Assembly: GCF_004323595.1 (NCBI RefSeq)
Contig: NZ_AP019373.1
Coordinates: 186,001 to 250,000, forward strand
Direction of reading: 5' to 3'
Origin: Sulfuricystis thermophila
GTDB taxonomy: Bacteria; Pseudomonadota; Gammaproteobacteria; Burkholderiales; Rhodocyclaceae
DNA length: 64,000 nucleotides
Shown here: in pieces, positions 1 through 64,000 of the stretch
How positions within the stretch are numbered: position 1 is the first letter of the stretch
Layout of the letters: the number at the start of each line of letters is the position of its first letter
The notes under the pieces: model-generated
What the model was told of the DNA's origin: nothing
Seen by the model: only the letters and a program-made list of their open reading frames with translations
Database searches by the model: none
Translations under genes and position numbers: made by a program

Positions 1-911
1 TCGATGCCTTCGCCGACGCCGATGAAGCGCACCGGCTTCGGGCACTGGCGCGCAATCGCCGCGAGCACGCCGCCCTTCGCGGTGCCATCGAGCTTGGTGA
101 CGATCAGCCCCGTGACATGGATCGCCTTGTCGAAGGCTTTGACCTGGGCAATCGCATTCTGGCCGATGTTGGCGTCGAGCACCAAGAGCACCTCGTGCGG
201 CCCGCTGGGCTCCGCCTTCTGGATCACGCGGCGCACCTTGGCGATTTCCTCCATGAGATGCAGTTGTGTGGGCAGGCGGCCCGCAGTATCGGCCATCACG
301 ATGTCCACCCCGCGGGCGCGCGCGGCGGAAATCGCGTCGAACACGACGGCGGCCGGATCACCACTCTCCTGGCTGACTACGGTGACGTCGTTCCTGCGTC
401 CCCATTCGGCGAGCTGCTCGCGCGCCGCGGCGCGGAAAGTGTCGCCGGCGGCAAGCAGCACGCTCCGGCCCTCCTTCTGGAACTGCTTGGCGAGCTTGCC
501 GATCGAGGTGGTCTTGCCGGCGCCATTGACCCCGGCGATCATGATGATGAACGGCTTGTGCGCGCCGACTTCGAGCGGCGCTTCCAGCGGCTTGAGGAGT
601 TCCGTCATCAGGTCGATGAGCGCCGCGCGCAACTGGGCCGGCGCTTCGAGCTTTTCTTTCTTGACCTTCGCCTTGAGCTGATCGAGCAGCCATTGCGTCG
701 CCTCGACGCCGCAATCGGCCATCAAGAGCGTCGCTTCGAGCTCTTCGAGCAGTTCGTCGTCGATCTTCGCGCGCGAAAAGAGTTCGGAAAGTGGGGTGGT
801 GAGCGCGGCGCGCGTCTTCGCCAGGCCGGCTTTGAGGCGCTCGCTCCAGGAAGGCTTGGCGGCGTCAGGCGCTCGATCGACGGGCTTGTCTTTCTTCAGG
901 AAACCAAACAT
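1..911 (-). CDS. ftsY: Signal recognition particle receptor FtsY (C-terminus cut by window edge)
   Basis: This is the SRP-type GTPase that receives ribosome-SRP complexes at the inner membrane and hands them to the Sec translocon. The reverse strand is open from an ATG at 911 to the window edge, giving 303 codons. A short charged N-terminus (about 1-50) leads into a helical N domain, then the G domain with P-loop GVNGAGKTT near residues 127-135, DTFR near 157-160, DTAGR near 208-212 and TKLDGT near 280. Only the last helix or so lies outside the window. The acidic membrane-targeting A domain of the E. coli protein is essentially absent, as in many short FtsY forms. The gene diverges from the M16 peptidase pair across 73 bp. 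Confidence 0.97.
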   Translation of the reverse strand, partial: MFGFLKKDKPVDRAPDAAKPSWSERLKAGLAKTRAALTTPLSELFSRAKIDDELLEELEATLLMADCGVEATQWLLDQLKAKVKKEKLEAPAQLRAALIDLMTELLKPLEAPLEVGAHKPFIIMIAGVNGAGKTTSIGKLAKQFQKEGRSVLLAAGDTFRAAAREQLAEWGRRNDVTVVSQESGDPAAVVFDAISAARARGVDIVMADTAGRLPTQLHLMEEIAKVRRVIQKAEPSGPHEVLLVLDANIGQNAIAQVKAFDKAIHVTGLIVTKLDGTAKGGVLAAIARQCPKPVRFIGVGEGI

Positions 912-984
912 GCGCGGGATGTGTCGTAAGAGGGTTGCGCGCTAAGATGCGCCTGCTCGATTCTATCAGCCGCTTGAAAAACTC

Positions 985-2349
985 ATGAAAAACAGATCGT
1001 TTCTCGCCTGCGCCCTGCTGGTTGCCGTCCTGCCGGCGCCGACTTTTGCAAACCCCTTCGAGACCACGCTGAAGAATGGTCTCAAGGTGATCGTCAAGGA
1101 AGACCACCGCGCGCCGACCGCCGTGCATATGGTCTGGTATCGCGCTGGCAGCATGGACGAGAAGGACGGCACCTCGGGTGTCGCCCATGTGCTCGAACAC
1201 ATGATGTTCAAGGGCACCAAGACCGTGAAACCAGGCGAGTTCAACCAGCGCGTCGCCGCAGCGGGCGGACGCGACAATGCCTTCACCAGCCTCGATTACA
1301 CGGCCTATTTCCAGATCGTGCCGAAAGAAGCGCTCCCTGAGATGATGCGGCTGGAAGCCGACCGGATGGCGAATCTCACGCTCAAAGCCGAGGAATTCAC
1401 CAGCGAAATCGAGGTCGTCAAGGAAGAACGGCGGCTGCGCACCGAGGACAACCCGCAGGCGCGCGTTTATGAAACCCTGAACGCCGCGGCTTTCCTGGCG
1501 CACCCCTACCGCCGGCCGATCATCGGCTGGATGAACGATCTCGACAACATGAGCTGGCGCGATGCGCGCGAGTGGTATCGCGCTTGGTATGCGCCGAACA
1601 ACGCCTATGTCGTCGTGGTGGGCGATGTCGATCATCGCGAGGTGTTCCGGCTCGCCGAAGCGACCTATGGCCGGCACAAGGCAAAACCCCTGCCGGAACG
1701 CAAGCCGCAGAAGGAACCGCCACAACGCGGCGAGCGACGCGCGATCGTCAAGGCGCCCGCCGAGCTGCCCTATCTTTTGATGGCCTGGAAGGTGCCCAAG
1801 CTCGTCGATATCGATCAGGATCGCGAGCCCTTCGCGCTCGAAGTGCTCGCAGCACTCCTCGATGGCAACGACGCGGCGCGTTTTCCCAAGCGCCTGGTGC
1901 GTAGTGAGAAGATCGCCCAGTCGGCCTCGGCCGGCTACGACGCGATCCTCCGTGGCGAAGCGCAATTCGTCCTCGCCGGCCAGCCGGCGGCCGGCCGCAC
2001 GATCGACGCGCTCGAAGCCGCGCTGAAAGCCGAAATCAAGCGCATCCAGGAAGAAGGGGTCACCGAGGAGGAATTGAAGCGCGTCAAAACCCAGGTCGTC
2101 GCCGCGCAGGTCTATAAGCGCGACTCGATGATGGCGCAGGCGATGGAGATCGGCCAGTTCATGTCGGCAGGCTTGTCCTGGCGCGACATCGACAAATTCG
2201 TCGACAAGATCAAGAGCGTCACCGCCGAGGAAGTGCAGGCGGTGGCGAAGAAGTATTTCATCGACGACACGCTCACCGTTGCCGTGCTCGATCCGCAACC
2301 GCTCGATCCGGCGCAGCCGAAGAAGCGCGGCTTTGCCACCCGCCACTGA
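985..2349 (+). CDS. M16 family zinc metallopeptidase, catalytic member
   Basis: This is a 454-residue pitrilysin-type peptidase with an N-terminal signal peptide (about 1-22, ending PTFA), so it should act in the periplasm. The inverted zinc motif HVLEH lies at residues 68-72, and the EVVKEERR segment near 145 supplies the downstream glutamate. The middle and C-terminal parts are the usual inactive M16 half-domain. The next gene encodes a partner without the zinc motif, the known two-subunit arrangement of bacterial M16 pairs. A copy of the window's dispersed half repeat (1023-1047) encodes part of the signal peptide (AVLPAPTFA). Substrate unknown. Confidence 0.93.
   Translation: MKNRSFLACALLVAVLPAPTFANPFETTLKNGLKVIVKEDHRAPTAVHMVWYRAGSMDEKDGTSGVAHVLEHMMFKGTKTVKPGEFNQRVAAAGGRDNAFTSLDYTAYFQIVPKEALPEMMRLEADRMANLTLKAEEFTSEIEVVKEERRLRTEDNPQARVYETLNAAAFLAHPYRRPIIGWMNDLDNMSWRDAREWYRAWYAPNNAYVVVVGDVDHREVFRLAEATYGRHKAKPLPERKPQKEPPQRGERRAIVKAPAELPYLLMAWKVPKLVDIDQDREPFALEVLAALLDGNDAARFPKRLVRSEKIAQSASAGYDAILRGEAQFVLAGQPAAGRTIDALEAALKAEIKRIQEEGVTEEELKRVKTQVVAAQVYKRDSMMAQAMEIGQFMSAGLSWRDIDKFVDKIKSVTAEEVQAVAKKYFIDDTLTVAVLDPQPLDPAQPKKRGFATRH
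1023..1047 (-). repeat. Dispersed half repeat inside M16 gene
   Basis: The reverse complement differs at two positions from the 25-nt end unit seen at the 23.1 kb array (core AGTCGGCGCTGGCGGGACGG). It is read in frame as AVLPAPTF within the signal peptide of the host gene. Confidence 0.6.
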
Positions 2350-2360
2350 AGGTGACTACC

Positions 2361-3647
2361 ATGCGTTTCCTGTTCGTTTTGCTGTGGTTCTGCTTAAGCC
2401 AGGCGATCGCCGGCCCGAAGATTGAACACTGGGTGCTGCCTTCCGGCGCCAGGGTCTATTTCGTCGAGAATCATGATCTGCCGATCCTCGACGTGCAGGT
2501 CGATTTCCCCGCCGGCGATGCGCGCAACCCCAGCGGCAAGGCCGGGCTAGCCAGCTTAACCGCAAGCCTCCTCGATGCCGGCACCCCCGAGCTGGACGAA
2601 GAACACATCTCGGCGCGCCTGGTCGAGCTGGGCGCGCGACTTGCCACCTCTGCCGATCACGACAAGGCGAGCGTCAGCCTGCGCACGCTCTCCTCCCGGG
2701 AGGAAAAGGAGGGCGCGCTGGCGCTGTTCACTGCCGTCCTGTCAGCGCCGACTTTTCCGGCGGCCGCCTTCGAGCGCGAAAAGACGCGCAGCATCGAAGC
2801 GCTCAAAGATGCCGACACGCGCCCGGATGCGATCGCCGCCAAGCGCTTCGCCCAGGCGCTCTATCCCGATCATCCCTATGGCAGGGTGCCGACCGCCGAG
2901 AGCGTCGCCATGATCACGCGCGAAGACCTCGTCGCCTTTCACAAGGCGCATTACGTCGCCCACGGCGCAGTGATCTCGATCCTCGGCGATGTGAGCCGCG
3001 CCGAGGCCGAAACGATCGCACGCAACATCACCGCGGCGCTGCCGGCAGGCCACGCGCCTGCGCCGCTCCCTAGCGTGACGCTGCCGGCGCGCGAGACGAT
3101 CAAAGTCCCTCACCCGGCGGTGCAAGCGCACATCCACATCGGCCTGCCGGCGATCCGGCGCAGCGCCAGCCCAGAATATTTCGCGCTGCTTGTGGGCAAC
3201 TACACCCTCGGCGGCGGCGGTTTCGTCTCGCGGCTGATGAAGGAAGTGCGCGAAAAGCGCGGCTACGCCTACAGCGTCTATTCCTACTTCGGGCCGCGCC
3301 AGCTCGAAGGGCCGTTCGAGATCGGTCTGCAAACCAAGCGCGAGCAGGTCGAGGATGCGCTGAAAGTCGTCCAGGATGTGCTCGAGCGCTTCCTCGCCGA
3401 AGGCCCGACGGAAGAAGAACTCACCGCGGCGAAAAAGAACCTGATCCAGGGCCAGGCGCTGCGCATCGACAGCAATGCGAAGCTGTTGGGCTACCTCTCG
3501 CTGATCGGTTTCTACGATCTGCCGCTCGACTACCTCGACGAGTTTCCGAAAAAGGTCGCGGCGGTAACGCGCGAAGACGTCAAGGCGGCCTTCCGGCGCA
3601 CCGTCAAGCCGGAAAACCTCGTCACCGTGATCGTGGCGGGGAACTGA
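2361..3647 (+). CDS. M16 family protein lacking the zinc motif (partner subunit)
   Basis: This 428-residue protein has a signal peptide (about 1-18) and the M16 fold but no HxxEH; the equivalent region reads GLASLTASLLDAGT. The C-terminal half keeps the GGFVSRLMKEVREKRGYAYSV segment, whose R and Y residues are typical of the substrate-binding subunit of two-chain M16 enzymes. It follows its catalytic partner by 11 bp. I place the start at ATG 2361 because AAGGTG sits 6-11 bases before it; a GTG at 2352 would overlap that site. A half repeat lies at 2732-2756, read as AVLSAPTF. Confidence 0.9.
   Translation: MRFLFVLLWFCLSQAIAGPKIEHWVLPSGARVYFVENHDLPILDVQVDFPAGDARNPSGKAGLASLTASLLDAGTPELDEEHISARLVELGARLATSADHDKASVSLRTLSSREEKEGALALFTAVLSAPTFPAAAFEREKTRSIEALKDADTRPDAIAAKRFAQALYPDHPYGRVPTAESVAMITREDLVAFHKAHYVAHGAVISILGDVSRAEAETIARNITAALPAGHAPAPLPSVTLPARETIKVPHPAVQAHIHIGLPAIRRSASPEYFALLVGNYTLGGGGFVSRLMKEVREKRGYAYSVYSYFGPRQLEGPFEIGLQTKREQVEDALKVVQDVLERFLAEGPTEEELTAAKKNLIQGQALRIDSNAKLLGYLSLIGFYDLPLDYLDEFPKKVAAVTREDVKAAFRRTVKPENLVTVIVAGN
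2732..2756 (-). repeat. Dispersed half repeat inside second M16 gene
   Basis: The reverse complement matches the half-repeat consensus with two differences over 25 nt. It is read in the same frame (AVLSAPTF) as the copy in the preceding gene, although the two M16 genes are not otherwise near-identical here. Confidence 0.6.
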
Positions 3648-3687
3648 GCGAGCGGGCGAGCACATTTGAGTTTAGACTAACCGATCG

Positions 3688-3935
3688 ATGGATTTCGTTC
3701 TGACAGAACACGCCGAACAGCGGGCAAAACGACGCAAGATTCAGCGTCAATAAATCGCCGCGACTTTGGAACATCCAGCCAGAACGGAAAACGATCTGAT
3801 GATCCTGAGCTTGCTCACGCACTGCGTCCCATTGCGGAACGCGGATTTCGCGTGCTGCGGGTCATCTACAACGAAAGGTGCGAACCCGTGCGCGTCGTGA
3901 CGGTCTTTTTCGATGACGGAGTGACCGATCTATGA
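3688..3935 (+). pseudogene. DUF4258 domain protein, broken by a stop and a frameshift
   Basis: Reading from ATG 3688 gives MDFVLTEHAEQRAKRRKIQRQ-like sequence, the normal DUF4258 opening (TEHAxxRxxxRxI), then an in-frame TAA at 3751-3753. The frame continues through IAATLEHPARTENDL and then shifts by one base near 3798. The second frame carries the C-terminal half (AHALRPIAERGFRVLRVIYN, then VRVVTVFFDDG) and ends at TGA 3933-3935. DUF4258 proteins are BrnT/RelE-like suspected toxins commonly paired with a small DUF2283 gene, and the remnant overlaps exactly such a gene by ATGA. Two separate lesions argue for decay rather than a sequencing error. Confidence 0.7.
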
Positions 3936-4117
3936 AGTTCGAATACGATCCGGTGGCCGATGCCGCCTATATGGAAATCAGCGATGCCGAGATCGAGCGG
4001 TCGGAAAGCGTTCGCCCCGGCGTGGTGATCGATTACGACAAGGAAGGCAATGTGGTCGGGATCGAGCTGCTCTCGGTCAGTAAGCGCGCCAAGACACCCT
4101 TGCCCAAGGCAGCATGA
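3932..4117 (+). CDS. DUF2283 family small protein
   Basis: This 61-residue protein shows the DUF2283 pattern: MKFEYDPVADAAYMEI at the N-terminus, then GVVIDYDKEGNVVGIELL. It overlaps the end of the broken DUF4258 gene by four bases (ATGA), the standard arrangement of this presumed toxin-antitoxin-like pair. Here the small partner is intact while the larger gene is destroyed. The function of DUF2283 is not established. Expression may be poor if it depended on translational coupling to the lost gene. Confidence 0.82.
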   Translation: MKFEYDPVADAAYMEISDAEIERSESVRPGVVIDYDKEGNVVGIELLSVSKRAKTPLPKAA

Positions 4118-4212
4118 CCGGCTGTGCCGCTTGCAGATGTTGCAGGAACACCACATCATCGTGATCGTGGCGGGAGATTGAAAGAGACGGGGATTGGGTT
4201 CCCCGTCCCGTT

Positions 4213-4773
4213 TCAGCGGCTTCTCAACAAGGCTTTCGTCGAATTGTCGAGCGGCAGGACATAGTCCTGAACCGCGAGAACGATATTCGTCGCCGGCTGG
4301 ATGACTTTCAGATTGACGAAAACGAATTCGTCGCTCTGACCATAAGTGCCGACGATGACGGCCTGTGCATCGTGCGATTGCGCCAGGTCCTTGATCTCGC
4401 GGGTCAGCATCAGTTCGCCTTGGCTGCGTTTGACATACACGCTGTTTCGATATTTGAGCTCGATCATGCGGTAGCCGGCCTTGGTGAAGCGCGCAGAAAC
4501 ATGCTCCGAGATCAAACGGCCAAGTGTCGAAGATTGATCGAGATTGTCGATATTGACGACGGTGGCGATGATCAGCGGTTGGGTATTGGTCAATACTGGG
4601 TTCGCTTGCGCGAGCAACGCTTCCGCCGCTTTATAGTTTGCGGGGATCAGCGGGTTGGCCGCAGCCTGTTCCCACGTGGGTTCCGGTTTGGGGGCCGGCG
4701 TATTCGAGCAGGCCGGCAGCCCCAGGGCGACACAGCAGAGACCCGTCAGTCCGAAAAGCCTTTTTGTCGTCAT
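4213..4773 (-). CDS. FlgO-like outer membrane lipoprotein
   Basis: This 186-residue protein starts with a lipoprotein signal (lipobox LPAC, acylated Cys near 22) followed by a Pro-rich linker and a single FlgO-type domain (about 50-180, including PLIIATVVNIDNLDQSSTLG and GTYGQSDEFVFVNLKVI). FlgO is known in Vibrio as a flagellar outer-membrane lipoprotein, but no flagellar genes lie nearby, so a role outside motility is possible. The start ATG overlaps the stop of the upstream gene (ATGA), and GGGAGG precedes it, so the two lipoproteins form an operon. Confidence 0.75.
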   Translation of the reverse strand: MTTKRLFGLTGLCCVALGLPACSNTPAPKPEPTWEQAAANPLIPANYKAAEALLAQANPVLTNTQPLIIATVVNIDNLDQSSTLGRLISEHVSARFTKAGYRMIELKYRNSVYVKRSQGELMLTREIKDLAQSHDAQAVIVGTYGQSDEFVFVNLKVIQPATNIVLAVQDYVLPLDNSTKALLRSR

Positions 4774-5441
4774 TCGCCGCCTCCCACCTTGATTTTCTGA
4801 GTCTGTGCGGCCAAGCCTTGATAAAGAGTCTTGTCGTTGTCGGCGACGTAGTAAATGCTCGTATTGCGCGCCAGATAGCGGTTACCGTCATTGACGCCGG
4901 TCGTGACGATGATTTCGGTTTGGGGTGTTTCACCGGTGGCGAACTCGGAGCGGAACCAGCTGTAGGCATCGCCGGCCACTATGGCTGCAGTCAGAGCGCC
5001 TGCCCCCGTTGCTTCGACGGCATCCAACGCCCAAAGGCCAGTCGCCAAGGCCGTCGCCGTTCCGTGGTGCCGATACTGTGGACGGTTTGCGGAAAAGCTC
5101 ACGACTTGGGTGTCGACCTCGACGTTCAGGGCGCCGTCAGGCCGTTTCATGACCGTCTGGCCATTCGCTACGAGCGACGAGATGAGCAGATTCTCGAACG
5201 CGCGGTCAAACGCAGATGCCCCGGGTTTGCGGACGACATGCAAGGGGCGCTTGTCGGGTAGGCTGGAGGCGATCCTGTTTGCGACATCCTTGGCGATGAT
5301 GTCCCAGTGCGCTGCTGCCTGAATTTTTTCTTGTTTCGTCGAAGGGAAATTGGTTGCGAGCGGCGCCTCACTGAATGGCGCCGCGCAACCGGCAAGTATC
5401 GCCGCTGTAGCCAGTGCGGCACCCGTGGTATGAAATCTCAT
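4770..5441 (-). CDS. Lipoprotein of unknown function
   Basis: I do not recognise a family. The frame is open further upstream (to 5543), but the ATG at 5441 has GGAGG six bases before it and opens directly into a lipoprotein signal (MRFHTTGAALATAAILAGCA). The mature 200-residue protein has a Lys/Ala-rich helix, a conserved-looking region ending QTVMKRPDGALNVEVDTQVV, a hydrophobic Ala/Gly-rich stretch (ATALATGLWALDAVEATGAG) and a C-terminal beta-rich part (TEIIVTTGVNDGNRYLARNT). It is co-transcribed with the FlgO-like gene, suggesting a shared envelope role. Confidence 0.75.
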   Translation of the reverse strand: MRFHTTGAALATAAILAGCAAPFSEAPLATNFPSTKQEKIQAAAHWDIIAKDVANRIASSLPDKRPLHVVRKPGASAFDRAFENLLISSLVANGQTVMKRPDGALNVEVDTQVVSFSANRPQYRHHGTATALATGLWALDAVEATGAGALTAAIVAGDAYSWFRSEFATGETPQTEIIVTTGVNDGNRYLARNTSIYYVADNDKTLYQGLAAQTQKIKVGGGE

Positions 5442-5584
5442 CGAAAGCCTCCCAAGTCCGTGATAGCTGATCCGTATAAACCTAATACGCCTAAATAAAA
5501 GGTAGGCATATCGCACCCTAACACAAAATCCCAAGAAGCTCAATCATTTCTGTTTGGCAATTCGCCAATCAGATTAGGTTTACC

Positions 5585-5921
5585 GTGCGCCACGAGCTCG
5601 CCCTCGCCATAGGCAAGACCATTGCCCGTTGGAGAAAAGCCCAAGGCATGACGCAGGAGCAACTGGCGTTGGCTTTGGATGTAGATCCGATAACCGTATC
5701 GCGATTCGAGAGGGGGGGTAACTTTGCCGTCGCTGCCAACGCTACATCGGATGTCCGGCATATTCGGAATTCCTCTCGCGAGATTGTTCGAGGATGCTCC
5801 GCTCGAAAATCGGCTGCGCAACGACGCGGAGTTGCTGGCAGCTTTGATGGGAAGTCTTTCCAACGCCGAAAAGGATTTCGTCTTCGAAATGATCAAACGA
5901 TTTTGTGCGCTCAAGAAATAA
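5585..5921 (+). pseudogene. XRE-family helix-turn-helix regulator interrupted at a G7 tract
   Basis: From GTG 5585 the frame encodes a typical HTH_3 domain (AIGKTIARWRKAQGMTQEQL, then LDVDPITVSRFERG). The helix-turn-helix continues correctly only in the +1 frame (VTLPSLPTLHRMSGIFGIPL, then ARLFEDAPLE) and ends at 5921. The switch falls in the run of seven G at 5712-5718. With six G the reading would be the canonical RFERGVTLPSLPTL and give a 111-residue protein. It is therefore a pseudogene, a phase-variable gene or an assembly indel. It lies divergently from the lipoprotein pair across 143 bp and may have controlled it. Confidence 0.7.
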
Positions 5922-6110
5922 AGCTGTTACGACTGCCGACGAGGGAAGGCACATTTGACTGATCTCATGCCGAAACGATACCCCTAGGGGTCGCAAGACT
6001 TTCCTCCAGGGCGCGGGCGTTTTCTCACTGCCACCGTGTCGTGTGTTGTCATGTCTTCGAAACGGCAGCAAAATTGCGCGCCATCCAATGGCAGACCGCC
6101 CCCCTCCTCG

Positions 6111-7403
<1,293 letters not shown>

Positions 7404-7438
7404 GCACGAATCTGCGCCTGTCAATCTCACCGTCGTCA

Positions 7439-7466
7439 CCGGGCGCCTGGCGGGGCCCGGTTTTTT
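7439..7466 (+). terminator. Rho-independent terminator after ferredoxin
   Basis: CCGGGC (7439-7444) pairs with GCCCGG (7455-7460) around a 10-nt loop and is followed by six T. It closes the rsmD-coaD-ferredoxin transcript. Confidence 0.85.
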
Positions 7467-7479
7467 GTCTGATACGCCG

Positions 7480-8208
7480 ATGACCGATCCGACCACGCTC
7501 ACCTTCTGGATCGCCGTGCTGCAGATCATCGCGATCGACATCCTTTTGGGCGGCGACAATGCGGTGGTCATTGCGCTTGCCTGCCGCAAGCTGCCTGAGG
7601 CCCAGCGGCGCCAGGGTATCTTCTGGGGTGTGGCCGGTGCCATCGCGCTGCGCGTGATACTGATTTTCTTCGCGCTGCAATTGCTCGAAGTGCCCTGGCT
7701 GAAGATCGCCGGTGCGCTGCTGCTGGTCTGGATCGGCATCAAGCTCTTGCAGCCTGAGGAAGAAGGTCATGGCGAAGTCGCGGCCGCCACGACGCTCGCC
7801 GGCGCGATCAAGACCATCATCGTCGCCGATGCGGTGATGAGCCTCGACAACGTGATCGCCGTCGCTGCCGCGGCGCACGGCAGCATCCTGCTGGTGATTT
7901 TCGGCATCCTGGTCTCGATCCCGATCGTCGTCTGGGGCAGCCAGCTGGTGCTGAAACTGATGGATCGCTACCCGGTCGTCATCACTGGCGGCGGCGCGCT
8001 GCTCGGCTGGATCGGCGGCGGCATGATCGTTTCCGATCCGGCGCTGCCCAAGGACTTCTTCGCCGGCTTGCCGTATGCGAAATATCTGATGGCCGCGCTC
8101 GGGGCATTACTGGTCGTGGTCATCGGCAAGTGGCTGGCGGCGCGCACGCTGAGGTTGCGGCCGGCGAAAGCGCCCGAGGATCTGCTGGCGGAAGACAAGG
8201 AGAACTGA
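7480..8208 (+). CDS. TerC family integral membrane protein (YjbE type)
   Basis: This 242-residue inner-membrane protein has about seven hydrophobic helices and the TerC signatures IDILLGGDNAVVIALA near the start and ADAVMSLDNVIAVAAAA in the second half; the paired acidic/Asn residues within the membrane are the metal-site candidates. TerC proteins are linked to manganese export and metal homeostasis. I use ATG 7480; a TTG at 7465 lies inside the T-tract of the preceding terminator, so an earlier start is unlikely. The next gene follows one base later. Confidence 0.88.
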   Translation: MTDPTTLTFWIAVLQIIAIDILLGGDNAVVIALACRKLPEAQRRQGIFWGVAGAIALRVILIFFALQLLEVPWLKIAGALLLVWIGIKLLQPEEEGHGEVAAATTLAGAIKTIIVADAVMSLDNVIAVAAAAHGSILLVIFGILVSIPIVVWGSQLVLKLMDRYPVVITGGGALLGWIGGGMIVSDPALPKDFFAGLPYAKYLMAALGALLVVVIGKWLAARTLRLRPAKAPEDLLAEDKEN

Positions 8209-8209
8209 A

Positions 8210-8635
8210 ATGGCGAACTGGCTCGTGCCCGTCGATGGCGATGCGATCTCGCTCAAGCCGATCGACTGGATCATCGCCCACCGCGACGACTGGAAAACCC
8301 TGCCGACGATCCACCTCCTCAACGTGCAGCCCCCGCTCTCCGGCGACGTGAGTCGTTTCATCAATGCCGGGCAGATCCGCGACTTCCACCGCGAGGAGGG
8401 CTTGAAGGCGCTCGCCGAGGCCAAGGGCCGGCTCGAAGCCGCCGGCATCGTGCCGCAACTGCACGTCTCGGTCGGCAACAGTGCCGAGACCATCACCGCC
8501 TATGCCGCCGACCTCGGCTGCGAGCTGATCCTGCTCGGCACGCGCGGCCACACCGGAATTTCCGGCACGCTGCTCGGCTCGGTGGCGAGCCGTGTCGTCG
8601 CCCATGCGCCGGTGCCGGTGCTGCTGGTCAGGTAA
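8210..8635 (+). CDS. Universal stress protein (UspA family)
   Basis: This 141-residue single-domain Usp shows the C-terminal nucleotide-binding signature GTRGHTGISGTLLGSVA (G-2x-G-9x-G-S), so it is likely an ATP-binding Usp. The N-terminus (WLVPVDGDAIS) matches the first strand. It is directly downstream of the TerC gene (1-bp gap). Its stop codon abuts the stop of convergent mutM with no bases between. Confidence 0.9.
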   Translation: MANWLVPVDGDAISLKPIDWIIAHRDDWKTLPTIHLLNVQPPLSGDVSRFINAGQIRDFHREEGLKALAEAKGRLEAAGIVPQLHVSVGNSAETITAYAADLGCELILLGTRGHTGISGTLLGSVASRVVAHAPVPVLLVR

Positions 8636-9448
8636 TTATCGATTCTGACAGGACGGACAGAAATACGTCGACCGCTGTCCCTGGCGGATCTGCCGGATCG
8701 GCGTGCCGCAGCGCAGGCAGGGTTCGCCCGCGCGGCCATAGACCTGGTGGCGCACCTGGAAATCGCCCATGCCCTCCGGCCCGCAGAAATCGCGCAGCGT
8801 GCTGCCGCCGGCGCGGATCGCGGCGCGCAGCGTCGTCTTGATCGCGGGGACCAGCCGTTCGAGCCTTGCCAATGAAACGCTGCCGGCGGCGCGGCGCGGG
8901 TCGATGCCGGCCTGGAACAGGCTCTCCGAGGCATAGATGTTGCCGATGCCGACGATGAGGCGGCTGTCCATCAGCGCCGGCTTGATCGCCACACGCTTAC
9001 CCGCGAGCGTCGCATGCAGCCAGGCCGGTGTGAAGGCGCGAGAGAGCGGCTCGATACCGAGCGTCGCGAGCAGCGGGTGGGCGAGCGGATCGCCTGCCAG
9101 CCAAAGCAGCGCGCCGAAGCGGCGCGGATCGGTGAGCCGTAGGACATCTTCACCAAAGACGAAATCGGCATGATCGTGGCGACCGGCCGGCGTGCCGGGG
9201 GCGACGAAGCGCAGGCTGCCGGACATGCCCAGATGGATCAAGAGATGCCCGTCCGCAAAGTCGAGCAGCAGATATTTGCCGCGACGTTTCGCCTCGATCA
9301 GCGAGCGGCCGGACAAGTGCCGAGGAAGGCCGGCGGGAACCGGATAGCGCAAACTCGGCGCTCGCAGCACGGCACGGTCGAGCTGCCGGCCGGCGAGACG
9401 TTTCTCGATGCCGCGCCGGGTGACTTCGACTTCGGGGAGCTCAGGCAT
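8636..9448 (-). CDS. mutM: Formamidopyrimidine-DNA glycosylase MutM (Fpg)
   Basis: MutM removes 8-oxoguanine and ring-opened purines and nicks the abasic site. The 270-residue protein begins MPELPEVEVTRRG, so the catalytic Pro and Glu2-equivalent are intact. It has the conserved KRRGKYLLLDF (Lys near 57) and ends in the zinc finger CLRCGTPIRQ with the second pair FCPSC. It diverges from the TPR lipoprotein gene across 67 bp. Confidence 0.97.
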   Translation of the reverse strand: MPELPEVEVTRRGIEKRLAGRQLDRAVLRAPSLRYPVPAGLPRHLSGRSLIEAKRRGKYLLLDFADGHLLIHLGMSGSLRFVAPGTPAGRHDHADFVFGEDVLRLTDPRRFGALLWLAGDPLAHPLLATLGIEPLSRAFTPAWLHATLAGKRVAIKPALMDSRLIVGIGNIYASESLFQAGIDPRRAAGSVSLARLERLVPAIKTTLRAAIRAGGSTLRDFCGPEGMGDFQVRHQVYGRAGEPCLRCGTPIRQIRQGQRSTYFCPSCQNR

Positions 9449-9515
9449 GAAGCGGGTGGGAAACTGCTAACATGACGCCATTGTAGACGCACGTTTCCGC
9501 CCGCCGGATCGCATC

Positions 9516-11303
9516 ATGATGAAGTCTTTGCCGCTGTCTTTCCTTATCGCCGCCGCGCTGCTCGCTGGCTGCGCGCCGCTGCAACACTCGGTGCGTCCGG
9601 CGCCAGAGGCGCCAGCCAAGGCGCAGGCGGAAGCGCAAGCGGCGGCACAGGCGAAAGCGGATGAGGCGGCTGCAGCCGAGGAAGCTGCTTTGCGTGCACG
9701 GCTGCCAAAGCAGGCGCTCACGCCCCGCATGCTGCAGGAATTCCTGCTCGCGGAAATCGCCGCCCGGCGCGGACGGCTCGACGAGGCCGGCGAGCTGTAT
9801 CTGGATCTCGCCCGCACGACGCGTGATCCGCGCATCGCGCGGCGGGCGACCGAAATCGCGCTGCATGGTCGCCGTATCGAGACCGCGCTCGCCGCTTCGC
9901 GCCTCTGGCTGGAAAGCGATCCGGAATCGGCAGCGGCCCGCCAGGCGATGATCGGCCTGTTGGCGGCTGCCGGTCGATTCGAGGAGCTGAAAGTCGCGTT
10001 GCCCGCCTGGCTGGCGGCCGATGCGCGCCAGCTGCCCGGCAATCTGATGCGCCTGAACCGGCTGTTCGCCCGCGGCGGCGACCGCAAGGCGGTGCGGGAG
10101 ATCGTCGATCAGGTCACGACGCCCTACCTGGAACTGCCGGAAGCGCATTTCGCGCGCGCCCAGGCCGCCTTCGAAGCGCGCGAACTGACCGCCGCCCGCG
10201 CAGCGCTGCAGCGTGCGCTCGAGCTGAAGCCCGACTGGGAACTCGCCGCGCTGTTCCGTGCCCAGATCACCGCGAATCATGACGTGGCGATGCAAGAGCT
10301 CGGTCAGTTCGTGGCTGCGAATCCCCAGGCACGCGAGGCGCGCCTCGCCTATGCGCGGGCGCTGGCCAACGATCGAAGCTATGAAGAAGCGCGGCGTGAA
10401 TTCCGCATCCTGCTCGAGCAAGGCGCGGCCGATCCGGCCAAGAACGGCGACATCGTCTTTGCCGTCGCGGTGCTCTCATTGCAGCTCAACGACACGCAGG
10501 AAGCGGAAAAACATCTGCGCCGCCTCGTCGACATCGACCATCCCGAGGCCGACCGGGCGCGCTTCTTCCTCGGTCAGATCGCCGAAGAAGGCAAGCGTTG
10601 GAATGATGCGCTCAAATGGTTCGATGCGGTCGGCCGCGGCGAACATTACCTGCCGGCAAGGCTGCACGCCGCAGGCGTGCTCGCGAAACAGGGCAAGCTC
10701 GACGCGGCGCGCGAAACGCTGCACAGCGCGGAAGCCGGCACGCCACGCGAGCGCAACCAGCTCGTCATCGGCGAAGCGCAGCTCTTGCGCGAGGCCGGGC
10801 GCATCGCCGATGCGCATGCGGTGCTCGTCGCCGCGCTGGAACGCCAGCCCGACGAACCCGAGCTGCTCTACGAAGCGGCGCTGCTCGCCGAGCGGCTCGG
10901 CCGTGTCGACGAGATGGAAAGCCGTCTGCGCCGCCTGATCGAGCTCCGGCCCGACCATGCGCATGCCTACAATGCCTTGGGCTTTTCACTCGCCGACCGC
11001 AACATCCGTCTCGCCGAGGCGCGCGCGCTGATCGACCGGGCACTCGAACTCGCGCCGGACGATCCGTTCATCCTCGACAGCAAGGGCTGGGTGCTGTTCC
11101 GGCAGGGCGAAATGCAGGCGGCGCTCGAAGCCCTGCAGCATGCCTATGGCCTGCGTGCCGATCCCGAGATCGCCGCCCACCTCGGCGAAGTGCTCTGGAC
11201 GCTTGGTCGCAAGGAGGAGGCGCGTCAGACCTGGGAGAAGGCGCGCAGAGCCAATCCCGCCAACGAAGCGCTGGCCGAGACCATCAAGCGTTTCCTGCCT
11301 TGA
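9516..11303 (+). CDS. TPR-repeat lipoprotein upstream of lolB
   Basis: This 595-residue protein has a lipoprotein signal (LLAGC, Cys near 19), an Ala/Lys/Glu-rich coiled linker (about 30-60) and then TPR-like helical repeats to the end, clearest at 440-590 (LRPDHAHAYNALGFSLAD, LAPDDPFILDSKGWVLFR). It overlaps lolB by three bases. A tetratricopeptide protein in this position is conserved in betaproteobacteria; a scaffold role in the envelope is plausible, but no function is known. Confidence 0.88.
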   Translation: MMKSLPLSFLIAAALLAGCAPLQHSVRPAPEAPAKAQAEAQAAAQAKADEAAAAEEAALRARLPKQALTPRMLQEFLLAEIAARRGRLDEAGELYLDLARTTRDPRIARRATEIALHGRRIETALAASRLWLESDPESAAARQAMIGLLAAAGRFEELKVALPAWLAADARQLPGNLMRLNRLFARGGDRKAVREIVDQVTTPYLELPEAHFARAQAAFEARELTAARAALQRALELKPDWELAALFRAQITANHDVAMQELGQFVAANPQAREARLAYARALANDRSYEEARREFRILLEQGAADPAKNGDIVFAVAVLSLQLNDTQEAEKHLRRLVDIDHPEADRARFFLGQIAEEGKRWNDALKWFDAVGRGEHYLPARLHAAGVLAKQGKLDAARETLHSAEAGTPRERNQLVIGEAQLLREAGRIADAHAVLVAALERQPDEPELLYEAALLAERLGRVDEMESRLRRLIELRPDHAHAYNALGFSLADRNIRLAEARALIDRALELAPDDPFILDSKGWVLFRQGEMQAALEALQHAYGLRADPEIAAHLGEVLWTLGRKEEARQTWEKARRANPANEALAETIKRFLP

Positions 11304-11812
11304 TTCTGATTCGCCTCATCCTCGTCTGCCTGCTCGTTCTGGCCGGCTGTGCCGCCGTGCCGGTGGCGCCCCCCCATCCGCCGCTGCCGCAGGTCGAGCG
11401 TTTCGCCATCGACGGCCGCATCGCCGTGCGACAGGGCGAGATGCGCCATTACGCCAATCTCGATTGGCGGCACGCCCCGGCAAGCGATGTGATTCTGCTG
11501 ACTACGCCGTTGGGTCAGGGCATGGCGGAACTGGTGCGCGATGCCGGTGGCGCGCGGCTGACGCTGGCCGATGGCCGCACGCATGTGGCCGACGACTGGA
11601 ACGCGCTGGCGCAGGAAGTATTCGGCGTCGCGCTGCCGCTCAACGGCGCCGCGCGCTGGCTGCTGGGCGATCTCGCCGACACCGAAGGCTGGCGTGTCGA
11701 GATCCTCGGACGGGAGAACGGCGCGCCCGATGGTCTGCCGACGTTGATCGAGCTCAAGCGCGAGGACATCACGGTGCGATTGAAGATCGACGCATGGCGG
11801 GAAGCGCAATGA
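11300..11812 (+). CDS. lolB: Outer membrane lipoprotein receptor LolB
   Basis: LolB accepts lipoproteins from periplasmic LolA and inserts them in the outer membrane. The 170-residue product begins at TTG 11300, overlapping the TPR gene stop, and opens into a lipoprotein signal (LVLAGC). The body carries FAIDGRIAVRQGEMRHYANLD, TTPLGQGMAEL and the C-terminal region ELKREDITVRLKID, as in the family. Longer upstream readings of this frame are shadows of the TPR gene. ispE follows with an ATGA overlap, a conserved pair. Confidence 0.92.
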   Translation: MILIRLILVCLLVLAGCAAVPVAPPHPPLPQVERFAIDGRIAVRQGEMRHYANLDWRHAPASDVILLTTPLGQGMAELVRDAGGARLTLADGRTHVADDWNALAQEVFGVALPLNGAARWLLGDLADTEGWRVEILGRENGAPDGLPTLIELKREDITVRLKIDAWREAQ

Positions 11813-12651
11813 ACGAGTGGAATCGGGCCTGGCCGGCGCCGGCCAAGCTCAATCTGTTCCTGCACGTCGTCGGCCGACGCTCGGACGGCTACCACCTGCT
11901 GCAGACGGTGTTCCGCTTCATCGAGCTCGCCGACACGCTGCGCTTCGAGCCGCGCAGTGACGGGCGCATCGTGCTCGCCACACCGACCCCGGGTGTGCCG
12001 CCGGAACTGGATCTGGTGGTGCGCGCGGCGGAGATGTTGAAAGTCGGCGCTGGTAGAACGGCACTGGGCGCGACCATCTACCTCGAAAAACACATCCCGA
12101 TGGGCGGTGGCCTGGGCGGCGGCAGTTCCGATGCCGCCACCACGCTGATCGCCCTCGACCGGCTCTGGGGCCTGAATCTGTCGCGCGAGCGCTTGCAGGA
12201 GATCGGCCTGCGCCTCGGCGCCGACGTGCCGGTGTTCATCCATGGCCGCAACTGCTTCGCCGAAGGCGTCGGCGAGCGCTTCACCGACGTGGCGGTGCCC
12301 GACGCCTGGTATTTGTTGAGCTTTCCCGCGGTGCAGGTGCCCACGGCGGCGATTTTTCGCTCGCCCGCTCTCCAGCGCGCCACGCCGGCGATTCGTCCTG
12401 CCGACTGGCGGCCAGGCTTCGGCCACAACGATCTGGAGCCGGTGGCCTGCGCGCTCTATCCCGAGGTGGCGCGGCATCTGAGTGAGCTGCGCCGCTTCGG
12501 CGATGCGCGCATGACAGGGTCAGGCGCCTGCTGTTTCGTCAGCTTCGAGACACGCGCCGAAGCCGAACGGTCCCGCCAGGCCTTACCTGCGGATATCCGC
12601 AGTGAAATCATTCGGGGGCTCCCCTTGCACCCGTTGGCAAAACTTGAGTAA
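11809..12651 (+). CDS. ispE: 4-(cytidine 5'-diphospho)-2-C-methyl-D-erythritol kinase IspE
   Basis: IspE phosphorylates CDP-methylerythritol in the MEP isoprenoid pathway. The 280-residue GHMP kinase has PAPAKLNLFLHV at the start, the phosphate loop PMGGGLGGGSSDA near 104-116 and the C-terminal MTGSGACCFVSF. Residues 78-85 (KVGAGRTA) are encoded by a copy of the dispersed half repeat (12040-12063), in a variable stretch before the GHMP loop. The stop codon overlaps the -10 box of the rpoH promoter. Confidence 0.97.
   Translation: MNEWNRAWPAPAKLNLFLHVVGRRSDGYHLLQTVFRFIELADTLRFEPRSDGRIVLATPTPGVPPELDLVVRAAEMLKVGAGRTALGATIYLEKHIPMGGGLGGGSSDAATTLIALDRLWGLNLSRERLQEIGLRLGADVPVFIHGRNCFAEGVGERFTDVAVPDAWYLLSFPAVQVPTAAIFRSPALQRATPAIRPADWRPGFGHNDLEPVACALYPEVARHLSELRRFGDARMTGSGACCFVSFETRAEAERSRQALPADIRSEIIRGLPLHPLAKLE
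12040..12063 (+). repeat. Dispersed half repeat inside ispE
   Basis: Matches AAAGTCGGCGCTGGCGGAAC plus GGCA with two differences over 24 nt and is read in frame as KVGAGRTA, the same frame used in mltA and the YgjP-like gene. Confidence 0.7.
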
Positions 12652-12654
12652 TAT
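12625..12654 (+). promoter_or_regulatory. Sigma-70-type promoter of rpoH
   Basis: TTGCAC (12625-12630) and TAATAT (12649-12654) are separated by 18 bp, placing the start of transcription near 12661, just upstream of the CIRCE operator. The -10 box overlaps the ispE stop. Confidence 0.6.
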
Positions 12655-12673
12655 AGTCGGGAACTTTCCTCGA

Positions 12674-12700
12674 TTAGCACTCTCGAATGCAGAGTGCTAA
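12674..12700 (+). promoter_or_regulatory. CIRCE operator (HrcA binding site) upstream of rpoH
   Basis: TTAGCACTC - 9 nt - GAGTGCTAA is a perfect 9+9 inverted repeat identical to the CIRCE consensus. It lies 33 bp before the rpoH ATG and just downstream of the predicted transcription start, the usual position for repression by HrcA. This places the heat-shock sigma factor under the HrcA repressor. Confidence 0.95.
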
Positions 12701-12733
12701 TATTCAACCGAGAAATTCGAGAAGGAGACCGAC

Positions 12734-13636
12734 ATGAGCCAAGCATTGACCCTAGCCCAGTTTCCGGTTCCCTCCGCCACGGGCAGCCTCGAAGCCTATA
12801 TCGCGGCCGCCAATCGCATTCCGATGCTGAGCGAAGCGGAAGAGCAGCACCTGGCGCGGCGCTTCCGTGACGAGGGCGATCTCGATGCCGCGCGGCAATT
12901 GGTCCTCTCCCACCTGCGGCTGGTGATCGCCGTCGCGCGTGGCTATCTCGGCTATGGCCTGCCGCATGCCGACCTGATCCAGGAAGGCAACATCGGCCTC
13001 ATGAAGGCGGTCAAGCGCTTCGATCCCGACCGCGGCGTGCGCCTGGTGTCTTTCGCCCTGCACTGGATCAAGGCCGAGATTCACGAATACATCCTGAAGA
13101 ACTGGCGGCTCGTCAAGGTTGCGACGACCAAGGCGCAGAGGAAGCTTTTCTTCAACCTGCGCAGCATGAAGTCCGCGCTCGCCCACGATGCCCAGAGTGA
13201 GGCCGGCTTCGCCAGTCTCAGCCCGGCGGAAGTCAAATCCGTGGCACGCCAGCTCGGCGTCAAGCCCGAGGAAGTGGTCGAGATGGAAACGCGCATGAAT
13301 GGCGCCGACATCTCGCTCGAACCGCTGACCGAGGACGAGGACGAACCCTACGCGCCGATCGCTTATCTCGCGGCCGACAGCAGTGTCGAACCCTCGGTCC
13401 AGCTCGAACGCAAGGAGCGCGACCGGCTGCAGGATACGGGCCTCGCCGAGGCGCTCGAAAAGCTCGACGAACGCAGCCGGAACATCGTCAAGCGCCGCTG
13501 GCTGGTCGAAGACGGCGAGGAAGCCGCCACGCTGCACGAACTCGCCGCCGAATACGGCGTCTCGGCCGAACGCATCCGCCAGATCGAAGCCAAGGCGATG
13601 CAGAAGATGCGCGGCGTTCTCGCGGCGCGGATGTGA
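12734..13636 (+). CDS. rpoH: Heat-shock sigma factor RpoH (sigma-32)
   Basis: RpoH directs RNA polymerase to heat-shock promoters. The 300-residue protein has region 2 (LRLVIAVARGYLGYGLPHAD, LIQEGNIGLMKAVKRFD), the RpoH box QRKLFFNLR at 135-143 that distinguishes sigma-32 from other sigma factors, and region 4 with the helix-turn-helix near the C-terminus (LAAEYGVSAERIRQIEAKAM). GAAGGAG precedes the ATG. It has its own promoter and a CIRCE operator, and is followed by a terminator. Confidence 0.97.
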   Translation: MSQALTLAQFPVPSATGSLEAYIAAANRIPMLSEAEEQHLARRFRDEGDLDAARQLVLSHLRLVIAVARGYLGYGLPHADLIQEGNIGLMKAVKRFDPDRGVRLVSFALHWIKAEIHEYILKNWRLVKVATTKAQRKLFFNLRSMKSALAHDAQSEAGFASLSPAEVKSVARQLGVKPEEVVEMETRMNGADISLEPLTEDEDEPYAPIAYLAADSSVEPSVQLERKERDRLQDTGLAEALEKLDERSRNIVKRRWLVEDGEEAATLHELAAEYGVSAERIRQIEAKAMQKMRGVLAARM

Positions 13637-13657
13637 GCCGGTAAGCTTTCCGGGACG

Positions 13658-13682
13658 AACGGGCCGCTTGCGGCCCGTTTTG
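13658..13682. terminator. Bidirectional terminator between rpoH and MFS gene
   Basis: ACGGGCCGC and GCGGCCCGT form a 9-bp stem with a two-base loop, followed by TTTT. It sits between the convergent rpoH and MFS genes and ends 2 bp before the MFS stop codon. Confidence 0.8.
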
Positions 13683-13684
13683 CT

Positions 13685-14899
13685 TCATGCCGCTGCGGGA
13701 CGAATGATCGGCGCTTCGCGGATCGGCAAATTGATCAGGGCGGCGAGCGCCGCGAGCGCCATGTCGGCATACCACATCCAGCCGAAATCGCCGAAGGCGG
13801 AGATCGCCAGGCCACCCAGATACGCGCCGAAGAAACCGCCGATCTGGTGGGTGAGCAGCGTCAGCCCGAACAGCGTGGCCAGATAACGCACGCCGAACAG
13901 CTTGCCGACCAGGGCCGCGGTCGGGGGCACGGTGGCCAGCCAGGTGAAACCCAGCCCAGCGGCGAACAGGTAAAAGGTCAGCTCGGTGCGCGGGGCCATC
14001 AGGTAGGCCGCGATCAGCAGCGCCCGCGAGCCGTACATCGCCGCCAGCACGTGCTTGCTGCGATATTTCGCCACGCATGAGCCGGCGTAGAGGCTGCCAA
14101 AGATATTGGCCAAACCGATGATCCCCAACGACCAGCTCGCCACCGAAGGCGGCAGGCCACACAGATCGACCTCCCCCGGCAGGTGGGTGACGAGGAAGGC
14201 GATGTGGAAGCCGCAGGTGAAGAAACCGGCGTGCAGCAACAGATAGCTGCGATCCTGCAGCGCGCTGCCGATGGCGTGTCCGATGCCGTGATCGGCTTCT
14301 GCATGCCTGACGACGGCAGCGGCGGAGTTCGTCAGTCTGCCGATCAGCGGCAGTGCGGCCAGCGTCATCAGGGCGAGTGCCCACATCGCGCTCATCCAGC
14401 CGAAGGTCTGGATCAGCCTCTGCACGATCGGCGCGAAGACGAACTGGCCGAAGGAGCCGCCGGCGTTGATCACCCCCGAGGCCGCGCCGCGCGCTTCGAG
14501 CGGTAGCCGCTGGGCGGCGGCGCCCATCAGCACCGAGAAGCTGCTGGCGCCGGAACCGATCGCGGTCAACAGGCCGATCGCGAACGCCAGACCCAGCCCT
14601 GAGGTCATGAAGGGCGTCAAGGCGGAGCCGAGCGCGGCGATCACCAGGCCGCCGATCAGCACGGGGCGCGGGCCGAAGCGGTCGGCAAGCCCGCCCGCGA
14701 CGGGTTGCGCCGCACCCCAGACGAACTGGGCGATGGCGAGCGCGAGGCTGATCGTCGTGATGCCGAGCTCGGTCGACGTGTTGATCGGGCCGACGAACAA
14801 GCCCATCGACTGACGCGCCCCCATCGTGATCGCCAGGATGCCGGCCGCCGCGAGGGTCGTGGCGAGGACGCCGGGTTGTATGGAAAGCGCGCGGAGCAT
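13685..14899 (-). CDS. Major facilitator superfamily transporter
   Basis: This 404-residue inner-membrane protein has about 12 hydrophobic helices and the MFS loop motif GGLADRFGPRPVLIGG between helices 2 and 3. The ARQSMGLFVGPINTSTELG opening resembles the oxalate/formate-antiporter-like or monocarboxylate MFS branch common in betaproteobacteria. The substrate cannot be read from the sequence. It is 12 bp downstream of the Sco gene on the same strand but functionally unrelated. Confidence 0.85.
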   Translation of the reverse strand: MLRALSIQPGVLATTLAAAGILAITMGARQSMGLFVGPINTSTELGITTISLALAIAQFVWGAAQPVAGGLADRFGPRPVLIGGLVIAALGSALTPFMTSGLGLAFAIGLLTAIGSGASSFSVLMGAAAQRLPLEARGAASGVINAGGSFGQFVFAPIVQRLIQTFGWMSAMWALALMTLAALPLIGRLTNSAAAVVRHAEADHGIGHAIGSALQDRSYLLLHAGFFTCGFHIAFLVTHLPGEVDLCGLPPSVASWSLGIIGLANIFGSLYAGSCVAKYRSKHVLAAMYGSRALLIAAYLMAPRTELTFYLFAAGLGFTWLATVPPTAALVGKLFGVRYLATLFGLTLLTHQIGGFFGAYLGGLAISAFGDFGWMWYADMALAALAALINLPIREAPIIRPAAA

Positions 14900-14911
14900 G
14901 GGCTGTCCGAT

Positions 14912-15634
14912 CTATTGGCCAGCCAATAGCTTACTCAAATCCTCGGAAATTTGCCGGGCCGTCATGCCATGGGGAATCTTCAGTCGCAGCCGACCCTGTG
15001 GATCGTAGGCGAAGCTGTCGGCCGTATGGTCGATGCCATAGTTTTCGGCGTCTTCTCCGACCTTGCGGTAGATCACCTTGAAACCCCGCGCGGCTTGCCG
15101 TGTCGTGTCGGGATTGGCGAAGAGGCCGAGAAAACGTCCGTCGAACTGGGGCACGTATTCGGCCAGTCGCGCTGGCGTGTCGCGTTCCGGATCGAGGGTG
15201 ACGAACAGCACCTGCACGCGGTCGGCATCCGCGCCGATGAGGCGCATCACCCCTTTCAGGTTCGCCAGCGTCGTCGGGCAAACGTCCGGGCAGTGCGTAT
15301 AACCGAAGAACACCACGACGACCTTGCCACGAAAGTCGGCGCTGGCGACACGGCTCCCCGTATGCGTGGTGAAGCCGTCCAGGAGCGCCAGCTGCCCGTA
15401 GTCGGCGCCGCTGACATCCTGGGCATGGAAGCGCTTTTCCGGCGGTGGCGCGCAGCCCGAGAGAAAATGCACCAGCGCCGCACCTACCGCGATGCCGAGC
15501 AGCACGAAGGCCAAGCGCTGGACCAGCGGGCGCAGGTTCGCACGCGCACGGCGGGCGGGCGGGCCGGCGCGCTGCACGAGCAGGCTGGCGGCGACGATCA
15601 GCAGCAAGAGGATGATGACGATCTTGATAAACAA
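14912..15634 (-). CDS. SCO1/SenC copper chaperone with an extra N-terminal membrane module
   Basis: The C-terminal 180 residues are a Sco domain for copper delivery to cytochrome oxidase, with the copper-binding CPDVCP motif, the distal histidine in DHTADSF and LDPERDTP. The N-terminal 60 residues are unusual: two hydrophobic helices (IVIILLLLIVAASLLV and LAFVLLGIAVGAALVHFL) joined by an Arg-rich loop, like a small twin-TM protein fused to Sco. I use TTG 15634, one base after the mpl stop; ATG 15667 and ATG 15679 inside mpl are alternatives. A half-repeat-like sequence (15332-15354) covers RVASADF. Confidence 0.8.
   Translation of the reverse strand: MFIKIVIILLLLIVAASLLVQRAGPPARRARANLRPLVQRLAFVLLGIAVGAALVHFLSGCAPPPEKRFHAQDVSGADYGQLALLDGFTTHTGSRVASADFRGKVVVVFFGYTHCPDVCPTTLANLKGVMRLIGADADRVQVLFVTLDPERDTPARLAEYVPQFDGRFLGLFANPDTTRQAARGFKVIYRKVGEDAENYGIDHTADSFAYDPQGRLRLKIPHGMTARQISEDLSKLLAGQ
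15332..15354 (+). repeat. Half-repeat-like sequence in Sco gene
   Basis: The first 16 bases equal the repeat core exactly, then two to three differences. It overlaps the naturally conserved ADFRGK region of Sco proteins, so descent from the repeat is less certain than at other sites. Confidence 0.4.
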
Positions 15635-15635
15635 T

Positions 15636-16982
15636 TCAGCCGCCCAGTGCAGCGAGCAGCTTCTCATGGATGCCGCCAAAGCCGCCGTTGCTCATCACCA
15701 GCACGTGGTCGCCGGGCCGTGCCGCCGCGACGATGCGAAGCACGAGATCATCGAGGTCGGCGCTCACTTGCGCCTTCTCGCCCAGCGGCGCCAAGGCGGC
15801 GGCAGCGTCCCAGCCGAGGTTCGCTGCGTAGCAGAACACCCGGTCGGCTGCATTCAGACTGCCCGGGAGCGCCTCCTTCATCGTGCCGAGCTTCATCGTG
15901 TTCGAGCGCGGCTCCAGCACGGCGAGGATGCGCGCTGGGCCCACGCGGCCGCGCAGGCCGGCCAGCGTCTTGGCGATCGCGGTCGGGTGGTGGGCGAAGT
16001 CGTCATAGACGGTGACACCTTTGGCCTCACCGCGCACTTCGAGGCGGCGTTTGACGTTCTCGAAACGGGAAAGCGCTGCGAGCCCCTGCGCGATCGGCAC
16101 GCCGGCGTGCCGGGCGGCGAGGAGCGCCGCCAGTGCGTTGCTGCGATTGTGCGCCCCTGCCAACTGCCAGTAAATCCGGCCAACTTCGCCGTTCTTGTCG
16201 TGAATGATGAGAGAACCGTCGGCATCGTCGCCGCTCGTCCGCCAGCCCGCCGGGTCGTTGAAGCGTTCCACCGGCGTCCAGCAGCCGCGCGCGAGCACCC
16301 GTTCGAGCGCAGGCTCGACGGCATTGGCGACGATCAGGCCATTGCCGGGGATCGTCCGCACGAAGTGATGGAATTGCGTTTCGATCGCGGCGAGATCTGG
16401 AAAGATGTCGGCATGATCGTATTCGAGATTGTTGAGGATCGCCGTGCGCGGCCGGTAATGGACGAACTTGGAACGCTTGTCGCAGAAAGCCGTGTCGTAT
16501 TCGTCGGCTTCGACGACGAAGAAGGCAGATTCGCTGAAATGGGCCGACCTGGCGAAATTCTTCGGCACCCCGCCGATCAGAAAGCCGGGGTCGAGTCCGG
16601 CGTCGGCGAGGATCCAGGCGAGCATCGCGGAAGTCGTCGTCTTGCCATGGGTTCCGGCCACCGCGAGCACCCATTTGCCCTGCAGGATGTGCTCGGCGAG
16701 CCATTGCGGTCCGGAGGTGTAGGGAAGTCCGCGCGCGAGGATCGCCTCCAGCAGCGGATTGCCGCGCGAAATGGCATTGCCGACCACCCATAGGTCGGCG
16801 TCGAGCCCGATCTGCTCGGCCCCATAACCCTCGATGAGGCGGATGCCTGCGGCCTCGAGCTGAGTGCTCATCGGCGGATAGACGTTGGCATCGCAGCCGG
16901 TGACCTGGTGGCCGGCGGCGCGGGCGAGCAAGGCGATACCGCCCATGAAGGTGCCGCAGATGCCGAGGATGTGGAGGTGCAT
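15636..16982 (-). CDS. mpl: UDP-N-acetylmuramate:L-Ala-gamma-D-Glu-meso-DAP ligase Mpl
   Basis: Mpl reattaches recovered murein tripeptide to UDP-MurNAc in peptidoglycan recycling. The 448-residue Mur ligase begins MHLHILGICGTFMGGIA at ATG 16982, has the ATP loop VAGTHGKTTTSAML near 108-121, the central EADEYDTAFCDKRSKFVHY typical of Mpl rather than MurC, and the C-terminal VYDDFAHHPTAI. An in-frame ATG at 17045 would add residues without family match. It diverges from the 17032 gene across 49 bp. Confidence 0.95.
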   Translation of the reverse strand: MHLHILGICGTFMGGIALLARAAGHQVTGCDANVYPPMSTQLEAAGIRLIEGYGAEQIGLDADLWVVGNAISRGNPLLEAILARGLPYTSGPQWLAEHILQGKWVLAVAGTHGKTTTSAMLAWILADAGLDPGFLIGGVPKNFARSAHFSESAFFVVEADEYDTAFCDKRSKFVHYRPRTAILNNLEYDHADIFPDLAAIETQFHHFVRTIPGNGLIVANAVEPALERVLARGCWTPVERFNDPAGWRTSGDDADGSLIIHDKNGEVGRIYWQLAGAHNRSNALAALLAARHAGVPIAQGLAALSRFENVKRRLEVRGEAKGVTVYDDFAHHPTAIAKTLAGLRGRVGPARILAVLEPRSNTMKLGTMKEALPGSLNAADRVFCYAANLGWDAAAALAPLGEKAQVSADLDDLVLRIVAAARPGDHVLVMSNGGFGGIHEKLLAALGG

Positions 16983-17031
16983 GGGGATGATGGGGCTACA
17001 ATGGTGGGGCCATTCTACGGGAGACATCGAG

Positions 17032-17643
17032 ATGTCCCGCCGCAATCGTCCGTCGAGCGTCCAGAATCGTCATTCTCCGGTGTTGCGCTCCGAACTGGCC
17101 CACGCCGCCGCGCGACTGATCGCCGAAGACGGCATGGAATACGGTCTGGCGAAGAGAAAAGCGGCGCGACAGCTGGGCCTGCCGGCGAATTTTCCGTTGC
17201 CGGGCAACGCCGAAGTCGAAGAAGCCGTACGCGACTATCAGGCGATCTATCAGGAAGAGGAGCAGGCCGAGCGGTTGGCCTGGCTGCGTGAAGCGGCCGT
17301 TTTCCTGATGCGCCGCTTGGAACGGTTCTCTCCCTGGCTCACCGGTTCGGTGCTCGAAGGTACCGCCACGCGTCACTCGCGCATCGACATCCTGTTGTTC
17401 CCGGACAGCGCCAAGGAGGTCGAAATCTTCCTGCTCGATCAGGGCATCCCCTTTCATCACGGCACGCCGAGGAACGAGCGGGTCGAGGCGCTGCTGGTGA
17501 TCGACGACGAGGCGTTGCCGGCCAACCTGATCGTGCTGCCGCCGCGCGAGGAACGCGTCAATGTCAAGGGCGCGGACGGTCGCATCCGACCTCGTGCCAA
17601 AGTGGCGGCCGTCGAGGCCCTGCTGGCGGCGGAAAATAGGTAA
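17032..17643 (+). CDS. Conserved hypothetical protein, possible nucleotidyltransferase-like fold
   Basis: This 203-residue soluble protein has no family I can name with confidence. The central stretch LTGSVLEGTATRHSRIDILLF resembles the GS-x-D/xD strand-loop-strand of minimal nucleotidyltransferases, though the second acid is atypical (RIDI). The N-terminal half is helical (AAARLIAEDGMEYGLAKRKA). GGGAG lies about 8 bases before ATG 17032; the frame is open further upstream but only as antisense of mpl. It precedes aroQ by 39 bp. Confidence 0.7.
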   Translation: MSRRNRPSSVQNRHSPVLRSELAHAAARLIAEDGMEYGLAKRKAARQLGLPANFPLPGNAEVEEAVRDYQAIYQEEEQAERLAWLREAAVFLMRRLERFSPWLTGSVLEGTATRHSRIDILLFPDSAKEVEIFLLDQGIPFHHGTPRNERVEALLVIDDEALPANLIVLPPREERVNVKGADGRIRPRAKVAAVEALLAAENR

Positions 17644-17682
17644 ACTGGACAAACTGCTTCGATTTGCGGCAAACTAGCAGCC

Positions 17683-18180
17683 ATGTCGAATTCAACCCGC
17701 AAAAAATCTTCTGCCAAAAAGGATAGTGGCGCTGCGTTGAAGGCGCGCATCCTGGTGCTGCACGGCCCGAATCTGAACCTCTTGGGCAGCCGCGAACCGG
17801 ATGTCTATGGCCGCACCACGCTCGCGGATATTCACGCGATGATGGAAGCGCGTGCCCGCGCGGCCGGCGTGCAGATCGAAAGCTTCCAGAGCAACGGCGA
17901 AGGCGAGCTGATCGACCGCGTCCAGGCCGCCGGCGCCGAAGGCATCGAATTCATCATCATCAATCCCGCCGGTTACACCCACACCAGCGTGGCGTTGCGC
18001 GATGCGCTGGCGGCGGTCGGCATCCCGTTCATCGAAGTGCATCTGTCGAACATCTTTGCCCGCGAGTCGTTCCGGCAGCATTCCTATTTCTCGGCGCTCG
18101 CCGTCGGCACGATCTGTGGTCTCGGCGCGCAGGGCTATCTGCTCGCGCTCGAAGCCGCGCTCGCCCGCATCCGCACGTAA
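17683..18180 (+). CDS. aroQ: Type II 3-dehydroquinate dehydratase AroQ
   Basis: AroQ dehydrates 3-dehydroquinate in the shikimate pathway. The 165-residue protein has a 22-residue Lys/Ser-rich N-terminal extension before the family start [21 protein letters not shown], then [13 protein letters not shown], the catalytic-loop region [18 protein letters not shown] and [17 protein letters not shown] with the active-site histidine. aroQ-accB-accC is a conserved order in proteobacteria; here accB starts 67 bp later after a short GC-rich hairpin (18182-18197). Confidence 0.95.
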
Positions 18181-18247
18181 TCCGCTCCCCCGGGAGCGTT
18201 CAAAATCATCGAATGCCCGCTGAAACCCTGCGGGTGGGAGGAACCAC

Positions 18248-18708
<461 letters not shown>

Positions 18709-18709
<1 letters not shown>

Positions 18710-20076
18710 TGGCGATGTTCGAGAAAGTCCTGATCGCCAACCGCGGCGAGATCGCGCTCAGGGTGCTGCGCGCCTGCCGCGAGCTGGGCATCCGCACCGT
18801 GGCCGTGCATTCGACCGCCGATGCCGAGGCCAAATACGTCAAGCTCGCCGACGAATCGGTCTGTATCGGCCCGCCGGCGTCGAATCTGAGTTACCTGAAC
18901 ATCCCGGCGATCATCTCCGCGGCGGAAGTCACCGACGCCCAGGCGATCCATCCCGGCTACGGCTTCCTCTCCGAGAACGCCGATTTCGCCGAACGTGTCG
19001 AAAGGTCCGGTTTCGTCTTCATCGGCCCGAAGGCCGAGACGATCCGGCTGATGGGCGACAAGGTCTCGGCCAAGAATGCGATGAAGGAAGCGGGCGTGCC
19101 CTGCGTGCCCGGCTCCGAGGGCGCATTGCCCGAAGATCCGAAGGAAATCGTCAGGATCGCCCGCGCCATCGGCTATCCGGTGATCATCAAGGCGGCGGGC
19201 GGCGGCGGTGGCCGCGGCATGCGCGTCGTGCATACCGAGGCGGCGCTCATCAACGCGGTGACGATGACTCGTTCCGAGGCTCAGGCCGCCTTCGGCAACC
19301 CGATGGTCTATATGGAGAAGTTCCTCGAAAACCCGCGTCACATCGAAATCCAGGTGATGGCCGACAATTACCGCAACGCGGTGTGGCTCTCCGAGCGCGA
19401 CTGCTCGATGCAGCGTCGTCACCAGAAAGTGATCGAGGAAGCGCCAGCGCCGGGCATCAACCGCCGCACCATCGCGCGCATCGGCGAACGCTGCGCCGAA
19501 GCCTGCCGCCGCATCGGTTACCGCGGCGCGGGCACCTTCGAGTTCCTCTATGAAAACGGCGAGTTCTACTTCATCGAGATGAACACGCGCGTGCAGGTCG
19601 AGCACCCGGTCACCGAACTCGTCACCGGCATCGACATCGTGCAGGCGCAGATTCGCGTCGCCGCCGGCGAAAAACTCTGGTTCCGCCAGCGTGACGTCGA
19701 GATTCGCGGCCATGCGATCGAATGCCGTATCTGCGCCGAAGATCCATTCAAGTTCACGCCATCTCCGGGCAAGATCGTCAACTGGCATCCGCCCGGCGGG
19801 CCGGGCATCCGCGTCGATTCGCATGTCTATTCCGGCTACACGGTGCCGCCGCACTACGATTCGATGATCGCCAAGGTGATTTCCTATGGCGACTCGCGCG
19901 AGCAGGCCATCCGCCGCATGCGCATCGCGCTCTCCGAGATGATGGTAGAGGGTATCAAGACCAACATCCCGTTGCATCAGGATCTGTTGCTCGACCAGAA
20001 TTTCATCGAGGGCGGCGCGAGCATCCACTATCTCGAAGAAAAGCTCGCCGCGCGCGAGGAAGCCACGCGAAAGTGA
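18709..20076 (+). CDS. accC: Acetyl-CoA carboxylase biotin carboxylase AccC
   Basis: AccC carboxylates biotin on AccB using ATP and bicarbonate. The 455-residue ATP-grasp enzyme starts [20 protein letters not shown] and has [15 protein letters not shown], the glycine-rich [14 protein letters not shown], the catalytic [16 protein letters not shown] and the C-terminal biotin carboxylase domain ([18 protein letters not shown]). The ATG overlaps the accB stop (TGATG); a second ATG at 18715 is also possible. Confidence 0.97.
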
Positions 20077-20113
20077 GTGCCCGCCACGTTTCGCCGCGAG
20101 TGCGCTACTGACG

Positions 20114-20998
20114 ATGTGGCTTTCCGTCGCCATCGAAACCGACGCCCAGCACGCCGATAAGCTTTCGGATGCGCTTCTCACCGCCGGGGCGATTTCGGTC
20201 TCGGTCGAAGATGCGCTGGCCGGCACCGAATTCGAGACGCCGCAATTCGGCGAGCCCGGCTCACCGACGACACCGTTGTGGGAGCAAAGCCGGGTCGTCG
20301 CCCTATTCGAACCCTCGGACGATTTGCGCGAACGGATCGTCACCGCCTTGAAAGAAGCCGGACTCGCCGTCCCAGCCACGATCCCCTTCGAGGAGGTCGC
20401 CGAAGCCGACTGGGTGCGGCTGACGCAATCCCAGTTCGAGCCGATCCGCATTTCCGAGCGGCTGTGGATCGTGCCTTCCTGGCATGAGGCGCCCGATCCG
20501 GCGGCGATCAATCTGGCGCTCGATCCGGGGCTCGCTTTCGGTACCGGCTCGCATCCGACCACGCGGCTGTGCCTCGAATGGCTCGAAGCGAATGTCACGC
20601 CTGGCTGTTCGGTGCTCGATTACGGCTGCGGCTCGGGCATCCTGGCGATCGCCGCGAAGAAACTCGGCGCTGGCCGAACGGCAGGGGTGGATGTCGATCC
20701 GGCGGCGCTCGCCTCTGCCGCCGAGAATGCGGCCCGCAATGACGTCACGATCCGGCTCTTGGGCTCCAACGAGCCGCTCGACGAGCGCTTCGAGCGCGTC
20801 GTCGCCAACATCCTCACCAATCCCCTGATGCTCCTCGCCCCGCTGCTCAGCGCGCGGCTCGAAACCGGCGGTCGGCTGGCGCTCTCCGGCGTGCTCGAAA
20901 CCCAGGCGGAACAGGTCATCGCCGCCTATGCACCCTATCTTCCCCTGCGGATCGGCGCCGTGCTTGATGGCTGGGTCAGGCTGGAAGGAATGAAATAA
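20114..20998 (+). CDS. prmA: Ribosomal protein L11 methyltransferase PrmA
   Basis: PrmA trimethylates ribosomal protein L11. The 294-residue protein has the small N-terminal L11-binding domain, a linker with DPGLAFGTGSHPTTRLCLEWL, the SAM motif VLDYGCGSGILAIAA and the post-I acidic DVDP, then NILTNPL. The segment KLGAGRTA (20660-20683) coincides with a near-copy of the dispersed repeat, although KLGAG-like sequence also occurs naturally at this position of the family. It follows accC by 37 bp. Confidence 0.96.
   Translation: MWLSVAIETDAQHADKLSDALLTAGAISVSVEDALAGTEFETPQFGEPGSPTTPLWEQSRVVALFEPSDDLRERIVTALKEAGLAVPATIPFEEVAEADWVRLTQSQFEPIRISERLWIVPSWHEAPDPAAINLALDPGLAFGTGSHPTTRLCLEWLEANVTPGCSVLDYGCGSGILAIAAKKLGAGRTAGVDVDPAALASAAENAARNDVTIRLLGSNEPLDERFERVVANILTNPLMLLAPLLSARLETGGRLALSGVLETQAEQVIAAYAPYLPLRIGAVLDGWVRLEGMK
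20660..20683 (+). repeat. Half-repeat-like sequence in prmA
   Basis: Matches the half-repeat consensus with two differences in 24 nt and is read in frame as KLGAGRTA. It includes the codons CGA and GCA, uncommon in this GC-rich sequence, which hints at repeat origin, but the protein motif is also natural for PrmA. Confidence 0.45.
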
Positions 20999-21007
20999 AC
21001 TCTTGGC

Positions 21008-22015
<1,008 letters not shown>

Positions 22016-22040
22016 CGGTAAGAAACCCCCGACGCAACCT

Positions 22041-22068
22041 CTGATCCCTGATCCCTGATCCCTGATCC
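22041..22068 (+). repeat. Heptanucleotide tandem repeat before kinase gene
   Basis: CTGATCC is repeated four times, followed by the degenerate CTGACCT, and ends about 12 bp before the ATG at 22081. No Shine-Dalgarno sequence is seen between repeat and ATG. Confidence 0.9.
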
Positions 22069-22080
22069 CTGACCTCTGCC

Positions 22081-23016
22081 ATGCGTACCCTCATCTGCGG
22101 CTCGCTCGCTTACGACACCATCATGGTCTTCAAAGACCGCTTCAAGCACCACATCCTGCCGGAGCAGATCCACATCCTCAACGTCGCCTTCCTGGTGCCG
22201 GACATGCGGCGCGAATATGGCGGCTGCGCCGGCAACATCGCCTACAACCTGCACCTGCTGGACGGCAACCCGCTGATCATGGCGGCGGTTGGCGACGATT
22301 GCGAGCCCTACATGCTGCGGCTGAAGAAACTCGGCCTCGATGCTACCCATGTGCGCCGCGTGCCCGACACCTACACCGCGCAGGCCTTCATCACCACCGA
22401 TCTCGACGACAACCAGATCACGGCTTTTCATCCCGGCGCGATGAACTACTCGCATGAAAACCGCATCGGCGAGGTGCGCGATGTCTCGCTCGGCATCGTC
22501 GCGCCGGACGGCCGCGAAGGCATGCTGCAGCACGCGCGCGAATTCCACGAGCGCGGCATCCCCTTCGTCTTCGATCCCGGTCAGGGGCTGCCGATGTTCG
22601 ATGGCGCCGAACTGCGCGAATTCCTGCGGCTGGCCGACTATTGCACGGTCAATGACTACGAAGCCAAGCTGATGACTGAGCGCACCGGCAGGCCACTGGA
22701 AGAGTTGGCGCGCGAAGTGAGGGCGCTCGTCGTCACCCTGGGCGGCAATGGCTCGCGCATCTATGCCGACGGCTCGGTGATCGACATTCCCGCCGTCACA
22801 CCCGAAGCGCTGCTCGACCCCACCGGCTGCGGCGATGCCTATCGCGCCGGCTTGCTCTATGGCATCGAGAAAGGCTGGAGCTGGGAAAAAACCGGGCGGC
22901 TGGCGAGTCTCATGGGCGCGATCAAGATCGCCCACCGCGGCGGCCAGAACCACAAACCGACGCGCGCGGAAATCGCCGCACGTTACCGCGCCGCCTGGGG
23001 CGAAGACCTCGACTGA
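22081..23016 (+). CDS. PfkB family carbohydrate/nucleoside kinase
   Basis: This 311-residue kinase has the PfkB signatures GGCAGNIAYNLHLLDG near 48-63 and the C-terminal DPTGCGDAYRAGLLYGIEKG near 248-267, where the second Asp is the catalytic base. It starts CGSLAYDTIMVF. The sequence looks most like the adenosine-kinase/ribokinase-like branch found in betaproteobacteria, but substrate is not predictable here. The 5' region is a heptamer repeat, and a 54-bp repeat array begins at the base after its stop codon. Confidence 0.88.
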   Translation: MRTLICGSLAYDTIMVFKDRFKHHILPEQIHILNVAFLVPDMRREYGGCAGNIAYNLHLLDGNPLIMAAVGDDCEPYMLRLKKLGLDATHVRRVPDTYTAQAFITTDLDDNQITAFHPGAMNYSHENRIGEVRDVSLGIVAPDGREGMLQHAREFHERGIPFVFDPGQGLPMFDGAELREFLRLADYCTVNDYEAKLMTERTGRPLEELAREVRALVVTLGGNGSRIYADGSVIDIPAVTPEALLDPTGCGDAYRAGLLYGIEKGWSWEKTGRLASLMGAIKIAHRGGQNHKPTRAEIAARYRAAWGEDLD

Positions 23017-23147
23017 AAATCGGCGCTGGCGAAAATGAGGACGTCCCGCCGGGCGCCGACTCACCTCGCACAGTCGGCGCTGGCGGAAATGAAAACGTCC
23101 CGCCGGGCGCCGACTCACCTCGCACAGTCGGCGCTGGCGGGACGGCA
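23017..23147. repeat. 54-bp palindromic repeat array (two units plus half unit)
   Basis: The core CGGCGCTGG recurs at 23021, 23075 and 23129, an exact 54-bp period. Each full unit holds a hairpin, AGTCGGCGC-TGGCGG against CCGCC-GG-GCGCCGACT, followed by TCACCTCGCAC. The array ends in a half unit closed by GACGGCA. It starts directly after the PfkB kinase stop and lies between convergent genes. Confidence 0.95.
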
Positions 23148-23194
23148 CCCTACGGACGCCGCACCGACGCGCGCAGCAGAGTTTTTACCTGCGC

Positions 23195-23392
23195 TCAGTC
23201 CTTCGGCTTCCAATACTCTAGCTTGGTCAGCATCTTGTCCTCGATCGCCTTGACGCGCTGGCGATAGCTCTCATACCAGCTGCCCGCGGGCGGCGCGCAA
23301 TACTGCGCGTAATCGAAACCGTGCTGCCGGGTGTACTCGGCGAATTCTTGATCGAGCTTGAGTTTTTCCTGGATCAGTTGCGGATCGGCCAT
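23195..23392 (-). CDS. Small conserved-looking protein of unknown function
   Basis: I do not recognise this 65-residue protein. It is charged and helical with several aromatics (EFAEYTRQHGFDYAQYC, GSWYESYRQRVKAIEDKM), no signal or membrane segment. AAGGAGA lies upstream of the ATG (3' of 23392 on this strand), a good ribosome site, which supports it being a real gene. It lies just upstream of the bTHX gene's end on the same strand. Confidence 0.65.
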   Translation of the reverse strand: MADPQLIQEKLKLDQEFAEYTRQHGFDYAQYCAPPAGSWYESYRQRVKAIEDKMLTKLEYWKPKD

Positions 23393-23512
23393 GATGGATC
23401 TCCTTGAGTGAACGAGGAAAAGCGGACACCTGAAAAATAAGGTGTCACGACGGTCGAATCAAGGGGCCGCGCGGCCGGGCGGCAAGCGCACGGCCGGCAG
23501 CGTCAGACTTCA

Positions 23513-23650
23513 TCAGCCCTGGGTCTTCGGTGCAGCGACCGGCGGCGGCTGCAGCTCGCGTTGCGGACGGTTGGTCTCGTGCGAGCGGCGCTTGCCATAG
23601 CTGCCGCGAAAGAGCTTGCCGCGCAGGGAGCGGCGATCACCTTTACCCAT
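23513..23650 (-). CDS. 30S ribosomal protein bTHX
   Basis: This 45-residue basic protein reads MGKGDRRSLRGKLFRGSYGK at the N-terminus, the signature of THX (bS31-type), a small ribosomal protein buried at the top of the 30S head in Thermus and present in many proteobacteria. A Gln/Pro-rich tail (RELQPPPVAAPKTQG) follows. GGAGA precedes the ATG. It is easily missed because of its length. Family assignment rests on the conserved MGKGDxxxxRGKxFxGSxGK pattern. Confidence 0.88.
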   Translation of the reverse strand: MGKGDRRSLRGKLFRGSYGKRRSHETNRPQRELQPPPVAAPKTQG

Positions 23651-23766
23651 GTCGATCTCCTTGTGCAGTGGTTGAAACGGGAGCGAATTTTATCTTCAGA
23701 GGCGGGGTGACATGCTCTCTCGATGGGCCATCTTGCCCTGTGGCGGCCTGGAATGCCGCCACGGCG

Positions 23767-24153
23767 TCACTGCCGTTGCTGCTGTTCCTCGGCGGCGATC
23801 TCGGCTTCGATTTCGGCGCGCACGGCGTCCATGTCGAGCGCCTTGACCTGCTCGATCAGCTGGTCGAGCGCGGCAGGCGGCAGGGCACCGGCTTCGGCGT
23901 AGAGGATGATCTGGTCGCGGAACACCATCAGCGTCGGGATCGAGCGAATGTTGAAGCCGGCGGCCATTTCGCGTTCCTCTTCGGTGTTGACCTTGCAGAA
24001 GGCGATCTCGGGGTATTTGTCCGAGGCGGCCTCGAAGGTCGGCGCGAAGGAACGGCACGGGGCGCACCAGTCGGCCCAGAAGTCGATGATGACGATGTCG
24101 TTGTTGTTGATGACATCCTTGAAGTTTTGCGAGGTCAGCTGAATGGTGGCCAT
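23767..24153 (-). CDS. Thioredoxin family protein with CAPC active site
   Basis: This 128-residue cytoplasmic thioredoxin-like protein has ADWCAPCRSFAPTFE near 27-41 (WCAPC in place of the usual WCGPC) and the cis-proline region RSIPTLMVF. The C-terminus extends about 20 residues past the fold as an acidic/Gln helix (AEIEAEIAAEEQQQ). CAPC changes the redox potential relative to CGPC, so it may be a dedicated reductant rather than the main thioredoxin. It diverges from the GluQ-RS gene. Confidence 0.9.
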   Translation of the reverse strand: MATIQLTSQNFKDVINNNDIVIIDFWADWCAPCRSFAPTFEAASDKYPEIAFCKVNTEEEREMAAGFNIRSIPTLMVFRDQIILYAEAGALPPAALDQLIEQVKALDMDAVRAEIEAEIAAEEQQQRQ

Positions 24154-24214
24154 CGGGCGCTCCGTTTTGTTGGGTGGAAAACCTGCATCCTACCCGTTCG
24201 GCGAAAATAGCGCC

Positions 24215-25147
24215 ATGAGGCAAATCGTTCCGGTTCCCTGCGGTCGTTTCGCGCCGTCGCCGACGGGGCCTTTGCATTTCGGCTCGCTCGTCGCCGCGCT
24301 CGGCTCTTATCTGGAAGCGAAGGCGCGCGGCGGCAAGTGGCTAGTGCGCATCGAAGACGTCGACCGGCCGCGCTGTAGGCAGGAATATGCTGACAGTATT
24401 CTCGCGACATTGGCAGCATTCGGCTTCGAATGGGATGGCGAGGTGATGTATCAGAGCCGGCGCACGGCCCGTTACCGCGAGGTTCTGGAAACCTTGCAGC
24501 GCCAGGGCGCCGTCTATCCTTGTGGCTGCACACGGGCGGAATTGGCCACGGCGCCGCCTGGTGTCGATGGTGCGCCGGTGTATCCCGGCACCTGCCGCGG
24601 AGGATTGCCAGCGGGGAAGCAGGCGCGTGCCTGGCGCCTGCGCGTTTCGGGTGCGATCGACTTCGTCGATCTGGTGCAGGGGCCGCAGCATCAGGATCTC
24701 GCGCGCGAGGTGGGCGATTGCGTGTTGTTGCGCGCCGATGGCTTATTCGCCTATCAGCTCGCGGTGGTGGTCGATGATGCCGATCAGGGGGTCGATCACG
24801 TGGTGCGCGGCGCGGATCTGATCCATTCCACCGCGCGGCAGATTTTCCTGCAGCGACTGCTCGGCTTTCCGACGCCGCAGCATGCCCACCTACCGGTGGC
24901 GGTCGATGCGACGGGGGCGAAGTTGTCGAAGCAGACCAGGGCGGCGCCGGTCGAGGCGCGCGATCCGGTCGTATCGCTCATCGCCGCGGCACGGTTTCTC
25001 GGCATGACTCCGCCCGCGGACCTGTGCCGTGCCACCAGCGCCGATTTCTGGTCTTGGGCGCGGGAGAACTGGGATCTGGCGCGCGTGCCGAAGCGGATAA
25101 CGGCGCCCGTGCCTACTCCCGATAATCCTCACCGCCATAACGCGTGA
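24215..25147 (+). CDS. gluQRS: Glutamyl-Q tRNA(Asp) synthetase
   Basis: This truncated GluRS-like enzyme attaches glutamate to queuosine in tRNA-Asp. The 310-residue protein starts at ATG 24215, giving MRQIVPVPCGRFAPSPTGPL with the HIGH-equivalent PLHFGSL, a zinc-type CGCTRAEL/CRGG region, and the KMSKS-equivalent AKLSKQTRA; there is no anticodon-binding domain. Earlier in-frame ATG 24143 lies inside the divergent thioredoxin. Its 3' end overlaps convergent clsB by 35 bp. A weak half-repeat match (25024-25048) covers CRATSADF. Confidence 0.94.
   Translation: MRQIVPVPCGRFAPSPTGPLHFGSLVAALGSYLEAKARGGKWLVRIEDVDRPRCRQEYADSILATLAAFGFEWDGEVMYQSRRTARYREVLETLQRQGAVYPCGCTRAELATAPPGVDGAPVYPGTCRGGLPAGKQARAWRLRVSGAIDFVDLVQGPQHQDLAREVGDCVLLRADGLFAYQLAVVVDDADQGVDHVVRGADLIHSTARQIFLQRLLGFPTPQHAHLPVAVDATGAKLSKQTRAAPVEARDPVVSLIAAARFLGMTPPADLCRATSADFWSWARENWDLARVPKRITAPVPTPDNPHRHNA
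25024..25048 (-). repeat. Weak half-repeat match in gluQRS
   Basis: The reverse complement keeps the 9-base centre TCGGCGCTGG but has four differences over 25 nt. It may be a degenerate copy or chance. Confidence 0.3.
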
Positions 25148-26282
25148 GGCCCAACATCAGCCGCACCAGGCCATAGGCTAGCCAGCGCAAGCTGCGGGCG
25201 AGCCAGCCGCGGCGCTCGAGTTCTGCGGCAGTGATTTCGACGGCGTCTTCGCCGATCGCCCGCATCAGGCTGGCGCGCAAGATGCCGGTGAAGCGGCTGT
25301 CCTTGACGATGACGTTGGCTTCGCGGGCGAGCAGCAGGCTGAATGGGTCGATGTTCGACGAGCCGACCGTCGCCCAGTCGTCGTCGATGGCGCCGACCTT
25401 GGCGTGCAGGAAGCCCTTGCCATATTCGAAGATGCGGATGCCATCTTTCAGGAGCTGGCCATACAGCGCCTGGGTGGCGTAATGCAGCAGTGCGTATTCG
25501 ACCTGGCCTTGCAACAGCACGCTGACCTGACAGCCGCGGCGGCTCGTAGCGATCAGGGCGTGGCGGAAGCGCCGGCCGGGCAGGAAATAGGCATTCGCGA
25601 TCAGCACCTCGTGCCGCGCGCCGGCGAGCGCTTCGAGATAGGCTTCCTCGATGTCGCGGCGATGGCGCAGGTTGTCGCGCACGACGAAGGCGGCGGCGAC
25701 GTCGCCGACGGTGCCGGCTTGCCCGCATGGATCGAGCGGCGGCTTGGGCGGCCGGCGCTTGAGCCGCGCCCAGCCGACCAAGCGCCACAAGTGCAACATG
25801 CTCGCGCAGATCGGCGCCACCAGCGGCCCTTCGATGCGCACCGCATAGTCGAAGCGCGGGCCGAGCCCGGGGGTGTCTTCGTCGTCGATGATGTTGATGC
25901 CGCCGACGAAGGCGATGCGGTCGTCGATGACGGCGAGCTTGCGGTGCAGCCGGCGCAGGCGATGGCGCCGCAGGCGCAGCCGCGCCAATTCGGGCCGATA
26001 GACCTCGACGGCGCCACCGGCGGCGACGATTTCACGCCCCAGCCCGTCCGCGAAATCGCGCGCGCCGAAGCCATCGACCAGCACGCGCACGTCGACACCG
26101 CGCCGCGCCGCGGCGGCCAGCGCGGCAGTGACGGTGCGGCCGGTCGTATCGGCGGCGAAGATGTACGTTTCCAGCCGGATCGAACGTTTGGCGGCGCCCA
26201 TGGCTTCGAGCAGTGCCGGGAAATATTGCGCGCCGGTTTCCAGCAGCGCGATGCGGTTGCCGGGCAGGAAATCCACGCTCAC
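25113..26282 (-). CDS. clsB: Cardiolipin synthase B-like phospholipase D
   Basis: ClsB-type enzymes make cardiolipin by phosphatidyl transfer at the inner membrane. The 389-residue protein has two HKD motifs, HRKLAVIDDRIAFVGG and HAKVGAIDDDWATVGSSNID, and LETYIFAADTTG near the start. The start is GTG 26282, overlapping the stop of the EEP gene (GTGA); a longer reading to 26357 is antisense shadow. The EEP-clsB pairing matches the E. coli ybhP-clsB cluster. Confidence 0.9.
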   Translation of the reverse strand: MSVDFLPGNRIALLETGAQYFPALLEAMGAAKRSIRLETYIFAADTTGRTVTAALAAAARRGVDVRVLVDGFGARDFADGLGREIVAAGGAVEVYRPELARLRLRRHRLRRLHRKLAVIDDRIAFVGGINIIDDEDTPGLGPRFDYAVRIEGPLVAPICASMLHLWRLVGWARLKRRPPKPPLDPCGQAGTVGDVAAAFVVRDNLRHRRDIEEAYLEALAGARHEVLIANAYFLPGRRFRHALIATSRRGCQVSVLLQGQVEYALLHYATQALYGQLLKDGIRIFEYGKGFLHAKVGAIDDDWATVGSSNIDPFSLLLAREANVIVKDSRFTGILRASLMRAIGEDAVEITAAELERRGWLARSLRWLAYGLVRLMLGLTRYGGEDYRE

Positions 26283-27055
26283 GGCGCGCCGGTGGTTGCT
26301 GCGGCGGGAAGCGACAGGCAGGCGGTCAGCGCGGCGTGGTCGGACAGCATCGACCACGGCGGGCCGTGGTGCACGGCGCAGCGCTCGATGGCCAGGCCAC
26401 GCACATAGATGCGGTCGAGCCGCAAGAGCGGCAGCGCGGCCGGAAAGCTGCGCGTCGGTCGCCGCGCGAAAGGATCGGCGGCGGCGAAAGCCTCCGTCAG
26501 CCCGAGCCGGGGCGCCAGGAGGTCGCAGGCGCGACCGCGCCAGTCGTTGAAATCGCCGGCGATGATGAGCGGCGCATCATGGGGCACGTTCGCCTCGATG
26601 AAGGCAGCCAGGGCATCGTATTGGTGACGGCGTGAGCGTCCGAACAGCGACAGATGCGCGCAGACGCAATGGAGCGGCGCGGGCAGCTCCGGCACCGCGA
26701 CGACGCAATAGAGCAGGCCGCGTTTTTCGAAGCGCAGCCGCGTGACATCCTGATTGTGCGAGGCGAGGATCGGAAAGCGCGTCAGGATCGCATTGCCGTG
26801 ATGGCCGTGGTCATAGACGACGTTACAGCCGTAGGCATGGTTTTCCCACACATCGGCGGCGAGGAATTCGTGCTGCGGCTCTTCCGGCCAGTCCTCGTGA
26901 CGTGCCGCATGGCGCTCGTGGCGTCCCTGTACCTCCTGGAGGAAGACGATGTCGGCATCGAGCGCACGCAGCCGTTCGCGCAGTTCATGCACCACCATGC
27001 GGCGGTTGAATTGCGAGAAGCCCTTGTGGATGTTCCAGGTGGCGATGGTGAGCAT
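26279..27055 (-). CDS. Endonuclease/exonuclease/phosphatase family protein (YbhP-like)
   Basis: This 258-residue EEP-fold metal-dependent phosphoesterase starts MLTIATWNIHKGFSQFNRRM, has the catalytic Glu in FLQEVQGRH, IIAGDFNDWRG and the closing SDHAAL histidine. No signal peptide is visible. It is translationally coupled to clsB, as ybhP is in E. coli, suggesting phospholipid headgroup or lipid-linked substrate rather than DNA; this is inference from context. Confidence 0.88.
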   Translation of the reverse strand: MLTIATWNIHKGFSQFNRRMVVHELRERLRALDADIVFLQEVQGRHERHAARHEDWPEEPQHEFLAADVWENHAYGCNVVYDHGHHGNAILTRFPILASHNQDVTRLRFEKRGLLYCVVAVPELPAPLHCVCAHLSLFGRSRRHQYDALAAFIEANVPHDAPLIIAGDFNDWRGRACDLLAPRLGLTEAFAAADPFARRPTRSFPAALPLLRLDRIYVRGLAIERCAVHHGPPWSMLSDHAALTACLSLPAAATTGAP

Positions 27056-27109
27056 GTTGGCGCGATTCTAGCCCTTGCGTATCATCCTCGAGTCCCTGAG
27101 GAGCTGCCG

Positions 27110-27586
27110 ATGAATTCACTTGCATTCCAGGATTACTACCCCGACGATCTCGCCCATTGCTACGGCTGCGGCAAGAACAACCCGCACGGTCACCAGCTGA
27201 AGAGCTACTGGAGCGAAGACGGCAAGGAAACCATTGCCCATTTCATGCCCAAGCCCTATCACACGGCGATCCCCGGTTATGTCTATGGCGGGCTGATCGC
27301 CTCGCTGATCGACTGTCATGGCACCGGCACGGCCTCGGCCGCGGCCTATCGTGCGGCGGGACGCGAACCGGGCAGCCTGCCGGCGCTGCGCTTCGTCACC
27401 GCGTCGCTGAAGGTGGATTTCCTCGCGCCGACGCCATTGGGAGTGGAGCTCGAACTGCGTGGCGTGCCGGTCGAGGTGAAGGAGAAGAAGGTCGTCGTCG
27501 ACATCACCGTCGCCGCCAATGGCCAGGTGACCGCGAAAGGGCAGGTGATCGCGGTGCGCATGCCGGAGAGCATGGCGCCGAAGTAA
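27110..27586 (+). CDS. PaaI-like hotdog-fold thioesterase
   Basis: This 158-residue hotdog protein resembles PaaI/THEM4-type acyl-CoA thioesterases: an N-terminal CYGCGKNNPHGHQL segment, the HTAIPGYVYGGLIASLIDCHG core with the catalytic Asp on the long helix, and SLKVDFLAPTPLG. GAGGAG lies about seven bases before the ATG at 27110; earlier frame is antisense to the EEP gene. The paired Cys at the N-terminus is a common feature of this subgroup. Natural substrate unknown. A repeat array begins 4 bp after its stop. Confidence 0.86.
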   Translation: MNSLAFQDYYPDDLAHCYGCGKNNPHGHQLKSYWSEDGKETIAHFMPKPYHTAIPGYVYGGLIASLIDCHGTGTASAAAYRAAGREPGSLPALRFVTASLKVDFLAPTPLGVELELRGVPVEVKEKKVVVDITVAANGQVTAKGQVIAVRMPESMAPK

Positions 27587-27589
27587 GCG

Positions 27590-27667
27590 AAAGTCGGCGC
27601 TGGCGGAAACAAGGACGTTCCGCCGGGCGCCGACTCACCTCGAAAAGTCGGCGCTGGCGGAACGGCA
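27590..27667. repeat. 54-bp palindromic repeat (one unit plus half unit)
   Basis: CGGCGCTGG occurs at 27595 and 27649, again 54 bp apart, with the same hairpin and TCACCTCG spacer as the 23.0 kb array, ending GGCGGAACGGCA. It fills the gap between convergent thioesterase and nadA genes. Confidence 0.95.
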
Positions 27668-27677
27668 GCAGCCTTCT

Positions 27678-28775
27678 TCAGGAGGCGGCGAGCATCCGCT
27701 CCAGGGCGATCTGCGCCAGCTTTGCTTCGTGTTCCGGCACCTTGATCTGATTGACGACGTGGCCGGCGGCGAGGTTTTCCAGCGTCCAGGCCAGATGCTG
27801 CGGGTCGATGCGTTGCATCGTCGAGCACATGCAGACCATGTCGGCCATGAACTGGACGATCTTGCCTTCCGGTGCCACTTCCTTCGCCAGCCGCTCGACG
27901 AGGTTCAACTCGGTGCCGACCAGCCAGCGCGTGCCGGGCGGCGATTCCTTGACGACGCGAATGATGGTTTCCGTCGAGCCGACGACATCGGAGGCCGCGC
28001 AGACCTCGAAGCAGCATTCCGGATGCGAGATCACCTTGCCTTCCGGATACTGGGCGCGGAAACGCTCGATCTGCTGCGGCCGGAACATCTGGTGCACCGA
28101 GCAGTAGCCATGCCAGAGGATGATCTTCGCCGTGCGGATCTGCTCTGGAGTGAGCCCGCCCAGCGGCAGATCGGGATTCCACAGCACCATCTGTTCTAGC
28201 GGGATGCCCATCTTGTGGCCGCTCCAGCGGCCGAGGTGCTGATCGGGGAAGAACAGCACCTTCTCACGGCGCGCAAACGACCAGTCGAGGATCTTCGGTG
28301 CATTCGACGAGGTGCAGACGATGCCGCCGTGTTCGCCGCAGAAGGCCTTCAGATCGGCCGAGGAATTGATGTAGGTGACGGGGGTGACCGTCTCGTCCGG
28401 ATCGAGCAAGGTCGACAGCTCGCGCCAGCAGCGTTCGACCTTGGCGCGGTTGGCCATGTCGGCCATCGAGCAGCCGGCGGCGAGATCCGGCAGGATCGAA
28501 ATCTGCTCTGGCCGTGAGAGGATGTCGGCGACCTCGGCCATGAAATGCACGCCGCAGAAGACGATGAATTCGGCATCGGACTGCGAAGCGAGGCGCGAGA
28601 GCTTCAACGAGTCGCCGGTGAGATCGGCATGGGCATAGACGTCGGCGCGCTGGTAGTGATGACAGAGGATCACGGCGCGTTTGCCGAGCTTTGCCCGCGC
28701 GGCGGCGATACGCGTCTGCGCGTCGCGGTCGGACAGTGCGTTGAAAGGCTCGAAGTCGATCGTGGCGGTCTGCAT
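27678..28775 (-). CDS. nadA: Quinolinate synthase NadA
   Basis: NadA condenses iminoaspartate with dihydroxyacetone phosphate to quinolinate for NAD synthesis and carries a [4Fe-4S] cluster. The 365-residue protein has AVILCHHYQRADVYAHADLTGDSL near the start, FCGVHFMAEVADIL, HPECCFEVCAASD with a cluster-ligand cysteine, and the C-terminal MVCMCSTMQRI. Size and motifs match the long proteobacterial form. It diverges from the CDF transporter gene across 44 bp. Confidence 0.96.
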   Translation of the reverse strand: MQTATIDFEPFNALSDRDAQTRIAAARAKLGKRAVILCHHYQRADVYAHADLTGDSLKLSRLASQSDAEFIVFCGVHFMAEVADILSRPEQISILPDLAAGCSMADMANRAKVERCWRELSTLLDPDETVTPVTYINSSADLKAFCGEHGGIVCTSSNAPKILDWSFARREKVLFFPDQHLGRWSGHKMGIPLEQMVLWNPDLPLGGLTPEQIRTAKIILWHGYCSVHQMFRPQQIERFRAQYPEGKVISHPECCFEVCAASDVVGSTETIIRVVKESPPGTRWLVGTELNLVERLAKEVAPEGKIVQFMADMVCMCSTMQRIDPQHLAWTLENLAAGHVVNQIKVPEHEAKLAQIALERMLAAS

Positions 28776-28819
28776 GAAAGGTAGAATCCAAGCGTTCTGA
28801 ACACGTCGAGTATAACGAT

Positions 28820-29740
28820 TTGGCTGCCACGATTCCCTCCAACAACGGCCCGGTCGATCCCGAACGCTTCCGCGCCGGCCAGCGCATCACCTGGGTGAGC
28901 GTCGTCGTCAATGTCGTGCTGACGGTGATGCAGGTGATCGTCGGATTCGTTGCCAATTCGATGGCGCTGGTGGCCGACGCGATGCACACGCTCTCCGACA
29001 TCGTTTCGGATGCCTTCGTGCTCTGGGCCAACCACAAGGGTTCACAGGGCGCCGACGCAGAGCACCCGTATGGTCACGGCCGTTTCGAAACCGCCGCCTC
29101 GCTGGTGCTCGGATTGCTGCTGACGATCACCGGCGCCGGCATCCTGATCTCAGCCGCCGGCCGCCTGCAGAACATCGGTCAGCTGCCGCCGGTGGGCATC
29201 GCGGCGATGTGGGCGGCGATCATCACCCTGATCGGCAAGGAAGGGCTGTTCCGCTACATGCTCAAGGTGGCGCAGCGCCTGCGCTCGCCGATGCTGATCG
29301 CCAATGCTTGGCATGCGCGCGCCGATGCGCTCTCCTCGCTGGTCGTCGCCGCCGGGGTGGGCGGCGCGCTGCTCGGCTTCACCTTCGCCGACGCGGTGGC
29401 GGCGATCATCGTCGGCGCGATGATCGTCAAGGCGGGTCTGGGCTTCGCCTGGGAGGCGATGCGCGAGCTGATCGATACCGGCCTGCCGGCGGAGGAGGTC
29501 GCGGCGATCCGTCAGACGCTGCTCGCCACGCCGGGCGTCGAGGATCTGCATGAGCTGCGCACGCGGCGCATGGCGCACCGGGTGTTCGTCGATGTGCATC
29601 TGCAGGTCGATGGCGACATCAGTGTGCGTGAGGGACACGAAATCAGCGAGGTGGCAAGGAAACGCGTCCTCGCAGCACATCCGGAAGTCGTCGAGGTGTT
29701 GATCCATCTCGATCCGGAAAACGACAGCATGACGCAATGA
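28820..29740 (+). CDS. Cation diffusion facilitator (CDF) family metal transporter
   Basis: This 306-residue inner-membrane protein has the CDF features: SMALVADAMHTLSDIVSDAF (metal-site residues in helix 2), a cytosolic HPYGHGRFE loop, HARADALSSLVVAAG in helix 5 (HxxxD) and a C-terminal cytosolic domain. It probably exports divalent metals such as Zn, Fe or Mn; the DxxxD/HxxxD pattern does not settle which. The start is TTG 28820. The glnA control region begins right after its stop. Confidence 0.9.
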   Translation: MAATIPSNNGPVDPERFRAGQRITWVSVVVNVVLTVMQVIVGFVANSMALVADAMHTLSDIVSDAFVLWANHKGSQGADAEHPYGHGRFETAASLVLGLLLTITGAGILISAAGRLQNIGQLPPVGIAAMWAAIITLIGKEGLFRYMLKVAQRLRSPMLIANAWHARADALSSLVVAAGVGGALLGFTFADAVAAIIVGAMIVKAGLGFAWEAMRELIDTGLPAEEVAAIRQTLLATPGVEDLHELRTRRMAHRVFVDVHLQVDGDISVREGHEISEVARKRVLAAHPEVVEVLIHLDPENDSMTQ

Positions 29741-29741
29741 T

Positions 29742-29758
29742 TGCCCCAAAATGGTGCG
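29742..29758 (+). promoter_or_regulatory. NtrC-type enhancer site 1 for glnA
   Basis: TGCCCCAAAATGGTGCG matches the NtrC pattern TGCACC-N5-GGTGCA with two changes at the outer bases. It begins two bases after the CDF stop codon. Confidence 0.65.
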
Positions 29759-29772
29759 AACCATTTTCGATT

Positions 29773-29789
29773 TGCACCACAGTGGTGCA
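29773..29789 (+). promoter_or_regulatory. NtrC-type enhancer site 2 for glnA
   Basis: TGCACCACAGTGGTGCA is a perfect dyad matching the NtrC consensus. Its centre is 31 bp (three helical turns) from site 1, and about 73 bp upstream of the sigma-54 -24 element. Confidence 0.8.
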
Positions 29790-29853
29790 AGATGCTCGCA
29801 GACGATGCGATCCAAGCCTTTGTGGCACAATGCCTTATCTGGTAGTCCCCGCC

Positions 29854-29868
29854 TGGCACGCGAGCTGC
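29854..29868 (+). promoter_or_regulatory. Sigma-54 (-24/-12) promoter of glnA
   Basis: TGGCACG-CGAG-CTGC has the invariant GG and GC 10 bp apart. It lies 56 bp before the glnA ATG and downstream of two NtrC sites. Confidence 0.82.
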
Positions 29869-29923
29869 TATATCCCGGCTCGATGCTTTCCCCTGGATCA
29901 TTCATCTTTTAGGAGCGTTTTTC

Positions 29924-31333
29924 ATGACCCCCCAAGACGTCATCAAGATGGTGGAAGAAAAGGAAGTCAAGTTCGTCGATTTCCGCTTCACCGACATTCG
30001 CGGCAAGGAGCAGCACGTCGGCGTGCCGGTTTCCGCCTTCGGCCTCGAGAAATTCGAAGACGGCCATGCCTTCGACGGCAGCTCGATCGCCGGCTGGAAG
30101 GGCATCCAGGCCTCCGACATGCTGCTGATGCCCGATCCCTCGACCGCCTACATCGACCCTTTCATGGACGAGACCACGCTGATCCTCTCCTGCGACGTGG
30201 TCGAGCCGGCCGACGGCAAGGGCTATGACCGCGATCCGCGCTCGATCGCCAAGCGCGCCGAAGCCTACTTGAAGAGCACCGGGCTGGGCGATGCCGCCTA
30301 TTTCGGCCCCGAGCCCGAGTTCTTCATCTTCGACTCGGTCGAATGGAAGGTGGACATGTCCGGCTCGTATTGCAAGGTCTTCTCGGAAGAGGCTGCCTGG
30401 GCCACCGCCGAGAAGTTCGAAGGCGGCAACATCGGCCACCGGCCGATGGTCAAGGGTGGTTACTTCCCGGTGCCGCCGGTCGACAGCCTCAACGACATCC
30501 GCGCCGCGATGGTGCTGGCCTTGGAAGAGTGCGGCGTGCCGGTCGAGGTGCATCACCATGAAGTCGCCACCGCCGGCCAGTGCGAGATCGGCACCAAGTT
30601 CTCGACGCTGGTGCGCCGTGCCGACTGGACGCAGATCCTCAAATACATCGTGCATAACGTCGCCCATTCGTATGGGAAAACGGCCACCTTCATGCCCAAG
30701 CCGATCGTCGGTGACAACGGCTCCGGCATGCATGTGCATCAGTCGATCTGGAAAGATGGCAAGAACCTCTTCGCCGGCAACGGCTATGCGGGCCTGTCCG
30801 AGTTCGCGCTCTACTACATCGGCGGCATCATCAAGCACGCCCGTGCCCTCAACGCGATCACCAACCCTGGCACCAACAGCTACAAGCGTCTGGTGCCCGG
30901 CTTCGAAGCGCCCGTGAAGCTCGCCTACTCGGCCCGCAACCGCTCGGCTTCGATCCGCATCCCCTTCGTGCAGTCCGACAAGGCGCGCCGCATCGAAGTG
31001 CGCTTCCCCGATCCGACCGCGAACCCGTATCTGGCCTTCACCGCGATGATGATGGCCGGCCTCGATGGCGTGCAGAACAAGATCCACCCGGGCGATCCGG
31101 CCGACAAGAACCTCTACGACCTGCCGCCGGAAGAGGATGCCAAGATCCCGACCGTCTGTTCCTCGCTCGATCAGGCGCTCGACTATCTCGACAAGGATCG
31201 CGAGTTCCTCACCCGCGGCGGCGTGTTCAGCAACGATTTCATCGACGCCTTCATCGAGCTGAAGATGGAAGAGGTCACCAAGTTCCGCATGACCACGCAT
31301 CCGGTCGAATACGAGATGTACTATTCGCTCTAA
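29924..31333 (+). CDS. glnA: Glutamine synthetase type I GlnA
   Basis: GlnA makes glutamine from glutamate and ammonium. The 469-residue GSI-beta enzyme has [30 protein letters not shown], the ATP-site [16 protein letters not shown] and [16 protein letters not shown]. Tyr398 in [10 protein letters not shown] is the adenylylation site, so activity should be controlled by GlnE. Expression is controlled by NtrC through the sigma-54 promoter upstream; ntrB-ntrC follow in the same direction after a terminator and the DUF4124 gene. Confidence 0.98.
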
Positions 31334-31355
31334 TTCGGCGCTCGCCGGACGGCAC
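31333..31355 (+). repeat. Half-repeat-like sequence at glnA 3' end
   Basis: It overlaps the last base of the glnA stop and differs from the half-repeat consensus at three of 23 positions. It sits immediately before the glnA terminator. Confidence 0.45.
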
Positions 31356-31356
31356 G

Positions 31357-31385
31357 AAAAGACGGGCTCATGGCCCGTCTTTTTG
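31357..31385 (+). terminator. Rho-independent terminator of glnA
   Basis: AAAAGACGGGC and GCCCGTCTTTTT form an 11-bp stem around TCATG. A strong terminator by any reading. Confidence 0.9.
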
Positions 31386-31415
31386 TTTCGCCTGCTTTGG
31401 CATACACTTGTCGTC

Positions 31416-31895
31416 ATGACGCAACGACTCTTGCCGCTCATCCTCACCGTCATCGTGCCTTACGCTTGGGCCGACACGCTCTACAAATGCACGGGTCCGG
31501 ACGGCCGCATCACCTACACGAACCAGAAGACCGGCAAGAACTGCGAGGTCATCTCGCAGGACAAGCCGGTATCCACCTTTTCGCCCCCGCCGCGCAAGGA
31601 ACGACAGGCGACGCCGGGCGATTTCCCGCGCGTCAATGGCGAGCAGCAAAAGGCGCGCGACAACGACCGGCGTACGATCCTCGAAACGGAACTCGCCAAC
31701 GAGGAAAAAAATCTCGAGGCGGCGAAGAAGGAATTGGCGGAACAGGAGAATCTCACCCTGCCCGAGGAACGCATCGCCGGCGGCGGCATTCAGGGCGCGA
31801 AACGCGAGGCGCGCATCCAGAGCTACCGGGACAAGGTGCGGCTCCATGAGCGCAACATCGAATCGCTGCGGCGGGAGCTCGCCAACCTGAAGTGA
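31416..31895 (+). CDS. DUF4124 domain protein
   Basis: This 159-residue exported protein has a signal peptide (about 1-19, ending YAWA) followed by the DUF4124 motif LYKCTGPDGRITYTNQ and a second half that is one long charged coiled coil (ANEEKNLEAAKKELAEQENL). Such a gene between glnA and ntrB is common in betaproteobacteria. Function is not known. ntrB starts 40 bp downstream. Confidence 0.85.
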   Translation: MTQRLLPLILTVIVPYAWADTLYKCTGPDGRITYTNQKTGKNCEVISQDKPVSTFSPPPRKERQATPGDFPRVNGEQQKARDNDRRTILETELANEEKNLEAAKKELAEQENLTLPEERIAGGGIQGAKREARIQSYRDKVRLHERNIESLRRELANLK

Positions 31896-31935
31896 GAGCG
31901 CTTCCCCTGGCGCGCATCTTGCTCCATTTCCGCTC

Positions 31936-33021
31936 ATGAATGAGCGTAAGGAAACCGAATCCGGCCTGGCCGGCCTCGACCTGCTGTCCTCCGCGGTGAT
32001 CCTGCTCGATGGCGAGCTGCGCATTCGCCATTGCAACCCGGCCGCGGAAAACCTCTTTGCCGTCAGCCAGCGCACCTGCCTCGGCCAGCCGCTGGCGCAG
32101 CTGCTCGGCAGCCCGCCGGCCCTGATGAAGGCCTTGGACAATGCGCTCGCCAACCGCTGGAGCTACACCGGCCACGACATCCTCGTCGCGCGCGCGCAGG
32201 CGGAGCCGCTCCATCTCGACTGTACCGTGACCCCGGTAGACCTGCCGGGAGCGAAGCTGCTGCTGGAATTCCGCCCGATCGACCAGCAGCTCAGGGCGGC
32301 GCGCGAGGCGCGCGAAGCCGTGCAGCAGCGCGCCAACCAGGAACTGATCCGCAATCTCGCCCACGAGATCAAGAATCCGCTCGGTGGCATCCGCGGCGCG
32401 GCGCAACTTTTGGCGCGCGAGCTCGCCGCGATGGACAACGCGGCGACGCTCAACGAATACACGAACGTCATCATCCACGAGGCCGACCGGCTGCAGGCGC
32501 TGATGCAGCGGCTGCTCTCCTCGCATCGCGCGATGCAACCGGCGCCGCTCAACATCCACGAGCTTCTCGAGCACGTGCGGCGGCTGATCCGCGCCGAATT
32601 TCCCGGCGTGCAGGTGCGCCGTGACTATGACATTTCATTGCCCGAGATCACCGGCGATCGCGAACAGCTGATCCAGGCGATCCTCAACATTGCCCGGAAC
32701 GCTGCCCAGGCGATGGATGGGACGGGAGAGATCCTCATCCGCACGCGCGCGTTGCGCCAGGCGACGTTTGCCCGCAAGCGCCATCGCCTCGCGCTCGAGG
32801 TGCAGATCATCGACAACGGCCCCGGCATTCCGGAAGAGATCCGCGAGCGTATCTTCTATCCGCTGGTCTCCGGCCGTAGCAATGGCACCGGGCTGGGGCT
32901 GGCGCTGGCGCAGACCTTCGTCCAGCAGCATCATGGCAGCATCGAGGTCACCTCGAGGCCCGGGCAGACCTGTTTCGCGCTGCGCCTGCCGCTGCGCCAT
33001 GAAGAAAAGGGGGCGACATGA
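31936..33021 (+). CDS. glnL: Nitrogen regulation sensor kinase NtrB (GlnL)
   Basis: NtrB phosphorylates or dephosphorylates NtrC in response to PII. The 361-residue cytoplasmic kinase has an N-terminal PAS domain (about 15-110), the H-box RNLAHEIKNPLGGIRGA near 136-152 with the phosphorylated His, and the ATP-binding N, G1 and G2 boxes (NIARNAAQAM, DNGPGIPEE, GRSNGTGLGLAL). No membrane segment is present, as expected. Its stop overlaps ntrC (ATGA). Confidence 0.95.
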   Translation: MNERKETESGLAGLDLLSSAVILLDGELRIRHCNPAAENLFAVSQRTCLGQPLAQLLGSPPALMKALDNALANRWSYTGHDILVARAQAEPLHLDCTVTPVDLPGAKLLLEFRPIDQQLRAAREAREAVQQRANQELIRNLAHEIKNPLGGIRGAAQLLARELAAMDNAATLNEYTNVIIHEADRLQALMQRLLSSHRAMQPAPLNIHELLEHVRRLIRAEFPGVQVRRDYDISLPEITGDREQLIQAILNIARNAAQAMDGTGEILIRTRALRQATFARKRHRLALEVQIIDNGPGIPEEIRERIFYPLVSGRSNGTGLGLALAQTFVQQHHGSIEVTSRPGQTCFALRLPLRHEEKGAT

Positions 33022-34424
33022 ATACCGTCTGGATCGTCGATGACGACCGTTCGATTCGCTGGGTGCTGGAAAAGGCGCTCGCACGCGAGGACATTGGCAG
33101 CACGAGTTTCGGCTCGGCCGACGAGGCACTGGCCAAGCTCTCCGCCGGTGAAACGCCACGCGTGCTGATTTCCGACATCCGCATGCCGGGCGCCTCGGGC
33201 CTCGAACTGCTGCGGCAGGTGAGAGAAAAGCACCCCAATCTGCCGGTCATCATCATGACCGCCTATTCCGATCTCGACTCGGCCGTCGCGGCGTTTCAGG
33301 GCGGCGCCTTCGAATACCTGCCCAAGCCCTTCGATGTCGATCAGGCCGTGGCATTGGTCCGTCGGGCGATGGTCGCCCAGGGCGAGCCGCGCAACGACGA
33401 GACAGCGGCGGCCGCGATCGCGCCGGAAATCCTTGGGCAGGCGCCGGCGATGCAAGAGGTGTTCCGCGCCATCGGCCGCCTGTCGCAATCCAGCGCCACC
33501 GTGCTGATCAACGGCGAATCGGGCACCGGCAAAGAACTCGTCGCGCGCGCCCTGCACCGCCACAGCCCGCGCAAGGACGGCCCTTTCATTGCCATCAATA
33601 CCGCGGCGATTCCGCGCGAGCTGCTCGAATCCGAGCTGTTTGGTCACGAAAAGGGCGCCTTCACCGGCGCGACCGGCTTACGTCGCGGCCGTTTCGAGGA
33701 AGCCGCCGGCGGCACGCTGTTTCTCGACGAGATCGGCGATATGCCGGCCGAATTGCAAACAAGGCTGTTGCGCGTGCTTTCCGACGGCCAGTTCTATCGC
33801 GTCGGCGGCCGTGAGCCGCTGCGCGCCAACGTGCGCATCATCGCCGCGACGCATCAGGATCTCGAAGCGCGCGTCAAGAGCGGGTTGTTCCGCGAAGATC
33901 TCTTTCACCGCCTCAACGTGATCCGCCTGCGGCTGCCGCCCTTGCGCGAACGACGCGAGGACATCCCGCTGCTGGCGCGCCATTTCCTCGCGGCGAGCGC
34001 CCGCGAACTCGGCGTCGAGCCCAAGCGGCTGTCCGACGCCGCGCTGCGCTTCTTGCAGGCGGCGCCTTGGCCGGGCAACGTGCGGCAGCTGGAAAACCTC
34101 TGTCACTGGCTGACGGTGATGGCGCCGGGCCAGACGATCGAGATCGACGATCTGCCGGCGGAAATGCGCGCAGCGCCCCAACAGGCGACAGCCGGCGCCG
34201 ACTGGCTCGTGCATCTGGCTGCGGCGGCCGACGAGCACCTAGCTCGGGAACCCGGCGCCGTCTGGGAAAAGCTCATTCAGGCCTTCGAGGCGACGTTGAT
34301 TCGCCGCGCGCTGTCCGCGACCGGCGGACGACGCGCCGAGGCGGCGCAGCTGCTGGGCATCGGCCGCAACACCCTGACGCGCAAGATCGACGAGCTCGGC
34401 CTGGACGAGGACAAGGCCGGCTGA
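33018..34424 (+). CDS. glnG: Nitrogen regulation response regulator NtrC (GlnG)
   Basis: NtrC is the sigma-54 enhancer-binding activator of nitrogen genes. The 468-residue protein has a receiver domain ([18 protein letters not shown], phospho-Asp in LISDIRMPG), the AAA+ domain with [12 protein letters not shown], the sigma-54 contact loop [13 protein letters not shown] and [13 protein letters not shown], and a Fis-type helix-turn-helix ([16 protein letters not shown]). It should bind the sites in front of glnA (29742, 29773) and amtB (44876, 44898). Confidence 0.97.
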
Positions 34425-35123
34425 TCACGGCCGCTGGCCGTCACGGAAGTCCGGGCGGCCGTCGCCATCGCGGTCACGCCAGCGGTGGTCATCGCGCCGC
34501 TCGTCGCGTCGACTGTCGCGGCCGCGATCGTCACGTTCCACGCGCGGCGGCTCGGCGCGGCGTTCCGGCAAGCGGCCGGGATCGACGACCATCGGCCGGC
34601 GGCTCTCAAGCTCGCTGCGTGGCGGTTCCGGGCGCTCCGGGGGGCGGGGTGCGACGCCGGGGAAGGGGCGGGGCTCGACGCGCGGCGGAGGCGGGGCGGC
34701 GGGTGGCTGCGGCGGAGGGGGACGGTGTTCGATGGTCGGTGGCGGAGCGCGGTGCTCGATGTGCGGCGGCGGGGCGGGTGGAACGACGACGCGGGGCGGT
34801 TCGCCGCGCTCCCAGCGGCCGCCGTAAGGCCGCCAGTGGTCGTCATGTCGTTCCCAACGACGCGGCACCCAGACGTAGCCGGGGCGCGGCTCAACCCAGC
34901 GGCCCGGCACCCAGACGTAGCGGGTACCCACCCAGTCCCAATAGCCGCCGATCCAGACGTAACCGACCACCGGCGGCGGGCCGACGTATTCGACGCGCGG
35001 CGGCGGTGGTGCCACGCGCACGATCGGCGGGTCATAATAGGGGTCTTGTTCCGGATAAACGGCGCAACCGGTCACTGCGAGCGCCGTTCCGGCCAGAATC
35101 GTCATCAGTGGCAAGGTCTTCAT
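34425..35123 (-). CDS. Pro/Arg-rich lipoprotein with YxWxxGxW repeats
   Basis: This 232-residue protein has a lipoprotein signal (ILAGTALAVTGC) at ATG 35123, then a short YxWxxGxW-type repeat region (YVWIGGYWDW, YVWVPGRWVE, YVWVPRRWE at about 45-90) typical of a small family of envelope proteins, and a very Pro/Arg-rich C-terminal half ending DRDGDGRPDFRDGQRP. Its stop abuts the ntrC stop. Function unknown; the low-complexity tail is probably disordered. Confidence 0.78.
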   Translation of the reverse strand: MKTLPLMTILAGTALAVTGCAVYPEQDPYYDPPIVRVAPPPPRVEYVGPPPVVGYVWIGGYWDWVGTRYVWVPGRWVEPRPGYVWVPRRWERHDDHWRPYGGRWERGEPPRVVVPPAPPPHIEHRAPPPTIEHRPPPPQPPAAPPPPRVEPRPFPGVAPRPPERPEPPRSELESRRPMVVDPGRLPERRAEPPRVERDDRGRDSRRDERRDDHRWRDRDGDGRPDFRDGQRP

Positions 35124-35247
35124 TGCTCTCTTCCCGGATCGAGGGGGACGCAAACACGATAACGCAGGCCGCGGCCGATGGTCAGCAGTTTGTTACAAAC
35201 ACTTGCAATTGCGCGGTGGCAGGAGGCTGCGGCGGTATAGTTTCGCG

Positions 35248-36015
35248 ATGTTCGATCATTCCGTCCTCGTCCAGGCGCTCGGTGCCGATGCCCGCTATTT
35301 CGACGCCGAGCTGCTGCCGGAATGCGCGTCGACCAATGCGCTGCTGCTCGCCCGTGCCGAGGCCGGCGCGCCTTCGGGCATGGTGATCGTCGCCGAAAGG
35401 CAGACGGCCGGTCGGGGGCGGCGGGGGCGGGCATGGCTTTCCGCGCCCGGCGACAGCCTGACGTTTTCATTGCTGTGGCGTTTCGCGCCAGGAACCCTGC
35501 CGCAGGGTCTGTCTCTGGCGGCCGGGTTGGCGGTCACCCAGGCGCTGACGAAACTCGGCGTTGGCGATACGGCACTGAAATGGCCCAACGATGTGATGAA
35601 GGGCGGCAGGAAGCTCGCCGGCATCCTCGTCGAGCTGGTGCCGGGGGCGCCGCATGCCGCAGTGATCGGCATCGGCCTGAACCTGAAGCTCCCGGCCGCG
35701 ATGCCGGAGGAATTGCGCGCCATCAGCGCAGCGCTCGATACCGATGCCGAGCCGAACATCCTGCTCGCTGCGATCCTGAGCGAACTCAAAACGACGCTGG
35801 AAATCTTCGCCCGCCATGGCTTCGGCGCCTTGCGCGAGGCGTGGCGGGCGCGCCATGCATTCGAGGATGCGCCTATCCGGCTTCTCGCCGATTTCGCGTC
35901 ACCGCGCGCAGGCATCTGCCGGGGCGTCGATCGCGATGGCGCGCTGCTGTTCGAGAGCGACGGGCGCATCGAGCGCGTGCTCTCCGGCGAAGTCTCATTG
36001 AGGCCCGTTTCATGA
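35248..36015 (+). CDS. birA: Biotin-[acetyl-CoA-carboxylase] ligase BirA (catalytic domain only)
   Basis: BirA attaches biotin to AccB. The 255-residue protein starts directly with the catalytic domain (CASTNALLLARAEAG, GRGRRGRAWLSAPGDSL, LKWPNDVMKGGRKLAGIL), and lacks the N-terminal DNA-binding domain of E. coli BirA, so it cannot be a biotin repressor. I use ATG 35248; a 5' extension to 35203 has no family match. A degenerate half repeat covers KLGVGDTA. The stop overlaps coaX (ATGA). Confidence 0.93.
   Translation: MFDHSVLVQALGADARYFDAELLPECASTNALLLARAEAGAPSGMVIVAERQTAGRGRRGRAWLSAPGDSLTFSLLWRFAPGTLPQGLSLAAGLAVTQALTKLGVGDTALKWPNDVMKGGRKLAGILVELVPGAPHAAVIGIGLNLKLPAAMPEELRAISAALDTDAEPNILLAAILSELKTTLEIFARHGFGALREAWRARHAFEDAPIRLLADFASPRAGICRGVDRDGALLFESDGRIERVLSGEVSLRPVS
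35551..35574 (+). repeat. Degenerate half-repeat match in birA
   Basis: Four differences from the consensus over 24 nt, in the same frame (KLGVGDTA) as the ispE and mltA copies. It may be a decayed copy or resemblance. Confidence 0.35.
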
Positions 36016-36755
36016 TCCTCTGCATCGACGCCGGCAATACGCGCCTGAAATGGGGACTGTGGGACGCCGCCGCCGGGGGCGGGCATGACGGTGCGCGCTG
36101 GCGCGCGCAAGGCGTTTGTGCGCATGCCGACTGCGTCGCGCTGGCGTCGGCCTTGCCGGCTGGCGTCGACCGCATGCTCGCCTGCAATGTCGCCGGGCCG
36201 GAGGTGGCGACGCGCATCGAAGCGCTGGCGGCTAACCTCGACGTGCCGCTGACATGGTTCAGGAGCAGCGCTGCCTGCTGCGGGGTGACCAATGCCTATG
36301 ACGACCCCTCACGACTCGGTGCCGACCGCTGGGCGGCGCTGATCGGCGCGCGCGGTTTTCACAGGGGCGCCGCGCTCGTCGTGATGATGGGCACCGCGAC
36401 GACGATCGACGTGCTCGATGCCTCGGGCCGCTTTCGCGGCGGACTGATCCTGCCGGGTCTTGAATTGATGCGTCGGTCGCTCGCCCGCAATACCGCCGGG
36501 TTGCCCGAAGCGCGTGGCCGCTATCGCGAATTGCCGACCAATACCGACGATGCGATCGAAAGTGGCTGTCTTGCCGCCACGCTCGGCGCGATCGAGCGCA
36601 TGGCAAAAGCGGCGTGCCGTCCCACCAGCGCCGACTTTTGCGTGCTGCTCTCGGGTGGCGGCGCCGATGCGTTGGCGCCGCATCTCGATCTACCGGTTCG
36701 CCGCATCGACAATCTGGTGCTCGAAGGGCTGGCACGAGTGGCGGCCGGCTGTTAA
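36012..36755 (+). CDS. coaX: Type III pantothenate kinase CoaX
   Basis: CoaX phosphorylates pantothenate, the first committed CoA step, and is insensitive to CoA feedback. The 247-residue ASKHA-fold protein has DAGNTRLKWGLWD at the start, GADRWAALIGARG, the GTATTIDVLDASGRFRGGLILPG core and SGGGADAL near the C-terminus. birA-coaX pairing is standard for betaproteobacteria. A near-exact half repeat (36615-36639) encodes CRPTSADFC before the last glycine-rich motif. Confidence 0.95.
   Translation: MILCIDAGNTRLKWGLWDAAAGGGHDGARWRAQGVCAHADCVALASALPAGVDRMLACNVAGPEVATRIEALAANLDVPLTWFRSSAACCGVTNAYDDPSRLGADRWAALIGARGFHRGAALVVMMGTATTIDVLDASGRFRGGLILPGLELMRRSLARNTAGLPEARGRYRELPTNTDDAIESGCLAATLGAIERMAKAACRPTSADFCVLLSGGGADALAPHLDLPVRRIDNLVLEGLARVAAGC
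36615..36639 (-). repeat. Dispersed half repeat inside coaX
   Basis: The reverse complement differs at one position from the 25-nt end unit of the 23.1 kb array. It is read as CRPTSADF, a different frame from the M16 copies. Confidence 0.7.
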
Positions 36756-36794
36756 GATTTTCATCCATCCAACAACGACCTACGGGAGGGAGCC

Positions 36795-38159
36795 ATGGCT
36801 CAGACGCGCGTCATCCTCGATGAATCCGAAATTCCGACGCATTGGTACAACATCGTCGCGGACCTGAAGAATCCGCCGGCGCCGCCGCTCGGCCCGGACG
36901 GCCAGCCGGTCTCACCGGACAAGATGCTGGCGATCTTCCCCGAGACGATCCTCGAACAGGAGATGAGCGCCGAGCGCTGGATTCCGATTCCCGAGGAGGT
37001 GCGCAAGATCTATGCGCTGTGGCGGCCAAGCCCCTTGTGCCGCGCCGAGCGGCTGGAAAAGATGCTCGACACCCCGGCGAAGATCTTCTACAAGTATGAA
37101 GGTGTCTCGCCGGCCGGCTCGCACAAACCGAATTCCGCCGTGGCGCAGGCTTACCTGAACAAGATCGCCGGCACCAAGCGCCTGGTGACCGAGACCGGCG
37201 CCGGCCAGTGGGGTTCGTCGCTGTCACTCGCCGGCCAGATGTTTGGTCTGCCGGTGCGCATCTTCATGGTCAAGGTGAGTTACGAGCAGAAGCCCTACCG
37301 CCGCCTGATGATGCAGACCTGGGGCGGCGAAGTGCTCGCCAGCCCGACGAATCTCACCAAGGCCGGCCGCGACGTGCTGGCGCGGGATCCCCAGAATCCC
37401 GGCAGCCTCGGCATCGCGATCTCCGAAGCGGTCGAGGAAGCCGTGACGACCCCCGGCACCAAGTATGCGCTGGGCTCGGTGCTCAACCACGTGCTGTTGC
37501 ACCAGACGGTGATCGGTCTCGAAGCGAAGAAGCAGTTCGAGAAGATCGGCGAGTATCCCGACATGATGTTCGCGCCCTGCGGCGGTGGCTGCAACTTCGC
37601 CGGCGCGACTTTCCCCTTCCTTGGCGATGCGGCGGCGGGCGATGCCCGCGCGCAGAAGATCCGCTTCGTCGCCGTCGAGCCGGCCTCCTGTCCGACGCTG
37701 ACCAAGGGCGTCTATGCCTATGACTATGGCGATGCTTCCGGCTACACACCGCTGATGAAGATGTACACGCTCGGCCACGACTTCATGCCGCCGGGCATCC
37801 ATGCCGGTGGTCTGCGCTACCACGGCGACAGCCCGTTGATCTCGCAGCTCTACCACGAGAAGCTGATCGAGGCGGTGGCCGTGCCGCAGGTGGCGACCTT
37901 CGAGGCCGGCGTGATGTTCGCGCGCGCCGAAGGCATCATCCCGGCGCCGGAATCGGCCCACGCGATCCGTGCCTGCATCGACGAAGCCTTGCGCTGCAAA
38001 CAGACCGGTGAGCCGAAGACGCTGTTCTTCAATCTCTCCGGCCACGGCCATTTCGACATGAGCGCCTACGAGAGCTATTTCGCCGGCAAGCTCGAAGATT
38101 TCGAGTATCCGGCCGAAGCGATCCAGGAGTCGCTCAGGCATCTGCCGAAGGTCGGTTAG
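36795..38159 (+). CDS. trpB2: TrpB2-type tryptophan synthase beta-like protein
   Basis: This 454-residue PLP enzyme belongs to the long TrpB2 branch: an N-terminal extension ([20 protein letters not shown]), the PLP lysine in [11 protein letters not shown] (Lys111), [13 protein letters not shown], and the phosphate-binding [11 protein letters not shown]. Unlike TrpB1 it lacks the residues for tight TrpA contact, and no trpA or other trp gene is nearby. TrpB2 proteins can make tryptophan from indole and serine; here indole salvage or a related beta-replacement is plausible. Confidence 0.9.
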
Positions 38160-38166
38160 CCGGGTC

Positions 38167-38319
38167 ATGCGCCTCGCGTTCCTGATCCTGCTGTTTGCGA
38201 ACATCGTGCTCTTCGTCTGGGGGCAGGGATATGCCGGCAGCCGGGAAGCGGGGCGCGAGCCCGCGCGGCTGATGCAACAGCTGGCGCCCGACAAGCTCAC
38301 CGTCACCCGCGCCGAATGA
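38167..38319 (+). CDS. Small single-span membrane protein before coaE
   Basis: This 50-residue reading frame opens with one hydrophobic helix ([17 protein letters not shown]) and ends in a short polar tail ([14 protein letters not shown]). It overlaps coaE by four bases (ATGA). In related bacteria some genes with this N-terminus continue into a SPOR domain; here nothing follows, so this could be a truncated form. Whether it is translated is uncertain, but codon usage and coupling support it. Confidence 0.6.
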
Positions 38320-38942
38320 GCTTCGTCGTCGGCCTGACCGGCGGCATCGGCAGCGGCAAGAGCGCTGTCGCCGAGCGTTTCGCCGCCCGCGGCGTCCCGA
38401 TCGTCGATACCGATGCGATCGCTCACGAGCTGACCGCGCCGGGCGGCGCCGCGATCGCGCCGATCCGTGCGGCCTTCGGCGATGCGGTGCTGACGGCCGA
38501 CGGCGCACTCGACCGCGCTGCGATGCGCCGGCTCGTGTTCGCGGAGCCCGCAGCGCGCAAGCGGCTCGAAGCGATCCTGCATCCGCTGATCCGTGCCGAG
38601 AGCGAGGCGCGGCTGGGCCGTCTTGCCAGCGCCGAGTATGCGATCCTGGTCGTGCCGCTGCTGGTCGAATCGGGCGATTTCCGTTCCCGTGTCGATCGCG
38701 TCTGCGTCGTCGATTGCCCTGAAGAATTGCAGATCGCACGGGTGATGGCCAGAAGCGGCCTGTCGCGTGGCGAGGTGCAAGCGATCATCGCGGCGCAGGC
38801 CAGCCGCGCGGCACGTCTCGCTGCCGCGGACGATGTCATCGACAACTCTCGGGGTCTTGCCGAGCTCGATGTCCAGGTTACGCAACTGCACGAAAAATAT
38901 CTCGCGCTGGCGCGCGCCCGCCGGAGTGGGCAAAACGATTGA
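38316..38942 (+). CDS. coaE: Dephospho-CoA kinase CoaE
   Basis: CoaE performs the last step of CoA synthesis. The 208-residue P-loop kinase has [18 protein letters not shown] at 4-21, [14 protein letters not shown] with the catalytic Asp, HPLIRAE and VVPLLVESG. It precedes zapD and yacG as in many gamma- and betaproteobacteria; the usual pilD-type peptidase before it is absent here. Confidence 0.95.
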
Positions 38943-39026
38943 TTGCGGGCGATTCATCGTCGAGTTCGGGTTGAGATTTATCGCCGTTTGGCTCAGAATT
39001 CGACGAGTTTACCCGCGAGCCGCCGC

Positions 39027-39782
39027 TTGATCACCTACGATTACCCACTGAACGAGCGTATCCGCACCCTGCTGCGGCTCGAGGACCTGTTCGATCGCTG
39101 CGAGCATTTCGTCCGTGCGGACGATCCCGAATCGCACCATGTCGCGCTGGTGACGCTGTTCGACATCTTCGAGGTGGTCTGCCGCGCCGATCTGAAGATC
39201 GATCTGGTCCAGGAACTCGAACGCCAGCGTCAGACGCTGCTCGGCTTCCGCAACAATCCCGACATCTCCGAAGAGGCGCTCAATGGCGCCCTCTACGAGA
39301 TCGAGCAGGCTTCCGCGGCGCTTTTGGCGATGCAGGGCAAGACCGGCCAGCACCTGCGCGAGAACGAATGGCTGATGAGCATCAAGAACCGCACCGGCAT
39401 TCCCGGTGGCGTCTGCGAATTCGATCTGCCGTCCTATCACTACTGGCTCAACCGCGACCCGGCACAGCGCCGCGGCGAGCTGGAAGGCTGGATTACCCCG
39501 CTGCTGCCGCTTCGTGATGGGCTGGGCATCGTGCTGCGGCTGTTGCGCGCCTCGGGCCATCCCGAGCAGCAGTGCGCGCAGCGTGGCGCCTTCCAGCTGA
39601 TGCTCTCGGGGCGCACCGCTCAGCTCATCCGCCTGCGCGTGCCGAAGAGCCAGGCCGCCGTGCCGGAGATCAGCGCCAACAAATATGCGCTCAACATCCG
39701 CTTCACGGTGCCCGACACCGAAATGCGCCCGCGTCAAACCGAAACCGACATTTATTTCGAGCTGACTTTTTGTAATTTGTGA
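39027..39782 (+). CDS. zapD: Cell division protein ZapD
   Basis: ZapD binds the FtsZ C-terminus and bundles filaments at the division ring. The 251-residue protein (E. coli 247) has [20 protein letters not shown] at the start, the helical core and the beta-domain [21 protein letters not shown]. The start is TTG 39027; no ATG lies in a suitable place. Its stop overlaps the GTG of yacG. The coaE-zapD-yacG order confirms the identity. Confidence 0.93.
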
Positions 39783-39982
39783 CGCAACCCCGCATCGTCA
39801 ACTGCCCACAATGCGGCAAGCCCGTGCCCTGGGGGCCGCAAAGCCCGTTCCGGCCGTTCTGTTCGGAACGCTGCAAGAAGATCGACCTCGGCGCCTGGGC
39901 GAACGAGGAATATCGCGTGCCGGGCGAGGCGCCGCCCGACGACTTCAGCGCGCCGGATCCGGACGCCACGCCGCGCGGATAG
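39779..39982 (+). CDS. yacG: DNA gyrase inhibitor YacG
   Basis: YacG is a small zinc protein that binds GyrB. The 67-residue product starts at GTG 39779 and has the four zinc cysteines in [10 protein letters not shown] and [17 protein letters not shown], followed by a disordered acidic tail. Its last 38 bp overlap the convergent Nudix gene. Confidence 0.93.
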
Positions 39983-40892
39983 CGGCGATGCCCTGCGCGC
40001 CGGCGGCAAGGGCCGCGGGCAGATCGGCGGGCGACAGGCCGCCGATCGCATAGACCGGCAGCGGAAGATCACGGATCAGCGCCGCGAAGCGTTCCCAGCC
40101 GATGCCGGCATCATGCGGATGGCTCGCCGTCGGCAACACTGGTCCGGCCACGGCGAAGTCGAGCCCGAGGCGCGCGGCATGTTCCAATTCATGCCGTTCA
40201 TGGCAGGAGGCGGCGACGAGCGGAAAAGGCGGGCGCCGGTCGAGCACCAGCAGCTGGCGCGCCGGCAGGTGCAGCCCGTCGGCGCCGATGGCGCGGGCGA
40301 GCTGGGCATCACCATTGACCAGCACGCGTGCGCCGTATTGCCGGCAACGTGACACCGCTGCGGCGGCGAAGGCTTCGCGCTGCATTTCCGGCAGCGCGAC
40401 TTCGCGTAGCTGCACGAGCTTGAGGCCATGGGCGAGCGCCGCATCCAGCGCGGCGAGCTGCGCCGCCAGGCCGATTTGCCACGCATGGGTGATGCCATAG
40501 ACCCCCGGCAGGGTGAGCGCGGCAAGCACGGGGGCGTTGGCCGGCAGCATCGGCGCGACGGTTTCGGCGCCGGGCGTTTGCCAGGCGAGCGCATCATGCA
40601 CATGATCGACGATTTCGCCGCGCCACTGTGTCACGCGGAAGAAGTGCAGCCGCACATGGGCATGCTCATAGACGTGCTCGCGCACGATCCAGGGTGTGGC
40701 GGCGATGACCTCGATGCCGAGCTCCTCGGCGAGCTCGCGCACCAGCGCATCATGCGGCGTCTCACCCGCTTCGACCTTGCCGCCGGGAAATTCCCAGTAG
40801 CCGGGATAGTAGGTGCCGGGTGCGCGCCGCCCGAGCAGGAAGCTGCCGTCTGCGCGCAGGATGACCGCGGCTGCGACGCGCGTGATCTTCAC
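39945..40892 (-). CDS. Nudix hydrolase fused to a thiamine-phosphate-synthase-like domain
   Basis: Residues 1-130 are a MutT-type Nudix domain with the box [25 protein letters not shown] (about 37-60), which cleans oxidised dGTP. Residues 135-315 form a ThiE-like TIM barrel ([46 protein letters not shown]). This Nudix-ThiE fusion is known in proteobacteria as MutT/YjhB-like 'Nudix family hydrolase'. The ThiE domain may be non-catalytic. GTG 40892 overlaps the stop of the upstream DUF815 gene. Confidence 0.9.
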
Positions 40893-41734
40893 TTGATCCT
40901 GCCGGCGTAATCGCGCGCGAACTGCCAGGCGACGCGGCCGGAACGGCTGCCGCGCTGCAAGGCCCATTGCAGCGCTTCCTGCCGTGCCGCCAGCGCCGAG
41001 TTTTCATCGATGCCGAACTGGCGCAGCCAATGCATGCAGATGTCGAGATAGTGATCCTGATCGAACGGATAGAACGACAGCCACAGCCCGAAGCGCTCGG
41101 AGAGCGAGATTTTTTCCTCGGTGGTCTCGCCGGGATGGATTTCGCCATCGGCCGTGCGCGTCGCTTCGAGGTTCTCGCTCATCCGCTCGGGCATCAGATG
41201 GCGGCGGTTCGAGGTGGCGTAGATCAGCAGGTTCTCGGGCGCGCCGGCGATCGAGCCGTCGAGCGCGCTTTTCAAAGCCTTGTAGCCGGGTTCCGACGCG
41301 TCGAACGACAAGTCGTCGCAGAAGACGACGAAGCGTTCGGGCCGGCCCGTGATGAGCTCGATGATCTCCGGCAGATCGACGAGATCGTCGCGATCGACCT
41401 CGATCAGCCGCAAGCCGCGCTTGGCATATTTGGCGAGCACGCCTTTGACGAGCGAAGATTTGCCGGTGCCGCGCGCGCCGGTGAGCAGGACGTTGTTCGC
41501 CGGCCGGCCGGCGACGAACTGGCGCGTGTTGCGGTCGATCGCCGCCTTTTGCGCCTCGACGCCCTTCAAGTCGGCCAGTCGAATCTTGTGCGGATGATGC
41601 ACGGGCATGAGGCGCCCGCGCCAGCGGTAGGCGATGGCCGACCAGTCCGGCGGGGCGGGGGGCGGCGGCAACAGGTTTTCGGCGCGCTCGACGAGGCTTT
41701 CGAGGCGGCGGATGAGAGCTTCGAGTCCTTGCAT
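40889..41734 (-). CDS. DUF815 family AAA ATPase
   Basis: This 281-residue ATPase has the Walker A GARGTGKSSLVK near 85-96, Walker B FVVFCDDLSFD and the DUF815 signature SNRRHLMPERMSEN followed by SERFGLWLSFYPF. It starts at ATG 41734 (MQGLEALIRRLES). The function is unknown, but it is commonly encoded next to mutT-like genes in betaproteobacteria. A half-repeat match (40980-41004) covers ENSALAARQ near the C-terminus. Confidence 0.87.
   Translation of the reverse strand: MQGLEALIRRLESLVERAENLLPPPPAPPDWSAIAYRWRGRLMPVHHPHKIRLADLKGVEAQKAAIDRNTRQFVAGRPANNVLLTGARGTGKSSLVKGVLAKYAKRGLRLIEVDRDDLVDLPEIIELITGRPERFVVFCDDLSFDASEPGYKALKSALDGSIAGAPENLLIYATSNRRHLMPERMSENLEATRTADGEIHPGETTEEKISLSERFGLWLSFYPFDQDHYLDICMHWLRQFGIDENSALAARQEALQWALQRGSRSGRVAWQFARDYAGRIK
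40980..41004 (-). repeat. Half repeat inside the DUF815 ATPase gene
   Basis: The reverse complement matches the 25-nt half-repeat consensus with two differences. It is read as ENSALAARQ in the ATPase, a third frame relative to other coding copies. Confidence 0.5.
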
Positions 41735-41751
41735 CGGGTAAGCTTCCGGTC

Positions 41752-42963
41752 GTGAAGCTCTGGAATTTAGCACTTCTCGTCTGGCTTGCCGGTTGTGCCG
41801 TCGCCCCGGCGCCAACCCCCTGTCCGCCTTGCCCTGCCGTCGAAGCGCCCAAGCCAGCCGTCAAACCGTTCCAGCTCGCCCAGTGGAGCGACTTGCCCGG
41901 CTGGGAAAACGAAGACCACGCCGCCGTGCTCGAACTGTTCAAAGGGCAATGCGCGACGCTCGCCAAACGGCCCTTGTGGCTGTCGACCTGCGAGTCGGCG
42001 CAGAAAGTCGGCGCTGGGGGAAATGAGAGCGTCCCGCCGGGCGCCGACTCACCTCCAAAAGTCGGCGCTGGCGTGACGGCACCCGGCGCAGCGAAAGCGT
42101 GGTTCGAGGCGAATTTCCGGCCCTGGCAGATGGTCGCGCCGGACGGCGGTCGTGAAGGTCTCATCACCGGCTATTACGAGCCCGTCGTGCGCGGCAGCCG
42201 CACCCGCAAACCGCCGTATCTGACCCCGGTGTTTGGCCCGCCGGACGATCTGATCGTCGTCGATCTGGCCAGCCTTTACCCGGAGCTGAAAAACATGCGG
42301 CTGCGCGGTCGGCTCGACGGCCGGCGGCTGATCCCCTATTACAGCCGTGCCGAATGGACGGCGGAAGAAGAAAGACGCGCCGATCAGGCACTCCTCTGGC
42401 TCGACGACCCGATCGACTTTTTCTTCCTGCAAATCCAGGGATCGGGACAAGTGGTGCTCGACGATGGCAGCCGGGTCAGGATCGGCTACGCCGACCAGAA
42501 CGGCCATCCCTATCGTTCGATCGGCAGCTGGCTGATCGAGCAGAATGAACTCAAACCTCACGAAGCCTCGATGCAGGGCATCCGCGCCTGGGCCGAGCGC
42601 AACTCGCAGCGCCTGCAGGAACTGCTCAACGCCAATCCGAGCCTGGTCTTCTTCCGCGAGCTGCCCGCCGATGGCTCTGGTCCGCCTGGCGCCTTGGGCG
42701 TGCCCTTGACGCCCGAGCGCTCGCTCGCCGTCGATCCGCGTTTCATCCCTTTGGGCGCACCGGTCTGGCTAGCGACGACGCGCCCGAATGGCCAGGAGAC
42801 GCTCGCCCGGCTGATGCTGGCGCAGGATACCGGCGGCGCGATCAGGGGCCCGGTGCGCGCCGATTTCTTTTGGGGCAGCGGGCCGGAGGCGGGCGCGCTG
42901 GCCGGCCGGATGCGCCAGAAGGGCAGGGTGTGGGTATTGCTGCCCCGCTGGCTGGAACCTTAA
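41752..42963 (+). CDS. mltA: Membrane-bound lytic murein transglycosylase A MltA with repeat-encoded insertion
   Basis: MltA cleaves glycan strands of peptidoglycan from the outer membrane. The 403-residue lipoprotein (lipobox LAGC) starts at GTG 41752, has the double-psi barrel (GLITGYYEPVVRGSR, FFFLQIQGSGQVVLDDG, RIGYADQNGHPYRSIG) and the 3D domain with catalytic Asp in AQDTGGAIRGPVRADFFWG. Residues 85-110 (KVGAGGNESV...KVGAGVTA) are encoded by one 54-bp repeat unit plus a half unit, inserted in frame before the conserved ARAWFEANF-like segment. The insertion is Gly/Pro-rich and lies outside the catalytic core. Confidence 0.93.
   Translation: MKLWNLALLVWLAGCAVAPAPTPCPPCPAVEAPKPAVKPFQLAQWSDLPGWENEDHAAVLELFKGQCATLAKRPLWLSTCESAQKVGAGGNESVPPGADSPPKVGAGVTAPGAAKAWFEANFRPWQMVAPDGGREGLITGYYEPVVRGSRTRKPPYLTPVFGPPDDLIVVDLASLYPELKNMRLRGRLDGRRLIPYYSRAEWTAEEERRADQALLWLDDPIDFFFLQIQGSGQVVLDDGSRVRIGYADQNGHPYRSIGSWLIEQNELKPHEASMQGIRAWAERNSQRLQELLNANPSLVFFRELPADGSGPPGALGVPLTPERSLAVDPRFIPLGAPVWLATTRPNGQETLARLMLAQDTGGAIRGPVRADFFWGSGPEAGALAGRMRQKGRVWVLLPRWLEP
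42004..42081 (+). repeat. 54-bp repeat unit inserted in frame in mltA
   Basis: CGGCGCTGG occurs at 42009 and 42063, exactly 54 bp apart, and the whole 78-nt stretch matches the intergenic arrays at 23.0 and 27.6 kb (hairpin, TCACCTC spacer, closing ACGGCA). It adds 26 codons without breaking the frame. Confidence 0.95.
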
Positions 42964-43001
42964 CGAAAGGCATAGAATCCGGCCTGAAGGGAGGAAGGAT
43001 C

Positions 43002-44861
43002 CTGAACAAACTGAAGCACAAAGCCACGCTGTTCTTCGTCGCCATCCTGGCCCTGCTGGTGGTGATGCTGACGGCATTGTCGGCTTTCAGTTACCGTCGC
43101 TTTTCGCTCTACATGGCCGAGCGGCATGCGCGCTCGGTGGCCGAAACCGTCAAGGTCGGGCTCACCGAGAGCATGATCAACGGCACCATCGACAAGCGCC
43201 AGCAGTTCCTTTCCCGCGTGGCGAGCGTGCCCGGTGTCCTCGAGGTGCGCGTGGTCCGTGGCACGGCCGTCATCGATCAGTTCGGTCCGGGGCTGGCGGC
43301 TGAAACCGTCCGCAGCGATGGCATCGAACGGGTATTCGCCACGGGCAAGGAGGTCTTCGAAGTCGTCGATGCCGCCGAGGGGCCGGTCTTCCATGCCGTC
43401 CTCCCCTACATCGCCAATGACCAGGGCATCCCGAACTGCCTGCAATGTCACGCCGTGACGAACGGCACGGTGCTCGGCGCGGTGAGCATCGACATCGACC
43501 TCAAAGAAGTCCGTCATGAAGGCGTCTTCGCCGTTGCCTTCGTCAGCCTGATCGTTTTCCTTGCCGCGCTCGTCTCCCTTTACCTGTTGCGACGCATGTT
43601 GAATCCACTCTCGGAAACCGCCGAGGCGGTGCGCGACGTCACTTCCCAAGCGGTCGGCGGCAACTTTTCCGGTCGCATCCGGCAGACGAGCACCGACGAG
43701 GTGGGTGAGATCGCCGGTAACATCAACAAGCTGATGGATTTCCTGGAGCGTGAGATCACGAGGATCCAATCGCGCGTCAGCCAGCTCATCGGCCAGCGTT
43801 GCACTCAGGGTGGCAATCAGCTGGTGCTGACCACCGAGATGGTCGACAGTCTGGTCGAAGCCTCGCAGTTCAAACAGGCGATCGAGGAAGACCAGACCAA
43901 GCATGAGATCTACCGGCGTCTGGGCGATGTCCTCGAGCGCAAGTTCGACTTCAAGCGCTACTCGATCTACGAGATCGCCAACAGCAAGAACCGCATGACG
44001 CCGATGCTCGTCGATGGCGAGATGGGGGCGAACTGTCGCTGGTGCGATCCGCAGATCCTCGTCGATGCGAGCTTCTGCCGCGCCAAACGCACCGGTCACG
44101 AGGTCGATGCCATCGCCCAGCCAGGCTTATGCACGATGTTCCGCCCGGGAGAGGAAGGGGATACGCATATCTGCCTGCCGATGATCCAGTCCGGCATGGC
44201 CGGCTGCGTGACGCAGATCGTCGTCTCCAGAGAGGAAGCTGATTTGACGCGCCTGATGGCGCCGTTTTTGGCCGTCTATCTGCGTGAGGCCGGCCCGGTG
44301 TTGGAAGCCAAGCGGCTGATGGAGCATCTGCGCGAGAATGCGCTGCGCGATGCGATGACGGGGCTTTACAACCGCCGCTTCCTCGAAGAATACGTCAGCG
44401 CCCTCGTGGCGGGCAGCCAGCGCAGGAAGAGCCCGTTCTCCGTGTTGATGCTCGATCTGGATTTCTTCAAGCAGGTCAACGACACGCACGGCCACGAAGC
44501 CGGCGACAAGGTGATCAAGACGCTCGCCGACATCCTGCAGCGCAATATACGCAGTTCCGACATGGCGGTGCGCTACGGGGGCGAGGAGTTTCTGGTCCTG
44601 CTGCTCGATACCGGCGCGGAAGGCGCCCTGAAGGTCGCCGAGAAGATCCGCGCCGAGGTGGAATCCACCAAAATCTCGCTGCCCGGCGGCATGCTGCAGA
44701 AAACCCTCTCGATCGGCGTCGCCGAATACCCTGAAGACTCCGACACCTTCTGGCAGGTGGTCAAGTTCGCCGACGTCGCGCTCTACAAGGCCAAGACCAC
44801 CGGACGCAACAAGGTGGTGCGCTTCACGCCTGACATGTGGGATGAGGGAGCGCATTATTGA
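43002..44861 (+). CDS. Membrane diguanylate cyclase with periplasmic c-type haem motif (CTG start)
   Basis: This enzyme should make cyclic di-GMP. From CTG 43002 it is 619 residues: one membrane helix (about 10-30), a periplasmic DUF3365-like domain ending in the haem-binding CLQCH (about 146-150), a second helix (FVSLIVFLAALVSLYLL), a HAMP domain, a Cys-rich cytosolic sensor domain (CRWCDPQILVDASFC) and a GGDEF domain with active-site GGEEF near 526. GGAGG lies seven bases before the CTG and no ATG, GTG or TTG fits; the frame is open back into mltA. Haem attachment suggests redox or gas sensing. Confidence 0.85.
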   Translation: MNKLKHKATLFFVAILALLVVMLTALSAFSYRRFSLYMAERHARSVAETVKVGLTESMINGTIDKRQQFLSRVASVPGVLEVRVVRGTAVIDQFGPGLAAETVRSDGIERVFATGKEVFEVVDAAEGPVFHAVLPYIANDQGIPNCLQCHAVTNGTVLGAVSIDIDLKEVRHEGVFAVAFVSLIVFLAALVSLYLLRRMLNPLSETAEAVRDVTSQAVGGNFSGRIRQTSTDEVGEIAGNINKLMDFLEREITRIQSRVSQLIGQRCTQGGNQLVLTTEMVDSLVEASQFKQAIEEDQTKHEIYRRLGDVLERKFDFKRYSIYEIANSKNRMTPMLVDGEMGANCRWCDPQILVDASFCRAKRTGHEVDAIAQPGLCTMFRPGEEGDTHICLPMIQSGMAGCVTQIVVSREEADLTRLMAPFLAVYLREAGPVLEAKRLMEHLRENALRDAMTGLYNRRFLEEYVSALVAGSQRRKSPFSVLMLDLDFFKQVNDTHGHEAGDKVIKTLADILQRNIRSSDMAVRYGGEEFLVLLLDTGAEGALKVAEKIRAEVESTKISLPGGMLQKTLSIGVAEYPEDSDTFWQVVKFADVALYKAKTTGRNKVVRFTPDMWDEGAHY

Positions 44862-44875
44862 TTTGAACGGACGAA

Positions 44876-44892
44876 CGCACCAACTTCGTGCG
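44876..44892 (+). promoter_or_regulatory. Possible NtrC site 1 upstream of amtB
   Basis: CGCACCAACTTCGTGCG is a dyad resembling TGCACC-N5-GGTGCA. It is weaker than site 2, 22 bp away centre to centre. Confidence 0.5.
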
Positions 44893-44897
44893 TATTG

Positions 44898-44914
44898 GGC
44901 GCCAATATGGTGCG
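44898..44914 (+). promoter_or_regulatory. NtrC-type enhancer site 2 upstream of amtB
   Basis: GGCGCCAATATGGTGCG matches the NtrC pattern in its central part (GCGCCA-ATA-TGGTGC). It lies about 51 bp before the sigma-54 promoter. Confidence 0.6.
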
Positions 44915-44964
44915 GCGCAAGAGCCGTACCATTTTAATATATTGATTCTAAATAAATTTCATTC

Positions 44965-44979
44965 TGGAACACTTGTTGC
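44965..44979 (+). promoter_or_regulatory. Sigma-54 (-24/-12) promoter of amtB
   Basis: TGGAACA-CTTG-TTGC has GG and GC 10 bp apart. Transcription would start near 44991, downstream of the ATG at 44983, which rules that codon out as the start. Confidence 0.78.
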
Positions 44980-45015
44980 TCCATGGTTGTCCATTTGCAA
45001 TCTCAGGGCACCACC

Positions 45016-46221
45016 ATGGAGCATTTCAAGACTTCAGCTGACGTATTGTTCATTCTCCTCGGCGCGATCATGATCCTGGCGATGCACGCCGGCTTCGCCT
45101 TCCTCGAGCTCGGCACCGTGCGGCGCAAGAACCAGGTCAATGCGCTGGTCAAGATCCTGTGCGATTTCTCGGTGTCGACGCTGGCCTATTTCTTCATCGG
45201 CTACGGCATTGCCTATGGCGTGCATTTCTTCTCCGGCGCCGAGACGCTGATGGCCAAGAACGGCTACGATCTCGTCAAGTTCTTCTTCCTGCTCACCTTC
45301 GCGGCCGCGATCCCGGCGATCGTCTCGGGCGGCATCGCCGAACGCGCCAGATTCACCCCGCAACTGGCCGCCACCTTCCTACTGGTGGGCTTCGTCTATC
45401 CCTTCTTCGAGGGCATCGCGTGGAATCAGGCCTTCGGCATCCAGGGCTGGCTGGCGGCGACGTTCGGCGCGGAGTTCCACGATTTCGCCGGCTCGGTGGT
45501 GGTGCATGCGGTCGGCGGCTGGATTGGTCTTGCCGCCGTGCTGATGCTCGGCGCGCGGCGCGGCCGCTATCACAAGGATGGCGGCATCGCCGGCGTGCAT
45601 CCTCCCTCCAGCATTCCCTTTCTCGCACTCGGCGCCTGGATCCTGATCGTCGGCTGGTTTGGCTTCAACGTGATGAGCGCCCAGACGCTCGAAAAAATCT
45701 CCGGCCTGGTGGCAATGAATTCGCTGATGGCGATGGTTGGCGGCACACTCGTCGCCCTCGTCATGGGCCGAAACGACCCGGGCTTCGTGCATAACGGCCC
45801 GTTGGCCGGACTCGTCGCGGTCTGCGCCGGTTCCGATCTGATGCATCCGCTCGGTGCGCTGGTGACGGGCGGGGTGGCCGGCGCGCTGTTCGTCGTGATG
45901 TTCACGATCACCCAGAACCGCTGGAAGATCGACGACGTGCTCGGCGTCTGGCCGTTGCATGGCTTGTGTGGCGCTTGGGGCGGCATCGCGGCGGGCCTCT
46001 TCGGCACCACGGCCTTGGGCGGACTGGGCGGCGTGAGCTTTTTTAGCCAACTCACCGGCACGTTGCTGGGCTTGGCAATCGCGTTCGCCGGCGGACTCCT
46101 CGTCTATGGCGGGTTGAAAGCCGCAGTCGGCATCCGGCTCGATGCCGAAGAGGAATTCGAGGGGGCGGATCTCACGATCCACAAGGTCTCGGCGAGTGCC
46201 GAACGCGACACGCTCTGGTAA
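45016..46221 (+). CDS. amtB: Ammonium transporter AmtB
   Basis: AmtB conducts ammonium across the inner membrane. From ATG 45016 the protein is 401 residues with 11 membrane helices, without the cleavable signal of the E. coli protein. The paired channel histidines lie in SVVVHAVGGW and WPLHGLCGAWGG, and the periplasmic vestibule region FFEGIAWNQAFG is present. NtrC sites and a sigma-54 promoter place it under nitrogen control. The usual partner glnK is not adjacent in this window. Confidence 0.95.
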   Translation: MEHFKTSADVLFILLGAIMILAMHAGFAFLELGTVRRKNQVNALVKILCDFSVSTLAYFFIGYGIAYGVHFFSGAETLMAKNGYDLVKFFFLLTFAAAIPAIVSGGIAERARFTPQLAATFLLVGFVYPFFEGIAWNQAFGIQGWLAATFGAEFHDFAGSVVVHAVGGWIGLAAVLMLGARRGRYHKDGGIAGVHPPSSIPFLALGAWILIVGWFGFNVMSAQTLEKISGLVAMNSLMAMVGGTLVALVMGRNDPGFVHNGPLAGLVAVCAGSDLMHPLGALVTGGVAGALFVVMFTITQNRWKIDDVLGVWPLHGLCGAWGGIAAGLFGTTALGGLGGVSFFSQLTGTLLGLAIAFAGGLLVYGGLKAAVGIRLDAEEEFEGADLTIHKVSASAERDTLW

Positions 46222-46255
46222 GACTCCCTGCCGGCAGAAACCGGATCGGGCTGCT

Positions 46256-46290
46256 AAAAATCGGCGCTGGCGGGACGGCACCCCGCCAGC
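46256..46290. repeat. Half repeat forming a hairpin between amtB and dsbC
   Basis: AAAATCGGCGCTGGCGGGACGGCA matches the array end unit, and its GCTGGCGGG (46266-46274) pairs perfectly with CCCGCCAGC (46282-46290). No T-run follows. It fills the space between convergent genes and may act as a mRNA 3'-end structure. Confidence 0.85.
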
Positions 46291-46293
46291 CTG

Positions 46294-47025
46294 TCACTTG
46301 ATGTTCGCGCTGCCCTTGTCGAGGGCTTTTTCGAGCATCGCCGCCGGCATGTAGCCAGGGATGCGTGAGCCGTCGGCGAAGATCAGCGCCGGCGTCCCGC
46401 GGATGTTGAGTTTGCGGCCGAGCGCGACGACCTTCTCAGTTGGATGGCTGCAATTGCCGCTGGCCGGCTGCTTGCCTTCGAGCATCAGGTCGTTCCAAGC
46501 CTTGGCGCGGTCGCTGGCGCACCAGATGTTCTTCGATTTCTCGGCAGAGTCCGGCGAGAGGATCGGGTAGAGGAAGGTGTAGACCGTCACGTCAGTCACC
46601 CCTTGCAGTTCCTTTGCCAGCTTGCGGCAGTAGGTGCAGTTCGGGTCTTCGAACGTGACCAGCAGCCGCTTGCCATTGCCCTTGACCTGCTTGACCGCCA
46701 GATCGAGTGGCAGTTCGGAGAACTTCACTTGCGAGAGTTTCTGCTTGCGCTCCTCGGTGAGGTTCTTCTTCGCCTGCACGTCGAGCACGTCGCCGTTGAT
46801 CAGGAAGCCGACCTTCTCGTCGGTGTAGAGCAGGTCGCCGCCGATCTGGATCTCATAGAGGTTGAACTTGTCGAGCTTGCGCACCGCATCGGCCTTGGTG
46901 CCGGGGCCGAACAAGTCGGCGAGCACCGAATCGACGGTCTTCTTGACTTCCGCTTCGCCGGCCAAGGCTGCCTGGGCGAGCACCAGGGCAGCCAGGCTGC
47001 CGATGATCGTTTTGCTGAGCTTCAT
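46294..47025 (-). CDS. dsbC: Thiol:disulfide interchange protein DsbC
   Basis: DsbC is the periplasmic disulfide isomerase. The 243-residue protein starts at ATG 47025 with GGAG upstream and a signal peptide (about 1-22, ending ALAGEA). It has the N-terminal dimerisation domain, linker helix and the thioredoxin domain with active site CTYCRKLAKEL and the cis-proline region RGTPALIFADG. Longer upstream readings are shadows. ubiH-like gene lies 38 bp upstream on the same strand. Confidence 0.95.
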   Translation of the reverse strand: MKLSKTIIGSLAALVLAQAALAGEAEVKKTVDSVLADLFGPGTKADAVRKLDKFNLYEIQIGGDLLYTDEKVGFLINGDVLDVQAKKNLTEERKQKLSQVKFSELPLDLAVKQVKGNGKRLLVTFEDPNCTYCRKLAKELQGVTDVTVYTFLYPILSPDSAEKSKNIWCASDRAKAWNDLMLEGKQPASGNCSHPTEKVVALGRKLNIRGTPALIFADGSRIPGYMPAAMLEKALDKGSANIK

Positions 47026-47063
47026 TGAATCTCCAGAGGTTGTGGGACGACGGTTGGGGGCGC

Positions 47064-48218
47064 TCAACCCATCGCGTAGCGGGCGAGAGCGTCCTTTATG
47101 ACCGGCAGGCGGTCGAAAAGGTTCATGCCAAGATTGCGCAGCGCGGCGACGGGTAGCTGCGGCACGGCGAACAGGCGCTGCAGCCCGTGGGTGACGGATT
47201 GCAGCGCGAGGACCTCCTCGCGGCGGGCGCGCTCGTGGCGGCGCAGCCAGTAAAGATCCCCGCAATCGAAGTGTTCCGGGCAGGCGGCGAGCGTTTCCGC
47301 CAGGCTTTTGGCGTCCTGGAAGCCGAGATTGATGCCGTGGCCAGAGAGCGGATGGATGGTGTGCGCCGCATCGCCGATCAGCGCCAGCCGCGGCGCGACG
47401 GTGCGTGGCGCGCGCATCAGCCGCAGCGGAAATGCCGCGGGCGGCGTGACCAGCGCCAGCGCACCGAGCCGGTAACAGCCCGCCGCCGCGACCCGATCGC
47501 AGAATGCGGCCGGATCGAGCGAGAGCAATTCCTGCGCATGCGCGGTCGGCGTCGACCAGACGATCGAGATCAGATCATTCGGCAGCGGCAGATACGCCAG
47601 GATGCCGTCGGCGAGGAACCATTGCCAGGCGGTGCCAAAATGCGGTTGGCCAGCGCGGAAATTCGCCACCACCCCCATCTGGTCGTAAGGCTGGAATTCG
47701 ACCTCGATGCCGGCAGCCTCACGCGTCCAGGAATCCGCGCCGTCGGCCGCGACGATCAGCCGGGCGGTCAAGGCGCGGTGGTCGGTCAGCTCCAGCACTA
47801 CCTCGCTGTCGCCGATGTCGAGTAGCGCGGGGGTGGCCGGACACAGCAGATCGGCGTTGCCCTGGCGCTTGGCGGTTTCCCACAGCTCGGCATGCAGCAA
47901 TGACGCTTCCATGATCCACGCCAGCGCTTCCACACCGCTCGCGTAGGCCGAGAATTCCAACGCGCCGCCACGGTCGCCATGCACCGACATCCGGGTGACC
48001 TTCTGGCAGCGCGTCAGATCGAGGTGCCGCCAGATGCCGATTTCATCGAGGAAGCGCACGTTGGCCGGGCTGATCGCATACACGCGCGCATCCCAGCCTT
48101 CTGGCCGGACGGGCGGATGCGCCTCGACGACGGCGATTTTCAGGCGGCTCTTGCGCAGCGCCACGGCCAGAGACAGACCGGCGAGACCGCCGCCGACGAT
48201 GATCAGGTCGTAATCCAT
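47064..48218 (-). CDS. UbiH/UbiI/VisC family FAD-dependent hydroxylase
   Basis: This 384-residue flavin monooxygenase probably hydroxylates a ubiquinone precursor ring. It has the FAD Rossmann motif DYDLIIVGGGLAGLSLAVAL, the NAD(P)H/FAD DG motif VAADGADSWTREAAG and the second FAD motif ALIGDAAHTIHPLSGHGINLG. Which ring carbon it acts on cannot be told from sequence alone; betaproteobacterial UbiH/UbiI/UbiL assignments often differ from E. coli. It is co-directional with dsbC. Confidence 0.9.
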   Translation of the reverse strand: MDYDLIIVGGGLAGLSLAVALRKSRLKIAVVEAHPPVRPEGWDARVYAISPANVRFLDEIGIWRHLDLTRCQKVTRMSVHGDRGGALEFSAYASGVEALAWIMEASLLHAELWETAKRQGNADLLCPATPALLDIGDSEVVLELTDHRALTARLIVAADGADSWTREAAGIEVEFQPYDQMGVVANFRAGQPHFGTAWQWFLADGILAYLPLPNDLISIVWSTPTAHAQELLSLDPAAFCDRVAAAGCYRLGALALVTPPAAFPLRLMRAPRTVAPRLALIGDAAHTIHPLSGHGINLGFQDAKSLAETLAACPEHFDCGDLYWLRRHERARREEVLALQSVTHGLQRLFAVPQLPVAALRNLGMNLFDRLPVIKDALARYAMG

Positions 48219-48289
48219 GCGCGCATTGTCGCGTGCCGCGCCGAACTTGACAAGGCCGGCGGCCGACCGGGATAATTCCGCCCCTTCGT

Positions 48290-48366
48290 GGTGATGTAGC
48301 TCAGCCGGTTAGAGCGACGGATTCATAATCCGTAGGTCGAGGGTTCAAGTCCCCCCATCACCACCA
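48290..48366 (+). tRNA. tRNA-Met (CAT anticodon)
   Basis: A 77-nt cloverleaf: acceptor GGTGATG/CATCACC, D arm GCTC...GAGC, anticodon stem ACGGA/TCCGT with loop TTCATAA, T loop TTCAAGT, discriminator A and encoded CCA. The T stem is GAGGG/CCCCC with an A-C mismatch at 50-64. The CAT anticodon and A discriminator fit elongator Met; a lysidine-modified tRNA-Ile2 cannot be fully excluded. It borders the defence island. Confidence 0.95.
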
Positions 48367-48376
48367 TATTCCCTCC

Positions 48377-48404
48377 AGCCCCGATTCTGCGGGGCTTTTC
48401 TTTT
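48377..48404 (+). terminator. Terminator after tRNA-Met
   Basis: AGCCCCG and CGGGGCT form a 7-bp stem with loop ATTCTG and are followed by TTTCTTTT. Confidence 0.85.
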
Positions 48405-49001
48405 GGCCGGAACCGCCAGCACTGGCGAGGCTTTTGGCGAGGTCTGGTGTTTCGCCTCCAACCTCAGGGCGCATTTTCCTCGCCGCTGGGGCCCGGAATC
48501 CTCTCTTTTCTCCATTTGACCGTGGCTGGACGAGGCTTGACCCCGCGATTACAAGCGGGTTTCGGGCCGAGGGGGTGAGCGAGAGACGGGACATCCCTTC
48601 CATGCCGAACACAACCATAGGCGGGCATCGTCACGACTGCCACGATCATCACGCCGACGGTGATGATCGTGATGATGGTGGCGGTCGGCCTCTATTGTTA
48701 GGGTCGGCTGGAAAGGGGATACCCGGGCAAGAGGGGTTCTTCCTGACGATATTCCAATGTGGGGGGCGCGAGCGCGGCATTGCGCTACCGTCCATCGTCA
48801 CTCATCGTCGCCGCCGAAGATCGCCAGCAGACCATCCAGCCCAGCTTCCGCCCGCCCGAGGTCACCGACGAGGCCCCAATGGATGGCATCGGGGGCATGG
48901 CCGAAGTGGTCGTCGGCGAGTTGCTGCAGCCGTTCCAGCTTGGCGTGGATGGCGGCAGTGCTGGACCGATGACATTTCTACAAAAACGCCGTTACGACAG
49001 A
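48405..49001. other. Gene-poor scar between tRNA and defence island
   Basis: No convincing complete gene lies here. It holds a perfect 12-bp inverted repeat, CACGATCATCAC/GTGATGATCGTG, at 48641-48671 with a 7-nt loop, a truncated reading frame at 48798-48977 (minus), and GC-poor sequence from about 48970. No integrase and no second copy of the tRNA 3' end are visible in the window. Confidence 0.6.
48798..48977 (-). pseudogene. Truncated small ORF of unknown family
   Basis: This minus-strand frame reads 59 residues to a TGA (TAAIHAKLERLQQLADDHF, GHAPDAIHWGLVGDLGRAEA, then LAIFGGDDE). Its composition is protein-like, and similar small proteins travel on mobile elements, but there is no start codon: a TAG precedes the first sense codon. 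The 5' end appears to have been lost at a junction near 48978. Confidence 0.4.
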
Positions 49002-49030
49002 TTGATATGTGAAATCGTCGTGCCTATGAT
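49002..49030 (+). promoter_or_regulatory. Promoter of the restriction-Wadjet operon
   Basis: TTGATA (49002-49007) and TATGAT (49025-49030) are separated by 17 bp in a locally AT-rich stretch, and lie 39 bp upstream of the first gene. Confidence 0.6.
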
Positions 49031-49068
49031 GTCGATCGTCATGATCGTCGTAATCGAGTTTTTGCAGA

Positions 49069-49638
49069 ATGAAGCTGGGTGATATTGCCGATGTCCGTAT
49101 GGGCTACCCCTTCCGGTCACGCCTTGAGCACGATCCGGCGGGCGATGTCGCGGTGATTCAAATGAAGGACATCGACGACGCCAACCTGCTGCACACCGAG
49201 GATGCGATCAAGATCTCGCTGCCCGAAGGCAAAGGGCACCACTTGATCCAGGAGGGCGATCTCGTTTTCCGTTCTCGTGGGCGCAGCAATTCCGTCGCCC
49301 TGGTTGCAGCGGACATCGGTGAAGCCGTGCTCGCCGCCCCGATGCTCCTGATCCGCCCGCGCAAAGTGCTGCCTGCCTACCTGCACTGGTTCATCAACCT
49401 GCCGGCGACGCAGGCGAATCTGGCAGCATTGGCCGAAGGCACCTCCGTGCGGATGATCAGCAAGGAGGCGCTTCTGGACATGGACGTGCCGGTGCCCAGT
49501 ATGGCCCGGCAACGCAGGATCGTGGATGTCGCGCGACTCGCACAGCGCGAGCAGGCGCTGATGGCAGGTATTGCCGCACAAAAAAAACGACTCGCCGAGG
49601 GAATTCTCATGCGGTACGCAAGAAAGGGAAGTCAATGA
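49069..49638 (+). CDS. Half-size type I restriction specificity subunit
   Basis: This 189-residue protein has one HsdS target-recognition domain (about 1-140: KLGDIADVRMGYPFRSRL, VIQMKDIDDAN, GDLVFRSRGRS) and one helical spacer (QRRIVDVARLAQREQALMAG), half the usual HsdS. It overlaps hsdM by ATGA. Half-S proteins can dimerise to give a palindromic target; here a full hsdS also exists downstream, so this one may be an alternative specificity or a regulator. No recombination repeats with the full hsdS were seen. Confidence 0.82.
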   Translation: MKLGDIADVRMGYPFRSRLEHDPAGDVAVIQMKDIDDANLLHTEDAIKISLPEGKGHHLIQEGDLVFRSRGRSNSVALVAADIGEAVLAAPMLLIRPRKVLPAYLHWFINLPATQANLAALAEGTSVRMISKEALLDMDVPVPSMARQRRIVDVARLAQREQALMAGIAAQKKRLAEGILMRYARKGSQ

Positions 49639-51191
49639 CCGACCAGATCACGCAACAAGACGTCAACAGCACCGCCTGGGCTGCCTGCGACACATTCCGG
49701 GGCGTCGTCGATCCGGCCCAGTACAAGGATTACATCCTGGTGATGCTGTTCCTCAAGTACATCAGCGACCTGTGGGCCGACCATTACGCCGAGTACCAGC
49801 GCGAATACGGCGACAACGAGGAGCGCATCCGCCGCCGGCTTGCGCGCGAACGCTTCATCCTGCCCTATGTGGAATTCAAGGATGAAGACGGCAAGGTGAC
49901 GGAGCGCTTCCTGGCCGACTTCTACGCCCTCTACGACCGGCGCAAGGAAGCCAATCTCGGCGAACTGATCAACATCGTGCTCGACCACATCGAGGAAGCC
50001 AACAAGGCCAAGCTCGAAGGCGTGTTCCGCAACATCGACTTCAATTCCGAAGCCAACCTCGGCAAGACCAAGGATCGCAACCGCCGCCTGGAAAACCTGC
50101 TCAACGACTTCGCCAAGCTCGACCTGCGCCCCTCCCGCGTCTCCGAGGACGTGATCGGCAACACTTACATTTACCTGATCGAGCGCTTCGCGTCGGACGC
50201 CGGCAAGAAGGCGGGCGAGTTCTACACGCCCAAGCAGGTGTCCCGTCTGCTGGCCCAACTGGCCGCGCCGAAACCCGGCGACCGCATCTGCGACCCGGCC
50301 TGCGGTTCCGGTGGCCTGCTGATCGAGGCCGCTGCGCTGGTGGAGGCGCAGGGCAGCCGCGACTTCGCCCTGTTCGGCCAGGAGGTGAATGGCAGCACCT
50401 GGGCGCTGGCGCGCATGAACATGTTCCTGCACGGCAAGGACGCCGCCCGCATCGAATGGGGCGACACCCTCAACAGCCCGGCGCTGGTCGAGAACGACCG
50501 TCTGATGCGCTTCAACGTCGTCGTCGCCAATCCGCCGTTCAGCCTCGATAAATGGGGCGGCAAGGAAGTCGAGGCCGACCGCTACAGCCGCTTCTGGCGC
50601 GGCATGCCGCCCAAGTCCAAGGGCGACTATGCCTTCATCTCGCACATGATCGAAGTCGCCCTGCCGCAGGAAGGGCGCGTCGCCGTCGTCGTGCCCCACG
50701 GCGTGCTGTTCCGGGGCGGCGCCGAGGGCTGCATCCGCCGCGCCCTGATCGAGGAAAACCTGCTCGATGCCGTGATCGGCCTGCCCGGCAACCTCTTCCC
50801 CACCACCTCGATTCCCGTCGCCATCCTGGTCTTCGACCGGGCGCGGGAAAAGGGCGGCCCCCGCGAAACCTGCAAGGACGTGCTGTTCATCGACGCCAGC
50901 CGCGAATACCAGTCCGGCAAGAACCAGAACACCCTGCTCGACGCGCACATGAAAAAGATCGTCGACACCTTCCAGGCGCGCCAGGCCGTGGACAAGTATG
51001 CCCACCTCGCCACGCTGGACGAGATCGCCGAGAACGACTTCAACCTCAACATCCCCCGCTACGTCGACACCTTCGAGGAAGAGGAGGAAATCGACGTCGC
51101 CGCCGTGGAAAAGGAAATCGAGCGTCTGGAAGGCGAACTGGCCGAGGTCCGGGCCAGGATGAAGCAGTACCTGAAGGAGTTGGGCGTATGA
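49635..51191 (+). CDS. hsdM: Type I restriction-modification DNA methyltransferase HsdM
   Basis: HsdM is the adenine-N6 methyltransferase of type I systems. The 518-residue protein has the N-terminal HsdM domain (CDTFRGVVDPAQYKDYILVM), GEFYTPKQVSRLLAQL, the SAM motif DPACGSGGLLIEA and catalytic NPPFSLDKW (about 299-307), and a C-terminal coiled coil (VEKEIERLEGELAEVRARMK) for HsdS binding. ATGA overlaps link it to the genes on both sides. Confidence 0.97.
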   Translation: MTDQITQQDVNSTAWAACDTFRGVVDPAQYKDYILVMLFLKYISDLWADHYAEYQREYGDNEERIRRRLARERFILPYVEFKDEDGKVTERFLADFYALYDRRKEANLGELINIVLDHIEEANKAKLEGVFRNIDFNSEANLGKTKDRNRRLENLLNDFAKLDLRPSRVSEDVIGNTYIYLIERFASDAGKKAGEFYTPKQVSRLLAQLAAPKPGDRICDPACGSGGLLIEAAALVEAQGSRDFALFGQEVNGSTWALARMNMFLHGKDAARIEWGDTLNSPALVENDRLMRFNVVVANPPFSLDKWGGKEVEADRYSRFWRGMPPKSKGDYAFISHMIEVALPQEGRVAVVVPHGVLFRGGAEGCIRRALIEENLLDAVIGLPGNLFPTTSIPVAILVFDRAREKGGPRETCKDVLFIDASREYQSGKNQNTLLDAHMKKIVDTFQARQAVDKYAHLATLDEIAENDFNLNIPRYVDTFEEEEEIDVAAVEKEIERLEGELAEVRARMKQYLKELGV

Positions 51192-52198
51192 CTTCCGGTG
51201 AGCTCATCCTCTATACCGCCGAGGACGGCAGTGTCGCCGTCCAGCTGCGCGCCGAGGGCGGCACGGTGTGGCTCACCCAGCTCGAAATGGCCACCCTGTT
51301 CGATACGTCCAAACAGAACATCAGCCTGCACATCAAAAACATTCTGGCCGAGGGCGAACTGTCGCCAGCAGTCGTCAAGGAATACTTGACAACTGCCAGT
51401 GACGGGAAGAACTACAAAACAAAGACTTACAACCTCGACATGATCCTGGCCGTCGGCTACCGGGTGCGCTCCCCGCGCGGCACCCAGTTCCGGCAATGGG
51501 CCACCACCCACCTGCGGGAGTATCTGGTCAAGGGTTTCGTCCTCGACGATGCCCGCCTCAAGGAGCCCGGCGGCTGGGACTACTTCGATGAGCTGCTGGC
51601 CCGCATCCGCGACATCCGCGCCTCGGAGAAGCGCTTCTACCAGAAAATCCGCGACATCTACGCCACTGCCGTCGACTACGACGGCCAGTCCGAGGCCGCC
51701 CAGCTGTTCTTCAAGAAGGTGCAGAACAAGATGCTCTGGGCCGTCACCGGCCGCACCGCGGCGGAAATCGTCGCCGAACGTTCCGACCCCGCCCTGCCCA
51801 ACATGGGTCTCACCACCTGGCAAGGCGGCCGGGTGCGCAAACAGGACGTGACCATCGCCAAGAATTACCTGAGCCGCGAAGAGATCGAGGCCCTCGACCG
51901 CATCGTCGTCATGTACCTCGACTATGCCGAAGACCAGGCCCGGCGCCGCAAGACCATGACCATGCGCGACTGGGAAGACAAGCTCGACGCCTTCCTGCAG
52001 TTCAACGAGCGCGACGTGCTCACCCACGCCGGCAAGCTGCGGTCGGACGTGGCGGAGAAGCTGGCGCTGGAACGCTACGAGCGTTTCGACGCCGCCCGGC
52101 GCGAGGCGGAACGGCTGGCGGCGGATGCGGAGGATATGGCGGCGCTGGAGCAGGTGGAGCGGCAACTGGAAGGCAAGGGGCGGGGGGGGAAGAAATGA
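51188..52198 (+). CDS. RhuM family protein
   Basis: This 336-residue protein matches the RhuM/virulence-associated family: LTQLEMATLFDTSKQNISLH (a winged-helix-like N-terminal part), YNLDMILAVGYRVRSPRGTQFRQWA and the C-terminal LSREEIEALDRIVVMYLDYAE. RhuM genes are very often inside type I restriction loci, as here between hsdM and hsdS, but their role is unproven; the N-terminus suggests DNA binding. The start is ATG 51188, overlapping the hsdM stop. Confidence 0.9.
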   Translation: MTSGELILYTAEDGSVAVQLRAEGGTVWLTQLEMATLFDTSKQNISLHIKNILAEGELSPAVVKEYLTTASDGKNYKTKTYNLDMILAVGYRVRSPRGTQFRQWATTHLREYLVKGFVLDDARLKEPGGWDYFDELLARIRDIRASEKRFYQKIRDIYATAVDYDGQSEAAQLFFKKVQNKMLWAVTGRTAAEIVAERSDPALPNMGLTTWQGGRVRKQDVTIAKNYLSREEIEALDRIVVMYLDYAEDQARRRKTMTMRDWEDKLDAFLQFNERDVLTHAGKLRSDVAEKLALERYERFDAARREAERLAADAEDMAALEQVERQLEGKGRGGKK

Positions 52199-53424
52199 CG
52201 CCAGCCCCCCAGGAACTTGCCATGTGGAGACGAGTACATGTTGCAGACGTTTGCGAAACTGTCAGCGTAGGTATCGTTATCCAGCCATCGCAATACTACG
52301 TCGCACCTAGCCAAGGCATCCGAGCTTTTCGATCAGCGAATATTGGCGAAAATCGCGTTGTTGATCGCGACTGGGTCTACTTATCTCCTGAAGGGCACCG
52401 GGCAAACTTGAAATCATCGCTCAAAGCTGGCGACGTTCTAGTTGTTCGTTCTGGTGCGCCGGGCACTGCTTGCGTCGTTACCGAAGAGTACGCAGGGTCA
52501 AACTGCATCGACATAGTATTTGCGCGCCCTCATCAGGGCCAGGTTCTCCCCGAGTATCTTGCCGAGTTTACAAACTCTCCCGTCGGCAGGCGCCATGTAC
52601 TTGGAACGCAAGGAGGGCTGGCGCTAAAGCATTTCAACGTCAGTGCCTACAAACAGTTGGAACTGCTTCTTCCGGAGATTGCTGAGCAGAAAAGGATCGT
52701 CGATCTCTTCGCCGCTTGGAACACCGCCATCCAGAAAACCGAGCAACTGATCGCGGCGAAGGAGCGGCACTACACCCACGAGCTCTCGCGCCTGATCAGC
52801 CGTGGCCATCATCCTCGCAGCCACGATGGCTCCTTCGCCCACGAAATTGCCGAGCGCAATCGCGGCGGCAAGTGGCGAACCGTGGCGCTTTCCGACATTG
52901 CCACCGTGTGGAAGGGGCAGCAACTCAACAAGGATGCCATGGTCGAGGACGGGACGTACTACGCGCTCAATGGCGGCATCAAACCCTCTGGCCGCACCAC
53001 CGAATGGAACTGCGAGGCGGAGACGATCACGATCAGCAGCGGCGGCAACTCTTGCGGCTTCATTCGATTCAACCCCGAACGATTTTGGTGCGGTGGAGAC
53101 TGCTTCGCGTTGAAGAAACTATCACCAGATGTCGATGTGTCATACCTGTTTCACTACCTGAAAGGCCAACAACACCGAATGATGGCGCTACGAACAGGCT
53201 CCGGCATCCCCCATGTTTATCGTGCCGACGTTGAAGCCTTCCCCGTCGTACTACCCGATTTCGCCACCCAAACTGCCATCGCCCGCTATCTCAACGCCCT
53301 GCGCGAGGAGATTGACCTGCTCGGCCAGTCGCTTGCTGCCCTCAAGCGGCAGAAGCGGGGCCTGATGCAGAAGCTGCTGACTGGCCAGTGGCGCATGCCC
53401 AACAAAGAAGGAGTCCAGACATGA
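52195..53424 (+). CDS. hsdS: Type I restriction specificity subunit HsdS (full length)
   Basis: This 409-residue HsdS has two target-recognition domains (about 10-150 and 215-350) each followed by a helical spacer (LPEIAEQKRIVDLFAAWNTA; PDFATQTAIARYLNALREEI), defining a bipartite target. GKWRTVALSDIATVWKGQQL opens the second domain. Codon use in the first domain (52230-52640) is less GC-rich than the neighbours, as is common for exchanged recognition domains. ATG 52195 overlaps the RhuM stop, and the stop overlaps the HAD gene. Confidence 0.93.
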   Translation: MTPAPQELAMWRRVHVADVCETVSVGIVIQPSQYYVAPSQGIRAFRSANIGENRVVDRDWVYLSPEGHRANLKSSLKAGDVLVVRSGAPGTACVVTEEYAGSNCIDIVFARPHQGQVLPEYLAEFTNSPVGRRHVLGTQGGLALKHFNVSAYKQLELLLPEIAEQKRIVDLFAAWNTAIQKTEQLIAAKERHYTHELSRLISRGHHPRSHDGSFAHEIAERNRGGKWRTVALSDIATVWKGQQLNKDAMVEDGTYYALNGGIKPSGRTTEWNCEAETITISSGGNSCGFIRFNPERFWCGGDCFALKKLSPDVDVSYLFHYLKGQQHRMMALRTGSGIPHVYRADVEAFPVVLPDFATQTAIARYLNALREEIDLLGQSLAALKRQKRGLMQKLLTGQWRMPNKEGVQT

Positions 53425-54257
53425 GCAGACCAAGGAAAGCCCGAATGGCCATCGCCTATGACTTTGATGGCACGCTCGCTCCCGGAAACATGCAGGAGCA
53501 TCAGTTCCTGCCCGACATTGGTATCAAGCCTCATGACTTTTGGAAGGAAGTGCATGACGTCGCACAGGAGCATCAGGCAGACGAGGTTCTGGTTTACATG
53601 AACCTGATGTTGCGCAAGGCTGCCGCCACAAACGTGCCAGTTCGGCGTGAAGATTTCAAGGCTAGGGGGAAGTCCATCGAGCTATTCGACGGCGTGAAGG
53701 AATGGTTCGGCCGAATGAATGCGTATGCAAAGACGAAAGGCGTGGAGCTAAAGCACTATCTAATCTCTTCAGGCAATGAGGAGATCTTTGCCGGCACACC
53801 CATTGCCAAGGAATTCGAGGCGGTTTATGCCTCCAAATATCTATTCGATGTCAATGGCGTCGCGCAGTGGCCGGCACTCGCCATCAACTACACCACCAAG
53901 ACCCAGTTTCTCTTTCGCATCAACAAAGGCATCAAGGACATCAGTGATAACGCCTCGGTCAATAGGTTCGTCCCCAAGGACGAGCGCCCCGTGCCGTTCG
54001 AGCACATGGTCTTCATCGGCGATGGCTCCACGGACATCCCCTGTTTCCGCTTGATCAAGGATCAAGGGGGGCTGTCCGTTGCCGTGTACCCACCGGGGAA
54101 AAAAGGCGCGAAGGATAAGGCGGAGAAATATCGTCAGGATGGCCGTGTCCACGCTGTAGCCTCGGCCACATACACGGACGGCTCGGAACTGGACAAGCTC
54201 ATCAAGGCTCGCATTGACTTCGTTGCCAGTCGTCATGCGCTGCATAGTTTGCTGTGA
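53421..54257 (+). CDS. HAD-superfamily hydrolase in the restriction operon
   Basis: This 278-residue HAD enzyme has motif I AYDFDGTLAPGN with the nucleophile Asp, motif II SSGNEE, and motifs III/IV in HMVFIGDGSTDIPCF. It is translationally coupled to hsdS and precedes hsdR by 9 bp. HAD phosphatases of this kind occur as accessory genes in some type I loci; substrate unknown. Slightly lower GC than hsdM or hsdR suggests a separate origin. Confidence 0.85.
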   Translation: MSRPRKARMAIAYDFDGTLAPGNMQEHQFLPDIGIKPHDFWKEVHDVAQEHQADEVLVYMNLMLRKAAATNVPVRREDFKARGKSIELFDGVKEWFGRMNAYAKTKGVELKHYLISSGNEEIFAGTPIAKEFEAVYASKYLFDVNGVAQWPALAINYTTKTQFLFRINKGIKDISDNASVNRFVPKDERPVPFEHMVFIGDGSTDIPCFRLIKDQGGLSVAVYPPGKKGAKDKAEKYRQDGRVHAVASATYTDGSELDKLIKARIDFVASRHALHSLL

Positions 54258-54266
54258 GGGGCGAGC

Positions 54267-57200
54267 ATGGACAGCTTCCGCTTCGACGAGAAATACCTCT
54301 CGCAGATTCCGGCGCTGCAGGTGCTGGTCAATCTCGGCTTCGAGTACCTGACGCCCGCCGAGGCGCTGGCCGCGCGGGGTGGCCGTGCCGGCAACGTGCT
54401 GCTGGAGGAGATCCTGCGCGAGCAGTTGAAGAAGCTGAACCGCATCCAGCACAAGGGCGCGACCTGGCTGTTTTCCGAGGAGAACATCCAGAGCGCCATC
54501 CAGCGGCTGAAGAACGTGAAGTACGACGGCCTGCAGAAGACCAACGAGGCCGTCTACGACCTGCTGACCCTGGGCGTGGCGCTGGAGCAGTCCATCGAGG
54601 GCGACGTGAAGAGCTTCACGCTCAACTATGTGGACTGGCGCAATCCGGCCAACAACGTCTATCACGTCACCGCCGAGTTCTCCGTCGAGCGCACGCGCAG
54701 CTACGACACGGTGCGGCCCGACATCGTGCTGTTCGTGAACGGCATCCCCTTTGCCGTGATCGAGTGCAAGTCGCCGAAGGTGGAGGTCGGGCAGGCCATT
54801 TCGCAGATGATCCGCAACCAGCGCGACGAGTACATTCCGCGCCTGTTCACCTATGTGCAGATGGTGCTGGGCTTGAACAAGAACGACGCGCGCTACGCCA
54901 CCACCGGCACGCCGGCCAAGTTCTGGTCGAAGTGGAAGGAAGAGATTTCCGATGCGGTGCTCCAGCCCTTGCTGGAAAAGCCGCTGCCGGAGCGCGTGAA
55001 GGCGTCGCTGTTCGACAGCGCCTTCCAGGAACTGGGCGTGCGCGAAGACCCGGCGCCCTACGTGGTCAGCCGGCAGGTGACGGAACAGGATCGGGCGCTC
55101 TATGCCTTGTGCCGTCCCGAGCGGCTGCTCGATCTGGCCTGGCAATACACGGTGTTCGATGGCGGCGTGCGCAAGATCGCGCGCTACCAGCAGTATTTCG
55201 CCATCCGCGAGATCGTCGCCCGGGTGAAGCAGATGGATGAGACGGGCAGGCGGCGCGGCGGCATCGTCTGGCACACCCAGGGTTCCGGCAAGTCGCTGAC
55301 GATGGTGATGCTGGCGCGCGCCCTGGCGCTGGACCCGGAGATCAGGCATCCGCGCATCGTGCTGGTGACCGACCGGGTGGATCTGGACAAGCAGCTCGGC
55401 AACACCTTCGCCGCCTGCGGCCTCTCGCCCGACCGCGCCGAGAGCGGCCGGCATCTCATGGAACTGGTGGCCGACCACAAGGCGCACATCGTCACCACCC
55501 TGGTGCACAAGTTCGACAAGGCGCTCAACTTCAAGAAATTCACCGACGACTCGCCCGACATCTTCGTGCTGGTGGATGAGACCCAGCGCACCCAGCTGGG
55601 CAGCTATTCGGCGCGGATGCGGCAGATGTTCCCCCGCGCCTGCTACATCGGCTTTACCGGCACGCCGCTCTTGACCCGCGAGAAGAGCGACGTGTCGCGC
55701 TTCGGCGGCATCATCCATACCTATGCCATCGACCAGGCCGTGGCCGACGGCGCCATCGTGCCGTTGCTCTACGAGGGGCGGATGGTGGAGCTGGAACAGA
55801 ACCAGAGCGCCATCGACGTGTGGTTCGAGCGGCACACCCAGGGGCTGACCGACCAGCAGAAGGCCGACCTGAAGAAGAAGTATGCCCGCGCCGAAATGCT
55901 CGACAAGGCCGAGCAGGTCATCTACATGCGGGCCTTCGACATCAACGAGCATTACAAGCAGAACTGGCAGGGCACCGGCTTCAAGGCGCAGCTGGTCGCG
56001 CCCAACAAGGCAGCGGCGTTACGCTACAAGGCGTTTCTCGACGAACTGGGCGAGGTCAGCAGCGAGGTCGTCATCTCGCCGCCGGATGAGCGCGAGGGTT
56101 TCGACGAGGTCGATGCCGAGGAATCGACCGACGCGGTGGTGGCCTTCTGGCAGCGCATGATGAAGCGCTACGGCTCCGAGGAGGAATACAACAAGCAGAT
56201 CGTCAATGCCTTCAAGTTCGGCGACGAGCCGGAAATCCTGATCGTGGTGGACAAGCTGCTCACCGGCTTCGATGCCCCGCGCAACACGGTGCTGTACCTG
56301 GCCCGGCGGCTCAAGGATCACACCCTGCTGCAGGCCATCGCCCGCGTGAATCGCCTGTACGAGGACGACAGCGGCGCCAAGGCCAAGGAATTCGGCTTCA
56401 TCATCGATTACGTCGGCGTGCTCGGCGAACTGGACGAGGCGCTGACCACCTATAGCGCACTGGAGGGCTACGATGAATCCGATCTGCGCGGCGCGCTGAG
56501 TTCGATCCTCGATGAAATCAAGCAACTGCCGCAGCGGCATGCCGACCTGTGGGACCTCTTCAAGACGGTCAGGAGCCGGCAGGACGAGGAAGCCTTCGAG
56601 GCGCTGCTGGCCGACGAGAAGTTGCGGGGCGATTTCTACGACCGCCTGTCGGCATTCGCCAAGACCCTCGCCGTCGCCCTGTCGAGCGAGCAGTTCATCG
56701 GACAGACGCCGGCGCAGCGCATTCAGTCCTACAAGAACGATCTCAAGCGCTTCGTGAATCTCAAGGCGGCGGTCAGGCTGCGCTACTCCGAGTCCATCGA
56801 CTATCGCGACTTCGAGCCCAGGATCAAGAAACTGCTCGACACCCACATCACGGCCAGCGAGGTGGTGCGCCTCAACGCCCCGGTGAACATCTTCGACGGG
56901 CAGGCCTTCCAGAAGGTGGTCGAGGAGCAAGGGGCTGGCAAGGGCGCGGGCGCCAAGGCGGACATCATCGCCCACGCCACGAAACGGGCGATCACCGAAC
57001 GGCTGGCGCAGGATCCGGCGTTCTATGAGAAGTTCTCCAAGCTGATCCAGCAGGCCATCGACGACTACCGGGCCAAGCGCATCACCGACCTGGAATACCT
57101 GCAGCGCGTCACCGATATCAAGGACGCGGTGGTGCAGCGGAAATCCGATGATCTGCCGGCGGCGATTGCCGGCGACGAGGACGCGACGGCGGTCTATGGC

Positions 57201-57476
57201 TTGCTCCAGCCGTTTGTCGCGGCACACGTTAGCGATGCAGCGCAGGCCAGGCAAATCGCCGCCGAGGCAGCCAAATCCGTGTGGGACGTATTCCTGAACA
57301 ATCGCAAGGTGGGCTACTGGGACGATCTCGATGCCCAGCGGCGCACGATGAATGAAATCGACGACTACCTCTATGACGAAGTGAAAGGGCGGCAAGGTGT
57401 CGACCTGACCACTGCCGAGATGGACGAGATCATCGAGAAGACGATGCAGCTCGCACGCCACCGGATGGCGGCATGA
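54267..57476 (+). CDS. hsdR: Type I restriction endonuclease subunit HsdR
   Basis: HsdR translocates and cleaves unmethylated DNA. The 1069-residue protein has the PD-(D/E)xK nuclease (RPDIVLFVNGIPFAVIECKS, about 150-170), helicase motif I HTQGSGKSLTMVMLARAL near 334-351, the DEAD-like DETQRTQLGSYSARM, motif III FTGTPLL, motif VI QAIARVNR, and a C-terminal helical domain that contacts the methylase. Length and motif order are normal. It overlaps the metallopeptidase gene (ATGA). Confidence 0.97.
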   Translation: MDSFRFDEKYLSQIPALQVLVNLGFEYLTPAEALAARGGRAGNVLLEEILREQLKKLNRIQHKGATWLFSEENIQSAIQRLKNVKYDGLQKTNEAVYDLLTLGVALEQSIEGDVKSFTLNYVDWRNPANNVYHVTAEFSVERTRSYDTVRPDIVLFVNGIPFAVIECKSPKVEVGQAISQMIRNQRDEYIPRLFTYVQMVLGLNKNDARYATTGTPAKFWSKWKEEISDAVLQPLLEKPLPERVKASLFDSAFQELGVREDPAPYVVSRQVTEQDRALYALCRPERLLDLAWQYTVFDGGVRKIARYQQYFAIREIVARVKQMDETGRRRGGIVWHTQGSGKSLTMVMLARALALDPEIRHPRIVLVTDRVDLDKQLGNTFAACGLSPDRAESGRHLMELVADHKAHIVTTLVHKFDKALNFKKFTDDSPDIFVLVDETQRTQLGSYSARMRQMFPRACYIGFTGTPLLTREKSDVSRFGGIIHTYAIDQAVADGAIVPLLYEGRMVELEQNQSAIDVWFERHTQGLTDQQKADLKKKYARAEMLDKAEQVIYMRAFDINEHYKQNWQGTGFKAQLVAPNKAAALRYKAFLDELGEVSSEVVISPPDEREGFDEVDAEESTDAVVAFWQRMMKRYGSEEEYNKQIVNAFKFGDEPEILIVVDKLLTGFDAPRNTVLYLARRLKDHTLLQAIARVNRLYEDDSGAKAKEFGFIIDYVGVLGELDEALTTYSALEGYDESDLRGALSSILDEIKQLPQRHADLWDLFKTVRSRQDEEAFEALLADEKLRGDFYDRLSAFAKTLAVALSSEQFIGQTPAQRIQSYKNDLKRFVNLKAAVRLRYSESIDYRDFEPRIKKLLDTHITASEVVRLNAPVNIFDGQAFQKVVEEQGAGKGAGAKADIIAHATKRAITERLAQDPAFYEKFSKLIQQAIDDYRAKRITDLEYLQRVTDIKDAVVQRKSDDLPAAIAGDEDATAVYGLLQPFVAAHVSDAAQARQIAAEAAKSVWDVFLNNRKVGYWDDLDAQRRTMNEIDDYLYDEVKGRQGVDLTTAEMDEIIEKTMQLARHRMAA

Positions 57477-58183
57477 AAACCGTGGTCGGCATGATCGAAT
57501 ACGGTCGCGAGACCATCCGCTACGAAGTGCGCTTCCTGCCAACTCGGCGGACGCTGGGTATCGAGGTGCATCCCGACCAGCGAGTCGTGATCCGGGCGCC
57601 GGTGGGTTGCACGGAAGATGTGATTGCAGATCGGGTACGCAAGCGCGCCTCGTGGATCAGCCGGCAGATAGCCGATTTCCGGCGTTACAGCCCCCGCACG
57701 CCGCAGCGGCAATACGTCAGCGGCGAGACGCATCTTTACCTGGGACGGCAGTATCGCTTGAAAGTCGGCGCTGGCGAGACGGCATCGGTCCGGATGACGC
57801 GCGGCCAGCTATGCGTGACGATGCCCGGCATTCCCGATCCGGAGCGCGTCAAGACGATGCTGCACCGCTGGTACCTCGACCACGCCAGGCGGGTCTTCAG
57901 CGAGGTTCTCGACCAGTGCCTCATCAGGTTCAAGGGGCATCCACGGCCCCGTCTGATCGTCCGGGCAATGCAGTCGCGCTGGGGCAGCCTCTCGCAGACG
58001 GGAAGCATGACGCTGAATGTCAATTTGGTCAGGGCGCCGCGCGCCTGCATCGAATACGTCGTCACCCATGAGTTGTGCCATCTGCGGCACCGTGATCACG
58101 ACGCCAGTTTTTTCAAGCTGCTTGGGCGGGTGATGCCGGATTGGGAGCAGCGGAAGCAGAAGTTGGAAACGGCACTTCTTTGA
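57473..58183 (+). CDS. YgjP/SprT-like M48-type metallopeptidase
   Basis: This 236-residue protein has the YgjP signature: the zinc motif HELCHLRHRDH near 199-209, SRWGSLSQTGSMTLNVNL and an N-terminal beta domain (VHPDQRVVIRAPVG). YgjP-like genes are frequent companions of type I restriction loci with unknown role. Residues 97-104 (KVGAGETA) are encoded by a copy of the dispersed half repeat, showing that the element reaches the island too. jetA follows after 14 bp. Confidence 0.9.
   Translation: MKTVVGMIEYGRETIRYEVRFLPTRRTLGIEVHPDQRVVIRAPVGCTEDVIADRVRKRASWISRQIADFRRYSPRTPQRQYVSGETHLYLGRQYRLKVGAGETASVRMTRGQLCVTMPGIPDPERVKTMLHRWYLDHARRVFSEVLDQCLIRFKGHPRPRLIVRAMQSRWGSLSQTGSMTLNVNLVRAPRACIEYVVTHELCHLRHRDHDASFFKLLGRVMPDWEQRKQKLETALL
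57761..57784 (+). repeat. Dispersed half repeat in YgjP-like gene
   Basis: Matches the half-repeat consensus with one to two differences over 24 nt and is read in frame as KVGAGETA, as in ispE and mltA. It is the only copy I find in the 15-kb island. Confidence 0.7.
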
Positions 58184-58197
58184 ATCGGGGGGATGAA

Positions 58198-59676
58198 ATG
58201 TCAGATTTCAATTTCCCGACGATGGCATTGAACTTTGCCACTCTCGATGCCCTGCGCGCCCATCATCCCGCCTGGCGTCTGCTACGCTCGGATCATGCGC
58301 CGCTGGTGGCAAGCTTCCTGCACCGGGTGTTCGTCGAGCCCAATGTGCGCGTGATCAGCGAGGCCGATCTCGTCGAGCGGCTTGCGGACGAGCTCTACGC
58401 CTTGCGTCAAGAACTCGGCGAAGCCGCGTTTCCCAAGCCGGCGCAGGAATATCTCAATGACTGGGCGTCGCCTGAGAAGGGCTGGCTGCGCAAGTTCTAC
58501 AAGCCCGGCACCGACGAGGCACAATTCGACCTCACGCCCGCGACCGAGAAGGCGATCGCCTGGCTGGCGCAGCTCTCCGAACGGCAGTTCGTCGGCACCG
58601 AATCGCGTCTGCTCACGCTGTTCGACCTGCTCAAGCAGATGAGCGAGGGCAGCGAGGCCGACCCGGCCAAACGCGTTGCCGAGCTGCAAAGGAAACGCGA
58701 CGAAATCGAAGCCGAGATTGCTCGCGTGCAGGCCGGCGATGTGCCACTGCTGGATGACACTGCTCTGAAGGATCGTTTTTTGCAGTTCATGCAGGGCGCG
58801 CGTGAGTTGCTCGCCGACTTTCGCGAGGTGGAGCACAATTTTCGTCAGCTCGACCGCCACGTGCGCGAGCGCATCGCGCTGTGGGAGGGCGGCAAGGGAG
58901 CGCTGCTGGAAGAGATCATGGGTGAGCGCGATGCGATTGCCGATTCCGATCAGGGCAAGAGCTTTCGCGCGTTCTGGGATTTCCTGCTCTCCAGCCGTCG
59001 TCAGGAGGAGTTGACCGAGTTGCTGGAACGGGTGCTCGAGCTGCCGGCGGTGGCGGCCTTGCAGCCCGATGCCCGTATCCGCCGCGTGCATTACGACTGG
59101 CTGGAGGCAGGCGAACATACTCAGCGCACGGTGGCGGCCTTGTCGCAACAACTGCGCCGCTTTCTCGACGACCAGGCCTGGCTGGAAAACCGCCGCATCA
59201 TGGATATCCTACACGGCATCGAGAGCAAGGCCCTGGCGCTGCGAGATACGCCGCCGATGGGTGCCGTGATGGAGATGGCCGAGGCGTGCGCCGATATCGA
59301 ACTGGTGATGGAGCGGCCGTTGTTTACGCCGGCGGTGAAACCGGTCATTGCCAACCTGGCGCTGCTGGCAGGAGACGAGGACATCGACTCCTCCGCCTTG
59401 TTCGATCAGGTGGTGGTAGACAAAGCGAGGCTCACCCGTCACATCCGCCACGCCTTGCAAGGTAGGGCGCAGATCACGCTGCGCGAACTGGTGGCCGCAC
59501 AGCCCCTGCAGCAGGGCCTGGCGGAGCTGGTGGCCTACCTGCAACTGGGCAGCGATGCCTTCAACGCCGTAGTGGATGAGGACACGCCGGAAGTCATAGA
59601 GTGGCAGGCAGAAGACGACCAGGGCGAAGCCGTGATTCGGATGGCGCGGCTGCCCCGGGTGATTTTCATGCGCTGA
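58198..59676 (+). CDS. jetA: Wadjet JetA (DUF3375)
   Basis: JetA is the kleisin-like subunit of the type I Wadjet complex, which recognises and cleaves small circular DNA. The 492-residue protein starts at ATG 58198 after GGGGG and has the DUF3375 opening LDALRAHHPAWRLLRSDHAP, LVASFLHRVF, LVERLADELYALRQEL, and a long helical middle (RVAELQRKRDEIEAEIARVQ). The identity rests on this plus the jetBCD neighbours. It follows the YgjP-like gene by 14 bp. Confidence 0.93.
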   Translation: MSDFNFPTMALNFATLDALRAHHPAWRLLRSDHAPLVASFLHRVFVEPNVRVISEADLVERLADELYALRQELGEAAFPKPAQEYLNDWASPEKGWLRKFYKPGTDEAQFDLTPATEKAIAWLAQLSERQFVGTESRLLTLFDLLKQMSEGSEADPAKRVAELQRKRDEIEAEIARVQAGDVPLLDDTALKDRFLQFMQGARELLADFREVEHNFRQLDRHVRERIALWEGGKGALLEEIMGERDAIADSDQGKSFRAFWDFLLSSRRQEELTELLERVLELPAVAALQPDARIRRVHYDWLEAGEHTQRTVAALSQQLRRFLDDQAWLENRRIMDILHGIESKALALRDTPPMGAVMEMAEACADIELVMERPLFTPAVKPVIANLALLAGDEDIDSSALFDQVVVDKARLTRHIRHALQGRAQITLRELVAAQPLQQGLAELVAYLQLGSDAFNAVVDEDTPEVIEWQAEDDQGEAVIRMARLPRVIFMR

Positions 59677-59707
59677 CCTCAAGAACGAAACGGGGAATTC
59701 AACAGGG

Positions 59708-60370
59708 ATGGAACAGGACTTCACCAGCGCAATGACCGCGGCCGCACCCGACCCGGATTTGTCTGCATTGCTGATCGGGCTGCTCAAGGGCGTGCAGTAC
59801 CGGGAGGAAGATGAGCGCCAATGGGCGGCATTGCTGAACCTGCAGGCGCGTGTGCGGGACTACGTGGCGGTTCTCAATCTGGAACTGGTGCTCGATGAGG
59901 CGGAGGGCTATGCCTTTCTGAAGAGCCGCCCGGAGCCCGCGGAGGATGATCCGTCACCGCGCTTGCCACGCCTCATCGCGCGCCGCCCCCTGTCGTTTCC
60001 CGTGAGTCTTCTGCTGGCCTTGCTGCGCAAGAAATTGGCCGAATTCGATGCCAGCGGCGGTGATACGCGTCTGGTGCTGTCGCGGGATCAGATCGTCGAG
60101 CTAGTGCGGGTTTTTCTGCCGGATGGGCCCAACGAGGCCAAACTGATCGACCAGATCGAAACCACGATCAACAAGGTGGTGGAGCTCGGCTTTCTACGCA
60201 AACTCAAGCCTGCGAGTGGTGGCTTGGCTGGGCAGGCCAATTACGAGGTGCGGCGCATCCTGAAAGCTTTTGTCGATGCGCAATGGCTGGCCGAGTTCGA
60301 TGCCCGCCTGGCGGCTTATCAAACCGCCCTGTCCGGTGCGGCATCACGCAAGGAGGCAGGCGATGCGTGA
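59708..60370 (+). CDS. jetB: Wadjet JetB (DUF4194)
   Basis: JetB is the MukE-like winged-helix subunit of Wadjet. The 220-residue protein has the DUF4194 features [53 protein letters not shown] and the C-terminal [19 protein letters not shown]. It lies 31 bp after jetA and overlaps jetC by eight bases. Confidence 0.93.
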
Positions 60371-63300
60371 GGCAGAGTCTCTGGAACTGGACTTCGCGGC
60401 GAACGATGGCTTGTCGGGCTTTCGTCTCATGCGGCTTTCGGTGTTCAACTGGGGCACCTTCGACGGCCGGGTGTGGACACTGGAACTCAATGGCAAGAAT
60501 GGCCTGCTCACCGGCGACATCGGTTCCGGCAAGTCCACGCTGGTGGATGCCATCACCACGCTGCTGGTGTCGGCCCAGCGCATCGCTTACAACAAGGCCG
60601 CCGGGGCGGACAGCCGGGAACGGACCTTGCGTTCCTATGTATTGGGGCACTACAAATCGGAACGGAATGAGGTCACGGGTATGGCCAAACCCGTCTCCCT
60701 GCGCGACCACAACAGCTATTCCGTCATCCTGGGCGTGTTCCACAACGCGGGGTACGACCAGACGGTGAGCCTGGCGCAGGTGTTCTGGATGAAGGAGCCG
60801 CAAGGCCAGCCAGCCCGGTTCTTCGTCGGGGCCGAGCGCAGCCTGTCGATCGCCGAGGACTTTGCCCATTTCGGCGCCGATATCGCCGCGCTGCGCAAGC
60901 GACTGCGCGGGGCGGGCGTCGAACTCTTCGACAGCTTTCCGCCCTATGCCGCGTGGTTCAGGCGCCGCTTCGGCATCGAGAACGATCAGGCGTTGGAGCT
61001 CTTTCACCAGACGGTGTCGATGAAGTCGGTGGGCAATCTGACCGACTTCGTGCGCAACCATATGCTGGAGCCGTTCGAGGTGGCGCCGCGCATCCAGGCG
61101 CTGATCGGCCACTTCGACGATCTCAACCGCGCCCATCAGGCCGTGCTCAAGGCCAAGCAGCAGGTGGCAATGCTGACGCCGTTGGTGGCCGACTGCAAGC
61201 GCCATGACGAACTGGCAAACGAAGTCAATCATCTGCGGCAATGCCGCGAAGCGCTACGCCCCTACTTTGCCAGCCTCAAACTGGGGCTGCTCGACAAACG
61301 TCTGGCGCTGCTCGATGAAGAGTGGCACAAGCTCGATGGGCAGGTGCGGCGGCTGGAGAGTGTGCGCGAACAGCAGGCCCGGCAGGTCGATGAGCTCAAG
61401 CAGGCCATCCATGACAATGGCGGCGACCGTCTTGAACGACTTGCTGCCGAGATCCGCAAGAAAGAGCAGCTGCGCGACGCACGCAAGGCCAAGGCGGAGC
61501 GTTATCGCGAGCTGACGGCCGTATTGGGTGAGTCCGTGCCTGGCGATGAAGCGGCTTTTGCCGCGCAGCGGACGCAGTTCAGGGCGTGGCGGGAAGCGTT
61601 GCAAAACCGCGAGGCCGACCTTCAAAACGCGCTGACCGAGCTTGGCGTGAGCCTGCGGCAGGGCAAGCTCGAGCACGAGCGCCTGACGGCGGAAATCGGC
61701 AGTCTCAAACGCCGGCGCAGCAACATCGACGACCAGCAGATCCAGATACGCGCCGCCCTGTGCGACGCGCTGGGCCTCGATGCGGATGAGATGCCCTTCG
61801 CAGGTGAGCTGATCCAGGTGCGCGACGAGGATCGCGACTGGGAGGGTGCGGCAGAACGGCTGCTGCACAGCTTCGGGCTATCATTGCTGGTGCCGGATGC
61901 CTACTACAAGGCGGTGGCCCAGTGGGTGGACAACCACCACCTGCGCGGGCGTCTGGTCTATTTCCACGTCCGCCCTCGCAAAACCGGCGATCTGCCGCAA
62001 CTGCACCCCGACTCCTTGGTGAGGAAGCTCGCCCTCAAGCCCGATTCGCTCTACTACGACTGGCTGGAGCGCGAGCTCGCCCATCGCTTTGATGTGGCCT
62101 GTTGCACGACACAGGAGCAGTTTCGCCGCGAAACGCGCGCCATCACCCGCGCAGGCCAGATCAAGGATCCGACCGGCCGGCATGAGAAGGACGACCGGCA
62201 CCGCATCGATGATCGCAGCCGCTATGTGCTCGGCTGGAGCAACAGTGCCAAGATCGCCGCGCTGGAAGACGAGCATCGTCGGCTCGAGAACCAACTCGGC
62301 GCGCTGGGCGGTGAGATCGGGAGAATCGACGCCGAACGCAAGGGACTGCAGTCCAGACTGGATGCGCTCTCCCGCTTAGAAGAGTTTTCGAGCTTCGAGG
62401 AAATCGATTGGGCCAGCGTGGCGATGGAGATCGCGGCACTGGAAGACGAGCGCCAAAAGCTTGCGCAGGCATCCGATGTCCTCAAGCAGTTGAATGAACG
62501 CCTGCTGGAAATGCAGCAGACGCTCAAGGGCAGCGAAGGGGCGCTGCAATCGGCGCGCGAGCGGCGTGCCAAGGTGGAGCAACGTCGCACGGATGCCCAG
62601 GAACTGCGCCAGCAGACGGCCTTGCTGGTGCAGGACACCACCCTCGATGCGACGCTGTCGACTACCTTGGAGGCCATGCGGGCCGAGGTCCTCGGCGAGC
62701 ACCCGTTGACCGTGGAATCCTGCGACAACCGCGAGCAGGAAGTGCGCGCCCGGCTGCAAGGTCGGATCGATGCCGAGGACTCGAAGCTCAAACGCCTGGC
62801 CGAGAAGATCATCAAGGCGATGGCCTCATTCAAGGAAACCTTCAAGCTCGAGACGGCCGAGATGGATGCCAGCCTGGAAGCCGCCTTCGAGTACGAAAAC
62901 CTGCTGACACGGCTCAACCGCGATGATCTGCCACGCTTCGAGACGCGCTTCAAGGAATTGCTGAACGTCAATACCATCAACGAGATCGCCAATTTCAATG
63001 CCCAGCTGGCGCGCGAGCGCGAAACGATCAAGGAACGCATCGCCCAGATCAACAAGTCGCTCGCGGAAATCGACTACAACCCCGGGCGCTACATCGTGCT
63101 GGAATCGCAGGCGAGCCCCGATGCCGAGATCCGCGACTTCCAGCGCGATCTGCGCACCTGCACCGAAGGCGCGCTGACCGGTTCGGACGACGCCCAGTAT
63201 TCCGAAGCCAAGTTTCTTCAGGTCAAGGCGATCATCGACCGCTTTCGTGGCCGGGAGGGCTTGTCGGAACAGGACCGGCGCTGGACCGCGAAGGTCACGG

Positions 63301-63746
63301 ACGTGCGCAACTGGTTTCTGTTCTCGGCCAGCGAGCGCTGGCGCGCAGACGACACGGAATTCGAGCACTATGCCGATTCGGGCGGCAAATCGGGCGGCCA
63401 GAAGGAGAAACTGGCCTACACCATCCTCGCCGCCAGCCTCGCCTACCAGTTCGGCCTGGAATGGGGGGCGGTGCGCTCGCGTTCCTTCCGTTTCGTGGTC
63501 ATCGACGAGGCGTTCGGGCGCGGCTCGGACGAGTCGGCGCAATACGCGTTGCAACTGTTCCGCAAACTCAACTTGCAGCTATTGATCGTCACGCCACTAC
63601 AGAAGCTCCACATCATCGAGCCCTTCGTGTCCAGCGTCGGGTTCGTGCACAACGAAGGTGGCCGGGCCTCCAAATTGCGTAACCTGTCCATCGCAGAGTA
63701 TCGCGCGCAAAAGGCCCGCGAGGCCGTGGCGCCGCAGTCTGCTTAA
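60363..63746 (+). CDS. jetC: Wadjet JetC (SMC-like ATPase)
   Basis: JetC is the MukB-like SMC ATPase that extrudes DNA. The 1127-residue protein starts at ATG 60363 and has Walker [19 protein letters not shown] near 50-67, two long coiled-coil arms (about 290-480 and 640-960) around a hinge region, the ABC signature [17 protein letters not shown] near 1005-1020 and Walker [18 protein letters not shown] near 1043-1060. An open frame upstream to 60270 overlaps jetB and is not used. Length and motifs are as expected for an active enzyme. Confidence 0.95.
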
Positions 63747-63758
63747 GGATTCCGCACA

Positions 63759-64000
63759 GTGACGTGGACGACCGCAAAGGAGTTGAAAGCGCAGCTCGTG
63801 CGGCTGTGGGAACGCGGGGAGCTTCTGCGCGATTTCGTGACCTACAACAGCCGTTTTCCCTTGCGGCTTGCCATCAAGGGCCCGGCATCGAGAGACCTCA
63901 CCGAGCGGTTTGATGCCGTGCGCGCCTGGGCGGCGGAGTTGGCCAACGCCCGCCCCTTGCGCCTGGAATGGCAGGAGATACGCCACCGCGTGCAAGGAAC
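63759..64000 (+). CDS. jetD: Wadjet JetD N-terminus (DUF3322), cut by window edge
   Basis: JetD is the TOPRIM-domain nuclease subunit of Wadjet. Only 80 codons lie in the window, from GTG 63759, 12 bp after jetC: MTWTTAKELKAQLVRLWERG, LLRDFVTYNSRFPLRLAIKG, LTERFDAVRAWAAEL. This is the DUF3322 N-terminal domain found before DUF2220 in JetD. The catalytic part is outside the window. Confidence 0.88.
   Translation, partial: MTWTTAKELKAQLVRLWERGELLRDFVTYNSRFPLRLAIKGPASRDLTERFDAVRAWAAELANARPLRLEWQEIRHRVQG

Follow-up and report, generated by a model that had tools for sequence, protein, structure and literature searches.

What is the palindromic repeat that lies in the reading frame of mltA in Sulfuricystis thermophila, and how much of it was inserted there? 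The gene lies in a window of 64,000 nucleotides, the whole stretch of DNA that was analyzed, which corresponds to bases 186001-250000 of the source genome (G000; single contig, 2,737,315 bases). The features of the locus are the following.

41752..42963, + strand: mltA, lytic transglycosylase MltA, 403 aa, GTG start, Pfam MltA and 3D domains
42004..42057, + strand: 54-bp palindromic unit in the reading frame (residues 85-102); the S. multivorans (G002) orthologue lacks it
42058..42082, + strand: 25-nt uptake-sequence-like motif, residues 103-110; 37.4 bits; present there in several congeners

The Pfam MltA domain was matched at residues 137-302 (E 3e-60) and the 3D domain at residues 323-396 (E 1.1e-25). 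PDB relatives are 7esj, 6qk4 and 2g5d. Residues 85-110 of the protein, KVGAGGNESVPPGADSPPKVGAGVTA, are encoded by the 54-bp unit and a 25-nt partial copy (42004-42082); the 25-nt sequence repeats the first part of the unit. A sequence-only reading had seen here a dispersed palindromic element placed in frame. This was confirmed, and further copies of the unit lie in the window at 23016-23148 and 27590-27668. The same reading had counted 26 inserted codons and expected a clean 26-residue gap at residues 85-110 in relatives. Alignment with the relatives ruled out an insertion of that size. MltA of S. multivorans shows a clean gap of 18 residues and retains the 25-mer, and comparison with the closest array-free orthologue gives a gain of 54 bp, or 18 residues. 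The segment is therefore compound: the unit accounts for the insertion of 18 residues, and the last 8 come from the 25-mer, which several congeners also have at this place. The motif-free MltA protein of G040 is 20 residues shorter where the array lies.

Variation between relatives had also been foreseen, and the array state does differ: one unit in G000 and G004, none in G002. For G002, either loss of the unit or never having gained it would fit, because G004, which is less like G000 by flank identity, has the unit. The 18 residues gained are predicted to fall in a disordered loop. In an AlphaFold2 model built with 26 sequences, residues 89-106 have a pLDDT below 50 and lie between helices 74-84 and 111-121, N-terminal of the Pfam domains. 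As a separate observation, mltA of G010, G016 and G008 (L008, L009, L010) carries a different, longer insert at the same site, NIGAGPPQADVPPVGGSEQGLRARGANKVGAGG-like and ending in the 25-mer. The place therefore accepts more than one kind of insert.

The 25-nt sequence had been taken for half a unit, a truncated repeat. We found the reverse relation: the 25-mer is the primary motif, with hundreds of copies, and the 54-bp unit sits on it. Its consensus is AAAGTCGGCGCTGGCGGGACGGCAC, loose at position 4 and at positions 16-18. A profile grown from the copies in the window was scanned over 464 kb of G000, made up of the window and 20 stretches of 20 kb each. It gave 113 sites at a cut-off of 12 bits and 106 at 20 bits; the corresponding numbers in an equally large 4th-order Markov control were 2 and 0. 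In the whole genome, the pattern TCGGCGCTGGCNNNACGGCA with at most two mismatches occurs 556 times, evenly balanced between the strands (279 forward and 277 reverse); the reversed control pattern occurs 1 + 2 times. Chance is excluded as the origin of the 25-mer by both comparisons (113 against 2, and 556 against 3). Single 25-mers and two further arrays in the window are listed here.

1022..1046, - strand: 25-mer near the start of gene 985-2346
2731..2755, - strand: 25-mer in gene 2361-3644; no length change compared with G006
9351..9375, + strand: 25-mer in gene 8639-9448 (- strand), presumably mutM-like; no length change compared with motif-free relatives
12040..12064, + strand: 25-mer, the gene around it presumably ispE-like; net -1 residue compared with G006
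15332..15356, + strand: 25-mer in called gene 14915-15634 (- strand)
20660..20684, + strand: 25-mer in gene 20114-20995, which we take to be prmA-like; no length change compared with motif-free relatives
23016..23148, + strand: intergenic array, two 54-bp units and a terminal 25-mer
25024..25048, - strand: 25-mer, profile match
27590..27668, + strand: intergenic array, one 54-bp unit and a terminal 25-mer; the orthologous site of G002 has neither
31331..31355, + strand: 25-mer of 24.3 bits, starting at the stop codon of a gene that we take to be glnA-like
35551..35575, + strand: 25-mer, the gene around it presumably birA-like; no length change in G000, G002 and G001
36614..36638, - strand: 25-mer in gene 36012-36752; net +2 residues
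38615..38639, - strand: 25-mer in gene 38316-38939, presumably coaE-like; net +1 residue
40979..41003, - strand: 25-mer in a DUF815 ATPase gene; no length change
46257..46281, + strand: 25-mer; at the same place G004 has two 54-bp units and G002 has one
57761..57785, + strand: 25-mer, within a gene for a YgjP-like metallopeptidase; no other strong site lies in 46.3-64 kb

By a crude gene caller, the 107 sites divide into 82 within genes, 23 intergenic ones and 2 that overlap a gene in part. Since 91.8% of bases were called coding, intergenic 25-mers are over-represented. The commonest frames across the motif read KVGAGGTA (28) and, antisense, AVPPAPT (27). Spacing is more even than random, with a CV of 0.55 compared with 0.84 in the random sets (0.5th percentile 0.68); the test used 84 gaps, the shortest 611 bp, and neighbours within 200 bp were merged in the observed and the random sets alike.

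No site of at least 20 bits was found in 160 kb sampled from two small replicons of S. multivorans, compared with 28.9 expected from 155 kb of its chromosome (p 2e-9). One of them, C3 (102,623 bases), is plasmid NZ_AP018720.1, the first 15 kb being 100% identical, and C2 (149,340 bases) is presumed to be a plasmid. Strong sites are unevenly divided within the window: the first 46.3 kb have 16, and the remaining 17.7 kb, where a type I restriction system and a Wadjet-like operon are encoded, have one. Two of the 20 sampled 20-kb stretches of G000 are without a 25-mer: a copper/metal region (L045) and a ribosomal-protein region (L035). The latter rules out that every empty stretch is foreign, so absence of the 25-mer is not always a sign of foreign DNA.

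The distribution among relatives is uneven. Within the genus, 18 of 19 genomes (among them G000) have 255-741 matches to the 25-mer pattern with at most two mismatches, and the remaining congener, G006, has only two. Genomes of three other genera (G019, G026 and G055) have 609-672 sites, G040 has 30, and the remaining 78 genomes have at most 21 each, where the reversed control gave up to 14. In a family-wide count (199 genomes, at most one mismatch), 76-569 sites occur in each of 21 genomes, which belong to six genera; none of the other 178 exceeds 14. Dialects were seen as well. In G102, of a seventh genus, the motif reads AAAGTCGACGCTGG...ACGGCA, with TCGAC. ACGGCG is the usual ending in G026 and G055, where few sites were seen; G010 too is loose at the last base. 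These dialects come from k-mer enrichment in small samples, with enough sequence for G102, G055 and G010 alone, and the G102 contigs had been picked by pattern matches.

How does the 25-mer affect the proteins that contain it? We aligned proteins which, from their sequences, we take to be PrmA-, MutM- and BirA-like (20, 19 and 20 genomes, respectively). The 25-mer replaces other codons in them and protein length is unchanged, except for two and three extra codons in G010 and G012 in the BirA-like alignment. We also compared coding sites with motif-free homologues; 19 of 132 coding queries had one that spans the site. Sixteen of these were plain 25-mers, out of 99 plain coding ones. Seven showed zero change (one of them in a 34% alignment, which may be to a paralogue), 13 of the 16 fell between -1 and +2 residues, and the other three were at -3, +4 and +8. 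The three array queries gave +20, +12 and one meaningless alignment at 30%. In conserved genes the 25-mer thus appears mostly without length change. The 54-bp unit, unlike the 25-mer, does insert.

An array consists of one to about five units (AAAGTCGGCGCTGGCGG, 8-9 loose bases, CGTCCCGCCGGGCGCCGACTCACCTCGA) followed by a terminal 25-mer. Within the unit, which is palindromic, a 37-bp core is flanked on both sides by 17-bp direct repeats, whose sequence is that of the left part of the 25-mer. The unit and its neighbour can form hairpins, because each unit holds an inverted near-copy of the motif. RNA folding gave -27.9 kcal/mol (z -3.2) for 42004-42057 and -31.8 (z -4.6) for 42030-42082, and was unremarkable for the whole 79-nt array (z -1.8) and for the 25-mer alone (z -0.4). 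A unit pattern with at most two mismatches was counted in 61 genomes: 44 in G000, 33 in G002, 8 in G004, 6 in G007 and 0-3 in the other 57. The 39 candidates in G000 include two that are not arrays (a minus-strand match in the window, and L224). Arrays stand at 37 places, 36 of them ending in a recognizable 25-mer; at L234 the end copy has decayed. The spacing between units in the counted arrays is 54 bp throughout; a few units, at L215, L222 and L238, exceed 54 bp by one or two bases.

We then compared array-free orthologous sites at 8 loci, a count from which two wrongly called arrays (mltA of G004 read on the reverse strand, and a normal gene matched by the pattern) had been dropped. At 7 of the 8, including mltA of S. 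multivorans, at least one relative has a plain 25-mer. At the eighth, the 27590 locus, G002 is without a 25-mer. At one of the seven, a two-unit array locus of G004, a further array-free relative, G014, is also without one. Unit numbers differ at two further loci (two compared with one, and two compared with four or five) and are equal at two more. One array lies in an E2 acyltransferase gene (Pfam) near 1158032 of G000:C1 and near 1190008 of G002:C1, with equal unit number. Its flanks are 99-100% identical, compared with 72-94% at other G000-G002 pairs, which suggests a recent gene exchange between these two genomes.

The insertion into mltA is not an isolated case. Of 36 G000 arrays classified with a crude gene caller, 21 sit in frame within called genes, 13 are intergenic and 2 overlap a gene in part. 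This classification left aside L234 with its decayed end copy, and the decay count given below used 37 arrays. The parallel with Rickettsia palindromic elements, drawn earlier from the sequence, thus holds for behaviour. That no coding array lies in a stop-containing frame is built in, because the caller requires open frames. The genes with arrays include murA, ribD, trpC and metH, and 18 of the 20 array genes other than mltA have a Pfam match. Set beside solved structures, the array shows up as additional residues. The two units of MurA (36 residues) fall in a stretch of 47 residues that corresponds to 9 in 6wfm, and MetH has 24 where 3bul has 2. The RibD query aligns to 8dq9 in two blocks, which overlap by two residues in 8dq9, and its residues 65-82 fall unmatched between them. 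For TrpC, 276 residues are aligned, compared with 259 in 6y88. Two properties let proteins tolerate the unit: its length of 54 bp is divisible by three, and four of the six frames of the consensus unit are open.

At a probability of about 0.75, we read the 25-mer as a DNA-uptake-like tag on which the 54-bp palindromic unit settles, and the MltA segment as both together. The uptake role of the tag and the manner in which the unit spreads are what we infer. Enrichment of the tag would come from preferential uptake of DNA that carries it, with homologous recombination as the next step. New copies may arise by point mutation or by recombination. Units would be gained and lost by slippage or recombination across the 17-bp direct repeats. 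As these bound the 37-bp core, exactly 54 bp would be added or removed each time, and a deletion would restore the plain tag. Units at different tags share core and loop and so were probably copied between tags, perhaps via their 17-25 bp homology, and perhaps during transformation or gene conversion.

Homologues of ComEC and DprA were found. ComEC is present in 55 of 61 relatives, among them nearly all motif-free ones (congener G006 included); none was found in G018, a congener that bears the motif and whose genome is 83% complete. A search with Pfam HHH_3 found no ComEA homologue, the sole match being a Tex protein. Counts of GspH-type pilins do not separate the genomes with the 25-mer from those without it, and therefore offer no receptor candidate.

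Two quite different readings have to be weighed. The 25-mer might be the binding site of a chromosome-organizing or replication protein, with the 54-bp unit as a cluster of such sites. The inverted near-copies in the array agree with this, and even spacing and absence from the sampled small replicons would also fit it. However, a 25-nt motif in more than 500 copies, balanced 279 to 277 between the strands genome-wide, argues against it. So does the near absence of the motif from 178 of 199 family genomes (at most 14 sites) and from congener G006 (2 sites), which is odd for a basic chromosomal function. We consider such a binding site improbable. We think it very unlikely that both parts form one mobile palindromic element of REP/MITE type that inserts whole and leaves the 25-mer as a decayed half copy, which is close to the sequence-only reading. 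The unit itself is palindromic, dispersed and inserted, as such an element would be, but the 25-mer stands mostly without insertion in conserved genes, is far more abundant than the unit (556 compared with 44), and occurs in most genomes of the genus with no unit or nearly none. REP and BIME elements are short palindromes, clustered or tandem. Compared with REP/BIME elements with a RAYT, the arrays lie within called genes in 21 of 36 cases, and the Y1 (REP-type) transposase domain PF01797 had no match in G000 at E 0.001. The lack of this domain rules out a REP/RAYT origin and also weighs against the whole mobile element.

With the 25-mer as an uptake-like tag and the unit settling on it, the nature of the unit can be seen in two ways. 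It may be an inert by-product: inverted tags formed a hairpin once, which then spread by occasional ectopic gene conversion and slippage with no advantage to unit or cell. This variant is compatible with the tag reading, and we give it somewhat less than an even chance. Decay of the copies favours it weakly. The left part of the first unit has at least 2 mismatches (14 positions) in 11 of 37 arrays, compared with 5 of 37 for the following or terminal copy, which would agree with better preservation of the end copy. Four of the 11, with at least 9 mismatches, probably reflect a shifted register, and what was scored as the "terminal" copy is a further unit in two arrays. That one unit core recurs at 37 places speaks against an inert by-product, although this conservation is partly built in, because the units were found by a pattern covering much of the core. 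The unit may otherwise be a selfish, transposase-free element that rides natural transformation, uses the tag as target and carrier, multiplies in tandem and enters essential enzymes in frame. We regard this as doubtful.

The neisserial DNA uptake sequence (DUS) is 10-12 nt long, occurs once per 1-2 kb, and its letters include TGCCGTC. The Sulfuricystis motif differs in having 25 nt in two blocks at about one per 5 kb, in another bacterial family, and in the 54-bp tandem unit on a subset of its sites. The reverse complement of the 25-mer begins GTGCCGTC, so that TGCCGTC is common to both; this may be chance. DNA uptake sequences have been described for Neisseriaceae and Pasteurellaceae (PMC3630211, PMC2397512, PMC1939737). 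DUS resemble the 25-mer in having abundant dispersed copies within and between genes, under-representation in recently acquired genes, dialects that track phylogeny, and close inverted pairs at terminators (PMC3630211, PMC2397512). Many new DUS copies in Neisseria are thought to arrive by recombination and face gaps (PMC2397512). The Pasteurellacean USS is alike in its extended motif of comparable length (29 bp analyzed), its even spacing and its lack of orientation bias, and more than half of the H. influenzae copies lie in ORFs (PMC1939737). Its hosts belong to another class of bacteria.

The 54-bp unit behaves like the Rickettsia palindromic elements (RPE), palindromic repeats that sit in frame in metabolic genes unrelated to one another; in R. 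conorii, almost half of the copies lie in ORFs (PMC10969869). Compared with RPE, of about 150 bp, the Sulfuricystis unit is 54 bp long, tandem, and placed on a pre-existing 25-nt tag. In the open-access literature (with few subscription journals and no bioRxiv preprints), we found no report of uptake sequences in this bacterial group; in open-access literature we likewise found none of in-frame insertion of uptake sequences.

Should the 25-mer prove to be an uptake sequence, a third bacterial group would have sequence-tagged DNA uptake. Its members are environmental betaproteobacteria and not animal commensals, and at least six genera with their dialects would be open to comparison. The origin, change and receptor-finding of uptake tags would then be testable outside mucosal bacteria. 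The 54-bp unit is a natural experiment in its own right: it has entered repeatedly at the tag into MurA, RibD and MetH, and empty, single and multiple states occur in close relatives.

Other features were noticed in the same DNA. At 58198-64000 of the window, genes for DUF3375, DUF4194/MksE and SbcC-like proteins (Pfam) stand in a row running towards the window end, and we take this to be a Wadjet-type (JetABC) plasmid-defence operon. The type I restriction genes, with a RhuM-like gene, lie upstream of it. A long hexamer run (CCTGAG, CCAGAA) at 21278-21427 encodes a Pro-Glu repeat in gene 21008-22012. A second dispersed repeat, GAGCTTGTGAAAA..., occurs in G000 stretches L031, L042, L044, L046, L049 and L050. 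The 464 kb sampled contain 12 exact copies of AGCTTGTGAAAA from this repeat, some as nearby pairs on opposite strands (L044).
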